From: Polytrichum commune
Taxonomy: Eukaryota > Streptophyta > Polytrichopsida > Polytrichales > Polytrichaceae
Reading direction: 5' to 3'
Assembly (NCBI GenBank): GCA_950295325.1
Contig: OX485808.1
Location: 31,578,527 to 31,642,526, forward strand
Length of the DNA stretch: 64,000 nt
Below, one piece after another: positions 1 through 64,000 of this stretch. Made by a program: the position numbers and the translations under genes. The notes under the pieces are model-generated. The model was not told where the DNA came from, made no database searches, and worked only from the letters and a program-made list of their open reading frames with translations. The number at the start of each line of letters is the position of its first letter. The stretch's first letter is position 1.

Positions 1-1386
1 TAAATACATGTAAAATTGGAAGTGTCATGATTCTAATGACGAGGGCTCTAAAGTTCATCACCTATGTCACTACACTAGCTATTGTTTTTAGCATCATATG
101 ATATTTTATATCACTGTGGTAACTTTTCTAATGACATTTTTTTATTATGAATATAAAGTATTGTCTTCCCAACTCATTTTTAGTTTAATCAAGTGCTGAT
201 CATTGCAACAAAGTTTGCGATATTTTGCATCCTAACTATTCTGTAATGATATTAACTGACATTTAAATATATATTTGGGCAAAGCACTTGTTCAAAAATA
301 ATAAGGGATGTGCACTTGTGGGGACAAAAACAATAGATGACAACAACAAAAACAACAAGACAACAACCATAACTTTGAATGTTTTTATTGCATGTTTGCC
401 AACCACCAATGTTTGTGTAGTTTTGCGATCTAGTGTACGTCATATTGGCGGTGGGCATTATCCATAATTCATGCATAAATTCAGGTATATTTAAATCTTA
501 GTTTTTCTCATGGATGTTTGAAATTGGGATGAGAAATCACTTAGTAAGTGAAAATAATTGCAACATTGTAAATCTATTATGCCTCTAATTTTTTTTTGCA
601 AGAAACGATAAAGAATTTTAAGTCAAATTTAGTATTAATGACACTACATGGTAGTTTTACCCTTGGTATTGAGCAAGACAAATAGATTGGTGACACTTAA
701 TACAATATTTAGTGTAAAATCTTGCCTATTCGACCTAGACAGATGATACCATTAGCAAATGGTACAGTTTGCCTCCATCTTAGACATTGGCACATAAGTT
801 GTGAAATTTAGTGGTTTTATAATGGATCCTCCATGAATAAGGTAGACAACCCTTAATAACGGTTGCTTTTGTTAGAAGGACACTTATATTTGAGTGGTAT
901 GTGGTTTGATGGGGCTCGAAGAATGGACATCATCAAGACATGTGTTCAAAAAACATTGGACTACGAACTCAAAAAACGATAATCATTCTAGACGCACTAG
1001 TCAACATAGTTTGGGGGGCCCATATGACCCATTCAATAATCAACACAAGAATCTGTGCTTTCATAATGATAAAGACATTCATATGAGCTCCAAAATCTAT
1101 GAGGAAAGTGGCTGTGGCCTCGTTTCGGATTTGCTAACCATCTTGTTGCTAGAATTGTGTGTTTCATATTCTAGCGGAAGTGGGCTAGTCGGAAAAAGTA
1201 ATCGTTTAAGACCCATATACCTTATAAGGTATGCATGTGATGTGATCGGTAAAAAACTCATGGCAATTTCGACAGACTCAAAAGTGCCACGTGTCACAAA
1301 ACCATTTACCAAACCGCATTAGAGTCCATGTGGCACAACAAATGAATGAGGATTTGAACCTGCCATTGTACTACTCGGCACTGACG
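1..1386. other. AT-rich intergenic region with dispersed repeat fragments
   Basis: No convincing gene is visible. An open frame at 894-1322 encodes a 142-residue peptide without recognisable motifs, and its DNA overlaps repeats, so I do not call it. About 770-880 and 1225-1365 match 12780-13060. Bases 1020-1150 resemble 48930-49060 and 44670-44760, sharing the phrase GGATTTGCTAACCATCT. Bases 22-70 resemble 6668-6717. The stretch is therefore mostly a mosaic of old dispersed repeats. Confidence 0.6.
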
Positions 1387-1918
1387 AATCCCTGGAATTG
1401 AAGGATTGACCGGTTATCAGTCATGACACTCCCAGTTCACATGACTCACAATTTGCATGGGCGGGAGTCCGTTTTCAAGTTCGCGTCCTCGTGATGCATG
1501 GAGATCAAATTGCACCCTGCCTTTGCTGTTGGAGGTTTTGAGTTAAATTGTGCCGCGACTAGATACTTTGAGCATTGATCTGTAGCTAGCTGTTCCTTTT
1601 CCTGCTTTGATTGCGTAAGATTATGCTCCTGGAGATACTCCACCCTAGCCAGGTTCGTTGATGAATTCTGTCAGGTTTAATTGATTGTGCCGGCAGATTT
1701 TTGAGCATTGCTATTGATCTGTGGCGAATTCCTCTACTTGCTTTTGTATCTGATCATGCTCCTGGAGATTGATTGCACCCCAGCTGCCTTTGCTGGTGAC
1801 TTCTGTCAGGTTGATTTGCTTCCTGGTCCTCGTAAAAGTGGATGCGGTAATTAAGTGGTGGTCACAACGTCGAACTGGTGGCTAACGTGTCAAGGGTAAA
1901 GGGAAAAGTCCTGTGAAA
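1387..1918 (+). promoter_or_regulatory. Arm A promoter and repeated leader, E2F-like site
   Basis: The conserved start reads ACCGGTTATCAGTCATGACA, shared with the other complete arms. A GGGCGGGAG box at 1459-1467 matches the E2F core. From about 1500 the leader contains decayed tandem copies of a unit built on GCTCCTGGAGATTGATTGCA, giving two or three repeats before the start codon. Close to the coding start is CTCGTAAAAGTGGATGCG, also found before the other genes. Promoter function is inferred from conservation among the seven arms. Confidence 0.5.
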
Positions 1919-2959
1919 ATGGCTCAGGACAGTACCCCATCTCCTGAGAGCGATCTAACACATGAGTCGGATATCTCGCTGACGGATGATGAAGAAGAAT
2001 CCACGCCCACGGCAAGCACAGAGAGCTGCGAAACAAGCCCGGAGGTGGACAATGATAAAGTACCAGAGAGGATCCTGGACCCAAAATCGATGGAGGGGAG
2101 AATATATATGAGAGTTGTGACAAAGGTACTGTCCGAGATGAACGAACGATATGTATCTCCTCCGAGGTCACAGAATGAATCACCAGGCCAAGAGGGCGAC
2201 GAAGAACTGACGGTAGCAGAGGTCTTTCATCGAGATTTTATCGAGGATATATGGTGCAGGATGGTGGTACGGGTAGCCGACAGAATAAGAACCCAATTGA
2301 AGATGGAATTTTCTTTTTCTCATGTGGATCCAGTGGGAATCAAGCGGAGCGAATCACTAAGCGATGAAGATGTGAAGGGACTGCAGATACGTGAGGTCCT
2401 TATAATTCAACAGCTATTTGAGAATGTCAACACACTGATGCAAAATATCCTGGAAGATGGAGTGCCGATCGACTCACAGAATAATGAACCCCCGCCCCAA
2501 GAACCGACGGAAGCGCAGATCTTTGAATCAGAATCCGTATTCCAGGAGGAAATATATCTTTTCTTTGTGTCCAAGGTATTGGCAGAGGCGGAGACACCAT
2601 TTGTATTTCCTCCGGGGTCACATATTGAATCGCCAAGCCAAGAAGGTGATGAAACCCTTAAGGAAGCTGAGATCCTTGATCCAAATGTAATGAAGAAAGC
2701 ATGGATGAAAATGGTGAAACAGGTAGCTCACAGTATGCTATCGGCTTCGTGGCTCAGTGATGAGGCACACTATTTAGCAGAGGACCTCTGGTCACACCTG
2801 ATTGCATCACAACGACACAGATATCAAGAGGAACTGCAGCCATGTAAAATCCTTATAAGCCCGATGGTGGAGCTAATTGAGAACTTCAAAGGACGGATAG
2901 AAATGATCTCCCGAGATTTTGAAATGAAACACCCGTCGAGGAGGCGTAAGAGATCTTAA
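1919..2959 (+). CDS. Acidic repeat protein of unknown function, module copy A
   Basis: I do not recognise this 346-residue protein. An upstream in-frame GTG is unlikely to start translation in a nuclear gene, so I take the first ATG (MAQDSTPSPES). The N-terminal 50 residues are Ser/Glu/Asp-rich and look disordered. Two related modules follow, each with an IY-x-V-x-KVL helix-like segment, a PP-x-SQNESPGQEGDEEL-like linker and a W-x-x-MV-x-x-VA segment. The C-terminal part matches the protein at 7708-8388, including RDFEMKHPS near the end. After the stop, 2960-3062 continues to resemble another repeat module in a broken frame, so the C terminus may once have been longer. No signal peptide or membrane segment is seen. 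Confidence 0.6.
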   Translation: MAQDSTPSPESDLTHESDISLTDDEEESTPTASTESCETSPEVDNDKVPERILDPKSMEGRIYMRVVTKVLSEMNERYVSPPRSQNESPGQEGDEELTVAEVFHRDFIEDIWCRMVVRVADRIRTQLKMEFSFSHVDPVGIKRSESLSDEDVKGLQIREVLIIQQLFENVNTLMQNILEDGVPIDSQNNEPPPQEPTEAQIFESESVFQEEIYLFFVSKVLAEAETPFVFPPGSHIESPSQEGDETLKEAEILDPNVMKKAWMKMVKQVAHSMLSASWLSDEAHYLAEDLWSHLIASQRHRYQEELQPCKILISPMVELIENFKGRIEMISRDFEMKHPSRRRKRS

Positions 2960-4306
2960 GGAAGCTCACATCCTAATTGATCGAAGATCAATGGAGGAGA
3001 AGTGGAAACACGCACGTGCCACAGAGGTACTACAGGAGATGAAGACACCATTAATTCCTCCGAGGTGAAGATTATGCAGCTTCTTGACGATTACCGAAGT
3101 GTACTGAGCATGTATTATACAAGGATGGTGATCATATATACTTGAGAAATAGACAACATCGATATCGTCGTGAAGATCAATGACACAATATTTGACGAAG
3201 CATAGTTACTGTATTAAGAGAGTGTGACAAATATTCATGTGTGTGTAGGTGGGTTATATGTTAAACTACAAATGTGATTACTACGTACCCATGAATTGCT
3301 GCAACTTACAAGACAATGTTTCAAGGAAAGACAGGTGTTATCTTATAAATTTCTGTTCACTTTACTATCTCCTGCTGGAAAAGTGCAAAGACAGCTTTCA
3401 ATGCACTCGTTTCCATTTGCAAATTGAGGATTTAATGCATCTGTATACCGTTTAAACGATGTTTGATGTTTGATATATGGGATATAAATACAGTAATTCG
3501 GTTACTTGCATCCCATTTACAACGACAGTTTCGTTTCCTTAGTTTTAAAACTTTCAGATATAACCATTGTGTGAAAATGATACCGTATATCTATCTATCT
3601 ATCGATATTTCTATGCAACTAGTGAAGCGTGCAGATGATCCGAATAACTAGACTTGCGTATTCAGCACCGATGGCCCTGATAGCAATGTCAGCTAGAAAA
3701 GCATCCATGGCTTTCAACTAAGTAAGGATAAATCATAAGAGATTGACATGCATCTCCATCATACAATTAGTATGATATTTCAGGACTTAAGGTGACATTG
3801 GAAGATCCAACTAGAGTACCAAGGGTAATCACAAGAAATTCTCAGGCACTGAGAATACGCACTCGCTTAAATTGAAAAGCTCTGGAAAGAAACTTCGCAA
3901 CCCATGTGTAATTATAGAACGACGTGTACTCAGAATACAGTGAATTAAAGGTATGATGAAGTGCATGACAAAATGCCAGCTGCCGTTGTCATGGTCCTCC
4001 GGATTGTCTGCAGAAGTTTGGAAGTAGTAAATTGAATAGCAATTGGTATAATAGCTGTCTTTACAGAGCAATATTGTCTAGTAAATTGCAGCGAATGATT
4101 GGTAGTCACAAATTATTATATACCTACACACTCATAATTCACACTGGCGTAACATATATACAAGCATCCGTCAATAATGGCAATGATCTTCACGATATCG
4201 ATGTTGTGCTTTAGTCCGGTATTGTCGAGTCGGGAGGTGGTCATGATCTTCGTTTTGTATAGCACCAGTAAGCAACTTTGGCAAATGTTTAGCTGATCTA
4301 TAATCT
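2960..4306. other. Shared 3' regions between genes A and B
   Basis: The two genes of the module converge on this segment. Bases 2960-3062 are a decayed continuation of the gene A repeat. Bases 3230-3430 match 8690-8850 and 36190-36370. The segment starting GATGGCCCTG near 3670 matches 9205 and 29665. Bases 3940-4310 match the 3' side of gene D. No separate gene is visible. Confidence 0.55.
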
Positions 4307-4765
4307 TCACCTCGGAGAAATAGATGGTGTTTCATATGTCTCCAGTATTTCTTTCTCCAAGTCCTTCCACTCCTCCTCCGTTGGCCATGGACCGAGGATC
4401 GGTTCCCTTGGTCCGTCTAAAGCTTGGCGTGGTGATTTACTCTGTGAATTCTCCTGCACCGGATCTACATGAGTAGAACTCTCAGATACTTCACCATTGA
4501 CCTCCTTGAGCCCGGTTTCGCAGCTCCGTGCTGAACGGTCATCAGTGGTCTCTTCATTCTCATTCGTCTCCATGTTTAACACCTGATCTGTAGGATTATT
4601 CACAGGAGGTTCAGACCTGATCTTATCAAATATCTCCTGATGTTCGAGGCTTAACCCCTCCGTGCCGGAGGTTTCTCCAGACTCTTCTGAAGCTCCGTGT
4701 GGAGGAGAGTCACGATCCTTGTGGAACTTTTCCAATTGCAGCGCAGGACTTTTCCCTTTATCCAT
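4307..4765 (-). CDS. Acidic module protein, copy B
   Basis: Unknown function, 152 residues if translation starts at the ATG in a near-ideal plant context (GCCATGG); six further upstream codons are open but begin with GTG. The start MDKGKSPALQ is nearly identical to that of copy D. Shared segments are QKDRDSP-like, EES followed by GTEGL and LEHQEI, then SARSCETGLKEV. The protein is very acidic and Ser/Thr/Glu-rich, probably disordered, and ends in ETPSISPR. It is about half the length of copy D, lacking D's internal duplications. It faces gene A across a shared 3' region. Confidence 0.55.
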   Translation of the reverse strand: MDKGKSPALQLEKFHKDRDSPPHGASEESGETSGTEGLSLEHQEIFDKIRSEPPVNNPTDQVLNMETNENEETTDDRSARSCETGLKEVNGEVSESSTHVDPVQENSQSKSPRQALDGPREPILGPWPTEEEWKDLEKEILETYETPSISPR

Positions 4766-5285
4766 GGCACATTTACCAGCCACCTCGTCGCAATAGACGT
4801 TGTGATCACCACCACTTTACCTAGCGCAACCACTTCGACGAGGAACACGAAGCAATTCACTGTAACGAAAGTCACTAATCAAAGCTAGGTAGGGTGCAAT
4901 GAATGTCCAGGAGCATGATCGGACAGCAAAGAGGGAAGAGGAATTAGCTACAGATCAATCACTGTTCCAAACTACCTGCATAATTGATTGAATCCAACAG
5001 CATTCACCAGCGAACCCAGCTAAGGTGCAATCAATCTCCAGGAGCGTGATCGGATACAAATCAAGACAATCTGAGCAACAGCTATCTCCAGAATGCACGG
5101 ATAATTAGCTAGTGCCGGCACACTTCAACCGAAACAAATATAACAGCAAAAGGCAGGGTGCGATCCGATCTCCAATACCATGATGAAACGAAGAATAATC
5201 TCCAATACAATGGAGAGGAAGAGGAAGGTAGATTTTAAACGGGTTCCCGCCCATTAGGGGCTAATTCTCATTCCTGAGGAATTGG
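4766..5285 (-). promoter_or_regulatory. Arm B promoter and leader, E2F-like site
   Basis: On the minus strand this is the counterpart of the arm A promoter. TTCCCGCCC at 5244-5252 reads GGGCGGGAA on the coding strand. The CTCCTGG-containing leader unit recurs near 4905-4920, 5035-5050 and 5165-5180. The outer ACCGGTTATCAG block seen in arm D is missing, so the arm is cut off near 5285. Confidence 0.45.
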
Positions 5286-7159
5286 AGACTTATTTTATTA
5301 ATGGTATTTTTGGACAAATAAAATACATCTACTCCATCGCCAAAGAACATACAAGGCGAATGGTATCACAACCCCAATCAAAGTAAGAATTATACCTAAG
5401 CATGGTCGAGGAGGAGGCTTATAGCCTCTTCCCGAAATGCCGCCCTATGGGGCGGCCACGTTACCTCAATCTTTGTTTAGCCCTAACCCTAGCCTCTTCC
5501 CGCCTTCTCTTGGTGGTTTCTCTTTCGAACCTCTTGTCCATGCACGCTTCTTTTTCTGAACCTCCTCCTCTCTGCATCGCTTCTCTCACTCTACGAACTT
5601 GTGATCTGTTAGCATCCCAAGGCGTGGTGTAGATTTTTTGCAATCAAGGAGAGTGAGTTGCAACGATGTGGTTAGTCATGTGAACGCTAAGAACATTTAA
5701 ACTTTGAGTCATCTCTCTAGTATTTGACCTATGATAGAGGAGGTTGTTGTAACCCCCCCCCCCTCAAGTCGGATTTGGCATGGACGTCTATTCTTTAAGA
5801 TGCTAGCTAAACCTCCATTTACGACGTTATCCATTTCGATTTTGACCATGATATTAGGCTTAAATTAGAACCATAATGAAGGTCCAAGGGGAAGTGGAAA
5901 AAAAGAAAGTCCATACACTTTCAATTTGTTCATAACATTGATCAACCTTATGCTTCTTCACCTTAAGCATGAGAATAAAATGGCCAAGGGCCAAGAATAA
6001 TCATGTTGTGATTCTAAAAAAACGAGAGTTTAAGGTTTGACAGAGTGTAGGTCCCATGGAACATGTCGACCTGAAGGGAGGGTTGAGCAAGAGGCTTAGA
6101 TATGTCATGTTCAAATCCACAAGATTTGTGAAAATTTTAGTGTATTCTTGAACATATATAAGAACACTAACATATGGTCATGTAAAAATGAAGCATTATG
6201 AGCAATGTTGAGTGGGTATAATTTTCCACCTGGATGCACCCTCCTGATATTATGCATGTGGGTTCATTGTGCTTATGCATATTAGAACTAGTATTTAGGT
6301 GATTCTAAAGCTTTTGATAGGTTCATAAATAAGCAAGCAATATTTGGAAATGTGAACACAATCTCATGCTTCAAGTGTTGTTATTCATACTCGGCATGAA
6401 GCCATGGCCCATTAATATATACTAGGTGATTATATACTAAAAGACCAAGGACAAAATGTATGCATACAATTAGCATCACAATGGAGATAATAAAGTAGAC
6501 ATGCGACAACTGTTTAATCCAAAATTGACCCAAAAATCATGAACTATCTATGTACTAATTGTAGGCTATAGATTTTTACATACATGTATAGTAAGGTACC
6601 ATTTGAGGAAGATTAAACCTTTAACCCTTACCCAGGGATTTCCTTGAATAAATTGCACATACCCGCCCAACACAGTTCATGACTCAAATGACAAGGGCCT
6701 TCAAGTTCATCACCTCAGTATGTCCCCCAGTATCTACGACAGGTGTAGATGTATTAGATAACCGACGAGCCGCGGAAGCGGCGAGTAGGTTATCAGACAT
6801 AACCGGTTGTCCACTTTTCAATCGCAACCCTTGATCTTCATGATCCAAGGGCATAGGATGCAAGTTGAAAGGTGAGAAGGTTACGAGTTGCAACTTGTGA
6901 TGGCGATGGTGACGGGTTGCCAATGGGATGGAGCCACATTGGCGTTGAAAAGTCAACAACCGGTTATGGTACCATAGGCAAAGGGGGTACATGTACCACT
7001 CTCCTAGATGTTATAACATACTAGTATATGCATGTGTCTCTCATCATGTTTTAATAATGTTGTAACTACATGCAAACAAACATCGAAGATTTACATTTTT
7101 TTTTTGTGTGGAGTTTAACCATCATATTGAAAGTGTATGGGCTCAATTTGCTCAATCAT
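5286..7159. other. Spacer between modules 1 and 2
   Basis: No gene is supported. Two small palindromes lie side by side at 5414-5428 (GAGGCT/AGCCTC) and 5439-5456 (GCCGCCC/GGGCGGC), followed by a pyrimidine-rich stretch with CCCTAACCCTAG that could be the leader of a lost gene. An 11-base C run is at 5753-5763. An inverted-repeat element lies at 6799-6967. Confidence 0.5.
6799..6967. repeat. Small inverted-repeat element with ACCGGTT ends
   Basis: ATAACCGGTTGT plus TTTTCAA at 6799-6821 is mirrored by TTGAAAA plus ACAACCGGTTAT at 6945-6967, giving a 23-bp inverted repeat with two mismatches around a 123-bp centre. The outer motif resembles the ACCGGTTATCAG end of the gene modules, so it may be a remnant of module ends or a short foldback MITE. 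Confidence 0.55.
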
Positions 7160-7707
7160 TCCCTTCATTCATGAGTGGCTCCCAATTCCACATGACTCAC
7201 ATTTAGCCCCAAATGGGCGGGAATCCATTTTCAAGGTCGCTTCCTCTTCCTCTCCGACCGTTGTGTCATACTGCACCCTGCCTTTGCTGTTGGATTTGTT
7301 TGAGTTTGAAGTGCCGGGACTAGATACTTTGTGCATTGAACTGTGGCGAACTGTTGCTGCTCCTGTTCCTGTTGTTCCTCTCCTTAAGATCATTCTCGTG
7401 GAGATATATACTCCATCCAAGCCAGGTTCGAATTCGTTGGTGAATTTTGTTGCGTTGAATTGATTGTGTGGGCCGATTTTTGAGCTATGTTTGATCTATA
7501 GCGAACTCCTCTGGCTGCTTTTGTAGCTGATTGACATGCTCCTGGAGATTGATTGCACCCTAGCTACCTTTGGTGGTGAATTTTGTTACAGTGAATTGCT
7601 TCCTGCTCCTCGTAAAAGTGGATGCGCTTATTAAAGTGGTGCATGCTCACATTAACGTCAATTGTGACGTAGTGCTGGGATGACTTGTGGAAACTGGTAA
7701 ATGTCCT
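7160..7707 (+). promoter_or_regulatory. Arm C promoter and leader, E2F-like site
   Basis: CACATGACTCACATTTAGCC leads into AAATGGGCGGGAATCC, with the E2F-like GGGCGGGAA at 7215-7223. The GCTCCTGGAGATTGATTGCA leader unit is at about 7539-7558, and CTCGTAAAAGTGGATGCG at about 7609. The same order is seen in arms A and G. Confidence 0.45.
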
Positions 7708-8388
7708 ATGCAGATGGCTCAGATGAGTGACAAAACAGTAGACCGCGGGAAAGGTCCAGCGATACGTAATAACAGTCCCGACCCTTCTGACGAATCCTCG
7801 GGAAGCACAAAAGACCGTCCACGCCGAGAAGGTAAACAGCTGAAGAAATCTCAGATCCTTGAACGAGGATCCATGGAGGAGGAAATATATAAATTCGTTG
7901 TGTCCAAGATAGTGGCCGAAGTAGAGACACCATTCAATTTATGTCCGCCGGAGTCACAAAATGAATCATCCGCCCAAGAAGGTGACAAAGAACTCAAGCA
8001 AAGAGAGCTCCAGCTTGATCTAAAGTTATGTCCTCCGGCGTCACAAAACGAATCACCCCGCCAAGAAGGTGACGAAGAACTGAAGGAAATTGAGATCCTT
8101 GATCTAAATGTGGTGAAGAAAGTATGGTCGCACATGGTGAAACGGGTAACTCACAGAATGCTATCAACTTTGGATGCCACTGATGAAGAATACAATTCGG
8201 CAGAGAAGTTAAACTCAAGGCTGGATATATTACTAGAACACGAAAGTGAAGAAGAACTGAAGGCACGTAAAATCCTCACAAGCTCAATGTGGGAGCTATT
8301 TGCGAACTTCCGCACACGGATGCAAATGATCCTCCGAGACTTCGAAATGAATCACCCCGCCGAGGATCATTTGAAATTGCATTTGTAG
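7708..8388 (+). CDS. Acidic repeat protein of unknown function, module copy C
   Basis: The 226-residue product (MQMAQMSDKT start) is a close relative of the protein at 1919-2959 and has no recognised domain. The frame is open upstream to a GTG at 7687 that preserves the family phrase ETGKC, suggesting that the ancestral start codon was lost and a downstream ATG is now used. The order is: a disordered acidic start, an EEEIYKFVVSKIVAEVETPF segment, two copies of a CPP-x-SQNES-linker separated by about 35 residues, a W-x-HMVKRVTHRMLS helix, then KILTSSMWEL and RDFEMNHP. It is shorter than copy A because one full module is missing. Confidence 0.6.
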   Translation: MQMAQMSDKTVDRGKGPAIRNNSPDPSDESSGSTKDRPRREGKQLKKSQILERGSMEEEIYKFVVSKIVAEVETPFNLCPPESQNESSAQEGDKELKQRELQLDLKLCPPASQNESPRQEGDEELKEIEILDLNVVKKVWSHMVKRVTHRMLSTLDATDEEYNSAEKLNSRLDILLEHESEEELKARKILTSSMWELFANFRTRMQMILRDFEMNHPAEDHLKLHL

Positions 8389-10121
8389 AAGAACTGAAGG
8401 AAGCTGAGACCGGAATTGATCGAAGATCAATGGAGAAGAGATGTGATTGACGGGTGTGACAGAGGTATTACTGGAGATAAGACACCATGAATTCCTCCGA
8501 GGTGAAGATTAAACAGCTGCTTAACGTTTGCGAAAGCGAGATCAGCATATATTATACAATGGTGATGATTATATAGAGTGGTCAATTCTGGACTATACGA
8601 CAGCATCAATATCGTCGTGAAGATCATTGACATCAATTTTGACGAGGATTTTGACGATGGCTATTATTCTAGTGGAGTGTGAAGAATCATGTGTGTTTTA
8701 GGTGTGTAAGTTATATGTTACTATGATTGAATCGATGCAACTTACAAGACAATGTTTCAAGTAAAGACAACTACTATCAAATAAATTGCTCTTCACCTTA
8801 CTATATCCTGCAAACCAAACTGTAAAGACATGCAGCTCCAAGTTTCCTTGTTTTCCTTTGTCAATTTGACGATGTACTGCATGTACCTACCGTGTAAAAG
8901 AAGTTTGACGGTTTCTATATATTGCATTAGATACAGTATTAAGTGTACATTTGGCACTAGTACGAGGCTGTCGCCGCATCACCTACAGGCTCTCTTGCAT
9001 TGGCACATGGAAAACTATATTAGGCTAAGTCTGCTTTGCTAATTTCATTGTGTATGTACAATCGCTGTGTTCAGCTAAAATGGGCTAAGTGTTCGTGGTG
9101 TTCATGTGATGGTTTTCCCCTGGTCCCTCAACTGTTTCACCGAAATTCTTGCATCGAGTTTGTACCGAGAAACTAGCTGTAGACTTTGCAAAGTCAATAT
9201 CGATGGCCCTGTCAACAACAGTAGCTAGAAAAGAAACCCTGGGTTGCAACCAAATGATCACTAATGCGTTTTGACTGCGTTGATGTCAACTTATTGAGCA
9301 AAATACTGTCACAGATGTAACACTTTCTCCCAGTGGAAACTAAGAATATCACAAAGTTGACAAACGAATATGACATTTATTCTACTGGATTCCAGCAGTG
9401 GATTATCATTATAAACAAGACATTCATGACATGCATTCTCCATCCTGTTAGTATGTCATTTCAGTAAGGTGACATTAGCAGATCCACCTAAAGTACCCAT
9501 GGGTAAGGACAAGAAAATCTCCACTACACAGAACTAGTACTAGCGTACATCAGTGACCACTGCTTACAAAAACACCACAACTCATGTGGAATCATACAAC
9601 CATGCAATTTCATACTAAAGATCAGAATGAAGATAAATTGATGGACTGATTACGGAAAGGCCAACTACCATTCCTATGGTGCTCCGGAGTGTCTGCAGGA
9701 GCTAGTAAAGTGGATAAAAATTGGTATAATCTTTACATAACAATATTGTACGGCTCGTAAACTGCAGCGAATCGTTGGTAGTCTTATGTATTATCAATAT
9801 ATAGCTGTCTTTACAAAACCATATTTTCTGGTAAATTGCAGCGAATCGTTGGTAGTCACATGTATATTTCTGCATACCTATACACTCATAATTCACACTC
9901 AAGTAATATATAAACATGTTTCAAAATATTTTCGATGACCTTCAGTATATGATATATCAACGCTCTCCTTTTGTCCGGTATCGTCCAGTCGATAGGTAGT
10001 CGTATTCATGCTTGTGTATATGCTCAGCACCATTAAGAAATTTTGGCTAAAGTTTAGGAGCTGTATTATCTTCACCTCGGAGAAATGAATGGTGTTTCAT
10101 GCATCTCCACGTTGGTCTCTG
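8389..10121. other. Shared 3' regions between genes C and D
   Basis: Bases 8394-8530 parallel 2957-3080 after gene A (a decayed further repeat). Bases 8700-8850 parallel 3240-3400. Bases 9045-9230 match 29515-29700 and 36480-36660. Bases 9700-9960 contain two near-identical stretches around CTGCAGCGAATCGTTGGTAG at about 9760 and 9835, a local duplication. No independent gene is seen. Confidence 0.5.
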
Positions 10122-11006
10122 TCATCGTCTCTTCCCAAATTGCCTCCTCCATAGACAAGCGAGCATTTTTTCTTTCAGTTCTATTGGAAGTTGGCCTGAT
10201 AATTCGTTCTGGGAATTCTCCTCCAGTTTTTCACCACCGGATTCCTTCTGTTCTTCAATCACCACCAGATCGTCGTCCACATGAGTAGAAGCCTCTGCTC
10301 CATCTTCTTTCTTGACCATCTTCAGGCCGGTTTCGCAGCTCTTTGCTGTGCGTTGAGTGGATGCTTCATCATCCTTCTCCTTCAGTTTTTCACCACCCGA
10401 TTCATTCTGTGCTTCAATCACCACCAGATCGTCGTCCACATGAGTAGAAGCCTCTGCTCCATCTTCTTTCTTGACCACCTTCAGGCCGGTTTCGCAGCTC
10501 TTTGCTGAGCGTTCAGTGGATTCTTCATCATTCTTCTGCAAGCTTTCAGCCTGTTCTGTGGGATCATTCACAGGAATCTCAGAACCGTCATCAATTATCT
10601 CTTGACTTTCAATGTTTAACCCCTCTGTGCCGGATGCAGCTTTAGTTCCTTCGGAAAGTAAGGAAACTCCGTGTGCAGGAGAGTCCCGATCCTTCTGCAA
10701 CTTCTGGGCCATTTCAACTCCGTGTGTAGGAGAGGCCCGAGTAGAACTCTCACCTACTGCATTAGCTTCGAACTTCAGGGCAGGTTTCCTGCGCTTTGCT
10801 GAAGGTTCTGTAGGATCATTCAAAGAAGGTTTAGAACTAATCTCATCAATTATCTCTTGACGTTCGAGGTTGAATCCCTCCGTGCAGCAAGCGTTTCCAG
10901 ACTCTTCTGATGAACCTCCGTGTGCAGGAGAGTCCCGGTCCTTCTGGAACCCCTCCATTTGCGCAGGACTTTTTCCTTTATCCATGGCACATTTACCAAC
11001 TACCAT
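10122..11006 (-). CDS. Acidic tandem-repeat protein, module copy D
   Basis: This 294-residue product is the longest of its type and has no recognised domain. Two ATGs are in frame: 11006 (MVVGKC) and 10985 (GCCATGG, the context conserved in copy B). Residues 1-60 and about 85-145 are related repeats (QKDRDSPAHG ... EGLNIESQEIIDD). A second tandem duplication of about 53 residues follows (159 bp, about 10225-10540), each copy with SCETGLK-x-VKKEDGAEAST and DDDLVVIE. The protein is very rich in Glu, Asp, Ser and Lys and lacks membrane or signal segments. The C terminus ends in WRRQFGKRR, a basic patch that could act as a nuclear signal, which is only inference. Confidence 0.6.
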   Translation of the reverse strand: MVVGKCAMDKGKSPAQMEGFQKDRDSPAHGGSSEESGNACCTEGFNLERQEIIDEISSKPSLNDPTEPSAKRRKPALKFEANAVGESSTRASPTHGVEMAQKLQKDRDSPAHGVSLLSEGTKAASGTEGLNIESQEIIDDGSEIPVNDPTEQAESLQKNDEESTERSAKSCETGLKVVKKEDGAEASTHVDDDLVVIEAQNESGGEKLKEKDDEASTQRTAKSCETGLKMVKKEDGAEASTHVDDDLVVIEEQKESGGEKLEENSQNELSGQLPIELKEKMLACLWRRQFGKRR

Positions 11007-11690
11007 TTCGTCCCAATAGACGTTGTCACCACCACTTTAATCAATTAGCGCAACCGTTTTCACGAGGAGCAGTAAGAAATCACTCTTGACACAATTCACC
11101 AGCAAAGCTAGCTAGTGTGCAATCAATTTCCAGGAACATGATCGAATACAAAGGAAGGGAGAGGAATTAGCTACAGATCGATCAATCCTCCAAGCTCTCG
11201 GATCAATCATTGCTCCAACAGATTTCACGTGATTCAACTGAGATGGCTAGGGTAGGGTGCAGTTGTCTCCAGAGCGTGATCGGATACAAATCAAGGCAGT
11301 CAATGGGAAGGCTATCTACAGATCATTCCACAAAGAACCTTAGGGTGTTGTCTGCTTCGATACAAAATAATCATTTCTTCGAAGAATGTTCCACGTTTCC
11401 TTTCCAGATTGGTGAAGACCATGTTCAATCCAACGTGCAAATTAACTCTCGGCATCAAAGTGTTGAACAAGATAGTACTGTATGGTATCTTGTCCCGGCA
11501 GAATTCAACTCAAACAAATCCAAAAGCAAAGGCAGGGTGCAATATGATCTCCAGCAGCATGATGAGTTACGAAGGTGAGGATAAGGAAATTTGAAAATGC
11601 TCTCCCGCCCATTTGGGGTTAGTTGTGACTCATGTAGAACTGGGAGTGTCATGACTGATAACCGGTGGATCCTCCAACTCCAAGTTTTGG
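11007..11690 (-). promoter_or_regulatory. Arm D promoter and leader, E2F-like site
   Basis: CTCCCGCCC at 11602-11610 is GGGCGGGAG on the coding strand. Outside it, the coding strand reads ACCGGTTATCAGTCATGACA, identical to arms A and E, which fixes a conserved outer boundary near 11680. Repeated leader units follow towards the gene, ending in CACGAGGAGCAG and TTAGCGCAACC near 11040-11070. Confidence 0.5.
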
Positions 11691-13301
11691 TGTACTGAAG
11701 AAGCTGGTTACTGCTCCCCTCAAGTTCCTCATCCATCTCCCTTCGTGTGCCAATTAGTTCATGATGCTAGGTTTAAGCGAGAAGTATGTAATGAAGGGAA
11801 TAAATGGAGAAAAGTCCATACATGACTTCCAATTTGGCTAAAATCCATGAATCACTATATTTTTCATGATTTTGAGACTATTTAAGGATGTGATTTTCAA
11901 ATAAAGAACAAGAAAAACAAAAAAATATATTCAATGTGACTTAATAAAGTGATTTGCATGGGCTGCACTAACCAACTTGGCACAAATGCATGTCATCATA
12001 ATAAGAAATTGAACTAGATATTAAATCATTTGGATTTATTTTGAGACTCTCCAAAGTCTCTAATTAACGAATATAATGATATGAGATATGTACTAGTCTA
12101 TAATGCACGTGAGGAGACAAACTACGGGTTGTAATAAGGGCAGGTTTCCATGTAGGCCACTCGCCCATCATATTCTAGTGTGGATAAGGAAAAACTTGGC
12201 CAAACGTAAAGGAAATATGATGGGGTAGGGTTCATATGTGCCAACTAGCTACTCCCATCTTCTCAAATCCCGACCCACCTACTAACCTTCTCCTCCTTCT
12301 AAAACCAGTCTTGAAAACCTTCGGTGACCAGCACTTGTAGGTACAAGGTTCTTCATGGGGCACATGGAAGTCCAGTGGCCTCTATCCACAACCCTCCACA
12401 TTCTAGTGAGCTGCCGGAATGTGGTTGGATGACGGCTTGTGCTTAAGTACGTGCGAACACCTCCAACCCATTATTTTCTAAAATCTAGTGGGCAAGCGAC
12501 CTATATGAAAACTCACTCTAAGACATCCTTGTGCTATCTACTGAGTCGTGGAACCGATGAGATAGATACATAAGAAACCATGCTGCAGCATGTAGCACGA
12601 CAACACATGTACAATATCGAATGTTACAATGTTCAACATGTCACAAGTGCCACTTGCTATGGTTTATATTTGTCGTATTCGTGTCGAATGAAGACATGAC
12701 ACACCAATGAGCGTTGGTAAGCACTATGCGAATCTTCAATCATTGCTCCAAAAGAATAATGCTAGGATAATATAAGAGGTTTCGAAAACCTTTATATCTA
12801 CGACCGAGGTAGAGGGTACCTTTAGAAAAGGTTGTACATGTGGCACCATCGTAGTGGTGAATTTCAGTGGTCTTGTAGTGGATCGTCCATGAATACTAGG
12901 AATGCATGTGATGGGTATATGAACCATTGCAGATTTGACATATTCAAAAGTGCCATGTATCACAAAACAAATGAATGACCAAAATCCGCATTAGGGTTGA
13001 CCATGTGCCACGACAAATGAATGAGGGTTCGACATGAGAAATGTTGAATCTAGCATGGTACTTGGGATCCCCACGGCGGCAACACCTGTATAATAAGAGG
13101 GGGTCATCGGCATAATATGTTTTGACATTCTATAATAAGTTCATAGTAAAACATGAAAGTATCATAATAAGATGATCAAATGTATAAATAAGATGAAATT
13201 TAAATATAAGACATTTTCTTGTTACAAAATAAATTTTTAACTCTTATTGTATCCTAAGACTCATGTATAATGACTTTCCTTATTATTATATTATTATTTC
13301 A
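11691..13301. other. AT-rich spacer before the giant transposon
   Basis: No gene is supported. A dispersed repeat occupies 12780-13060. The last 100 bases are very AT-rich and form the insertion target of the hAT element. Confidence 0.55.
12780..13060. repeat. Dispersed repeat shared with 770-1370
   Basis: Shared phrases include ACTCAAAAGTGCCA-GT-TCAC, CCGCATTAG and ACAAATGAATGAGG, in the same order and direction as at 1225-1365. A further block (GTGGATCGTCCATGAATA) parallels 820-840. In the left copy the repeat runs directly into module 1. Confidence 0.55.
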
Positions 13302-13309
13302 TTTATTAG
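13302..13309. repeat. Left 8-bp target-site duplication of the hAT element
   Basis: TTTATTAG lies immediately outside the first base of the left inverted terminus. The identical octamer follows the right terminus at 28743-28750. An 8-bp duplication is the standard signature of hAT insertion. Confidence 0.9.
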
Positions 13310-13396
13310 CAGGGTTGTCTATTGTGTCGTGACGGAGGGTAATCCCGGCATAATGTCGTGCCGTCACGACACGTATCCGTCACGACATTATGCCGG
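13310..13396 (+). repeat. Left terminal inverted repeat and subterminal hairpin
   Basis: The 13-bp terminus is followed by GTCGTGACGG at 13326-13335 and its complement CCGTCACGAC at 13361-13370 and 13377-13386. CCGGCATAATGTCGTG at 13345-13360 pairs perfectly with CACGACATTATGCCGG at 13381-13396, a 16-bp stem with a 20-base loop. Such clustered subterminal motifs are where hAT transposases usually bind. Confidence 0.85.
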
Positions 13397-13539
13397 ATGC
13401 TGTCTTTATCCTGACGGACTTGAATTTTACCGATTTTTTTGTGTAATTACATTAACCCAATTCGGACACGTAGGATTTACAATGTCCACGTGTGATGACA
13501 TGTCAGCAAAGTAAAGGTAAAGTGGGGAAAAATTTACTA

Positions 13540-13795
13540 GAGCCCGTCCGCCCCCCCGTCCGCCCCCATTCCCAACCCCCGTTCGCCCACGTTCCCCCCC
13601 GTCCGCTCCCGCTCCCCGCCCCGTCCCCAACCCGTCTGCTCCCCCCGTCCGCTCCCCCCCCACTCCCCCGTCCGCCCCCTCCATCCGCTCCCCCGTCCGC
13701 CCCCCCGTCCGCTCCCCCCCCTCCGTCCACTCCCCGTCCGCTCCCCGTCCGCTCCCCCCCCCTCCGTCCACTCCCCGTCCGCTCCCCCGTCCGAT
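13540..13795. repeat. C-rich minisatellite array 1
   Basis: Short variable units centred on GTCCGCTCCCC repeat about twenty times. The array lies between the left end and the transposase. The G-rich complementary strand has closely spaced G runs able to form quadruplexes. Long open frames across it on both strands (Pro/Arg/Ser or Gly/Arg/Asp) are artefacts of the repeat. Confidence 0.85.
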
Positions 13796-14040
13796 TCGAA
13801 TACTATAAATTGAGGGTTCAAGGTGCCATTTTTGCCTCCACTGACATAGTGTGTCTCAAGTCTTTTGATTCTCCTTTGAGGAGTGAGGATTGAATGCGTG
13901 AGACCCGAATGCAGAGGATACTTTGTCCAATCTAGTGACTGTGAATTAGGGTTGCCCTTGTGGCACTCTTGAACAAGACCTAGTATGCGATCAAAGTTAC
14001 TTGCTCTAACTTGTTTGTATTTGCAGGTTTTGTTGAAGTC

Positions 14041-17000
14041 ATGCCACGCCAAAATGATGCATGGGATCATTGGTACGAGGATAAGGGCCGGGATGGTTCC
14101 CGGTAAATCACAAAGGCAGGTTAAATGTAGGTTTTGCCCGTTCGTCATATCTTACCGAGGAAATAGAATGTTGGCCCACCTTGGTTATAGACCTCCTGTA
14201 GGGGGTGCTTGTGATGTTTCCACATGTAGGATGGTTCCCCCGCATATTAGGGTCTTGTTTGAACATTGCGGAGGCATTGTGCCCTTACATGTAGGCATTG
14301 TAAATGAGGACTCTCCGGTGCCAGATATTGTACCTCTGGAGCCTATTATAGCGGACTCCGTAATTAGTGAAACAGAGCCTTTGCTTATGTCCCAATCCAC
14401 TCAACATTCTGATGTTGTGATATATGGCACACCTCCTGGTGAACTACGTCAACTCAACATAACGGAGGGGTTCAATGTGTCAACAAAACAACTCCTTGAT
14501 AAAGCATGGGCAACGGCTTTTTATGAAGCTAACATTCCTTCAACATTGTGAGACATCCTGCATTTGTTCATGCTGTGCGTGAAACTACCCGTCATCGAAT
14601 GCCAGCCTACACACCACCATCGTACAATGCCATCCGTACGAAGTTCTTAACTGATAAAAAGGTTGACCTAGATAGGCAAGTGAAGGAGAAGCTGGGGAAT
14701 TCCGTTGACAAATATGGCGTTACACTATGTTGCGATGGATGGGACAACGTGCAAAACCGACCTCTCCTAAACGTTCTTCAATGTGGCACAAAGGGAGACG
14801 TTTTCTTGGGTACCATTGATACCATGGGAAATCACAAGGATCATGTCTACGTTGCTGCTCAAATTCAACCATTTGTGGAATAGGTTGGTCGACATAGTGT
14901 GGTCCAAGTTTGCACCGACAATGCCCCAGTTATGGCCTCCGCTGCTCGCGACTTGATTCGAGCAAATCCCGATCTATATTTTCAAGGATATGCTGCACAT
15001 TGCCTAGATCTCCTCTTAGAAGATTGGGGGAAGGAGGAATGGGTGAAAAAGTTGGTAAAAAAAACGCGCCATATTTGTGTATTTGTTAAAAACCATCATG
15101 CTTCTCAAGCTATATTCCGGAGGTTGTCACCAAATCTCTCACTCCGCCTACCTGTAGAGACCCGTTTTGCAACGAACTTCATCATGATAGAACGTCTTCT
15201 CCAAGTACGCAATGCTTTGGAAAGAATGGTGGTTGATGAGGATTGGCCTACTCTAATGCGTGATATGAGGAGGAGATCTCGCACCTCTTACATGAAGGGC
15301 TCTGCTATGCGAAGCTTTATACGTTCTGATGGATTCTGGAACACGTGCGAATTTTTTTTGTATATGGTGATCCCGGTTGTTAAAGCTCTTCGTATATTTG
15401 ATGGCAAGGCGCCTGCAATGGGAATGGCTTGGAGGGTCATGCATGATTTACAAACCCATATTCGTGGATTCAGTAAACCTCCATTTCGCTTAAGCCCTGA
15501 GCTTGCTACAAATGCTATGCTAACGTTTCAAAATAGATGGAGGTTGATGTTGAATGATCTACATTGGGCTGGAGCGATGTTAAATCCGCTTCTACGTGGT
15601 TGGGCCCTACTCCATGAGGATGACAATCCGAGGACAATCCTAAATCGAGTTCTTCGCAGGCTTGCTCAAGATGAGGACACTTATGTCCAAATCCTCCACC
15701 AGTACCAAGATTTCCTTGAAAATCGAGGGCCTTTTGCTGATTCTACTGACCTGAGCGTGCATGCCGCATCTCTCCATGAATGGTGGGATGCAATGGGAGG
15801 TGGAGCTAAAGCCCTCCAAACAATAGCAAGACGTATCCTTGCACAAGTATATTCCGCATCCGCATGTGAACGCAATTGGAGCATGTACTCATATGTTCAC
15901 AACAAGAGTCGCAATCGCTTGAAGCATAGTCGTGCTGAGGACCTCGTCTACATATATACCAATAGTAGGCTCATTCGACATTGGAGGGGCCCAAGACCTG
16001 CGCAATGGTACGAATTGAATGAGGTCCATTCTGACGATGACCTTGAGGAAGAAGATGACAACGAAGATGACGTGGATCCAAATGATAGGGCCGGAAATGA
16101 TGATGACAACAATGTTGATGACATCGACTTTTATTTGGATGACCTCGATTCCGAGAATCATGATTCAGAAGATGAGGATGGCAATGGTGGTGATGGAAAC
16201 CTTGGGGTGTTTGATTTTGATGAACCGGATGTCCCCCAACATAACGACGGAATGCATGATGCTCATGAGGGGTCTATTGGAGGACCGCCTTTTGAAACTC
16301 TCCACACTGGACAAGGGTTTCGCCCTGACCATAATGTTGCTATGGGGGCAAGTGAGAATGTAGGAATTGAAGTAGATTCTTTGCAACCTCGGAGCGATTC
16401 TCTTTCTTTTGGTGAAGGTGACAATGTACTACCCGTAAATGAGCCAACGCACGTTCAACAGGATCCACTTCCAACCCGAGTACATTCTGAATCCATAGAC
16501 GCCTCCCTCATATCCAACCATCGTGTAGAAGATCAAACGCCCAATATTCCTGAAATACCTACAACTCGATTTCGTGCTCTTCAAAGAACTGCATCCACCT
16601 CTACAGTGCAAGTGCATGCACAAGGTCAACGTCGTCCTCTCACTCGAAGTATTGCCAATACTTCTATATTGGGTGTTTTACGTGCAACTACGGTAGGTGC
16701 TACTTTGGTTGCTATACACAATGTTTCAAGAAATGTTACTACTGAGGCGCCACGTCGTCAATCTGTTCGTCGACATGTTGTTGAGAACACACCAATTGCA
16801 ATTCCGTCCGCATCAGTTTCACTTCCACACAGTCAATCCAATGAAACAGGTGGCCTTGGAGTTGGAGGCGGAAGTACAACGGGGGATGTTTTTATAGATG
16901 GAAGTAGAGATGAAGTGCACTCAAGTCGTGGTACGGGTGGAGGGCGTCAGAGAACTACGAGAGGTGTCAAACGTACTAGGAAGAAGTATCAGGGAAGATC

Positions 17001-17241
17001 GCTTCCGTTTACTGCTGAAGATTACAATGAAGATGAGGGTAGACCACATCTAGATGAAAATGGCATACAGGATGCAGAGGGCTCCCGGCCGACCAAGAAG
17101 ATAATTTTCTCACAATGTGACCGAGAGTTGCATCTTCGGAGCGCGACTCCCCAAACGGATGATGATTGCAGCACAGACGAGTCTGAAGAGGACCCAAGAT
17201 GTGTCGAAGCAAATGATCCCACAGTACGGATTCGAACGTAA
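14041..17241 (+). pseudogene. hAT-family transposase with BED-like finger, damaged
   Basis: DNA transposase for the surrounding element. The likely start is MPRQNDAWDHWYEDKG. A BED-like finger follows (VKCRFCPF ... LAHLGY), then the RNase-H-like core and the C-terminal dimerisation segment (ERNWSMYSYVHNKSRNRL). The catalytic triad is visible: Asp at 14734 (CDGWD), Asp at 14917 (CTDNA) and Glu at 15868 (ACERNW). Three lesions break the frame: an apparent extra base in a CCC run near 14100, a missing base in a T run near 14538, and an in-frame TAG at 14881. The two shifts compensate. After the dimerisation segment the frame stays open for about 400 residues: first an acidic Asp/Glu stretch, then an unrecognised basic/Ser-rich tail. 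hAT transposases normally end soon after dimerisation. An upstream acceptor-like TTTGCAG at 14020 suggests a 5' intron. Confidence 0.8.
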
Positions 17242-17398
17242 TGGTTTTGTACAAATGCAATATTTTGGTGCTTCCACGTACTCCCATAATTTATTACTTA
17301 CGTCAAAATTGATACAAGTTACAATCTTAGGGCCTTCGGTAAGACATTTAGACCACAAAGCGAACATTATCTTCGAAGTTGTATCATTTTATTATATT

Positions 17399-17404
17399 AA
17401 TAAA
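17399..17404 (+). terminator. Candidate poly(A) signal after transposase
   Basis: AATAAA lies 158 bp beyond the transposase stop in an AT-rich stretch. Plausible but weak by itself. Confidence 0.35.
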
Positions 17405-17940
17405 ATTATTTATTGCATATTTTTTTAAAATTTAAAAATACAATATGGTTGTCAACTTAGCATTGCAATTAATTTCCAACAACATGTTATGCCTTTATTA
17501 ATTACTATTTTATATTATTCTTACTGTGAATGGAGTTTTATGTTTATTTATTGAGCTTCTTAAAAAAAATGCTTTTATAAATATTGCAATCCCCTATTGC
17601 TCGATTGTACATACTTTGTTGGTGACATCCTCTTTTTGAGGACCATTCTATCCGTTTTATATAATTATATCTTTATGTGGTATTCAATATTGACTATGTA
17701 GTCAATAGTACTTTTGGTTAGACTATCATATGAATTACTAATATTCAAGTAAGTTTTTAAAAGTTTCGAATAACATTAAAATATGTGGCATCCATATGCT
17801 ATCTTTTACACGATCTTAGAAATGACAACTTGTCAGTAAATCCTCTTTATATTACATATTCTTTGAACATGAAATACGTTCATTGTGTCCAAAGTCTTCC
17901 TCCGTTCCTATACAACTTTCTAAACATGGTACAAAAATGC

Positions 17941-20244
17941 CTAATCCGAATCTGAATCGAGGTCTATTCTAGCTGAAGTAGATCCTCGTCGTGCTCGAGA
18001 TGATTCCCCCGCTTTCATATTTCGCGTTGTTCCACGGGTGAAATATGGACGACTACCAGGAGACAATGGAACGGCATTACGTGGTCTAGGCCCACCATTT
18101 AGCCATCTCAATACCGCATCATCCGCAACTCTATGCAAGAGTGCATCAATTGCAGCCAACTGCAGCCTGTTCTTGTAGTACCCCACCTCTAACTGCAATT
18201 CAAATCTCGGATCCCGTTCCGTAGGCACGTCATTTGCATCTTTTTCCAAATCATGCTCCGATACTGATTCGAGACCTGCTGCATTGTACCAAGGAGGATG
18301 AATGCCTCTCTTTAATTGTCTGCTGGTTGTATCCCAATGTCATTCAAGAGTTTGGTACAAAAATATTTTCAAGCCATGATCGGGGGGCTTGTTGGGATAC
18401 AACTCGTCTGCAACATACAAAATTTGACGTGCATTCCGTGTCCAGTCGCCATCTATGTTCTCGTGCCATAGCTCAACCTTGGCACAATTGTATAACCAAC
18501 TCCACTCAACATTCTCCTCATCAAACTCTTGAAGATCGAAGGGAAAGTCTCATGGCTTTAATACATAGTCGTTAGGCATGTAATCCCGAAGGCCAAATTG
18601 GAGATACAAACGAGGGTGGAAGGGTGATCTGCAATGAGGACATTGGCGTTTCTTGATCATATTCCCTATTAGACATTGTGGATGGAATTGGGCCCCACAT
18701 GATCCAACTTGATAGCATCCTTCCGGGCCAAATGGAGATTGGCAAATCGTACACGCGGTTCCGTCGAAGATCATTGTATGTGGATTTGGCCATAACAACT
18801 CACCCCTCATGCGGAATTGATATTCATGCACTTGGGTCACATCCCAATGGTGATCTAGGTCGGTCACTTGACGCCAATCGATGCTCCCGTTTGGCAATGT
18901 TCACTCATTAGTTATATCCCACCTACTAGGGTACATATGCTCATCTTCTGGCCATTACGTGAGCATCATGTTCCGCATTCTCTGATTGCGGTTCCATTCT
19001 TTCTAGATACTCTCAAACTCAGCTTCAAATTGACGAGCCTTGGCCATAGCAAGCAATGTGCTTGTCCTCATATTCTTGCGCTCCACAATCGCATCCAACA
19101 GGAATTTCTTCAACCTTGCATTCTGCTCCTCCAGTCCGCCAATCTTGGCTTCGTGATCAACAACCACTTCATTGACCACTTGAAGTTGTTGTTGTATGTC
19201 CACCACCTCCTTTTGCAAAGCCTCTATCTTTCCTCGCATTACTTCATTCCTCATACATACTTCCAGAGCTTGTGACTTTGCAATCTAGGCCTCCTGTAAA
19301 GTTGCGTCCCTCTCTGCTTCCGAAGACTGAAAGTTAAGTGGTGTACTACTTGAACTGCCAGCCTCCCCCATCGTAAGTGTTGCAACTCGATTTTCCAACT
19401 CGAAAATCATCGTTTTATACTCACGAATTTCCAACGCATGTTGCTTACGCAATTCCTCCATTCTGCTCTCCATCGGGTCCGCTCCAAGTTCACCAAGGTT
19501 TACCTCGTCTAGGACCTCGTTAACCACGTCGTTGATCAGGTTGTTGACCTCGACATTTGCCTCCATGCCCTCATCCATATGCTCAAACGCCTCTTCGATG
19601 GCCATCTCCACGTCATTGGCTGGTCGTTTACGATTACGTGGCTTTTTTGGTTCCCGACCCTCTGGAATTGGGGCCCCAGGCTCATCCACTAGTCGAGGAT
19701 TCCTCTTGAACCACTCCGGAACGGGAGTGTATGGAATATCTGGAACTGTGCATTTAGTGAATGCAATTCCAATACCCCCAAATTTCTGATTATGCAGAGC
19801 AGCCAAACTTGACCAATCCACCCTAACTCGCAACACGTGCTCCGCATACATCATACACGCCACCGACTTTGGAATTGCACTCTTGGGCCATCTATCCAAA
19901 TTGGAGATACTTCTAAATATCGTTAAGAATCTTCATTTTGCCTCCACGTCATCAAGCTGCATATAACTCGCACTGATGGCCTTACAATGTCGCTCGTGAC
20001 AAGGTCTTGGCCACAACCGATCAAAGTGAGGGAAGCCCACGTACTGCATTGCAGTCTTCGCTGACCACGGTTGTGGTACATTCTCCCAACCTGCCCTGGT
20101 TTTTTGGGTGTTGTCATCATAAACATCCCACTCCAACCCAGCGGCCTTGCGTACATGTGATCTGTGACAACCTGATCCTCCACTTGCCATGTCCCCAGAT
20201 CCTCCACTTGCCATGTCTGGAAATCCTTCACTTGCCGTATCCAC
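17941..20244 (-). pseudogene. Coiled-coil and RING-like cargo gene with seven in-frame stops
   Basis: One reading frame runs 768 codons on the minus strand with no frameshift but with internal stops at 19933 (TGA), 19285 (TAG), 19003 (TAG), 18955 (TAA), 18901 (TGA), 18550 (TGA) and 18340 (TGA). The first ATG is at 20214. The N-terminal part has a tandem MASGGSGD repeat and WSAKTAMQYVGFPHFDRLWP. A middle part follows (DRWPKSAIP ... VDWSSLAALHNQKFGG) with Lys/Arg-rich and acidic stretches. Two Leu/Glu-rich coiled coils lie at about 19500-19290 and 19254-19010. Then comes a RING-like zinc site, CTIC ... CGAQFHPQC ... CPHC, at about 18750-18610, followed by FHPRLYLQFGLRDYMP. The C-terminal end is Ser/Arg-rich. 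It could be a ubiquitin-ligase-like or DNA-associated protein. It converges on the transposase gene. Confidence 0.65.
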
Positions 20245-20689
20245 CCAAATTGTAATTTCTAATTCTGATCTAGACCTCTAATTTTTAAATTACTAATTGC
20301 ACTCCATAATAGTGCTACAAAACATCCAAGCATACACTTCAAAATAGTGTTGCTATGGAATTAGTTCAAAAATGTCGTTAAAAATTAAAGTTCAAAAATT
20401 CAGCACACCCTTCGAGCAGCCCGCTACCAGCGCTCACGCAGAGGCCAGTTGATTGGGCGCGTCACAAGAAATATGCCACGTCATAAGGGAACGGGTCTAC
20501 GTGGATCACACCCACAAACAGGTCAGTAAAAATATTATAAAAGGGTCCCAAAAAAATGATCCTTAACTCCTCCGAGCATCCCGCTACCCCGCACTCTGTA
20601 GTAGAGGAGGGTCGTCCGGGCGCCCACAAGGAGTGGAATGGGGTATGTAAGTGGTCCCCTCCACTTATATATCCCTCCATCTGCTCCCC

Positions 20690-21080
20690 GTTCCCACCCA
20701 GTCCGCACCCGTTCCCTATCGTCTGCGCCCGTTCCCCTCCCAGTCCGCACCCGTTCCCCTCCTGTCCGCACCAATTCCCTCCCGTCCGCGCCCGTTCCCC
20801 TCCCACTCCGCACCCGTTCCCTATCGTCCGCGCCCGTTCCCCCCCAGTCCGCACCCGCACCCGTTCCCACCCCCGTCCGCACCCGTTCCCTTACGTCCGC
20901 ACCCGTTCCCTTACGTCCGCCCCCTCGTTCCCCTCCGTCCGCCCCATGTTCCCCTCCGTCCGTTCCCCTCAGTCCGCTCCCGCGTTCCCCCCGTCCGCTC
21001 CAACGTTTCCTCTCATCCGCTCCATGTTCCCCTACGTCCGCTTTAGAGTTCCCATCCGTCCGCTCCCGCGTTCCCCTTGA
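20690..21080. repeat. C-rich minisatellite array 2
   Basis: Units of the form CCGTCCGCACCCGTTCCC and shorter variants repeat about twenty times. The array lies upstream of the minus-strand cargo gene starting near 20244. The unit composition shifts from GCACCCGTTCCC on the left to GCTCCCGCGTTCCC on the right. Confidence 0.85.
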
Positions 21081-21097
21081 ATCTGCACTTTTTAACT

Positions 21098-21232
21098 TTT
21101 TTTAGAAGTTTGGACATAGTCTCGGTTTTTTGGCTCTCAAAAATTCATATGAAGTCCAAAAAATGAGTTCTTAGTATCCATGGATAGGTAATGAAGTCCT
21201 CTACATGAATATGCAATAATATTTTTACTGCA
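21098..21232 (+). repeat. Conserved internal block, copy 1
   Basis: The block runs from AGTTTGGACATAGTCTCGG through GTATCCATGGATAGGTAATG to TGCAATAATATTTTTACTGC. Copies 2 and 3 start at 24365 and 27803 in the same direction. Here the C-rich array lies before the block, with only a trace after it (to about 21255). The phrase ATCCATGGAT is palindromic. Function unknown. Confidence 0.8.
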
Positions 21233-21590
21233 CATTCCCGCGTCCCCCCATCCGCACCCCATCTAACTTAGGCCCTTCGCAAATAATATATGTGACACTA
21301 AATATCATAACCGGTGTACTTATTCACATAAAACTAATGAAGGATCCCTCAAGCAACAAAGTAACCAATGTAGTATGATGACCAACAAATTATCACCCCA
21401 TAGAAGTATGCAATAATAAGCGGTTGGTTGAAATTTTATAAAAAATATATATCATAGAAGTGGTACAATATATTGTACAAGTAATAATTTTATTATTGCA
21501 ACGGCGGTACAAATGCCCTTTATAAATCACATACATGAACAAACCATGCACGATTTAATATTCCACTTTATTCCGTCAACTTGACTTCCG

Positions 21591-22143
21591 TTATGGCAAC
21601 CTCGTAGATGCTTGTGGCTTCCGTCGAGGGTCCATTTTTGGGAGAGGATTCGGTCGAAGTAAATCAACATAGCTAATCGTTCGGTCTTTCATCCGTTCCT
21701 TCAATGGTAGCCGATGAGGTGATAATCCTCTCCTCTTCTTACGAAAAGGCAAAGTCCTTGAAGATTTTCCCGCTACCTTGACATCTTCAATGTTGATTGA
21801 ATTGTCATCCACATCCCCGGGCTTCACCCAAATATCCACACTCAAACCAACCACATCATTTGGCTTCACCCACGTTTTTTGTTAGGTCTTTCTCCACTGC
21901 ATTGATCTCGAATTTCGCCGCATATCGTCGTTGGTCCTCCTCCGCCCTCAACTTCCATGCTTGTGTAGATTGTGAGAAAGGGGTCATGACATAGTCATCA
22001 CGAAATCGATCTCTAGCACTTCTCTCATCTCTCTCACGCTCGGGTGATGGATTGAATGGAATATCGGGTTCACCTAAATTTGCTATCTCCTCATCACATC
22101 CTAGACCCTCAAACATGTCTCTCTTCTCTCCCATCCTATCCAT
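21591..22143 (-). pseudogene. Small unknown cargo gene, one-base frameshift
   Basis: Starts with MDRMGEKRDMFEGLGCDEE, a highly charged protein with ERERDERSARDRFRDDY and SQSTQAWKLRAEEDQRRYAA. The first frame ends at 21856. A second frame beginning at 21869 continues with the tandem motif WVKPNDV ... WVKPGDV and a basic tail (KKRRGLSPHRLP). Removing one base from the AAAAAA run near 21880 would join them, so a one-base slip or a base-calling error is likely. I do not recognise a family. Total length would be about 182 residues. It lies on the same strand as the RING-like gene and could have been its 5' neighbour or partner. Confidence 0.5.
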
Positions 22144-22414
22144 GATACTCTACCCTCGTTATATGTATGAGTTTAAATGCTCTACTTATATACTGAGTTC
22201 AAAGGACTTTATGAAATTTACAATATTTGATGTAATCTAAGATGTAGAGGATCCAATTCTCGTTGGTAAGATAAAGACAACACAATAGGAATAAAAAGAA
22301 AGTTGGTGAAGTCAAAAAGTTAGTTGCACTTTTTGAAAAAGTCCCCCGACACCCGCATTGGAAACCTCTTTGATACCTCTTTGAAGCTTCTATATTTGAT
22401 GGGTTGTCCTTTTA

Positions 22415-22710
22415 TTCAATAAATCACATATTTGTGCTTCAACCTTAGTAGTTCGTATGGTTTCACAACCCACACACATTCGAATGTCATTTTAATTCAA
22501 CAAAGTATATATTTCAACCTTTGTGGTTCATATGGTTTTACAACGCATTTCAGACATCCGAATGTCATTTTCATTCAACAAATCACATATTTGTGCTTCA
22601 ACCTTAGTGGTTCATATGGTTTCACAACCCACACGCATCCCCTTGCCCTTTCATTCAACAATTCACATATTTGTGCTTCAACCTTTGTGGTTCCTAAACC
22701 CTAAACCCTA
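22415..22710. repeat. Roughly 80-bp tandem repeat ending in telomere-like motif
   Basis: About 3.5 copies of a unit containing ATTTGTGCTTCAACCTTAGT and GGTTCATATGGTTTCACAAC, spaced 78-83 bp. The last copy runs into CCTAAACCCTAAACCCTA at 22693-22710, the plant telomere motif on the complementary strand. Internal to the hAT element. Confidence 0.75.
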
Positions 22711-23489
22711 CGTCTACGTCATTCCAAATTGCTACCACATATGTGCCATTGTTTTGTTCTCACACTCATGTAGAAGTGTTTCCATACATGGTTTGAGGGT
22801 TTAGGTTCCCAACTTTCCAACGAACCCACCCGCTTTTTTTTACGATGCCTACAGCGAAAGATAAACGTTCGCAAATCGCGATGACTACTTCAAGTTGGCA
22901 TAATCTCTACTTAGACATATAACTTATGGTATACATTGGGGTTTTTAGAAGGGGTCATGAACGCACGTGATTCTCAAACATAATGTAGAGTGCATCCCCC
23001 GAGTTCCCATAGGCTTCATAAAGATATCTTACCAACACCTTACACAAATTAGAACATTCTAGAAAAGCAAATTAATCTGGTTCACATTGATATTAAACTA
23101 GGGAATTGGTGTGGGCTTAAATTTAATATGGCCCACATTAGTGATCATTTGGGGGGTGCACTATACTAAATCCGTATGAGTATATGTGAGTGCACAAAAG
23201 AGGTATTGATTTGAACTTTGTTGTATTATGTATACGTATTCTTCACAAAATTATAAGTTGTAGTTATGTAAATATATAGAATAATTTAAAAATATATACA
23301 ACATCTCTACTAACTTGTATGATAGTGTCACTAGATTTTATAGAATAAGGTTTATTTTATTTTAGTATTGGCTTAAACTGGTACATAAAAAGAACCAACC
23401 ACATGTGAACATACGATCTTACATATCATTTGATGGTAGACTTCAAAACAATAATTGCATTAGCTTTTATGACATGTATTACAAATCAG

Positions 23490-23760
23490 ATTATGGGAGG
23501 ATTGAATGGAAACATATGCTTAGGGACTTGGAAAAAAGGTCGGACGTGGCCTACCATAACATTCTTAACAAATTTGATTTGATTTGGGGGGTCAAAGGTC
23601 TTATTGTGACCCGTAGCCACTTAGTCCCTACTTGGAAGGATAGGCCTCAAATGAGCATTATTTATAGATTTCCACTTAGGCTGCGCTGTTTCGGCTGGGT
23701 TGGTTGTATTTTGAATTTGAATTTTCAATTTGTGCCAAAAAAAAGAATAAGACATGTATT
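23490..23760 (+). repeat. Repeat shared with 56270-56520 outside the transposon
   Basis: Shared phrases include GGATTGAATGGAAAC, GACGTGGCCT, TTCTTAAC-AATT-GATTT and CTTATTGTGACCC. In translation both show VTRS preceded by LIV and an FDL segment, so the repeat may derive from an old coding sequence. One copy lies within the giant hAT and one about 27 kb beyond it. Confidence 0.6.
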
Positions 23761-23770
23761 GCAAATCTAA

Positions 23771-24357
23771 GGGCCGGTTCACAATATGGCCAAACTTTGA
23801 GAGGTTCAATATTTGGACCAATGAAAATGCTGAAATGCCCAAAGTCCGTCCTCTCGGCCTTCACACTAGAGGCCGAAGTCCAAATGACGTCGCCTCCAAA
23901 AGAGCCTAGGTGGCAACACTTTTAGGAAGTTATGGCGCCAAGAGTTCGGCCTCTCGAGCAAAGTTTGGGTATAGCAAAATGCTCAATCCAAACTTCCGTC
24001 GAGAGGCCAAACTTTTTTTTCATTAAAATAATCAATCATTGACAAGATCTTGGCCGTTAGATTGGAGGGGTTATTTTGAGCAAGGAATAAAGTGGCATGC
24101 TCCTTTGAGTTTGGACTTTGGGCTTGGCCTTTGGAGGCTTCACACTTTGGCCATCCAAGCCAAGAGGCCGTGGGAGTTCATGGCCAAAGGTTTGGACTTT
24201 GCGCTTGGCCTTTGGAGGCTTCACACTATGCCCAACTAAGGCTACCCTTACTATATTTTATTGGCTATTTTCAGTTCATTTCTTTGGACTCTCAACAAAG
24301 TTGGGCCACTCAATCGCACGGCCTCTCGACTTGGACGGCCATAGTGTGAACTCGGTC
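23771..24357. mobile_element. Nested MITE-like element inside the hAT
   Basis: GGGCCGGTTCACAATATGGCC at the left is mirrored by an imperfect complement ending GTGTGAACTCGGTC on the right (about 16 of 21 positions). The subterminal parts also pair (GAGAGG and GGCCTCTCGA). Inside, a roughly 80-bp unit with GGCTTGGCCTTTGGAGGC is tandemly duplicated at about 24120 and 24205. TAA precedes the left end but is not matched exactly at the right, so the superfamily is unresolved. Confidence 0.5.
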
Positions 24358-24364
24358 ATTTACA

Positions 24365-24850
24365 TTTTTTTTTAAAAGTTTAGACATAGTGTCCGTTTTT
24401 TGGCTCTCAAAATTCATATGAAGTCCAAAAAATGAGTTCTTGGTATCCATGGATAGGTAATGAAGTCCTCTACATGAATATGCAATAATATTTCTACTGC
24501 CAGAAAATACATGGCCGCAATTCCACGTTGTTCCCCTGCCCCCTTCAACCCGTTCCCTCCCGTCCGCCTCACGTTCCCCACCCGTCCGCTCCACGTTCCC
24601 CTCCGTGCGTTCACGTTCCCTCCCGTTCCCTCTCGTCCGCCCCGCGTTCCCCTCCCGTCCGCCACACGTTCCCCTCCCGTCCGCCCCGCGTTCCCCTCCC
24701 GTCCGCCCCGCGTTCCCCACCCGTCCGCCCCACGTTCCCCACCCGTCCGCCCCACGTTCCCCTACCGTCCGCCCCACGTTCCCTTCCGTCCGCCCGAGTT
24801 CCCCTACGTCCGCCCACTCGTTCCCTCCGTCCGCCCCCGCGTTCCCATGT
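24365..24850 (+). repeat. Conserved block copy 2 plus C-rich array 3
   Basis: Block (24365-24535) then an array of units like GTCCGCCCCGCGTTCCCCTCCC to about 24850, directly upstream of the kinase gene. The same block-then-array order, with the junction phrase ATGGCCGCAATT, occurs at 27803-28470 downstream of the kinase gene, so the kinase gene is bracketed by direct repeats. Confidence 0.85.
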
Positions 24851-24921
24851 TCCCCATACGTCCTTTTCATGCCCCATGTCAAATCCGACCGGGATCCCAT
24901 AATGATTGTGCACCGCTTTGC

Positions 24922-24930
24922 CTATATAAA
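24922..24930 (+). promoter_or_regulatory. TATA box of the kinase cargo gene
   Basis: CTATATAAA lies just beyond the C-rich array, followed by a C/T-rich leader (CCCCTCACTTTCCTCTCCTC) about 30 bases downstream where initiation would be expected. The start codon is about 226 bases further on. CATTCACTCACTC repeats and a TTTTTTCCAG acceptor-like site lie in the leader. Confidence 0.6.
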
Positions 24931-25155
24931 GCCGTGGGGCTTTAGTTCCCCTCACTTTCCTCTCCTCCCACCACAAAGGGACCCGAGACCTTGTTGCCGT
25001 CCCAAGGACAGCGGCACCGCGCGGGTCTCAGGGGGTTTGGGAGGGCAGGGCAAATTGTGGGGGAACCCTCGCAATTTTTTTTCCAGATTCACTTGCTGAT
25101 TTCTACATTCACTCACTCATTTCTACATTCACTCACTCACGCGGTTTTTTTCACG

Positions 25156-27072
25156 ATGGAGGGGGAGGACATTGCTCTTTACCAAGACGAGGATACGAGG
25201 GTGCACCGTGCTTGGCTCCAACGCACTCCATCTACGTATACTGGAGAGGGTACAGGAAGCGATGCCGGAAGTGGAAGTATTGCAGTCCGTCCCCCACGTC
25301 CAGATCCTTTTCGGTTTGGCGAAGAGTTCTTTGTTGTTGGTCATTCAGGAGGCAACCAAACACGTGGAAGCCGTGGAACACGTGGGAGTCGGGGAAACAG
25401 TGGCCTTAGAGGGAGAACAGGAAGGGGACCAAGCTCAGGCAGTTCCACAGATATAAATGCAGCCACTCGTGGTGAGTCCGTGCCACCACGATCTCCGACA
25501 CGGCAGACATCAAGACCGGAGAGCCCTGCACGTGATGTACCTCAGGGTTCGGAGCATGGTGAAAGACGGGGACAGAAACGCCCAGCAATTTCGAAAGGGA
25601 CGGAGGAGGGGTCCGCGGTATCAGGTTCGCAATCGAGGAAAAAGAAAAATAGAGGCAAACGCGACCCGCGGATCGATGAGGCTCGAAACCATTGTAGGGT
25701 CGTGCTGTTGGAGTGGTTTAGAAATAACATTATGGTTTATTTGGAAAAAAAATACCTCAATGATGGTACAAAGGGTTTAGAGTTGGTGAGGAACGAATTG
25801 ATGCTTATTCTCACGGAAGCCACGGCTGGACCAGAGTTTGAAGAAGCTAGGGGCATGAACGATTGGGACACCTGGATTGAACAACAAGCCAGGGAAGCAA
25901 TCTACAATCCAACAATGGCATATGATGCTCTGCATCCTGGCGAGGGAAATAGTAGTGGCAGGAAGTCCGAGCTGTACATGAAGCTAGAGAATTGGAAAAG
26001 AGGCATAATAGCAGCAAAAGGAACATCCACCCGCAACCTTCCCATTTTTATTGACAGGCAGATGGCAGACAACATTGCCACTCAGGGCCGGCAGGGTGTC
26101 ATATGGTTGCCTAGGAATGCGGAGATCAAAGCCTTGGATAAGGAAATCTTCCAAGGGACCTTCGGAGTGGTGCGGAGAGTCACAATTCATGGAGCATCAT
26201 TCATCCCTAGCTGGATAGAGTGGGCTGGGAAGACCATGAAGGCCACGAATAGTCTGGAGAACCGAAAGGAGTGTTCAATTGAAGCATTGGCGTGTCCAGT
26301 AGATCATCCTGGGGTAATCAAGCTACAATACCTCAATATGAAAACATACGAATCCTATTCGATGTGGTGGAATGGAGGCTCCTTGAAGAACATGAGGGTC
26401 TATGACTTCAGCGTTCCGGAAACCCACGAGCGCACAATCCTTCAAATGTCTGGGGCAGACTTTGAAGCACGGAAACGGTTGGTTGTATATCGAAGGCATC
26501 GAGCTTATTTGGCATGGGCTCTAATGTGCATTGTGGATGTAGTGCACAAGCATGACGTGTTGCACAATGACCTTAATTCCAACAATGTCATGCTGCATTT
26601 CCCACAAGACCGTGATAACACGGTTTACATTGGTGTGTGTGATTGGGGCATGGCATCCTGGGGAGGTGAAGACGCACCCTCCAACTATGGAAGAGATTCA
26701 GTGGATGAGATGAACAAGCACAAAGCAAAATACAACTGTGCTGGTCCAGAATTATTCTATGTATGAGGGCAGCGTGGAACATCCACCTCTCCGGTGAGGA
26801 TGGCTCGGAAACATAGGCACACGTTTCTCTCGGAGTCCTTCTCAGTGGGTGCTTTGGCAAAGAAGATTTATGCCAGGGATGCGACTTCCCCCTTGTTTCA
26901 GCTAAACAGTGATCCAAATGGCTTGAATATGCGGTTTGAGTTAGCATTGGATTCATTGACGAAGACCAATCCAGCGGAAAGGTCAACCATCACACACGTA
27001 GTGAACATTTTGAAGTCCCCTCCATACAACATGGTTAACCCGACAATATGCTTCCGTGACACTGCAAAATAG
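25156..27072 (+). pseudogene. Protein-kinase-like cargo gene with one in-frame TGA
   Basis: The ATG at 25156 (MEGEDIALYQDEDTR) is preferred over an upstream in-frame one lying in leader sequence. Residues 1-190 are disordered with RGSRGTRGSRG-type repeats. The kinase fold begins with a glycine loop (QGTFGVV, Gly334), then a candidate ATP lysine in EWAGKTMKA and VDHPGVIKL. The catalytic loop is HNDLNSNNV (Asp472), the metal motif DWG replaces DFG, and PEL replaces APE. After Val536 a TGA (26764) interrupts, then the same frame continues to 27072 with the rest of the C lobe, including NPAERST. Key catalytic residues are present, so activity could survive if the stop were bypassed. HND for HRD is a variant seen in several divergent kinases. 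Substrate unknown. Confidence 0.75.
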
Positions 27073-27135
27073 ATTTTTTTTATTTTTTTTGCAGCAATTT
27101 TGAATCATACCAATTTTGTAACCGTTGGAGATGTA

Positions 27136-27141
27136 AATAAA
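27136..27141 (+). terminator. Poly(A) signal after the kinase gene
   Basis: AATAAA 64 bases past the kinase stop, within GTAAATAAAGCC, and followed by a T-rich stretch. Confidence 0.5.
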
Positions 27142-27802
27142 GCCATCATTTTTTCATACAAAACTTGTATCTTGTATGAGGTTTATGGATCTTAGTGCAA
27201 TGTTCATACTCCATGAGGCTTTTGCTCCATAATCGAGAAGAAGTCTATGGGAGGCTAACCAATGTTCTCGCCTCTTGTGAGGCCACATCGTACTTTCACA
27301 TCGTTGTTATCACATCCATGTGCTAAGTTCAAGTTACCTATAGTTGTTTGTGATATGTCTTGCCAAAATGCAGTTACCTATATTTATTCTAATTTTGGTA
27401 TGCCACAAAATGTAGTCAACTATAGTTATATCTAGTTAACTAAAGTTGAGCACAATATTGCAATAGTTATATCGGTTGTACACGTGATCCTCAACATCTC
27501 TAAATGTTAACTTTCTTCTACCCCCCACATATTGCACACTATAAATGTTAAACGTGTTAAATGTTAACAAAATGGTACTCCCTTCTTTGTAAATCTGACT
27601 CTATAAACATTAACGGATGAAATACAACCATAATATGGATGATAAAAACTATACATCCAGTTACATTGATTCATATTCACTCGTGATTTGTAAACTTGAT
27701 ATTGAATAAAGTTTTGATTGGATGTGCAATTTTATGAATGGTATTCTCTCACAAGGACTCTTCACAATTGCTTATATTTATATTTATATAATTCAGAAAC
27801 AC

Positions 27803-28470
27803 TTTTTTTTGGAAGTTTGGACATAGTCTCGGTTTTTTGGCTCTCAAAAATTCATATGAAGTTCAAAAAATGAGTTATTGGTATCCATGGATAGGTAATG
27901 AAGTCCTCTACATGAATATGCAATATTATTTCTACTGCCAGAAAATATATGGCCGCAATTGCACGTTGTTCCCCTCCCCCCCGCTCCCCTCCGCGTTCCC
28001 CCGTCCGCTCCAGCGTTCGCCCCCGTTCCCAACCCCCATCCGCTCCACCCCCCTCCCCCTCCGTCCGCTCCACCCCCTCCCCCTCCGTCCGCTCCACCCC
28101 CCGTCCGTCCGCTCCACCACCCTCCCCCGTCCGCTCCACCCCCCTCCGTCCGCCCCACGCCCCACCCCCGTCCGCTCCACCCCCCTCCCCCTCCGTCCGC
28201 TCCACCCCCCGCCCCCGTCCGCTCCACCCCCCTCCCCCTCCGTCCGCTCCACCCCCCCGCCCCCGTCCGCTCCACACCCCCTCCCCCGTCCGCTCCACAC
28301 CCCCTCCCCCGTCCGCTCCACCCCCTCCCCCTCCGTCCGCTCCACCCCCCTCCCCCGTCCGCACCACCCCCCCGTCCGTCCGCTCCACCCCCCTCCGCCG
28401 TCCGCACCACCCCCCTCCCCCGTCCGCCCCACCCGTCCGCCCCCGTCCGCCCCCGTCCGCCCCACACCCT
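27803..28470 (+). repeat. Conserved block copy 3 plus C-rich array 4
   Basis: Block 27803-27974, then the longest array in the window, about 500 bp of units such as GTCCGCTCCACCCCCCTCCCC. It lies just inside the right end of the hAT. The block is very close to that at 24365, and array units have diverged mainly by expansion of C runs. Confidence 0.85.
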
Positions 28471-28661
28471 CCTTAGTCATATTTTTCTACTTTGATTTTA
28501 ACAGAATGATAAACACAATGGCAAAATGGTGTACTTGGCAAGGGAAATATGCACATCCACGTCGGCGTTTTCTGCCACATAGGACACCACCTTGGCAAGA
28601 AGGTAAGTATTTTACCCACCCTAGTCCATTCACCCTATGTTGACCCTACGTGGACCCTATT

Positions 28662-28742
28662 GTGTCGTGACGGAGGGGTCCGTCACGACACGACACGACA
28701 TGACGGCACGACACCATCATGACGTCGCGATAGACAACCCTG
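28662..28742 (-). repeat. Right terminal inverted repeat and subterminal hairpin
   Basis: GTGTCGTGACGGA at 28662-28674 pairs perfectly with TCCGTCACGACAC at 28679-28691 around a GGGG loop. Further CACGACA and GACGGCACGAC motifs follow, then the terminus ATAGACAACCCTG at 28730-28742. Motif content mirrors the left end. Confidence 0.85.
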
Positions 28743-28750
28743 TTTATTAG
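28743..28750. repeat. Right 8-bp target-site duplication of the hAT element
   Basis: TTTATTAG, identical to 13302-13309. The flank continues with GTCATGTATGTTACTAATTA. Confidence 0.9.
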
Positions 28751-29319
28751 GTCATGTATGTTACTAATTAAGATCCAATGAATTCAATTTCTTGAGTTTT
28801 TTGTTTAGGGTGATAACTACGAGATTCTTTAGCATTCACAGAGGTCACCTTTAGACCATGGTTTGGAGCTACTTTCATATTGTAAGCATTTAAAATTGTG
28901 CATTCTTAAAAAAATCAGAATTGTTTAAAGAAAAAAATCTAGTGGAATTCAACACCTTGGATGTTGACCCCTATCTTAGAAAAATAAAATCCTTCTAATT
29001 AGTTCTAAAAATGAAAATTGAAAATGTAAACCTCTTCTATTCCCTTTTGTAAATCGTATTAACGGATTCCTCTCAATGCCCTCTTTCCAAGCATGTTTCT
29101 CCTCGTTATGAAAGAACAAGTGATCACATTCATCAGAAATATTAGACATGATTTAGAAACAACTGTCCGAAAAAGGGAGAGTTGCCACCCGGGTTATTTG
29201 CAGCAAGACCTAATTCATTAAGAGAATAAGATCTTTGAAAGAAAAAGAAGCATACTAATTGAAAATAAACTGCTTATTGTGGGACGCATGTTGCCGCGCG
29301 GGCTCGGGATTGACGAAAC
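28751..29319. other. Spacer with a repeat shared with 62950-63105
   Basis: Bases 29055-29200 share GGATTCCTCTC, TTCCAAGCAT and GGGAGAGTTGCCACCCGGG, in order, with the inside of the TA-flanked element at 62022-63870. No gene is seen. Confidence 0.5.
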
Positions 29320-29515
29320 CCTGAAATTGACGGATCAACCGGTTATCAGTCATGACACTCCTAATTCACATGACTCCCAGTTAGCCCCAAATGGGCGGGA
29401 ACTCATTTTCGAATTCGCTTCCTCTTCCTCTCCGCCGTCCGGCCGCTGTATATTGTGATCATGCTGCTGGAGATCATATAGCACCCTGCCTTCGCTGCTG
29501 AATTTAAGTTTGAGT
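29320..29515 (+). promoter_or_regulatory. Arm E promoter, gene lost
   Basis: ACCGGTTATCAGTCATGACA at 29336-29355 and GGGCGGGAA at 29393-29401, then CTTCCTCTTCCTCTCCG and the TTGCACCCTGCC-like leader phrase. It is followed directly by 3' sequence, so no protein follows it. Confidence 0.5.
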
Positions 29516-30265
29516 GCGATAATCGCTGTGTTCGGCTAAATTGCTGTAAGTCTTCATGCTGTTCATGTGATGGTTTTCTCCTGATCCTTCAACTGTTTCA
29601 CCGACATTCTTGCATCGAGTTTGTTCCGAACAACTAGCTGTAGACTTTGCCTAGTCAGTAGCGATGGCCCTGTTGACAACAATAACTAGAAAAGCATCCA
29701 TAGGTTGCAATTGAATGGTGATTATAATACAAGACATTCATGACATACAATCTCCATCATATTAGTGTGTTATTTAATTCAGTATGGTGATGTATTCTCA
29801 GATCCACCAAAAGTACCAAAGGTAAGGACAAGAAAATCTCAACTGCTAAGAAATGATACTAACTTACATTACTAACCACTGCACAAGAAACATCGCAGCG
29901 AATGTTTCTAAGAAACAATATTAGAAAACAGAGAATGAAGATGTATTGATGGAGTGAATACAGAAAGGCCAGCTACCAGTGTCATTGTGCTCTGGAGTTT
30001 CCGCAGAAGATGGTAAATAGCAGTTGGTGTAATATATGCAGTAGCTGTCTTTACAAAACAATAATGTACGTCTAGTAAATTAATTGCATCGAATCGTTGG
30101 TAGTCAGATGTTTCTGCATACCTACACACTCATAATTCAAGATCAAGAAATAGATAAACATGCTTCAAAATAGAGTCAATGTTCTTCAGTATATGATACT
30201 TTAAGTAGCGCAACCACGTTTACGAGGAACAGGAAGCAATTCACCCTAACAAAATTCACCATTAA

Positions 30266-33200
30266 AGCCACGGGCATTGGAGGCTCCAGGTTCCCTCGTC
30301 CAAGGCGCCCTTTACACTTGAGCTTCAGTTTAGAGCTTGAAGAAATGAGCCTTCTTATTGGCTGAGAGCCTCTTACACAAGCTTGTTCGCTCGAATCTAC
30401 TTAACACACAAGCTCTCATCTTGAGAAGTTGGAACTCTTTTCTTGCGCTTTGGGGCACGCATATGTTGATATTCGATTCGATTATTTTGTTCTTTATCTT
30501 CTAATGATCAGATTTACCTCTTCAAGTTTGTGTTGCAATAATCTACGATGAAAAATCAACAAAAATAATAATAGAAACGGATCTCCTCTGACTTAGTTTT
30601 GCTTATTGGACATGCATGTTTGTTGATTCTTTAATTGGATACATAGGTCCTTCCAATTGTGTTCATTATTGAGTGTCAACTAGTTAATCAAATTTGAAGA
30701 TGTAGTCCAATCTCTTTTTAACGTGTGTCTTTATGACGTTTGTTCTCTGATCCTCACCTAATTAGAGACCAATCAAATATGGGTGTTTGATCGAGAAAAA
30801 TGACCAAATAATAACACCTACATATCTCATGAATTTTAAATCATGGTGCTTGATGAATTCCATGTGAAACGATTACAAGAAGCTCTTCGTCATTTTGGAA
30901 AAGGTCTCGGTCAAAATCCTGAGCTAATCAAAATTGTTGAGAAATTCAGCTCTCGTTTTGTGGGCTCCGACCCAATGTGGTTCCTAACATTCTTTGGCTT
31001 GTCGTCAATGCTTGTTTATTTAGTATCCTGTCCCCTTGATATCTCATTTTCAATATGACCACTCAACAGTTCAAACTCAAACTACTGAGAGCTTGAAGAT
31101 TGGTCAACCTCTCAATAGTTGGAGTTTTGGATGACAGCTTGTTAAGTCCAAGTATCAAACTCCCAAAAGTTTGAGCTCTCAACAGGTTTCCAAGTCGTTT
31201 AATTATACATTGTAGGTAGGGAAGAAATGAAGAAGACAGATTGGAAGTTCGGTGCATGTTATACATGACCAGCATGTACAGTTCGGTGCCATATTATACA
31301 GTTCCTTTTTCATTTCCATTGTCACCAATCATTTGACAAGTGTTTTTTTTTTTTTGGTAAATATTAACTATTCCTCTATCTGTAGCTCTCTTTTTAGAAA
31401 AGAGATTTGTTCAGAGATCAAGAACGTATAACACATTATGCAGGATTCCATCTAAGCATTGGTCATGTGCCCTTCTTTTAATTTTGATATCGCCCGTTCC
31501 TAATACCTACATGTTTTGCTCATTCACAATGGCCACTGGCCATGTGCCTTTGGCTACCTCCTTGAAGTTGACAAAAGCGGCACGGTTGTCTAACATGTGC
31601 TCGGTAGTGCCAGCTAGCATCAACGTACCATATTTCTTTGTTGTTGTCTTTAGCAAGAAGTGCTTTCAAGAATGGAGTCCACAACATTGACTGAGTAACT
31701 AAAGCAATGGTATTCTGTGACTCCATTATTTTTCCGCATTCTTGCTTGTCTCAGGTGCTCTGTGACCATAATACATCTTGTTTTCTTTCCTTGGACAAGC
31801 ATTATCTTGCCACCACTGTCCAATTTCCCCATAACCGTGACATCTAGACTTCTTCTTCAAGTCTTTTATTCTCTCGTTGTTGTATCGGCTCACTGTATTT
31901 GTTCTTTTGTGCTCATCTCCTCTGCAGCTTCGTACTAGCAGTGCGCTATCAACTTCATCATTCTCTTATCATCAAATTCAAGACTTCTTCTTCAAAGACT
32001 ATCATTATCAAAGTCTTTTTAGTCTTATGTTTTGCTAGCATGCTCTTCCATGTAGTAAGAACATGTCTATACTCACTCGGCAAGCTGGCAATCACTTTAC
32101 TAATGATATTCTCCTTTGAATTTTTTTGTCCAATGTCCTTGAGGTTACACTAAAGGGTTTGTGCAGACTTATTGACTCTGTCTTCGACAATATAGAAGGT
32201 TCTAGCATGTTTCGGAGAGCAAATTCTAATGTCATTTCCGCATTGCTAATCTTGTAGTGTCACCATGTTGACGTTTCTAGGGCCAACCTTCATTAACACT
32301 GAGACCAGATGATGGTGAGCCCTTTGTCTGTACGAACTGCAAAAGGTTTTGTCAGTCCCAAGGTTATCGGAGGATAACCAAGTACCCTGTTCGCTTGCAG
32401 TTACCTTGACAATTCGGTGAAGTGAATCCAGCAAAGCTACTGAGTTACAATTTGATTAACGATGTGGAAACATCCACAAGTTCAACATCTAGTCCCATCT
32501 GACGATGAGCTTGTGTTCAATGGTGAACACTAACCACCTGCCCAGCACGCACTGGGCCTTCTTGTTACCATTTATAGCATCACGACCCTAATCAGGACGC
32601 CTTTTTTTCAACCCGTATGTGAAACAGGTATCAAATTGTCAAACATGTACACATGCCCAGATTAACGCCTGTCAATGTACGCAAATTTCATTTTTATTTC
32701 TATTTGCTACCAATTCTCATTCTTACACATGTAGGTGCGTGCAGGTGGCCTTCTGGTGACTTCCACGTGTGAACCCTTCTTGCTCTGATGTCCGTGTCGA
32801 TGGACTCCCTGTAGGTGCCAGCTACAAGCTCAAAAGTTCTCTTGTCATATGGACATTGAATCATTTGTGGTACATCCTGAGTCTATGTTACAAGTCTAAA
32901 TCTCTTTACAGGCTGCCGCTATAGTGAACATGATTTAGCGCAAAATTGGTGCATTTGGATGAATTCGGTGATGATAAGAGAGAAGAAGCCCAATATTGCC
33001 AATCGGCCGTTCTAGTTTCCAGCATGGGCAGTGAATGGACCAATACTGCAAGCATCAGTAGACTCGTCATTCACACATTAGAAGGGATTTTTGACTTCAT
33101 AGTGAGAGTCGCCATGTCATAGAGATGCGGGACTGAGTTGTGTACGTGCATTAGTGTAGCTTTAGTTAAGAGTCTCAGGTTTGAAAAAAATGCAAATATG

Positions 33201-33274
33201 GATGTTGCAGCCAATTGACAGTTAGGAAATGCCGAATCATCAAGATTGTTTTCCAACTAGGGTTCACACATGGA
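30266..33274. other. Insertion of about 3 kb within module 3
   Basis: This stretch interrupts the right-arm leader of module 3. It contains a dispersed repeat at 30650-30790 (shared with 34690-34820 and 44255-44370), an open frame of 71 residues at 30843-31058 without recognisable motifs, and a Ty1/copia relic on minus. Flanking leader sequence resembling TTCACCA-AAAG is present on both sides, but I cannot define a clean target duplication. Confidence 0.45.
31470..32450 (-). pseudogene. Ty1/copia gag-protease relic
   Basis: On the minus strand, fragments in different frames resemble copia Gag: KVIASLPSEYRHVLTTWKSM near 32090, then a broken zinc knuckle (GYGEIGQWW ... ACPRK) near 31810. A protease-like stretch with EHMLDNRAAFVNFKEV, GTWPVA and VLGTGDIKI follows near 31600-31480. 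Many stops and shifts are present, and no reverse transcriptase or terminal repeats were recognised here. Confidence 0.6.
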
Positions 33275-33650
33275 AGTCACCAAGAAAAGTTGGTGAGGGT
33301 GCAGTCTTTCTAGAAGCATGATCGGATTCAAAAGCAGGTAGATGAATTACCTAGAGATCAATCAATGCTCAAAAAGTTGCCCGCACAATAAACTCAACCG
33401 AACAAAAATCACCAGTAAACTTCGCTAGGGTGGAATACCTCCATGAGGATGATCGTATACAAGTTGAGGCAGGCAAAAGAACAGCACAAACTACGTGCAG
33501 ATCAATGCACAATTCAGCTGGTCCCGGCACATCCTAACCGAAACAAATTCAAAAGCAAAGACAAGGTGCAAATATGATCTCCAGCACCATGACGAGACAC
33601 AAAGGAGAGGACGAGGAAAGGAATTGAAATGGGTTCCCGCCATTTGAAAT
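33275..33650 (-). promoter_or_regulatory. Arm F promoter and leader, gene lost
   Basis: TTCCCGCCA at 33634-33642 is GGCGGGAA on the coding strand. Leader units with GATCGGATTCAAA and ATGATCGTATACAAG lie inwards, matching arms B and D. The outer ACCGGTTATCAG block is absent. Confidence 0.4.
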
Positions 33651-34884
33651 TACGAATTCGATTGTGGAATTACGAATCACAATTGGCCCAAAGAAAAGGT
33701 CTTAGATTAGAAAAGATTTGCACTATCAAAAGTTAGTATTAGATTTTTTTTTAAACATTTTTTTTCTCTAAAGAGTGAAGTGTTACCATCTACACTCACT
33801 AGGTTTTTTATTTCATTTTTGAGAATTTTCATAAAGCTTTTCAAAAAACATTATAGTGTTAAAAATATTTATAATGGATTTCCATCTCCATATTATCAGG
33901 TTCTATTGAAGACGGCGATTTGTATGGGTGTAGTATATAGTTCCCACCCTAGTCAACTGCATACTAGCTAACTTCTCATCTTGCACTACCTTCTAAGAAA
34001 CAATGATGTCTAGTTGCATCATCACAATCACAATGTGCCGTTATGCTATCATTTTGTGCCAAAACTGACATGTTAGAAGAAGACTAAACCAAAACAGAAA
34101 GTAAATAAATAATACATCAATCATCCAAGGTGGTCAATGTTTTTCAACGGTTGTCTTCTAGTTCGTCAATATCGATCATCCTTCATATGTTAATAACTAG
34201 TCCCAAATAGTAGGCAATTCATGAGAGATACGTGAATCTTTGATGTTTGTTTGAATGTGATCATACTAAAAGTTGACATGACAAACACGTTTATTTATTT
34301 AAATATAATGTGAATAAATTATTTATGTACTAAATAAATAACTTATGTAATCACCTAGGTCCCAATACATAAGATTATGGTAAACATACCACTTCACCAA
34401 TGGCTCCATCTATTTTATTGTAGATAATGGGAACCTTCAGGGCCTTTTGTCACTTGTGGGACTCATGAAACCGTCATGAACACCTTGACATAAAGAGTAC
34501 TAGGTTGTGTCTAATTCCGATACTTTTCTAATATGTCATGAAACACACTCTTACGTAGTGCAAGACAATTAGCAAATCCAAGTCATGCACGTAGCCACTT
34601 GCCTCATAATTTGCAGATCTCATATGAATGTCTTCTTCATTATCAAAGTGAAGATTCTCATGCTCATTAAGTGGTCAAATAGGTTCGATCCCCTCCAATT
34701 ATGTTGATTATTCAGCCTAGAATAATCAACATATTTTATGCATGTAGTCCAATGCAACCTCTTTAGAAACACATGTCTTTTTAATGTCCGTTCTTAGATC
34801 CACCCCTAACCACATAGCATTCAACCATAGGTGTCCAAATTATTGTCATGTTGGAATTAGGCACGTCTACGTTAACCGAGGCAT
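33651..34884. other. AT-rich spacer
   Basis: No gene is supported. Bases 34690-34820 belong to a dispersed family with ATGTAGTCCAAT and AAACACATGTCTTTTTAATG, also at 30650-30790, 44255-44370 and, reversed, 44490-44610. Confidence 0.5.
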
Positions 34885-35425
34885 TGGAATTGGAGGATCA
34901 ACCGGTTATCAGTTATGACACTCCCAATGCGACATAACTCACAATTAGCCCTAAATGGGCGGGAATCCTTTCAAATTCCCTTTCTCGTCCTCTCCTTTGC
35001 ATCTCGTCGACATGCTGCTGGAGATCATCATATTGCACTCTGCCTTTGCTGTTGAATTTGTTTTGGGTTGAATTGTTTCGAGATACGCTAATTTGAGCAT
35101 TGATCTGTAGCTAGCTGTTCCTGTGCCTGCCTTAATTTCTATCCGATCACGCTCCTGGATATTGATTTGCTGGTGAATTCTTTTGGATTGGATCGATTGT
35201 GCAGACAGCTAAATTCTACCGCCTGCCTTTGAATCTGATAATGCTCCTGGAGATTGATTGCACCGGCCTAGCTAGCTTTGCTGGTGAATTTTGTTGAAAG
35301 TGAATTGCTTACTACTCCTCGTAAAAGCGGTTGCGCTAGTTTATTAAAGTGGTGGTGACAACGTCTATTGTGACGAAGTGGTGGTTGGTAAATGTGCCAC
35401 GGATAGAGGGGAAAGTCCTGCGCAA
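34885..35425 (+). promoter_or_regulatory. Arm G promoter and leader, E2F-like site
   Basis: GGGCGGGAA at 34957-34965. CTCCTGGAGATTGATTGCAC is at about 35244-35263 and CTCGTAAAAGCGGTTGCG just before the gene. Same order as arms A and C. Confidence 0.45.
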
Positions 35426-36007
35426 ATGGAGAGGTTCCAGAAGGATGGGGAAGTCCCTGTATACGGAGCTTCAGAAGAGTCTGAAGATGCTTCCGGCGTG
35501 GAGGAATTAGACCTCGAACGTCAATTCGAGATAATCGGTGATGACGGTTCTGCTGAAACTCCTGTGCATGACCCTAGAGATCTGCTGGATCCGGATATTG
35601 ACTCCGGGGATCAGGTGGTTCCGGAGTACTTGGGGGATCGGGGAAACCTGGAAGAAGTAGACCTCGTATGTGACGAGAGAATTGATTACGATTCTGAATT
35701 TCCTGAGGATAATGTTGCAGATCAGGTGACGAACTTGCAGAGGAATAATGAAGAAAATTCCACTGATGAACGTTCAGCAAGACGCGGCGAAACTGGCCTG
35801 GAGGAGGTCACTAATGATGAAGGAGCAGAGACTTCTACTCAAGTGGCGGAAGATCCGGTGGTGAGCAACTCGCAGAATGAAGCCCCAGGGCAAGGTGGTG
35901 GTGAAGATCATCTAGAAGTGCTGTATGGTGATATCGTTGATCAAACAATAAAGGACGAGATATTGGACATTATGCGGGAGAAATCGCATATGAATATTCC
36001 TCCGTAA
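35426..36007 (+). CDS. Acidic module protein, copy G
   Basis: Unknown function, 193 residues from the first ATG (MERFQKDGEVPVYGASEESE). Sixteen upstream in-frame codons still spell the family start (VVGKCATDRGESPAQ), but the conserved GCCATGG has become GCCACGG and the outer codon is GTG, so translation has probably moved downstream. Shared with copies B and D: EESEDASG, LERQFEII, ERSARRGETGLEEV and AETSTQV. Acidic throughout, ending with HMNIPP. Probably disordered. Confidence 0.5.
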   Translation: MERFQKDGEVPVYGASEESEDASGVEELDLERQFEIIGDDGSAETPVHDPRDLLDPDIDSGDQVVPEYLGDRGNLEEVDLVCDERIDYDSEFPEDNVADQVTNLQRNNEENSTDERSARRGETGLEEVTNDEGAETSTQVAEDPVVSNSQNEAPGQGGGEDHLEVLYGDIVDQTIKDEILDIMREKSHMNIPP

Positions 36008-37711
36008 AGAAATCACAATATGGTTACTACACGTCAAGATGACAAAGTGCTAATCAATGGCGCTGATGAGCTCAATATATACAAGGATGACCATGACCTG
36101 CCGATCGACTGGGCAATAAGACAGCATCGATAATACTATCGTGAAGATCATGGACACAATTTTGACGAAGGATGGAGGTTATTATATCAGTGGTGTGTGA
36201 AGATTCGTGTGTATGTGTAGGTGTGTAAGTTATATGTTACTACCAATCAGTCGTTGCAACTTACTAGACAATTAATGTTTCAAGTAAAGACAGCTATTTA
36301 TCTTTTCAATTTTTATTCGCTTTGATATCTCTAAACTGCAAAGACAGCTTTAAGTTCACTTGTTTTCCATTTTCAAAACGTTGTGACGGCATTGTGACAT
36401 AGTCCTTCATCGCGTACAGGCTCCTCTTGCGTTGTACACATGGAAAACTACATGAAGTTAAGTCTGCCTTGCTAAATTCATTGTGTGCGTGTATATATCT
36501 GTACTGCTCAGCTCACTTGGGCTAAGTGTTCATGGTGTTCCACATTATGATAGTTTTCTCCTGATTCCTCAAAACAAATTTAACCGTCATTCTTGACATT
36601 GTATTTACCGCCGCGCCCTATATAAGCTACAGCTGCATAGTGCCTGCAGAGAGATGGCCAAGTTCTTCATATATAAGGTTGCAAATTAGTACCTCATTGC
36701 TTGTTGTATCGTCCTCACCAAACTATAAGATCGACAGATTCCATTTTGTGGGTTTGAACCTGTAACTGTTCTGATAGAAGCAGTGACCTTTTTCATATCA
36801 TGATTTGGCTGGTGTAGATAAGCTCATCAGATCTTCATTTGGTTTACTGCCAGATTTCATGGTTCTATGATTCCCCATGAGTTGCCATGTTTCTTGTGCA
36901 GATCTTACTGACTTAACTCCTAAACGCCTTTAGCATGTTTACACTGGATAATTGTTGCACAGATAGATCGTAGATTCAATGATAGTAGAACACTTACTAT
37001 AATGCCACTTAGATTAATTAGTTCCAGGTAGATGGACAACATCACTATTACATCATCGGAAATTGCAACAAACGGCTGTAATGACCAACCCTTTTTTTTC
37101 CTTCTAGTGAGAGCCCCTTCATCCAGCATGGATGAGTGACGAGTTTACCTACATGCCACGAAACCCAAGGCCTGTAGACACGAAAGGAAACCAATTAGGC
37201 AATCTCGCATCCTTTCAAACGCACCCCTTGAACACCTTTCAAACTTGCATATCACGGTCGTTGCAAAACATTTTGACATGCTCCACGGCTACGTCCTCCA
37301 ACTTGAAACACTCCTCTTCATATGTTGGAAACTAATTTATTAGCCCAGGTGTTGAATGAAAACCTTGAACTAGATGATCACATACTCCAAGAGATGAACT
37401 TGATGAATTTTTACGCTCAAACTCTCGGTGCATCATAAAAATTCATACTATATACTGATTCTAGTAGAGCTGCGGCGAAACAACAACGATTCTCATAATG
37501 ATTTCCGCAAGGTGGAATCTGGCTTTTGGGCCCGTGATCCTCATGGTCGGTGCTGCCGCAGCTGTCGTAGGTGCCTCCATTGCCTGGGAAGTGCGATTCT
37601 CCACCCACCTTAATATGCATCACATTCATCGATCTCAAATTCTTGAAGATAAAACGTAGGCTTGAATGTTCACTTGCGAAGGTTGCTTTGAACGCTGCTT
37701 GAGGTTTATTT

Positions 37712-37887
37712 AAAAGCATGCAGTTCATGATAGCTTGAGGTTTGCTTTCAACGTTGCGAAGCAAAAGCAAGCCTAAACATTTAGATGTATCCAAGCTTAT
37801 CTTGCCAAAGGTGTGGAGTTGCGAAGACCGAAGATGAGACTCCTAGTCCATTTTCAAACCTCAAGCTATCATGAAGTGCATGCTCTT
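37712..37887. repeat. 33-bp inverted repeat pair
   Basis: GCATGCAGTTCATGATAGCT within 37712-37744 is mirrored at 37855-37887 with two mismatches over 33 bases. Part of the right copy recurs directly near 38490-38520. Possibly a foldback MITE remnant. Confidence 0.55.
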
Positions 37888-39804
37888 AGATAAATCAAAT
37901 CAAATAAGCGTATGTGGTCTCTCCACTGACGTGAATTTGACCCGTTGGTCTTACTCCGTACAATAGTCCCCTTGTTTTGGAGGTAGGGTTTACTACTTAT
38001 CCTTGCGGTAGGTGGGAGCATGCTCTTTATAAATTGCATGAGAAGTGCAGTTAAGCACCCGCCTTGATGTTCATTCCACTCATCATACTTACTCTTCCAA
38101 ACAGTAAAAGCTTATGAGTCCTAGGCGGCAATCGACGTGCATCACTAAAAAATCTCAAATCTATCACAGTGAGAATTGCATTTGTTCTTTCACTGATGTA
38201 AGATGATTATCTAGCTGTCATATGATAGTAGTGAAAAAAACATCTTGCATGTTCACCAAATTGCATGTAAAATGCAATCATAGGTCACAATAGCCTACAT
38301 ATAAAGAGGCTCTTCATTCATATTTGTTTCTCCATGAAACCAACATGTTACATGAATTGTCTATCTCTCGACATCATCAGAGATAGATAGATATTTCTAT
38401 GTATCTATCTATCTATCCATCTATCCATCTAGTCATGTGTATGGAGTTGGGAAGATAGAAAAATGCAACACTGAGTCCACCTTCTAACCTCAAGCATTCA
38501 TGAATTGCATCCTCTTCGTAAAAAAATATGCTCACTTTGAATGGTCAACCCATACCTCAACTCTTCTTTTAGTGCAATTTACTATTCTTTGAGGAAAAAA
38601 GAAAAGTTATGTCTTCTAATTACTAACATGAAGCTTCTATTTTCAATCAGACACACATGGGCACTTTTGGAGTGAGGGAGTCTATTGGCCGTGTAAGAAT
38701 CCAACTAATCAAACCCTAGTCATGTTAACTTGTTGGATGAGCTCGAACGTACAATCTTTCATTGTGTCTCACATTCTAAAATTGGATGGGTGTGCAGAAA
38801 GTGGATTGTTGGAAATCGGTACGATCGACAAACCTCAGAAGATGTGATTTTATCGCGCACATAGATGGGGTCACTTGTTGATTTAATGTTCAAATTTTCT
38901 TATTCCACATATATGTTTAAAGAATTGCTTTCAAGGGGGGGGATAAACTTCTTGCATCCTCACAAAAATGCATGTTGTTATCAACTCACAAAATTTGGCA
39001 ACTGGGTGCAATGGTTTCAAGAGGCAATCTACCAAATAGCTCCAATTGTCATAAAATGCTCTGGAGCCATAAATATGTGACATTTGGTGTTTACGATGAT
39101 ACATTTATGTGACCACTAGGTGCCACAAAAATCCCATCTTAGAAGACTTTGGTAATTAATGTCCATTTTCAAGCTTACACTAGACACTTAAACCATGGAA
39201 GTGTCATGCAGAAGTGAATGGCTTGGCAAATCAATAAGGACAATACATGTAAGAGAGTAAACCTCCATACAATATTGCAAGGCAATGGAAGATGATATGA
39301 AGCGCGGGAAGGTTTTGTAGTGCAAATTCTGAGTACAACGATTTTGTGAACTGTTATAACTTGCTACTATCCATGTATAACATACACCAAACTTCTTATT
39401 GTCATGAAATTTATATACTTTGACAAATGGGTATATTGAAGATAATCACATCAGTCTAACCGGCTTACTTTTAGACCCTGAAACAAAGGTGAATTTCTAT
39501 GAGAAGCACATCACAAACTTCTGAACATATATATGAACACTAACTTCATGAACTTCACTTTGAATGAGTTCACAAATTTCAACATCTAAATTAAATTGAT
39601 TTATGAAAGTCGAGGTTCCAAGAAGTCATAGAATATTTATATGGATTTCAAATATAACAAGCTCCATTCCTAATCAATTTGCTAATATGCTCATGTAATT
39701 TATATTTTGTCAACAACCCCTACAGATCCTGAAATACTGTCCACGCTAGGTGCGCTCATCTTTAAATAAATGGTCCAATGTAGGAGTTCTACATTGCCAC
39801 AGAT

Positions 39805-39810
39805 TTTATT
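39805..39810 (-). terminator. Candidate poly(A) signal of RPL10
   Basis: AATAAA on the minus strand about 335 bases past the RPL10 stop. Plant 3' ends often lack a strict signal, so this is only a candidate. Confidence 0.25.
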
Positions 39811-40144
39811 CACAGGCCAAAAACACCTCCATCTAAGCTAGGTAGTCAACCATTGCTATACACAATGTTTGCCAATCCAGCATATATTTGCATATGGGTT
39901 ACAGGAGTTCAAGTCACTAGGAGTTACACCCACTTCACATCTCTAAACCTCTCTGCATCAGAGTTTGAATACTGAAAATATGTATAACATCAGTAATTCC
40001 AAGCAAATATATTTTACTTGGAATTCACCAACTGTGTACATGGATAACACTTGGTTATCCTCCTTTACAAGTATTCAACTTTGCGTTGAATGATGCATAA
40101 TACATTCAAAATTTGGTTTCTTAGCATATCGGGGCTATAAACTA

Positions 40145-42776
<2,632 letters not shown>

Positions 42777-42896
42777 GGCGGAGGAGCTGATGAAGACCAG
42801 TTGCGAAAGGTTGATGAAGAGAGGTGAACTGCGCGATAGCAAAAGTTGGAGCGGGTTAAATGAGATCGATCAAGGGAGAGAAGTGTGAGAGATCGA

Positions 42897-42905
42897 CTTT
42901 ATATA
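42897..42905 (-). promoter_or_regulatory. RPL10: TATA box of RPL10
   Basis: TATATAAAG on the coding strand, about 121 bases before the start codon, followed by a CT-rich leader (CGATCTCTCACACTTCTCTC). Further upstream near 43030-43055 are ACGTGG and CCACGT, G-box-like cores. Confidence 0.6.
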
Positions 42906-43176
42906 CAAAGGAGGGCGAGGAATATGAGGAAGGTGCAGGGGGACGTCAATACCAAAAGCAAAAGGCAAAAACAAAAGGGAAGGTCACGGCGCAACTCCCC
43001 TTTGAGCTTTGAAGGCCTCACGCGGGCCTACGTGGCGGGTCCACGTCGTCGTTTTCCATCCTCGGTGTGGCCGGTCCAACATACGCCGCAGGTTCACATT
43101 ATGTGCTGCTTGTCTACTCAAATGGGTAGCTAAGGGGGTCCCAATGTAATAAGATGGGGTTTCTTATAACTAATAA

Positions 43177-43676
43177 GGGCCACTTCACACAACGAGCCAA
43201 GAGCCGTGACCATGAAGGTGTGAGAGCCCACGAGAAAGTGACCAAAGGCCGCCCCACGACACTTCCAAAATCACGTAGTGTGGTCACGGACCCTCAAGTG
43301 TAGTGCGAAGTCATATGTGACCGGGCCCTCAACCAAATGCTATTTCAATGAATTTCTATTCATGCGGGTCCTCACACATGATAAAATTGAATAAATTAAC
43401 GGTTGTGAGCATTCGGAATGCCATGGTCTCTCGGTTTTGTGTTAGGCCTACCTCCGAGAGGTGGGTTTTGAAAATAATCCAAGTGACCATGGAACATGAT
43501 CCACTTGATGCCGTGTAGGAATCCATGTAGACTTTACATCCATCTTGCATTCACTTACTTTGTTGGTCCCTCAAGTGTAGTGTGAAGCGAACTTGGACCG
43601 GCTCTGCCTTTTCCACCAATGAGAGTGCTTGAAGTGTAATCGTCACGGGCTCTCAGTCTCGTGTGTGAAGTGGCCC
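43177..43676. mobile_element. 500-bp PIF/Harbinger-like MITE
   Basis: GGGCCACTTCACACAACGAG at the left is mirrored at the right by GTGTGTGAAGTGGCCC. TAA flanks both sides (43174-43176 and 43677-43679), the three-base duplication typical of PIF/Harbinger. Inner parts also pair (GTGAGAGCCC with GGGCTCTCA). No coding capacity. It sits in the RPL10 upstream region. Confidence 0.75.
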
Positions 43677-44249
43677 TAAGCTTAAGGGGCCCCATCTAAA
43701 GCACCCCACCTAAAGCTTAAAGCTTCAGGTGCACTTTAGAAGGGGGAGGCTCCAACATAATGGAGCAATCTTGTTGATCGAGAGGTGTAAATTGGACCGA
43801 AGGGTTTTTAGATGAGGGTTTATGATCAAGAAGAGGCAAAATGAGGTGACTTGTATCATTTTCGTGGAAAGCGATAATGTTCCAAACCAAGAAATGAAGC
43901 TCAAAGAAGAGCTCGTGTTTTGGAGAACCTTTTGGGAAGGTATGGAGGGTCAAATTCAAGGGTTCAATTTGTCTCAAAGTGCTTCAAACCGGTCCCTTAT
44001 GTTCTTAGATTGTGGACCCCCATCTTAAAGCACCCCTAAATAACTTGGTAAGTTGGTTTAGAATGGCTCAACTTTCAGCTATGCACCCACTCCTCCTAGG
44101 GTATGAATTTCCGTAATTAATGCCAATTGATAGAAAAAAACCAAATTGAGGTCGTGGTTGTTTTCCTTTATGATTTTTGAAGCTTGTATGAATTGTATGT
44201 TCATTATCAAGGTCAAGATTCTTTTTCTTTTCAACTGATCATGTAGAGC

Positions 44250-44615
44250 GGCCCATTTACATTGACTATTCAACCTAGTATTGCTAACAGTTTAAACATA
44301 CTCCAATTTTTCATAAACATGTGATTGTTGATGTTCGTTCTTACATCACACCTAGCCATACACCACTTGTCTTACTAAGATAAGTGACTAAATAAGGCAT
44401 GCTTTTCTTAATCAAATCGGAGGTCCCTATGTGAGATGGTCTTTTTTGAACTAGAGGTACTAAGATAGGTGGGTCTAAGTTGGTTACTTATTGTGGTGTG
44501 TAATTAGGTGTAGAGCTAAGAAAACACCAAATAGACATGTGTTTAGAAGAATTGGACTACATGTTTGAAAGTTGTTAAACATTCTAGGTTCAATAGTCAA
44601 CATTACTATTTTATT
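44250..44615. repeat. Inverted pair of a dispersed repeat
   Basis: TTGACTATTCAACCTAG at 44258 and its near complement CTAGGTTCAATAGTCAA at 44584 bracket the region. Each arm carries the ACATG-TTGATGTTCGTTCTTA or ACACATGTCTATTTG phrase of the family also seen at 30650 and 34690. Likely a foldback-type element. Confidence 0.5.
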
Positions 44616-45605
44616 TTATTGGGGGGGGGGCTTGTTAAATTATTTAAGAAGAAAAGAATTCTTCCCTTTGATGATAATTAAAACATGCATGTGAACTCAC
44701 ACGGAAAATGACTCCAACCTCGGTCTGGATTTGCTAATCATCTCATACTAATCACATGTTGAAATGTTTGAGTCAGTTTCCAGGTTTGATACTTAAGTAC
44801 ATACTTCAATCTAGTTATAAGTATTTGTTTTCATGTTGGTAATTAAAATTATATTTTTATATATATGCAGTATTCCATTATCATCATTATTCAATAAATT
44901 CCAATTTCATTCTATTGAAACGTTTTAATTAAATTTTGCTTAAGTTCTATTTACTTCATTATGTAGTAGGCGGTATTGACTACAGGCCCAAGCGTGGGGC
45001 GGGCGCAACCCGGATGGATGAATGTCATCCAAAAGTGTTGCGGTATAATCATCCACTTCCTCCGAGCGCTTGTTTGGTCGTTCAAGGTTCTCCTTCTTGC
45101 TTTCTTGCTCTTTTTCTTTCTTTCTTTCTACTTTCGTTCTTCATTTGAGACAGTTGAACGCACACTCCCAGTGTGGGGCCTAGCGATTCCGGTGAATTGA
45201 GGTTTAACAGCTGCTTTAACTACTTTTTTTTTTTATTCTTCAGCTGGTTAATGCTAAGGAGAATTTGAAATGGGTGAGGTTCTTGATGGTTATGGGCTTG
45301 AAACACAATCAGAATCGTGGTATCCTAGGGTTTAGTCATTTTGTGGATATTGTCGTGAACTTCAAGCTAGAGCTCTTCAGAAACCTAATTGCTAGGTTTT
45401 CCATTAATTAGTGGAAACTTGTTGCTGTTGCTTTCGTATTGACTCCAATTCGCCTTTGTAATGCAGTTGAATTATGACACTCCGATGACTAAGCGACCTC
45501 TATCGCTGGCTGTTTAATTTTGAGCTGTTTGGGAAGACCGAGTCTCACATCATAATCGCCTTCTCTCCCCCCACATTTTCACCTCTGGAGGATGCCATCG
45601 CAGAT
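44616..45605. other. Upstream region of the Sen54 gene
   Basis: Contains a 10-base G run (44621-44630) and AT-rich sequence. From about 44970 there is a more GC-rich stretch with GGCCCAAG (a TGGGCC-like site in complement) and a long C/T tract near 45090-45135, consistent with a plant promoter and leader. The exact transcription start cannot be placed. Confidence 0.35.
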
Positions 45606-47456
45606 ATGGCCCGATCGGATAGTGAATGCAGCAGTGGTGAGAGGGAGGATAGTGACCTCTCCGACGATGATTCTTCACTCCTCTATCGAAATGGGATCAA
45701 TACACGGCTGCGTCCACGGTGAGTGCCTTCTTTGTGGCAGCTATTCTTTTGGCGAATTTTTATGATGATATGAGATCGAATTGATGATATCTTTATTTGC
45801 AGCCTTTGAAGTGGTGTCTGAATCGGTATTGTGGTTGTAGAAAGGAAATGTCATTTGCGCAATGGGATGCTACAAGAGGAACAGCAGAGGTGGTGGTGAG
45901 GAAAGGGAAGGCTTGGACAACGACAGGATTTACGAGAGGCAGCCTGCACTTGACCTTCATCGAGGAGGCCGTGTGAGTAACCTCCTTTCCTTTTTAATCA
46001 CAAGGGTCATATTCCAACATGTCATAACTTTGTTCACGTTGGAAAGCATTCACATGCAAAGGGAAATACTAAAGACAATACTTTCAGTGTTCACTGAAGG
46101 AAGGCTTTAGAGAATTTACTAGAATCGTGCTAGGACAGTAGTTGTAGGAACAACAGACCGTGTTGGTGGGATGGTGATGATACTTCATTATCAACCTGAG
46201 CAGATTGTTGAAGGATTATGGACTTTGAGAATCAATCAACATGTTTATTGGTCAACATCTATGCAGGTTGCTCTTTCTTGCCTTCTATCTCCAGATTTGA
46301 TATTTTTGCAGCTATCTTCTTTGCATCACTAGTTTTGAAGTATCTTATGTGCAGAATACAAAGATATACAAAATCAAAATCAAAATTTCATCATTACGAA
46401 TATGAGCAGATTACCAGAGCACCGAAATGCAGAACTGGTAGATTGAGCTATTGGTAACTTCGTGAGCTACTGATATAGTAGAAATCAGTGGGTGCTATTG
46501 TTTCTTCACAAGCTATTCACATAAACTGAATACCAGGAATAGATGTGTTTCTATTTGACAGATACTTGATAGAGCAAGGGAGCCTTGTGATGCGAGAAGG
46601 AGAGAAGGTGGTATCCTTACTTGATGCATACAGCCTTGTTACGTCACCATCATACGGCTGCTCTTGGGATGACTTTCAAGCTTATTCCTACCTCAAGAAG
46701 CTTGGTTATGTTGTGGGTCGTCACAATTTTCCGTGGACTTCCCCAAAGAAGCGACCTCCAGGATTGCCTACAGACGTTGCAAATTTAAGCAGTCAGCTTG
46801 CAGCAGTGAACTTGATGAATACTGGACATATAGAAGACCTAAGCTGTAGTAGGGATAATGAAGATTCACTGGAAAGCAGCAGTGTGAATTTTAGTTGTGT
46901 GGATACTGTGGAACAGGGCAAAAAGGAAGACAACAGTGGTGAGTCAGTTTGGCACACAGTTCTGAATCATGCAAGTTGTTTACAAGGAGGGAAAGGGTTA
47001 GGGTGGTCATAGGGTTTAGGGTTTAGGGTTTGTGCTTGTGTTAAAAGTCACCATTCAGTAACCAGGATTTTGTGGCGACAGGTTACGTAAGCAAGCAACG
47101 TGATGACACAAGGGTATCAAATCTGAAGCTCATGTATGATGTACATCTTCCAAATTCGCGGTTCAAGAAAACAAATCCTGGATGTCCAGCTTTCAGCTTG
47201 TGTATCACAAGGTTTGGTGAAATTCTCTTTCTTCCAGCACCAACCTTTTCCATGCAGAATTTGTTCACTCTGTATTTGTTGGGGTTGAATGTAATCTGTG
47301 ATTTTGTTTCTGCACAGCAATCGGCCACCTTGTCGAGAAGCAGTGCGAGCCTTGGAGAGTTGCTGTAAAGACAGACCAGTGAAGTTTGCTTCAGTGGTTT
47401 GTGACCATGTTTCAATCTACTCGTTTGAAGCCATTGCTCTTCATGCATTGCCTTAA
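45606..47456 (+). CDS. TSEN54: tRNA-splicing endonuclease subunit Sen54 homologue, five exons
   Basis: Structural subunit of the endonuclease that excises introns from nuclear pre-tRNAs. Coding exons 45606-45718, 45841-45972, 46562-46938, 47082-47211 and 47318-47456, totalling 891 nt and 296 residues, all with GT-AG junctions and a continuous frame. The acidic start (SDSECSSGEREDSDLSDDDS) is typical. The N-terminal Sen54 domain includes GTAEVVVRKGKAWTTTGFTR (about 51-70), LIEQGSLVM and YLKKLGYVVGRHNFPW (about 125-140). After a Ser-rich linker comes the endonuclease-like C-terminal region with YDVHLPNSRFKKTNPGCPAF (226-245) and, in exon 5, RPPCREAVRALESCC. It lacks the catalytic triad, as expected for Sen54. 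No lesions are seen. Confidence 0.9.
47011..47031 (+). repeat. Interstitial telomere-like (TTTAGGG)3 in Sen54 intron 3
   Basis: Three uninterrupted AGGGTTT units sit about 70 bases into the third intron, preceded by GGTTAGGG variants. This is the plant-type motif. Probably a chance or repair-derived array; it is not at a chromosome end here. Confidence 0.8.
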
Positions 47457-49382
47457 AATACAGATGGACTCTTAATTGCATCGAGTTTGCAATCAAGTCT
47501 ATACTGTGTATTAATACAGTGCGCAGGCATATTGAGCAACATTCTGAAGCAGAAATTGAGAAGAAAATGGATCCTGATCACGGTTTATTGTCATTCAAAA
47601 CCTTCTCTTGCACAAATGTGCCCTATGTACATACCTACCAAGGCAATTTCAAGGTACTGATACAAGGAAATGAAGTTGGAAGCAAGGGTACTTCTATGTC
47701 AAGCTGGTGCTTTATATCCAAGTTTTGTGTATTTTCATATGAAGATATATTACCAAGTTCTACACCAGTGGACTATCATTGGTTCATCACAGATAAACAG
47801 AAATTTCAAAATTCAGAAACCATGATCTAAATTTGACATTGGCACTTCATGTATCCATATTTTGTCCTTGTCATCATATTTACACAAATAATTTAGATTT
47901 AATGGTTGACATTAATTACTAAGCAACCCTGGGAATATAACCACGGGATTTCGGGAGCTCAGTCTAAACCTAAAATCTCTTTACATAGGGTTTGTGCATC
48001 CCATGCATCCTTATATTCTCAAGGCCCACATAACGTACACACATTGCTTGATAATCTTATGTTGACATGGCTCGTAACGAGCTCGGAATTTGGCATGCCT
48101 CTTAGACCTTATCTAAGTAACAAACAAACAAACGAAACAAGTTCTTTATCATGTTACACATGATAACATGTGAAAAGACAAATCAATGCCTCTCCTTCGT
48201 ATTGATATATTTTTTTTACCTTTTTCAAGAAACATGTGTGCTTACTTTCAAAATGTCAACTCTACAGTCCTCCGTTCAAACTTCTCTTGTGCATTATATT
48301 TCTCCTTCAAACTTTGCGCACGCGCGTGCACACACACACTACCCTCATAGCAGGTTGGGTGGAAAATAATTCAAAATAATTAAGCCTATTTTTTGGAAAT
48401 AACTGGGCTAAATGGCCTAATTGAGAGAGAGAAAAAATGATCAGATAGCTTAAATTTTAGGAAATTTGATGGGTTGGAAAGCTCAATTCAAAGTCATGAA
48501 TGCATGAAAAACAAGTTACAGTACATGGATGTGTATGTAGGATATGTTATGTGCCTAAATGAATAAATCTATATATACATATTTACCTAGTTTTTTCATA
48601 AATGTTGTTATGGACCGCCTAAGCCTTTTTTGAAATCAATTAATTATTGGGCAAAATATGCGCAACCTACTATCAACTTGTAGGTGGTAGTAGTTAAGAA
48701 CACTTAATGAAAAGAAAAAAAAGAAAATTCAAAACGCACAAACAAACAAGCAACACAAAAGTAGTGAACCAATTGTAAATAAATAAATAATTAACCAACA
48801 TTAGGCAATCCAACATGAATTTGAGCCCATTGGCCCTACCTTGCAGTGGGTGGGCTCTTGGCTTCCTACCTACCTACCTAGTTTTTTCCATCAAGTAGCA
48901 GGAACCAATTGTGGTAATTAGCCTGGGGACCTATATGACCATTTGGCAAGCACAACAATCTTCACCTTTGATAATGAATAAGATATGCACATGATCTCCA
49001 AACTTGACAAGGAATAGTGGCTACAACCTTGATTTGGATTTGCTAACCATCTCAGACTAGCAATATATATATATATAAACAAAAGAAGGGGAAAAACAAC
49101 AACAAATTTAAGTAAAATTGGACTAAGTCCAAGTCCATAATTAGAACATGATGATTTCTAACATAGGATCCTATGATAAGATTGTATGGTAAGATCTTTC
49201 AATAGAATATGCATATTTTATTGATTTTTTTTTCGTTGCATTTTGATAGCATAACATTCAAGTAATCACTGAGGATTCATATATCTCCCATAAAATTTAG
49301 GTATATCAAAATTGTATCAATAGATTCACCCATGAAATTGAAGGAACCGAAAAGTCCATATTTTAATATGTCCAAATTTACT
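47457..49382. other. Region downstream of the Sen54 gene
   Basis: No gene is supported. Bases 48825-48900 match 60421-60545 (GAGCCCATTGGCCCTACC, GTGGGTGGGCT-T-GCTTCCTACCTAC). Bases 48930-49060 belong to the dispersed repeat also at 1020-1150 and 44670-44760. Confidence 0.5.
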
Positions 49383-49535
49383 TAGGGGATGTTTACATCA
49401 CATGCCATGAAGTCGTCCCTTGCTCCTCTAGAATATGCGATCGGCCGTTGAACTCGTCATGGGACCACTTTGGTTTACATCAGGCAAACAATGTAAGAGT
49501 GACCATGCAACTTGAGGTCCTCAAAAGGCTTATTT
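49383..49535 (-). repeat. Dispersed repeat, reverse copy of 61150-61325
   Basis: Complement of this stretch shares GACCTCAA, CATGGTCACTCT, GATGTAAACC, GACGAGTTCAAC and GGGACGACTTCATGG, in order, with 61150-61325. Two copies in opposite orientation about 12 kb apart indicate a mobile origin; no terminal repeat was defined. Confidence 0.6.
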
Positions 49536-49744
49536 TTTAGGTTGGGAATGCTACCATATGAGCGTTGAGTGGTGAGCAATGAGAGGAATAAATCATAGCC
49601 ACTATGTCACCCTTTGGCTTAACGATTCTTCCTTCATATGTAGAGAGTTCCAAAAAAATTGATGTTTTTTTCCACACTCTTGCCTCTTTAAGGGCTCTTC
49701 CAAAAGTCAACTCTTTTGGAAAGAGGCACTAGTCATCAACCTGA

Positions 49745-50110
49745 GTTTCATTTTGGATTGGAAACGACCCTCTCATTGATGAGATATTCATTTAGCAAAA
49801 CAATTGCACCCCCAATAATTAGCATCAAAACATTGTTAGGGCCTTGAAGAACCATCATGAATTTTGGGGGTCACATTTTGGGTTGAAGGTGACCCTCTTG
49901 TTGACATGCCACCCATTTAGAAGAAAACATTGGGCCCCCAAGACTTAGCAGTAGTCTACAAAACACTCTTAAGGCCTTCAAGAACCATTTTATCCCTTTC
50001 CCAAAGAGTTTGTTTCCCATTAAAATGGAAAATTGGGGCTTGAAATTTTTATTAGAAATGACCCTCTCATTGATGACGTAAGGGTGCAAGCATGGTAAAG
50101 TGGACCAAAA
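49745..50110. repeat. Decayed tandem repeat
   Basis: GACCCTCTCATTGATGAGAT, with variants, recurs at about 49769, 49891 and 50061, and again at 50662, each followed in the first copies by CATTTAG and a purine-rich or GGGCCCCC-like segment. Spacing is irregular (about 120-170). Confidence 0.5.
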
Positions 50111-50749
50111 AAGTGCTCATGTATACTAAAACCATAATTTTTCATGATGACCTTTGTCATTGTGTTGAATACTCAAATGTAGAAAATCAAGTTGAGATCT
50201 TCAATACATATCATTAAAAGTGATGCTCAAAAGCAAATGGTTGAGTTTGGTTTTGGATGTAGATTTCATGACCTTAACTATTTTGAAGTTGGAAATTTTT
50301 TCTCATATTCCTTGAATCATTATCTACTTGAGGGCATCATCACAAAACTTTGTGGAAAACCATCAATTTAATGTGATTTTATCATATATTAAACAAATTT
50401 TAGATAATCATTTGTTCAATATTACCTACTTGCACACCACTTGTACCATCTTCTAAAATATGTAGACTTTTCTTATAATTTTGTTGTCATCATAATTTTC
50501 TTGGCTTTGTAGTGTAGCATGGTTTTAAAATGTCTATGATTTTTATCTTGCCATTCCATGCTTTCTAAAGATGATGCTATGATTTCTAAATGGCCATTCC
50601 ATTCTTTCTGGATCGAGTTTTTCCCATTGGAAAAATGTTCATAAAATCCGCTATGGATTGACCCTCTTGTTGATAAGATATCCATGTACAAAAACAATTG
50701 GACCCTCAATAGTCAATAGAAGCTTTGAAAAGGTCTTGGGAAGTGTTAG

Positions 50750-51560
50750 GAGCGTCATTTTTTAAGAACTTTGAAAAGATTGGAAAACACCCTCTCGGCA
50801 CCGGGAGGGTGTTTTCCAAAATTTTGGGCATTTTTCAAAAGCCTTGAAAAGACCTTGGGAAACACCGGGAATGTCATTTTTAAAGCATTTTGAAACACTT
50901 AGTAAACTTTGGAACAAATTTCAATGTCCCCGAGATGTTAGCAAAACACCTTCTCGGAACCAAGAGGGTATTTCCTAATATATGAGCATTTTACAAAAGC
51001 ACCAAGAAGGTTGTAAGAAGCATTGTGAGCATCATCTCTAAAGAATTTTGAAAGAACACTAGTAAAATTTGGAATCAACTTCGATGTGTTCCAAAATGTT
51101 GGAGAACACCCTCTTGGCGCCAAGAGGATGTTTTTCGAAGTTTTGAGCATTTTTACAAAACCTTGAGAAAGCCATGGGAAGCACTGGATGTCATTTCTAA
51201 AGAAATTTGAAAAAAAAATAGTAAAATTTGGAATCAACTTCAATGTGTCCAAAAATGTTGGAAAACAGTCCCTTGCCACCAAGAGGGTGTACTTCAAAGT
51301 TTTTAGCAATTTTCAAAAGCCCAGAGAAGGGTTTGGAGCACTAGTGCTTAAGAATTTTGAAAATATAATAAAATTTGGAGCCAACTTCAATGTCCCCCAA
51401 ATGTTGGAAAATCTCTTAGCCCCAAGAGGGTTCTTTTAAAAAAATTGAGCATTTTTTGGAAGCCCTAAGAAGGCCATGGAAAACACTGGAAGTGTTATTT
51501 CCAAAGAAACTTGAAAACCCTAGTAAAATTTGGAACGATTTTAGTGTGTTCAAAATGTTG
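50750..51560. repeat. Roughly 158-bp satellite-like tandem array
   Basis: The phrase GGAAAACACCCTCTCGGCAC, with variants, recurs at about 50783, 50941, 51101, 51259 and 51404, spaced 158, 160, 158 and 145. Each unit has a near-palindrome (ACCCTCTTGGCGCCAAGAGG type), then TTTTGAGCATTTT, AAGAATTTTGAAA and AAATTTGGAATCAACTTCAA. Overlapping open frames of 80-120 residues are repeat artefacts. Confidence 0.8.
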
Positions 51561-52812
51561 AAAAAAGTCTAAAAGCATGATCTTGATTTGAATGCACCCA
51601 AGTGTTATACATGACACCATTTTTCCATCAATTTCATTGATCCTATTGTTACTTAGGTGGTATATATAGGAGACATAAACATACAACACACTCTAGTTGT
51701 TGCAATTTGTTTAATAATTGGTGTTGTTCGAGAACATGCATTCTTGCATCCAACAACCCAACATAATATATACAAAAGTACATACACTACAATCTAGTAG
51801 CTAAGGCTTCTTGTGGAATTTGACTTACAAAGTATACATACAGGAGGGATTACTTGAATTAGGGTTTAGAACTAATCCTCTCTTGGGAAATTTACGGTAT
51901 CATAACATACAATCCATCATCACATGTCAACCTCCCACTTGGCCTTCCAGAGCAACGTGATAGATTCATGCACCAACAATTCAACAAATGGCATAAGAAA
52001 AAGAAGACACTCAACATATTGACACACAATACAATCTGAGGGTATGGGTTGGCTTCTTTGATGGTTTGCAGAAATGACAAAAAAAATCATGACATAAGGG
52101 AGGGGATGTGACAGTGAGGAGTGATATTTGAACTAAGAACATCCGTTCCCTAGGATTTTGGGATATTAGAGAATGAGCGACATTAGGGGGTTGATATCAC
52201 AAAGTCTAGGGTGTACTTATTTACCCCCCCCCCCCCCCGTATTATTATTCCGAACTCGCATTATACTCACGAACCACGTGGTGGATCTCGGTGGAGGCCT
52301 CGTGGCTATCACTCCGGTTCCACGCATCTTTCCATGTATTCCAAGATACTTCCTCGAGGCGTGTGATGTTGGAAGATACTCTTGGTGCCCACAAAGGCCG
52401 TGGGCCAACTCAAGGAACGGTGACCCACTTTTGACCTAACTTTGCAATGGCCTCAACTACTTAACCCCACCCTTAAGCATCTCATATGCCCAGACTGTGC
52501 CTCTCCAAGAAAAAAGAAAAAAGAAAAAAAATAGCGTAATTGAACTACGAATTTTCATGTAAAAGGTAATCATGTCAAGAATGACTCAAACTGAAATCAA
52601 ATTGTTTTTGAAGTGCGCTATTTGAATAAGTGAAAAAAACTTTGATGTTATTGTAGATTTAAAGTTGAAATACGCATCATGGGTGTTCTTGGATGCAACC
52701 GCATGCGTTGTATTCAGGTCCCTGCTTATTTTTCCAACAGTGGACCCCTTTTCTTTATGCAACCCTTTCTTACTCCAGTTCTTGTACTCATGTATACATT
52801 TTAACTGACTAA
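51561..52812. other. Intergenic region
   Basis: No gene is supported. A 15-base C run is at 52224-52238. Confidence 0.5.
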
Positions 52813-53343
52813 TGGGGCATTCCCACCTGACTTTAGTTAAGACCCAAAGTATTTCCTAAAAACCGGGTAAAGCTCCCTCGGTTATAGCAGTGGCATCCGA
52901 CTATCCCAATGCACCTACAAGAACTTGCTCCGGAGATTTTCAAGTAGGTTTTAGTTAAGTAGCTTTCACACATGCTCATGGTTTTATCTACCAAGCAATG
53001 AATGTTGGGTAGTTTTTGTCCCATCCCCAAATGCCTTACTACTCACCTATCTTACCATCGGTTTTTGTTAATGAAGCTCCTCGTGCCCTCATAGCTAAGA
53101 CTAAAAAGCAACCAATCACAAGGGTGGGAGGCGACACTTTTAAAGTTCCTATATTCTTGCCTCATGTTTAGGTACCGATGGGAGGGTCGGTGGTTGAGGC
53201 TTAAAACCTCCACTTTTAAGCCATGCCACATCATTTGCCACCTAGGCTCGGCACTAAAAAGAGCCGTATATGTGAACCCTAGATAACTAAAACCGCTTTT
53301 AGACTAAAACTACTTCTAACTAATGTCAAGTGGGAATGCCCCG
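52813..53343. mobile_element. 531-bp TAA-flanked MITE, PIF/Harbinger-like
   Basis: Left end GGGGCATTCCCACCTGACTT at 52814 is mirrored by AATGTCAAGTGGGAATGCCCC ending at 53342, and the inner TTAGTTA also pairs. TAA flanks both sides (52810-52812 and 53344-53346). No coding capacity. Different family from the MITE at 43177. Confidence 0.7.
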
Positions 53344-53344
53344 T

Positions 53345-53955
53345 AAGTTTTGATAGTATGTAAGGTAGTTGAGCCTAAAAGCAACACTTTCGAAAAGTTT
53401 TGTTATTTAAGGCAAGATAAATAGCTTGGGAAACAAATTTCCAAATTGAACCCATAGTATAGCAATTTGTGTGTAGTTTGTATGTTTTTTCTAGAAAAAC
53501 AAAGAAATCGCATGAAACTTACATTAATTGGCAAAGTCATTATGAGACATGAGCTTTTTACTCTCCACTGAGGGGTCCATTGATGTTGGGTTGCTAGGTG
53601 AGAATCTCAACAAAATCATCCTTATTGCCTGTAAGAGTCCTCTACTAGGTGAACGTGTTGTCCCCCTTTTGTGAATCACTTCTTATACTCCACCTCATTG
53701 ACTAGATAGATCCCCGATTAGCCATTGTGATTGGCCAAAGTCAATGTCCTTCTTAAAGCGTTCTTCAATCCTTCTTACACTTCTTACATGATTGGTCAAT
53801 GTGGTGTTATTTTGTACTAAATGTCACATATGATTAATCACCTTTAACAATGACTTACTCAATGGCACCGATGCACTCACGTGTTGACGGGAAAAGTATG
53901 AAAAATAGGTCTCACCAAAAGGAAGGTGTAACTTTAAGGCACTGCTACCTGAAAT
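53345..53955 (+). repeat. Roughly 600-bp dispersed repeat, copy 1
   Basis: Contains, in order, TTGATGTTGGGTTGCTA, GTGTTGTCCCCCTTTTGTG, CCCCGATTAGCCATTGTGAT, CATATGATTAATCAC and ACCAAAAGGAAGGTG. The same order is seen twice in tandem at 58562-59745. The left edge abuts the MITE at 52813. Confidence 0.7.
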
Positions 53956-56900
53956 CAAATGTGATATGTCATTCTAGGCATATTTGCACAACCTCATAAT
54001 AAAAGTCCACTTTCATCATGTAACTCAATCCACTAACCATTTATTATCCATGGCTACATTCTAATGCAATTGGAAGTTCCACACCATCCTCGATATTGAG
54101 GGAACTCAACCCACTACCACCGACATATTATACGAACAACCACTTGTATGTGGAAACCAACTCCATTATGAAGATTCGGGCGAATATTCCTTATTTCAAT
54201 AGAATATGGGAAGATCCGACAATTGCAAAGTTCTAGTATTATAGTTGGGGCAACCAATAAAATATATATTTCCCCTCTAAAATAGGATGACAAGATGGAC
54301 GAGGCCCCTTCATAAAAAATTTAGACATATATGTTTATATACATAATATATGTATGTGAGAATTTCAATTTTCAAAACCCATAGTTCCTATTTCAATCCA
54401 TAAATCGTCAAAGTTCATTGAACAGGTGACGAGTATCTCTCACAATGAGCTTGAATGCCATGCTTAAGGCATGTTTGGTATGGGGTTTTGCCCACATTAT
54501 TAAAGACGGTTGATTTTACAAAGGGAAACACACATGGGCACAAAATTTTTGTGTCTTCATGACAATGTTAGTGACCTTCTACAAGCCTCAAAACCACTTC
54601 AAAACATCATTCTCCTTCAACTAAAAACAACATTGAACATGACTTGCACCTATTCGTTCTTTAAAACATAAAAAGAATATCCATGTCAAATTGGGGGGGG
54701 GTGAAGACATAACGTGGCTCCATGGTTGCTCAGAGAGAGAGAGAGAGAGAGAATCTTCTCATAATAAAGGCTAAGGAGCGGAACACTTCCTTATGACCAA
54801 CATGTGCCTCGTGTGTAGAATTTCTATCACATGACATGTTTAAATATGGTATTCTCTTCTTCAAGACACCATCTAAAACTTGGGTAGGCGCACAAAAATG
54901 CCATTATCAACACATGTGCACTCCCCCCCCCCCTTTGCACAACCACTTTATAATTCACGGAATATGCACTTTGATTGGAGGATCCATGAGTGTCCAAAGT
55001 CTGACCGCAAAACTCCCATTGGTATTCTTCCTCATTCACAAATGTTGGCATAATACAAGCAACTTAATATGTTAATTGAACAACCATATTAGTATGTGAA
55101 GTTGTAAATACCAATACAACTATCTCGACCTCTAAGCACCTAAGAGGCCATGAATGGGTGTATGCATGAACAATTGATATGTGTTTGAGCTATGCACTTC
55201 CATAATTGAGCGATTGCATAAAAGCAAAATGACCCAATCATGAACTACACTTTTCAAATTCATCGGATATCTTGATGTAGGTAAAGATTTGGATTCCATT
55301 AAATTAATTGATTACAAATACATACTTTGTCTATGGTACATCAATATCATATTTGTTTTCTCCTTGACATAAGTTAATTTACCAAAATAAAGTCCAAAAC
55401 CTATTAATATCTTTGATTGATTTTAAGACTCGGTGATAACTTGTAGAAACTATGAACATGTATTAGTTATACATTGAGCTCCTTAGAGGTTGGTGTTCGC
55501 CACATGTATGCAACTTCATCCATCATAGATGACATGACTTTGGTAAAAACAAATCCCTTGCATGTTGAGGACCGCTTCATTATACTTGAATCCCACTAGA
55601 CTAATTGAAAGTTTACATTTGATTTTTGGAGTAAAATCATGTCAATATGATAAACTTCATACCATAGAATGGTCCACTATATTTTTCACCTTCCCGATTG
55701 ATCGATGAGTTTTTGTAGACAATGCAAATCCCAATCCCCTCTTGGACTTCTAACCCTTATTATCCCAAAGGTCTTGTGCAATTTTCATGAGTTAGACAAT
55801 GAGATTTGCTCAAAAAGTAAAGTAAAACACCATCTTCTCAAAATGAAACTTCCAACTAGTGCTAAGAGGGGGGGGGGGGGGTTGGAAGAATGATGTGGCA
55901 ATGACAACATCATCTCCATGGACATTTAGGGTTAAGGGTTAATGACCAAAGCCAACTAGACCCAATTTGACAAACACTCACCACATGCAATTGGTGAGAG
56001 AGATTAATCGCATACAAGCATACCTCTCATTCATCAACACACAAATGTGGACCCCTATAACTTTGTTGCCAATTCATCTCAAACTACTTACACTAAACCA
56101 AATCAACAAAATTGAAACAAAATTTGATGTCATTTCAACTCAATAACATACATTAAAAGAACTCTTGGAGTGCATACTATGCAAGGCCTTCTTTTTTATG
56201 TTGCATGAACAAGAGGTACACTTATATTCAATAGCTCCCTCTTACCGTTCAAATTCATGACAAGTTTTCAAGTGCAAGGATTGAATGGAAACGGACTCTC
56301 TCGTTTTTGGAAAAGGCCCCAGACGTGGCCTCCCAAGATGTTCTTAACGAATTCGATTTAACTGGGGAGGGCATCAAAGATCTTATTGTGACCCGGAGTA
56401 ATTTAGTGGTCATGTGTGAAAGGTTAGACCCCATTTGGATATTATTTCTTATTTTCCCCTCGGTTTGCATTGGTTCCCTTAGAGTGATTGTATTTTAGTT
56501 CCTTTCATGCAATTAAATTTTCAAACAACAACAACAACAACAACAACATGAGGTGAAGAAGAAGGAATCTTTTTTTAAAATAAAAAAATAAAAATTATCC
56601 AACTTCCTTTCCGTTGCTAACTTAGGCGGTTGCAACATAGATGCAAGGTAACGTAATATGAGTTAGGGCAAGGTACACGGAGTACATAGAGGATTTCTTC
56701 GTTTTCCCCTTGTTATAACGTACTTATAACTTGAAACTTCTAGAAACGTTCGTGGTACATTCTCGAGGCGGCTTGCGGTTCACAAGTGAAGGAAAGTACT
56801 CCTAATTCCTGTTGGCCATGTGCCCAAAAGACATGCCCAATTTTATACATCACTATGACGTAAGCGGTATTCAATGTCCATGGAGGTTTTTGGGCATAAT

Positions 56901-58561
56901 CGGTCAAAATCTGATTGTTTCCAAGTCCAACCGGTTAATAACAATTCTCACCTTGACTATTCGATGCCTTTCCCGTCAACCAAACTTTCTAGTGCTAATT
57001 TTGATATTATGGTTATGATATTTTTTAGGGTTGATTTGTCATATAATAGAGGTGATTAATGTGCATGAGTGGTGGGACTGACACTAAGATGTGCACGGGG
57101 TCAAGGAGTTGTTCCAAATAACAAAATGAATTGGAAGAAGAACACAAATCGGGATCATTAGTGGGTTGATTTAACTGAACTCGAGTTATTTGTTGTAAAC
57201 CTTAGTTCGAGAAGATATGTTGCACTTTTGGGATGGGGCGGAGGTTGAAGCATAATTGAAGAAGATTCAAGCAAGCTGAAGTAGTTGTCGCAAGTTTCTT
57301 CCTGAGTTTTGGTTGAAGGTTGGGTGGCTTGCTTACACTAGTTGGTAGGGGAAAGAGTCGGTGAAGGTGTTTGAAAGGTAGACGTCTTGTTCATTAGGAA
57401 GCATGGTAGTGGGGTTAGGGGAATTCACTCATGTGTATTGGAAGAGTTTAGTTGTAGGGTTTGGAATCTTGGTAACATCTTTGGCAGGGACAATTTAATG
57501 TTAGGGTTTTGGTGGTCATGTGGTGTTTGGTATTTGAAAAAAATTGAGTTGGGTTAGGTGTTTTATGCATAAGGACTCCTCTCCTCTCTGCATTCGGAGT
57601 TGGGATAGGGGAATGATAATTATTGATGATTCAAGTGATTGGGTAATAATCTCTTAATTCTTGCCATTGATCCATGGGTTCTAGTTGTAGAAATCGATCT
57701 CGCAGCCTAGGTTTAATCTTGAATGGTGTGACGGGGAGGATGTGTTGAAGGCATAACCGAGTTGCCGGATTTGGCATGGGGTAGAGAAGTCCATTTGAGT
57801 TCATATCTGAATGTAGAGCCAATGGCTAAGAATGATGTGGACGACTAGCCAACACCAATAGCTGAGCTTCCTCAAGCTTGTGAATACGCCCAATTACTAT
57901 CACATTTCGCAGTGAAACATTCTTCGAAGTTTTCAATTGTAGATGTGATGAACATGCAACCTTTTATGTATAAAATGAACAAGTTGTTAATTTCTAACAT
58001 CAACAAACATCATTAGAATACAATAGGTTCTTACTTTCATAGTGTGCAATATGGTGAAAACATCATCATGGGACTATGATTCTTTATTTCTATTTTAACT
58101 CCAGACTGTGTGATGTTGTGAGCATATTTCTTCAACATAAAATGTTCTTTCATTCCTATGTATCTTCATTGTGCATACAGAATGACATGTTACATCAAAA
58201 TAGGTCATTTATAAAATAAAAATAAAATGAAAAACCTTGACAATACAACATCATGCAAAAATATCATATCATCAAGAACATGACATTTGGATAATACAAC
58301 ACTTTCTTACGCAACCGAATGTGTCATTTCTAAAAAAGGGAGAATAGTACATGTTGTAATCTTTTGGCTTTACGTTGATTATTTGGTATATTCCATAGAT
58401 TCTTCCAAGATGTTTTTGGTGAAGTCTTGAAGGCCAACCAGTTATTTCTCAAACTCAAGCAGTTCATTCGCAACTTCCTGTTCATTGGCGGTATTTATGA
58501 GCCTCACATAAAATGAGAATACAAAAATACACACAGTCCCAAAAACAAAATTCAAGAACTC
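53956..58561. other. Long AT-rich intergenic region
   Basis: No gene is supported. Features seen: a GA microsatellite near 54731-54751, homopolymers G9 (54693), C11 (54923) and G14 (55868), a CAA microsatellite near 56525-56547, and the repeat at 56270-56520. Short open frames have no motifs. Confidence 0.5.
56270..56520 (+). repeat. Repeat shared with 23490-23760 inside the hAT
   Basis: An open frame here (APDVASQDVLNEFDL ... LIVTRSNLV) parallels SDVAYHNILNKFDL ... LIVTRSHLV in the other copy. Conservation at protein level suggests descent from a coding sequence, perhaps of a retroelement, but I do not recognise the family. Confidence 0.55.
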
Positions 58562-59745
58562 GGTTGTCATAACAAGTAGCGAGGTAGGTGAGCCTAAAGG
58601 TACTTTAAGAAACTTTTTTTCCTATTTCAAGCAGGTTAAGTAGCGTAGAAAACTTTCATAGATTAGCGAACCTACACAAAGTCTACGAGTTCTTTTTCAA
58701 AAACATAATATATATACAACCTACAGAAATTTGCAAAGTTGTGTTAAGAAATGAGTTTTTTATTACCGTTTTACGATCCACTAGGGGTCGATTGACATTG
58801 GGTTGCTAAGTGAGAATCATCACAAATGCAGCCTTAATGTGGGTGAAGGTTCTTCTATTAATTGAAGGTGTTGTCCCCCTTTCGTGGTTCACTTCTTATT
58901 ACACCGCCTCGTTGAGCACATAAGTTAGATCCCCGATTAGCCCCTGTGATTGGCCAAACTTGGTGCTCTTCTAAAAGCATCCTTACACCCTTCTTACACT
59001 GCTATTATAAATGGCCAAAGTAGTGCTATTTTATACTTGATGCCGCATATGAGTAATCGCTCTTCACAATGGCTTAAGGGTCTTGGGGTCTTAAAGCAAC
59101 ACTTCAAGTAACTTTTGCTACTTCAAGAAGGTTAAGTAGCTTGGAAATTTTCATAAACAATCCATAGATGAGCAAATATTTACAAAGTCTACCAACAAAT
59201 AATAATAATAATAAATCATAAATTCATATGCAACCTACAAAAATCCACAAAGTCGTCTTAAGGAAAGAGGTTTTTACTTTCCATCATTGGGGGGGGGGTC
59301 TATTGATGTTGGATTGCTAAGTGAGAACCACCACAGTAACAACCTTATTATAGGTGAGTATCTTCTATTAAATTAAGGTGTTGTCCCCCTTTTATGGATT
59401 ACTTCTTACACCACCTTGTTGAGCGGATAAACCCCGATTAACCATTGTGATTGGCCAAAATTGGTGCTCTTTTAATGATGTTCTTGCATCCTTCTTACAC
59501 CACTATTACGATTGGGCAAAGTGGTGCCATTATACTTGATGCCACATATGATTAATCACTTTTAATAATGGCTTACTTGATGTCACCATTGCACTCACTT
59601 GTTAACAACTTAAGGATTTAAGATAGGTGTCACCAAAAGGAAGGTGCTACTTTAAGGCCTCATTACCTTACTGAATGGCATTGTTGCAATGACTTGTTGA
59701 CATTGAAAGGAAGGTGTTACTTTAAGGCGCTACTACCTCAAGGTG
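58562..59745 (+). repeat. Roughly 600-bp repeat, two tandem copies
   Basis: Copies at about 58562-59087 and 59088-59745, both parallel to 53345-53955. Each begins with a CTTTAAGAAACTTTT or CTTCAAGTAACTTTT phrase and GGTTAAGTAGC. The second copy includes the closing AAAAGGAAGGTGCTACTTTA segment, which is itself duplicated near 59640 and 59700. Confidence 0.7.
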
Positions 59746-60103
59746 TGTGGGTGTTTGTTGGTTCATTTTTTCACGTTCTTCAACTTCTACCAATTAGATG
59801 TACACAATGAAACATGTGTTGCATTACTAGCAGATCTATGATGAAGTATCATCAAAAACCGGATTCAAATTAAGACCTCCTCATGATTTAGTTGTGTTGA
59901 GAATTAGAGGGCTAGGGGTGATTATTGCCTCCTTCCGACAGTGAACACCATGAACAACCATGGATAAGCTGGCCAACACCTATCTCCCCTATAGGCAAGC
60001 CCCTAGGTTCCCACAATGATTGGCTAAAAACATCTAGCTCGCCATGGACCTACCCCCCCCCCCCGGTGCGCAGGCGCGACTATGGTTGGGTGGATCACAT
60101 GCG

Positions 60104-60225
60104 ATAGGCTGCACCAGGAATCAAGTGCTAGGAAGGTCACCCGTCCATATACTATTCCAGTCTTAGGCAAGTTAACCTTGGAGTTCCCATATGATCCTAG
60201 TTAACACCTTGGGTATAAGCCACAT
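60104..60225 (-). pseudogene. 5S rRNA-like decayed sequence
   Basis: The complement follows plant 5S rRNA across about 120 nt: GGATCATATGGGAACTCCAA against the 5' half, AAGGTTAACTTGCC against GAAGTTAAGCGTGC, and GGACGGGTGACCTTCCTAG against the conserved GGATGGGTGACCTCCTGG box. Many substitutions and a disturbed 5' end make it a pseudogene or a 5S-derived SINE head. The internal promoter box C core GGTGACC is intact. Confidence 0.6.
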
Positions 60226-61689
60226 GGATATATGATATACATATTGCACCTAGTGGTGTGTAATGCAATCACCATGTAATATATGCATTAATCTTATGGA
60301 ACGATTTTCTTCATGATAGTATAGTAAAATAAATTTAATTATCACGGCATTCATTGCAATGTATGATGTAAGTTCAACATAATTAAATAAATAACCAACG
60401 CCGAACAATCTGACGTGAATTTGAGCCCATTGGCCCTACCCTACTCAAGAATCCTCTTGGTGCAAGGTGGGGTTTACTGCTTACCTTGCGGTGGGTGGGC
60501 TTTTAGCTTCCTACCTACTTAACTAGGTTTTTATGTCAAGTCCACAAAAGATTTCACAGTGGAAAGTGAACCGCCAATCACTCCATTCGGAAATGGGTAC
60601 CTCTCCACTATCACCTGATAGTTTAGGGTCATCTCGGACATGTAACTTAAACATTTTAAGAAAATCGTGTAATAATTTACCGTCGGTAAGTTTGTGGTCT
60701 ACCTCCGAGCATGCACCACAACCGGAAAGATTTTATTGGACATTGTATGCAACCGAAAAATCATAGGTGACCAATTCATGACGAATAGTCCCATCGAGCT
60801 AAAGGACAACTCTAACATGTGTATAATCACAATTGTCGTCATGTGCTTCTAGCGAGTTTCCCGTAAATGGTCTCTCCAAATTTCCCAATTCAAGGGACTC
60901 GCTTAAGTGTTAGTTACAACCTAAATTGCATCTTTCTCTTGATTCACCGGTAGTTCACATGTGGTGTGATTTTTGGGGGAAAATGTCAAAATTTAAATCC
61001 TTAATTACACATATAACACTATGTTTCCTCTTTGGGATGACATTTCTATGAACATCCCATATTGGGTTGATGAAATTGCCAACTTTTGAATAAATATGTC
61101 CTTATTTGGATGTAACTTTATCCATTTATGTCTTTGGGGGAATATGTCTTTGGGGAAATATGTCTTTGGGGACCTCAAACTCCATGGTCACTCTAACAAT
61201 TTTTCCCTTGGTGTAAACCGAAGTGAACCTGGGACGAGTTCAACATCCAATCACATATTTTACAAGGCCTTGGGACGACTTCATGGTCCATGGTGTAAAC
61301 AACCCATGAGTATGCCCAAAAAATCTCCATGGACATTGGCTTAACTCATAAAAATCCTAGAGTTTCCCAAGTCCAGCCAGTTATGTGTTGTGTGATCTCA
61401 AATTGCCAATCGATTTAGAGGAATCTACATAATATTCTTTAGGTTCGTAAAGAAACTCCGAAAGGTGTCAACATGTAACATGTTGATATTGGAAACACCA
61501 AGATTTCAACCAATTGCAAACGCACCTCTTTAACATGACACGGTTGGGAAACGAGAAAACCATTGTATTTATCAATGTGTCACGTAATCAATAATATGAC
61601 AAATTGGACCTCTTTGTTATGATAACAAGGTGCTTCATGAAAACACACCTTGGATACTTTGCCACATGTACAAAATAAATGCTTTCTCT
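60226..61689. other. Intergenic region with repeat fragments
   Basis: No gene is supported. Bases 60421-60545 match 48825-48900. A 16-19-base unit containing ATATGTCTTTGGGGA is tandemly repeated at 61127-61170. Confidence 0.45.
61150..61325 (+). repeat. Dispersed repeat, forward copy of 49383-49535
   Basis: Same order of phrases as the reverse copy, including GATGTAAACC/GGTGTAAACC and GGGACGACTTCATGG. An 82-residue open frame across it is an artefact. Confidence 0.6.
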
Positions 61690-62021
61690 TTTTTTCTTTT
61701 CAAAATTGAGCAAAACTACCAATGTATTATGTATTATGTCAATAGCTTCCAACAAGATCCAGATTGTAATGATCGGATTAGAAGTGATCTCAGAATGTGC
61801 AAAAGTAGATGGATGTCTTGAAATCAACTTTTAAAACTCAATTAATCTTCAAATGGACATCACTCTGCCCATACAACTCATAATTGAGAAAAGCTACCAC
61901 AAAAAGAAGTGCAATTTCAATAGATTATCCAACAATGTCTAGATGAGGAAGATCGGATCAAATTTGACCTCATGATTTACAAAAGTAAATCGATGTCTAG
62001 AAATCAATTGCAAAAAACATA
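61690..62021 (+). repeat. Roughly 180-bp tandem repeat, units 1 and 2
   Basis: TCCAACAAGATCCAGATTG at 61748 and TCCAACAATGTCTAGATGAG at 61928 are 180 apart, and GATCGGAT recurs at the same interval (61771 and 61951). Each unit ends with GATGTCTTGAAATCAA or GATGTCTAGAAATCAA. Confidence 0.75.
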
Positions 62022-62476
62022 CACCCTAACCTTGATAATATCACACTTGTTAATAGAACACCTTGATATTGTCGCCTAAAAGTTTGAAACCAATTTCCAT
62101 AGTGTAAAACTCCCTCGTTATTATCACTATCACCCTTGATAATGTCACATTTTTTTTTCAAAATTTGTAGTGTAAGTGTGATAATAACAAGTAACATGGA
62201 TGAAAAAAGGCCGGATGGACAACAAATTCTATGGATGATGTCGGCATCTTTACCTACTTCCGCTTGAATCTTGGGTTCTTGAATCTTGAATCTCATATGC
62301 CGAAGAAGCAACGGTTTCTCTCACAGATCAACTTCTCGTAGCTCCGCCTGCATCGTATGCTCTCTCCTCTTGCCGCTCCACACACCGTTCTGCCCCTCAT
62401 CTTCTTGCCGCTCTCCTCAACAAACTGCTGCATCCACAAGGTTTCTTCCTAAATGGTACTTTTGAAGCTTTGAGGC

Positions 62477-62991
62477 TTGTTGAATCAGTTCGGTGTTGAA
62501 GACCTTGTAATTGATTTCTCTGTTTCAAACTTAGATTGCTGGCATTCACTCTGTGGCATTTTCAGAGAATTGCATTGTGAGGTGGAAGTTGATCAATCGG
62601 TGGTTCCTGAGGATTTTGTGGTTGCCGTTGAAGATGGCGCACACATGGTAAGCACCTTAGTTGCATTCCTTCAGTAGCCATTTCCAATGTCGATAAATGC
62701 CTCTTAACCTTGAAGATTTAGAGCTGGTAAAACATTTCCGAGAAGCAATTTGCTGGAGCTGCATGCTTTCGCATTAGACACACCTTCAAGATTGTAAATT
62801 CTAAGAAGTTTCATGATACTCTTAAAAGTGAAGAATACCTACGGGTTTGGAAGATGGTGAACCCTGCTGTAGAAAATTTGATTTATCTTGGTTTTGTAGA
62901 CATTGACATTTGTAAGTCTGAAGCTTCTCCATCTCAGACACAGATGATATCAATGGATTCCTCTCCACGCCTTACTTCCAAGCATATGTAG
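62477..62991 (+). CDS. Captured gene-like exons within the TA-flanked element
   Basis: An open segment at 62477-62647 (NQFGVEDLVIDFSVSNLDCW ... VAVEDGAHM) ends exactly at a donor ATG|GTAAGC. A second open segment 62743-62991, after CCGAG, keeps the frame: KQFAGAACFRIRHTFKIVNS, then YLRVWKMVNPAVENLIYLGF and a stop. The latter resembles a PUB domain (NP-V with a following LGF), but this is a weak guess. No start codon is in frame in the first segment, so a 5' exon or the true start is missing. Probably a captured host gene fragment, possibly expressed. Confidence 0.35.
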
Positions 62992-63364
62992 CACTAAAAA
63001 TCTATGAAGATACGTTCCTCTTTGTGTAGTACCAATGAAGCATCAGTTCACGAGGAGTAATTTAGAAACAAATATTGTAAAGGGGAGAGTTGCCACCCGG
63101 GACTTGAAGAAGTCCTACTTGTGATCCACCCCTCTACCATTCCCCTATTGTTTCTGATTCAGTGCTCAGTTAACCTTCCTCCCTCTCAGAAGTAGCATTA
63201 AGAATGAGTGTTTTCCTGTATCATAATATGACAAATTGAGCTCGGCAACTACGATCCTTTTTATGAGAGTGGACGTGTGTTCTCCGCCATAGAGGTAAAA
63301 CATCAGTGCATTGCCATCTTCCACATGTGCACTTCTAATCAAACTCACCTTTTCCCTTGATTCC

Positions 63365-63589
63365 ATGGAAGTGGATCCATTGATTGTTGATAGCAGTGAT
63401 GATGAGTCAAAAGTAGTGAAGCTAAGCGATGCACAAAAATATGCTAAAGATGTTTTGAATTTTATGGCTAGCCAAGGTTCTCAGATTTTCAGCACTCATG
63501 AGTTGTTAGAAATGGAAAAAATCCATGACAAACTCATTAGAATTGGTGTTGCACATTTAACATCAACAAAACAATGTGACATGCATTAG
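63365..63589 (+). CDS. Small open frame at the 3' side of the TA-flanked element
   Basis: A 74-residue frame, MEVDPLIVDSSDDESKVV then DAQKYAKDVLNFMASQGSQI, with an acidic start and an amphipathic helix-like middle, ending CDMH. Codon use looks coding, and the neighbouring exons at 62477-62991 lie on the same strand, so it may be a further exon of the same captured gene. No family recognised. Confidence 0.35.
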   Translation: MEVDPLIVDSSDDESKVVKLSDAQKYAKDVLNFMASQGSQIFSTHELLEMEKIHDKLIRIGVAHLTSTKQCDMH

Positions 63590-63872
63590 AAGCTTCTTTG
63601 TCTCTAGTGAGAGGTCTTTACCTGATCTCAATGAGACATTATGATGTGCTCTTGTTGTTATTCACAATTTTGAATTAGATTTTACATTCAAAAACATTGA
63701 AGTCTCGTATTTGTTATTTTAAAAAAAATTGTAATTTTATTTTGATTTTCTACATATTTTTTGATAATATCACATTATGCACAAAATGTGACATTTTCAA
63801 GTATGTCACACCTTGTTTATATCACACTTTTTGGTGAAACAGAGGGTGTGACATTATCAAGGTTAGGGTGTA

Positions 63873-64000
63873 ACTTAACTTCAAATGCTCATAACTTTGC
63901 CAATACAACTCGGGATCGGAACCAAGACTACCAATAAAAGAAGTGAAATTTCAACAACTTTCCAACAACATGCATATCAAAGAAAATATGATACACATTG
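63873..64000 (+). repeat. Roughly 180-bp tandem repeat, interrupted unit continues
   Basis: TTCAAATG, ATACAACTC, CTACCAATAAAAGAAGTG and TCCAACAACATGCAT match units 1 and 2. Subtracting 1,851 bases places TCCAACAA about 182 bases after its counterpart at 61928, in phase with the array. Confidence 0.75.

Follow-up and report, generated by a model that had tools for sequence, protein, structure and literature searches.

The 64,000-nt window of Polytrichum commune DNA analysed here (GCA_950295325.1, contig OX485808.1, 31,578,527-31,642,526, forward strand) very probably contains a member of a multi-gene hAT family, 14.6-17.4 kb in length, in which a kinase-like gene (K) and a RING-like gene (R) are fixed, selected parts of the element alongside the transposase gene (T). 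We take K and R to be such parts because i) both are linked to T; ii) both are present in the two subfamilies of the element; and iii) their dN/dS ratios indicate constraint. All feature coordinates below are positions in the window, position 1 being its first letter.

A giant element with intact ends and broken genes

A scan for terminal inverted repeats (TIRs) and target-site duplications (TSDs), combined with comparison to other copies, places the whole element at 13310..28742 (+ strand, 15,433 bp). According to the scan, the left TIR CAGGGTTGTCTAT (13 bp, 13310..13322, + strand) has a perfect 13-bp partner ATAGACAACCCTG at the right end (28730..28742, - strand), and the perfect 8-bp TSD TTTATTAG flanks the element at 13302..13309 and 28743..28750. 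The scan covered every 13-bp inverted pair separated by no more than 20 kb and flanked by identical 8-bp sequences; no other such pair exists in the window, which confirms the boundaries proposed in a preliminary description of this DNA. Subterminal copies of GTCGTGACGG on both strands (13326..13386 on the left, 28664..28689 on the right) may be transposase-binding repeats. The preliminary description had also suggested looking for an empty site; a search with the joined flanks returned only a 72% relative whose alignment spans the junction and is gapped at the target, and which we did not take for an empty site.

T (14041..17241, + strand) encodes 1060-1065 aa from its ATG in intact copies and is broken in the window copy by a frameshift and a TAG at 14881-14883; R (17941..20214, - strand), with a predicted coiled coil and a C4HC3-type finger, encodes 767-777 aa from its ATG in intact copies and has 7 stops here by piecewise alignment; and K (25156..27072, + strand), 638 aa in intact copies, is interrupted by a TGA at 26764-26766. 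The window copy thus has intact ends and cannot encode intact proteins; stop-free, full-length T, K, and R frames are present in some copies. A central ORF (approximately 21582..22143, - strand; about 186 aa in other copies) keeps its position among copies, and we considered it as a fourth gene. Its dN/dS between groups A and B (0.90, 0.47-2.09, and 1.27, 0.63-3.36; the intervals are wide) gives no sign of purifying selection, and so the three further genes of the preliminary description reduce to two, K and R.

Identity of the encoded proteins

The hAT transposase previously recognized inside the element is borne out: intact T matches DUF659 with 121.6 bits (Pfam cut-off 34.7) and Dimer_Tnp_hAT with 39.9 bits (cut-off 21.4), and both domains also exceed the cut-offs inside the window element. 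Candidate catalytic D, D, and E residues, read by eye, presumably lie in CCDGWDN, CTDNAPVM, and SACERNWS, at positions assigned from hAT motifs; a search of T against PDB gave zero matches at E 1.

K matches the Pkinase profile with 25.1 bits in the window piece and 27.5 bits (E 2.6e-6) in an intact copy, both below the cut-off of 31.7, and against solved kinases the best E values were 0.012 by phmmer and 0.0077 by profile. The candidate catalytic Lys359 (AGK), HND...N, and DWG, which we take to be the beta-3 Lys, HxD...N, and DxG of kinases, are invariant in all 5 aligned copies from two subfamilies. K therefore looks like a divergent kinase-like protein that matches the classical Pkinase profile weakly. 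R reaches 30.3 bits with zf-RING_2 in the window piece (cut-off 27.3) and 20.0 bits, below the cut-off, in the intact 767-aa protein; because the cut-off is reached on the window piece alone and the C4HC3 order of finger ligands was read by eye, we call R RING-like only. Structure models built from alignments of 5 rows (K) and 3 rows (R) failed, with mean pLDDT of 30.9 and 34.2, so that both identities depend on motifs and on Pfam matches that are borderline or below threshold. Both the kinase and the RING-like gene of the preliminary description were thus found, broken in this copy and with domain matches of that borderline kind; the kinase activity of K and the ubiquitin-ligase-type activity of R are putative.

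T, R, and K recur together across the genome

Eleven giant loci were read in the genome; the TSD is perfect at 7, has one mismatch at 2, and fails at 2, and the loci with ends span 14.6-17.4 kb. Apart from the window, 6 A-group giant loci were fetched, and all of them have both TIRs (at most one mismatch) and an 8-bp TSD (5 perfect, 1 with one mismatch), each TSD different from the others; in group B, the TSD of C1:46.38 contains one mismatch, and C7:11.04 is a 17,007 bp element with a perfect TSD. No matching TSD was found for the giant locus C6:34.7, and no right end for C5:4.67 in the fetched stretch. Both termini therefore co-occur about 15 kb apart at several other sites with different TSDs, one of the checks that the preliminary description had proposed.

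Matches lie on all seven large contigs. Among 93 T matches of at least 300 aa, at least 86 have R within 12 kb downstream on the opposite strand, at least 58 have K within 45 kb downstream, and at least 53 have both. Once the matches are merged, 97 of 103 loci have R and T no more than 12 kb apart, and 74 of 81 have K and T no more than 35 kb apart (random mean for K 1.57, maximum 5 in 200 trials); K and R are thus found mostly next to the hAT transposase. The kinase search scored 81 of 237 candidates; within that scope, K is away from T at 7 of 81 loci, 33 of 108 T loci have no K match within 35 kb, and there is no host homologue of K at intermediate identity, all 82 rows being at least 78% identical. 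Three copies without a K match in the search (C7:25.1, C1:36.3, and C3:28.0) might have been taken as kinase-free through loss of cargo; read whole, all three carry K sequence, partly broken, and for these we rejected the idea. Both subfamilies contain K and R, and so does the C5:4.67 lineage.

Constraint on the coding sequences

Between groups A and B, dN/dS is 0.60 (0.47-0.84) for T; 0.50 (0.37-0.67), 0.50 (0.37-0.69), and 0.49 (0.37-0.67) for three pairs of K; and 0.55 (0.43-0.70) and 0.47 (0.37-0.61) for R, both B copies in the R comparison being broken. By point estimate, K and R appear to be as constrained as T. Sub-regions, given without intervals, differ: the kinase domain of K has a ratio of 0.33 and the coil of R 0.40, with the finger (440-600; 0.67) and C-terminus (0.81) of R less constrained. 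T codons 1-185 have a dS of 0.009 and a ratio of 5.44 (no interval), indicating that T is a mosaic. K has a ratio of 0.70 within group A, and the mean A1-A2 dS of 0.111 for K exceeds those of T (0.036) and R (0.059), as an exchange of K between A1 and A2 might produce; the A1-A1 value for K is, however, also high (0.105), because the A1 copy C1:36.3 is rearranged and on a long branch. The giant lineage envisaged in the preliminary description is supported, but "cargo" is probably the wrong word for K and R, which occur in both subfamilies and are constrained like T by point estimate.

Minisatellites, gene order, and short elements

Minisatellites, also part of the preliminary description and confirmed here, adjoin the left end upstream of T (13543..13793, C-rich on the + strand), lie upstream of R (20687..21077, several overlapping TRF rows) and of K (24551..24846), and adjoin the right end (28028..28450). 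The central block contains an 80-bp tandem repeat (22405..22693, 3.6 copies; more copies in group B). A conserved module of about 160-175 bp lies beside a minisatellite at 21070..21231 (element 7761-7922), with further copies at approximately 24362-24537 and 27799-27975 (element 11053-11228 and 14490-14666). TATA motifs precede T (13802..13816, + strand; 9 of 9 elements tested, at most 2 mismatches), R (20658..20672, - strand; 8 of 9), and K (24920..24932, + strand; 9 of 9, orientation following the gene), and the nearest minisatellite unit lies upstream of the motif by 15-48 bp for T, 31-107 bp for K, and 40-223 bp for R. We infer that these motifs beside minisatellites act as promoters; three A1 copies have additional TATA-like matches in their central block that are not close to a minisatellite.

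Three gene orders exist in the genome, with breaks at or near minisatellites; T-R-central-K and, in group B, K-central-T-R are among them. Cyclic permutation was rejected as an explanation for the group B order: by inspection, it does not turn T-R-central-K into K-central-T-R.

Left ends are far more numerous than giant elements: 581 match a 25-mer with at most 2 mismatches, and the reversed pattern gives 0. Seven short elements sampled (1.2-1.4 kb; L020, with one TIR in the fetched sequence, was left out of the count) are built from a left end, a minisatellite, and a right end, all 7 readable with perfect TSDs and TIRs with at most one mismatch.

Proposed mechanism and alternatives

Cut-and-paste transposition is established for the hAT superfamily. 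T would accordingly cut the unit between its 13-bp TIRs with their subterminal repeats and paste it at 8-bp target sites. Judging from the junctions, recombination between minisatellites likely produced both the short derivatives and the differing gene orders. As the likeliest role of K and R we tentatively propose that they phosphorylate and ubiquitinate the transposase or host silencing factors, and so control transposition or counter silencing. Equally speculative is a wider picture of a modular, multi-gene parasite in which K and R have this role, minisatellite-TATA gene cassettes could be inverted, moved, and exchanged between elements, and the terminal minisatellites would yield short derivatives in one step.

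Other origins can be weighed against this evidence. Segmental duplication of a host locus in place of transposition is hardly credible: three near-identical copies at C1:21.87-21.97 Mb do resemble a segmental triplication, but the family extends to all seven large contigs, and the differing 8-bp TSDs at exact TIR boundaries already contradict duplication. We also consider it very improbable that a non-autonomous hAT encloses unrelated genes or elements by chance, as a composite or nested structure at this place only. The abundance of short elements with the same left end would suit such a structure, as would the finding that, of the 78 left ends among the matches listed on C1, at most 23 have a T or K match no more than 12 kb away; yet the enclosure recurs with an 8-bp TSD at 9 of the 11 loci read (two with one mismatch), which already contradicts it, and T, R, and K are linked genome-wide.

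More serious, though still unlikely, is the proposal that K and R came from the host in a single capture between hAT ends and have since been carried along neutrally, copied but unused. Both are broken in several copies, that of the window included, and the ratios for K within group A (0.70) and for the finger and C-terminus of R (0.67 and 0.81) lean in this direction; the A-B ratios of about 0.5 for K (upper bounds 0.67-0.69) and 0.47-0.55 for R (upper bounds 0.61-0.70) lean the other way, as do the presence of both genes in each subfamily as well as in the C5:4.67 lineage and, in a search that scored 81 of 237 candidates, the lack of an intermediate-identity host homologue of K. Nor does purifying selection by itself say who benefits, and K and R could instead serve the host as beneficial cargo, in a Starship-like logic. 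That is decidedly unlikely given a fixed gene set at about 100 dispersed loci, as selection through transposition would give, and given that just 7 of 81 loci have K apart from T, a count in which free-standing copies may be missed (81 of 237 candidates scored).

Relation to known transposons

hAT elements are usually a few kb long, with a single gene and little beyond the transposase. The preliminary description had compared the logic of the present element with that of other giant transposons, and Starship-type elements are indeed giants, with variable host cargo.

The present element resembles the hAT superfamily (Ac/Ds, Tam3) in DUF659/Dimer_Tnp_hAT, short CAGGG TIRs, 8-bp TSDs, and Ds-like internal-deletion derivatives. 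Ac is 4.6 kb with 11-bp TIRs, and Ds-del elements are internal deletions of Ac (PMC3260210); the present element is 3-4 times longer, with two further constrained genes, minisatellites beside gene starts, and variable gene order. Starship-type elements have a tyrosine-recombinase captain and variable host cargo (PMC12506042), whereas here the transposase is hAT and the same three genes recur; the logic of the two differs, the present element having a constant gene set in a variable order. ToxhAT/ToxTA, a 14-kb multi-gene element and a precedent of similar size, was long called hAT and has been reassigned to likely Tc1/mariner (single copy, non-autonomous, TA TSD, 74-bp TIR; PMC12506042), in contrast to the 8-bp TSDs and hAT transposase found here. 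Pack-TYPE elements, including Pack-hAT, are non-autonomous plant TIR elements with captured coding fragments (PMC8903248); they too carry coding DNA, but in the present element whole selected genes travel with the transposase.

Fungal hAT7 and IS3EU transposons carry TET/JBP genes, the TET-bearing IS3EU also carrying an alpha-kinase gene (PMC12730594): these are likewise DNA transposons, hAT included, with a regulatory enzyme as an extra gene. Fungal hAT7 differs in its 7-bp TSDs and TET/JBP dioxygenase from this plant element with 8-bp TSDs and a RING-like protein, and the IS3EU kinase is an alpha-kinase in another superfamily, whereas K weakly matches the classical Pkinase profile. Plant Vandal MuDR elements encode a regulator of their own silencing (PMC12730594); they share with the present element a non-transposase regulator in a plant DNA transposon, differ in superfamily and protein type, and serve as our model for the proposed role of K and R. 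In the open-access literature searched we found no plant hAT in which a kinase gene accompanies a RING-like one. If selection does retain K and R in a 15-17 kb hAT, a small regulatory gene set would be shown to persist in a plant cut-and-paste transposon, in parallel to the TET/JBP and alpha-kinase genes of fungal hAT7 and IS3EU (PMC12730594), and transposon-directed phosphorylation and ubiquitination against host silencing would become testable. The three gene orders of this one genome, whose breaks fall at or close to minisatellites, likewise offer a natural series for studying transposon gene rearrangement.

Distant relatives of R

R has distant relatives in the genome (17 rows, 34-44% identity). 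Three of these were read (L031-L033); all are decayed, and when T, K, and the central ORF were used as tblastn queries there were zero matches in them at E 0.01. Another distant relative, at C2:55502914, lies near a decayed DUF659 match at C2:55503519.

Structure and insertion of the giant hAT element

The element at 13310-28742 of the window is bounded by perfect 13-bp terminal inverted repeats (TIRs) and an 8-bp duplication (TTTATTAG), the only such pair in the 64 kb when every two 13-bp inverted repeats no more than 20 kb from each other and flanked by the same 8 bp were considered; repeats of GTCGTGACGG lie inside both ends, on both strands. Pfam identifies transposase pieces (DUF659 and Dimer_Tnp_hAT; gene T), a minus-strand RING-like finger (gene R) and a sub-threshold protein-kinase match (gene K), and Tandem Repeats Finder places C-rich minisatellites at about 13.5, 20.7, 24.6 and 28.0 kb. 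The preliminary description of a bounded 15.4-kb hAT element with a transposase and minisatellites inside is thus right, and the case for it is in the main stronger than was stated. All three genes are broken in this copy: a frameshift and a TAG disrupt T, a TGA disrupts K, and R shows 7 stops in a piecewise alignment. The central block holds an 80-bp tandem repeat (22405-22693) present in 3.6 copies here and in larger number in group B, one of two subfamilies in this genome; the window copy belongs to the other, A, within group A2.

We read ten further giant loci in the same genome: six of group A, three of group B, and C5:4.67 (contig 5, 4.67 Mb). All six A-group loci (15,283-17,411 bp) have both TIRs with at most 1 mismatch and an 8-bp target-site duplication (TSD), different at each, 5 perfect and 1 with one mismatch. 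In group B, C7:11.04 (17,007 bp) has a perfect TSD, C1:46.38 (14,593 bp) a TSD with one mismatch, and C6:34.7 TIR-like ends for which no matching TSD was found; C5:4.67 has the left end, and no right end was found within the fetched stretch. Counting the window copy, 9 of 11 giant loci have a TSD (7 perfect, 2 with one mismatch) and 2 fail, so that the paired ends do recur elsewhere at about 15 kb, and the whole unit has inserted at different sites with different TSDs. No empty allele was found in this one genome. Three copies at C1:21.867-21.969 Mb with matching stop-codon counts and evenly spaced neighboring ends are probably a segmental triplication rather than three insertions.

Linkage and selection of the three genes

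Searches of the 408-Mb assembly (64 contigs, seven of 42-78 Mb) gave at least 112 transposase, 129 RING and 82 kinase matches, the kinase count being a lower bound with 81 of 237 candidates scored. Among 93 transposase matches 300 aa or longer, at least 86 are followed within 12 kb by R on the opposite strand, mostly about 3.3 kb away, at least 58 by a kinase within 45 kb, and at least 53 by both. When fragments were joined into loci and 26 of the 129 RING matches excluded (17 distant, 9 fragments), 97 of 103 R loci had T within 12 kb and 74 of 81 K loci had T within 35 kb (random K placement: mean 1.57, maximum 5, 200 trials); conversely, 98 of 108 T loci have R nearby and 75 of 108 have K. 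The kinase-like and RING-like genes thus mostly occur next to the hAT transposase, and T, R and K are inherited together in the giant element.

Nei-Gojobori dN/dS between A and B (bootstrap intervals in brackets) is 0.60 (0.47-0.84) for T over 1,037 codons, stop-free on both sides; 0.50 (0.37-0.67), 0.50 (0.37-0.69) and 0.49 (0.37-0.67) for three pairs of K; and 0.55 (0.43-0.70) and 0.47 (0.37-0.61) for an intact A copy of R against two broken B copies. K and R are constrained no less than the transposase by point estimate, with overlapping intervals. The central ORF gives 0.90 and 1.27, both with intervals that include 1; of the three further genes originally proposed we accordingly retain K and R and drop this one, and linkage and dN/dS make "fixed genes of the element" probably a better term for these two than "cargo". 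Sub-region values, calculated as point estimates, are 0.33 for the kinase domain and 0.56 for the N-terminus of K; 0.40, 0.67 and 0.81 for the coil, finger region and C-terminus of R; and 0.61 and 0.49 for the middle and tail of T, whose codons 1-185 give 5.44 at a dS of 0.009, so that T is a mosaic. The weaker constraint on the R finger than on the coil speaks against weighting ligase activity heavily. Within A the ratios (T 0.70, R 0.52, K 0.70) are in line with copies decaying once inserted.

Where the genes are intact, the transposase has 1060-1065 aa, the RING-like protein 767-777 aa and the kinase-like protein 638 aa. Sequence comparison points tentatively to a kinase-like and a RING-like domain: i) the kinase-like protein scores 27.5 bits, below the cut-off of 31.7, and matches solved kinases marginally (best E 0.012 and 0.0077); ii) its candidate Lys, HND...N and DWG residues, which we take to be kinase catalytic motifs, are invariant in 5 copies of two subfamilies; and iii) the finger of the RING-like protein is C4HC3 by eye, at 20-30 bits. 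AlphaFold models of both proteins were uninformative. Three loci outside the giant family also hold distant, decayed relatives of the RING-like protein, one of them (L032) about 4 kb from what is presumably a Harbinger-like transposase ORF (the others are L031 and L033). Another decayed RING-like match (C2:55502914-55503716, 41% identity) has a decayed opposite-strand DUF659 match less than 1 kb away; the two may be an ancient relative of the transposase-RING pairing.

Gene orders, minisatellites and short derivatives

Group A2 has the order T(+) R(-) central block K(+); in A1 the kinase segment is inverted relative to A2; and group B has K(+) central T(+) R(-) at 3 of 3 loci read. C5:4.67, a further lineage, has the A2 order, yet three unrooted gene trees join it to B, and the A2 order is therefore probably ancestral. 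Exchange between elements is suggested by the placement of C5:4.67 within B, which differs among the trees, and by A-B divergence, which varies from gene to gene and along T. Of the 58 transposase matches found to have a kinase downstream, 38 have the nearest one on the opposite strand and 20 on the same strand.

In nine elements (all but C7:11.04 and C5:4.67) searched at up to 2 mismatches, a TATA motif in its gene's orientation was found for T in 9/9, K in 9/9 and R in 8/9, with the nearest minisatellite unit 15-48, 31-107 and 40-223 bp upstream, respectively; these are putative promoters. C7:26.6 has an extra match for T, and each of three A1 copies an extra R match with no minisatellite nearby.

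The left-end 25-mer (up to 2 mismatches) occurs 581 times in the genome, and its reversed control 0 times; on contig C1, at most 23 of the 78 exact left ends listed have a transposase or kinase match no more than 12 kb away. The best 7 left-end matches besides the window are elements of 1,192-1,439 bp with perfect TSDs (7/7), made up of the giant element's left end, minisatellite and right end (L020 was excluded, the fetched piece being on the wrong side of the end). Their simplest origin would be deletion between left-end and right-end minisatellites.

hAT transposases act by cut-and-paste, and this one would move the whole giant unit; minisatellite-TATA units may drive its genes, recombination between minisatellites could yield both the short derivatives and the differing gene orders, and the kinase-like and RING-like proteins might regulate transposition or host silencing.

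Relation to known elements and surroundings

In fungi, TET/JBP genes occur in hAT7 and IS3EU transposons, together with an alpha-kinase gene in TET+ IS3EU (PMC12730594); ToxhAT, formerly a 14-kb "hAT", has been reassigned to likely Tc1/mariner (PMC12506042); and the Pack-TYPE elements, which are non-autonomous, contain fragments (PMC8903248). Whole-word text searches found no "hAT" in a review of giant eukaryotic transposons (PMC6431247) or in one from 2026 on how plant elements capture genes (PMC13317346), and searches of the open-access literature turned up no plant equivalent with kinase-like and RING-like genes.

Four ORFs flanking the element, at 1886-2959 (+), 7684-8388 (+), 10122-11036 (-) and 35348-36007 (+), share by eye SQNESPGQEGDEEL-like or KGKSPAQM-like segments and seem to belong to a local gene family or repeat. 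The ORF at 41200-41733 (-), on the strength of which the host was placed among plants, presumably encodes a protein resembling plant ribosomal protein L10.
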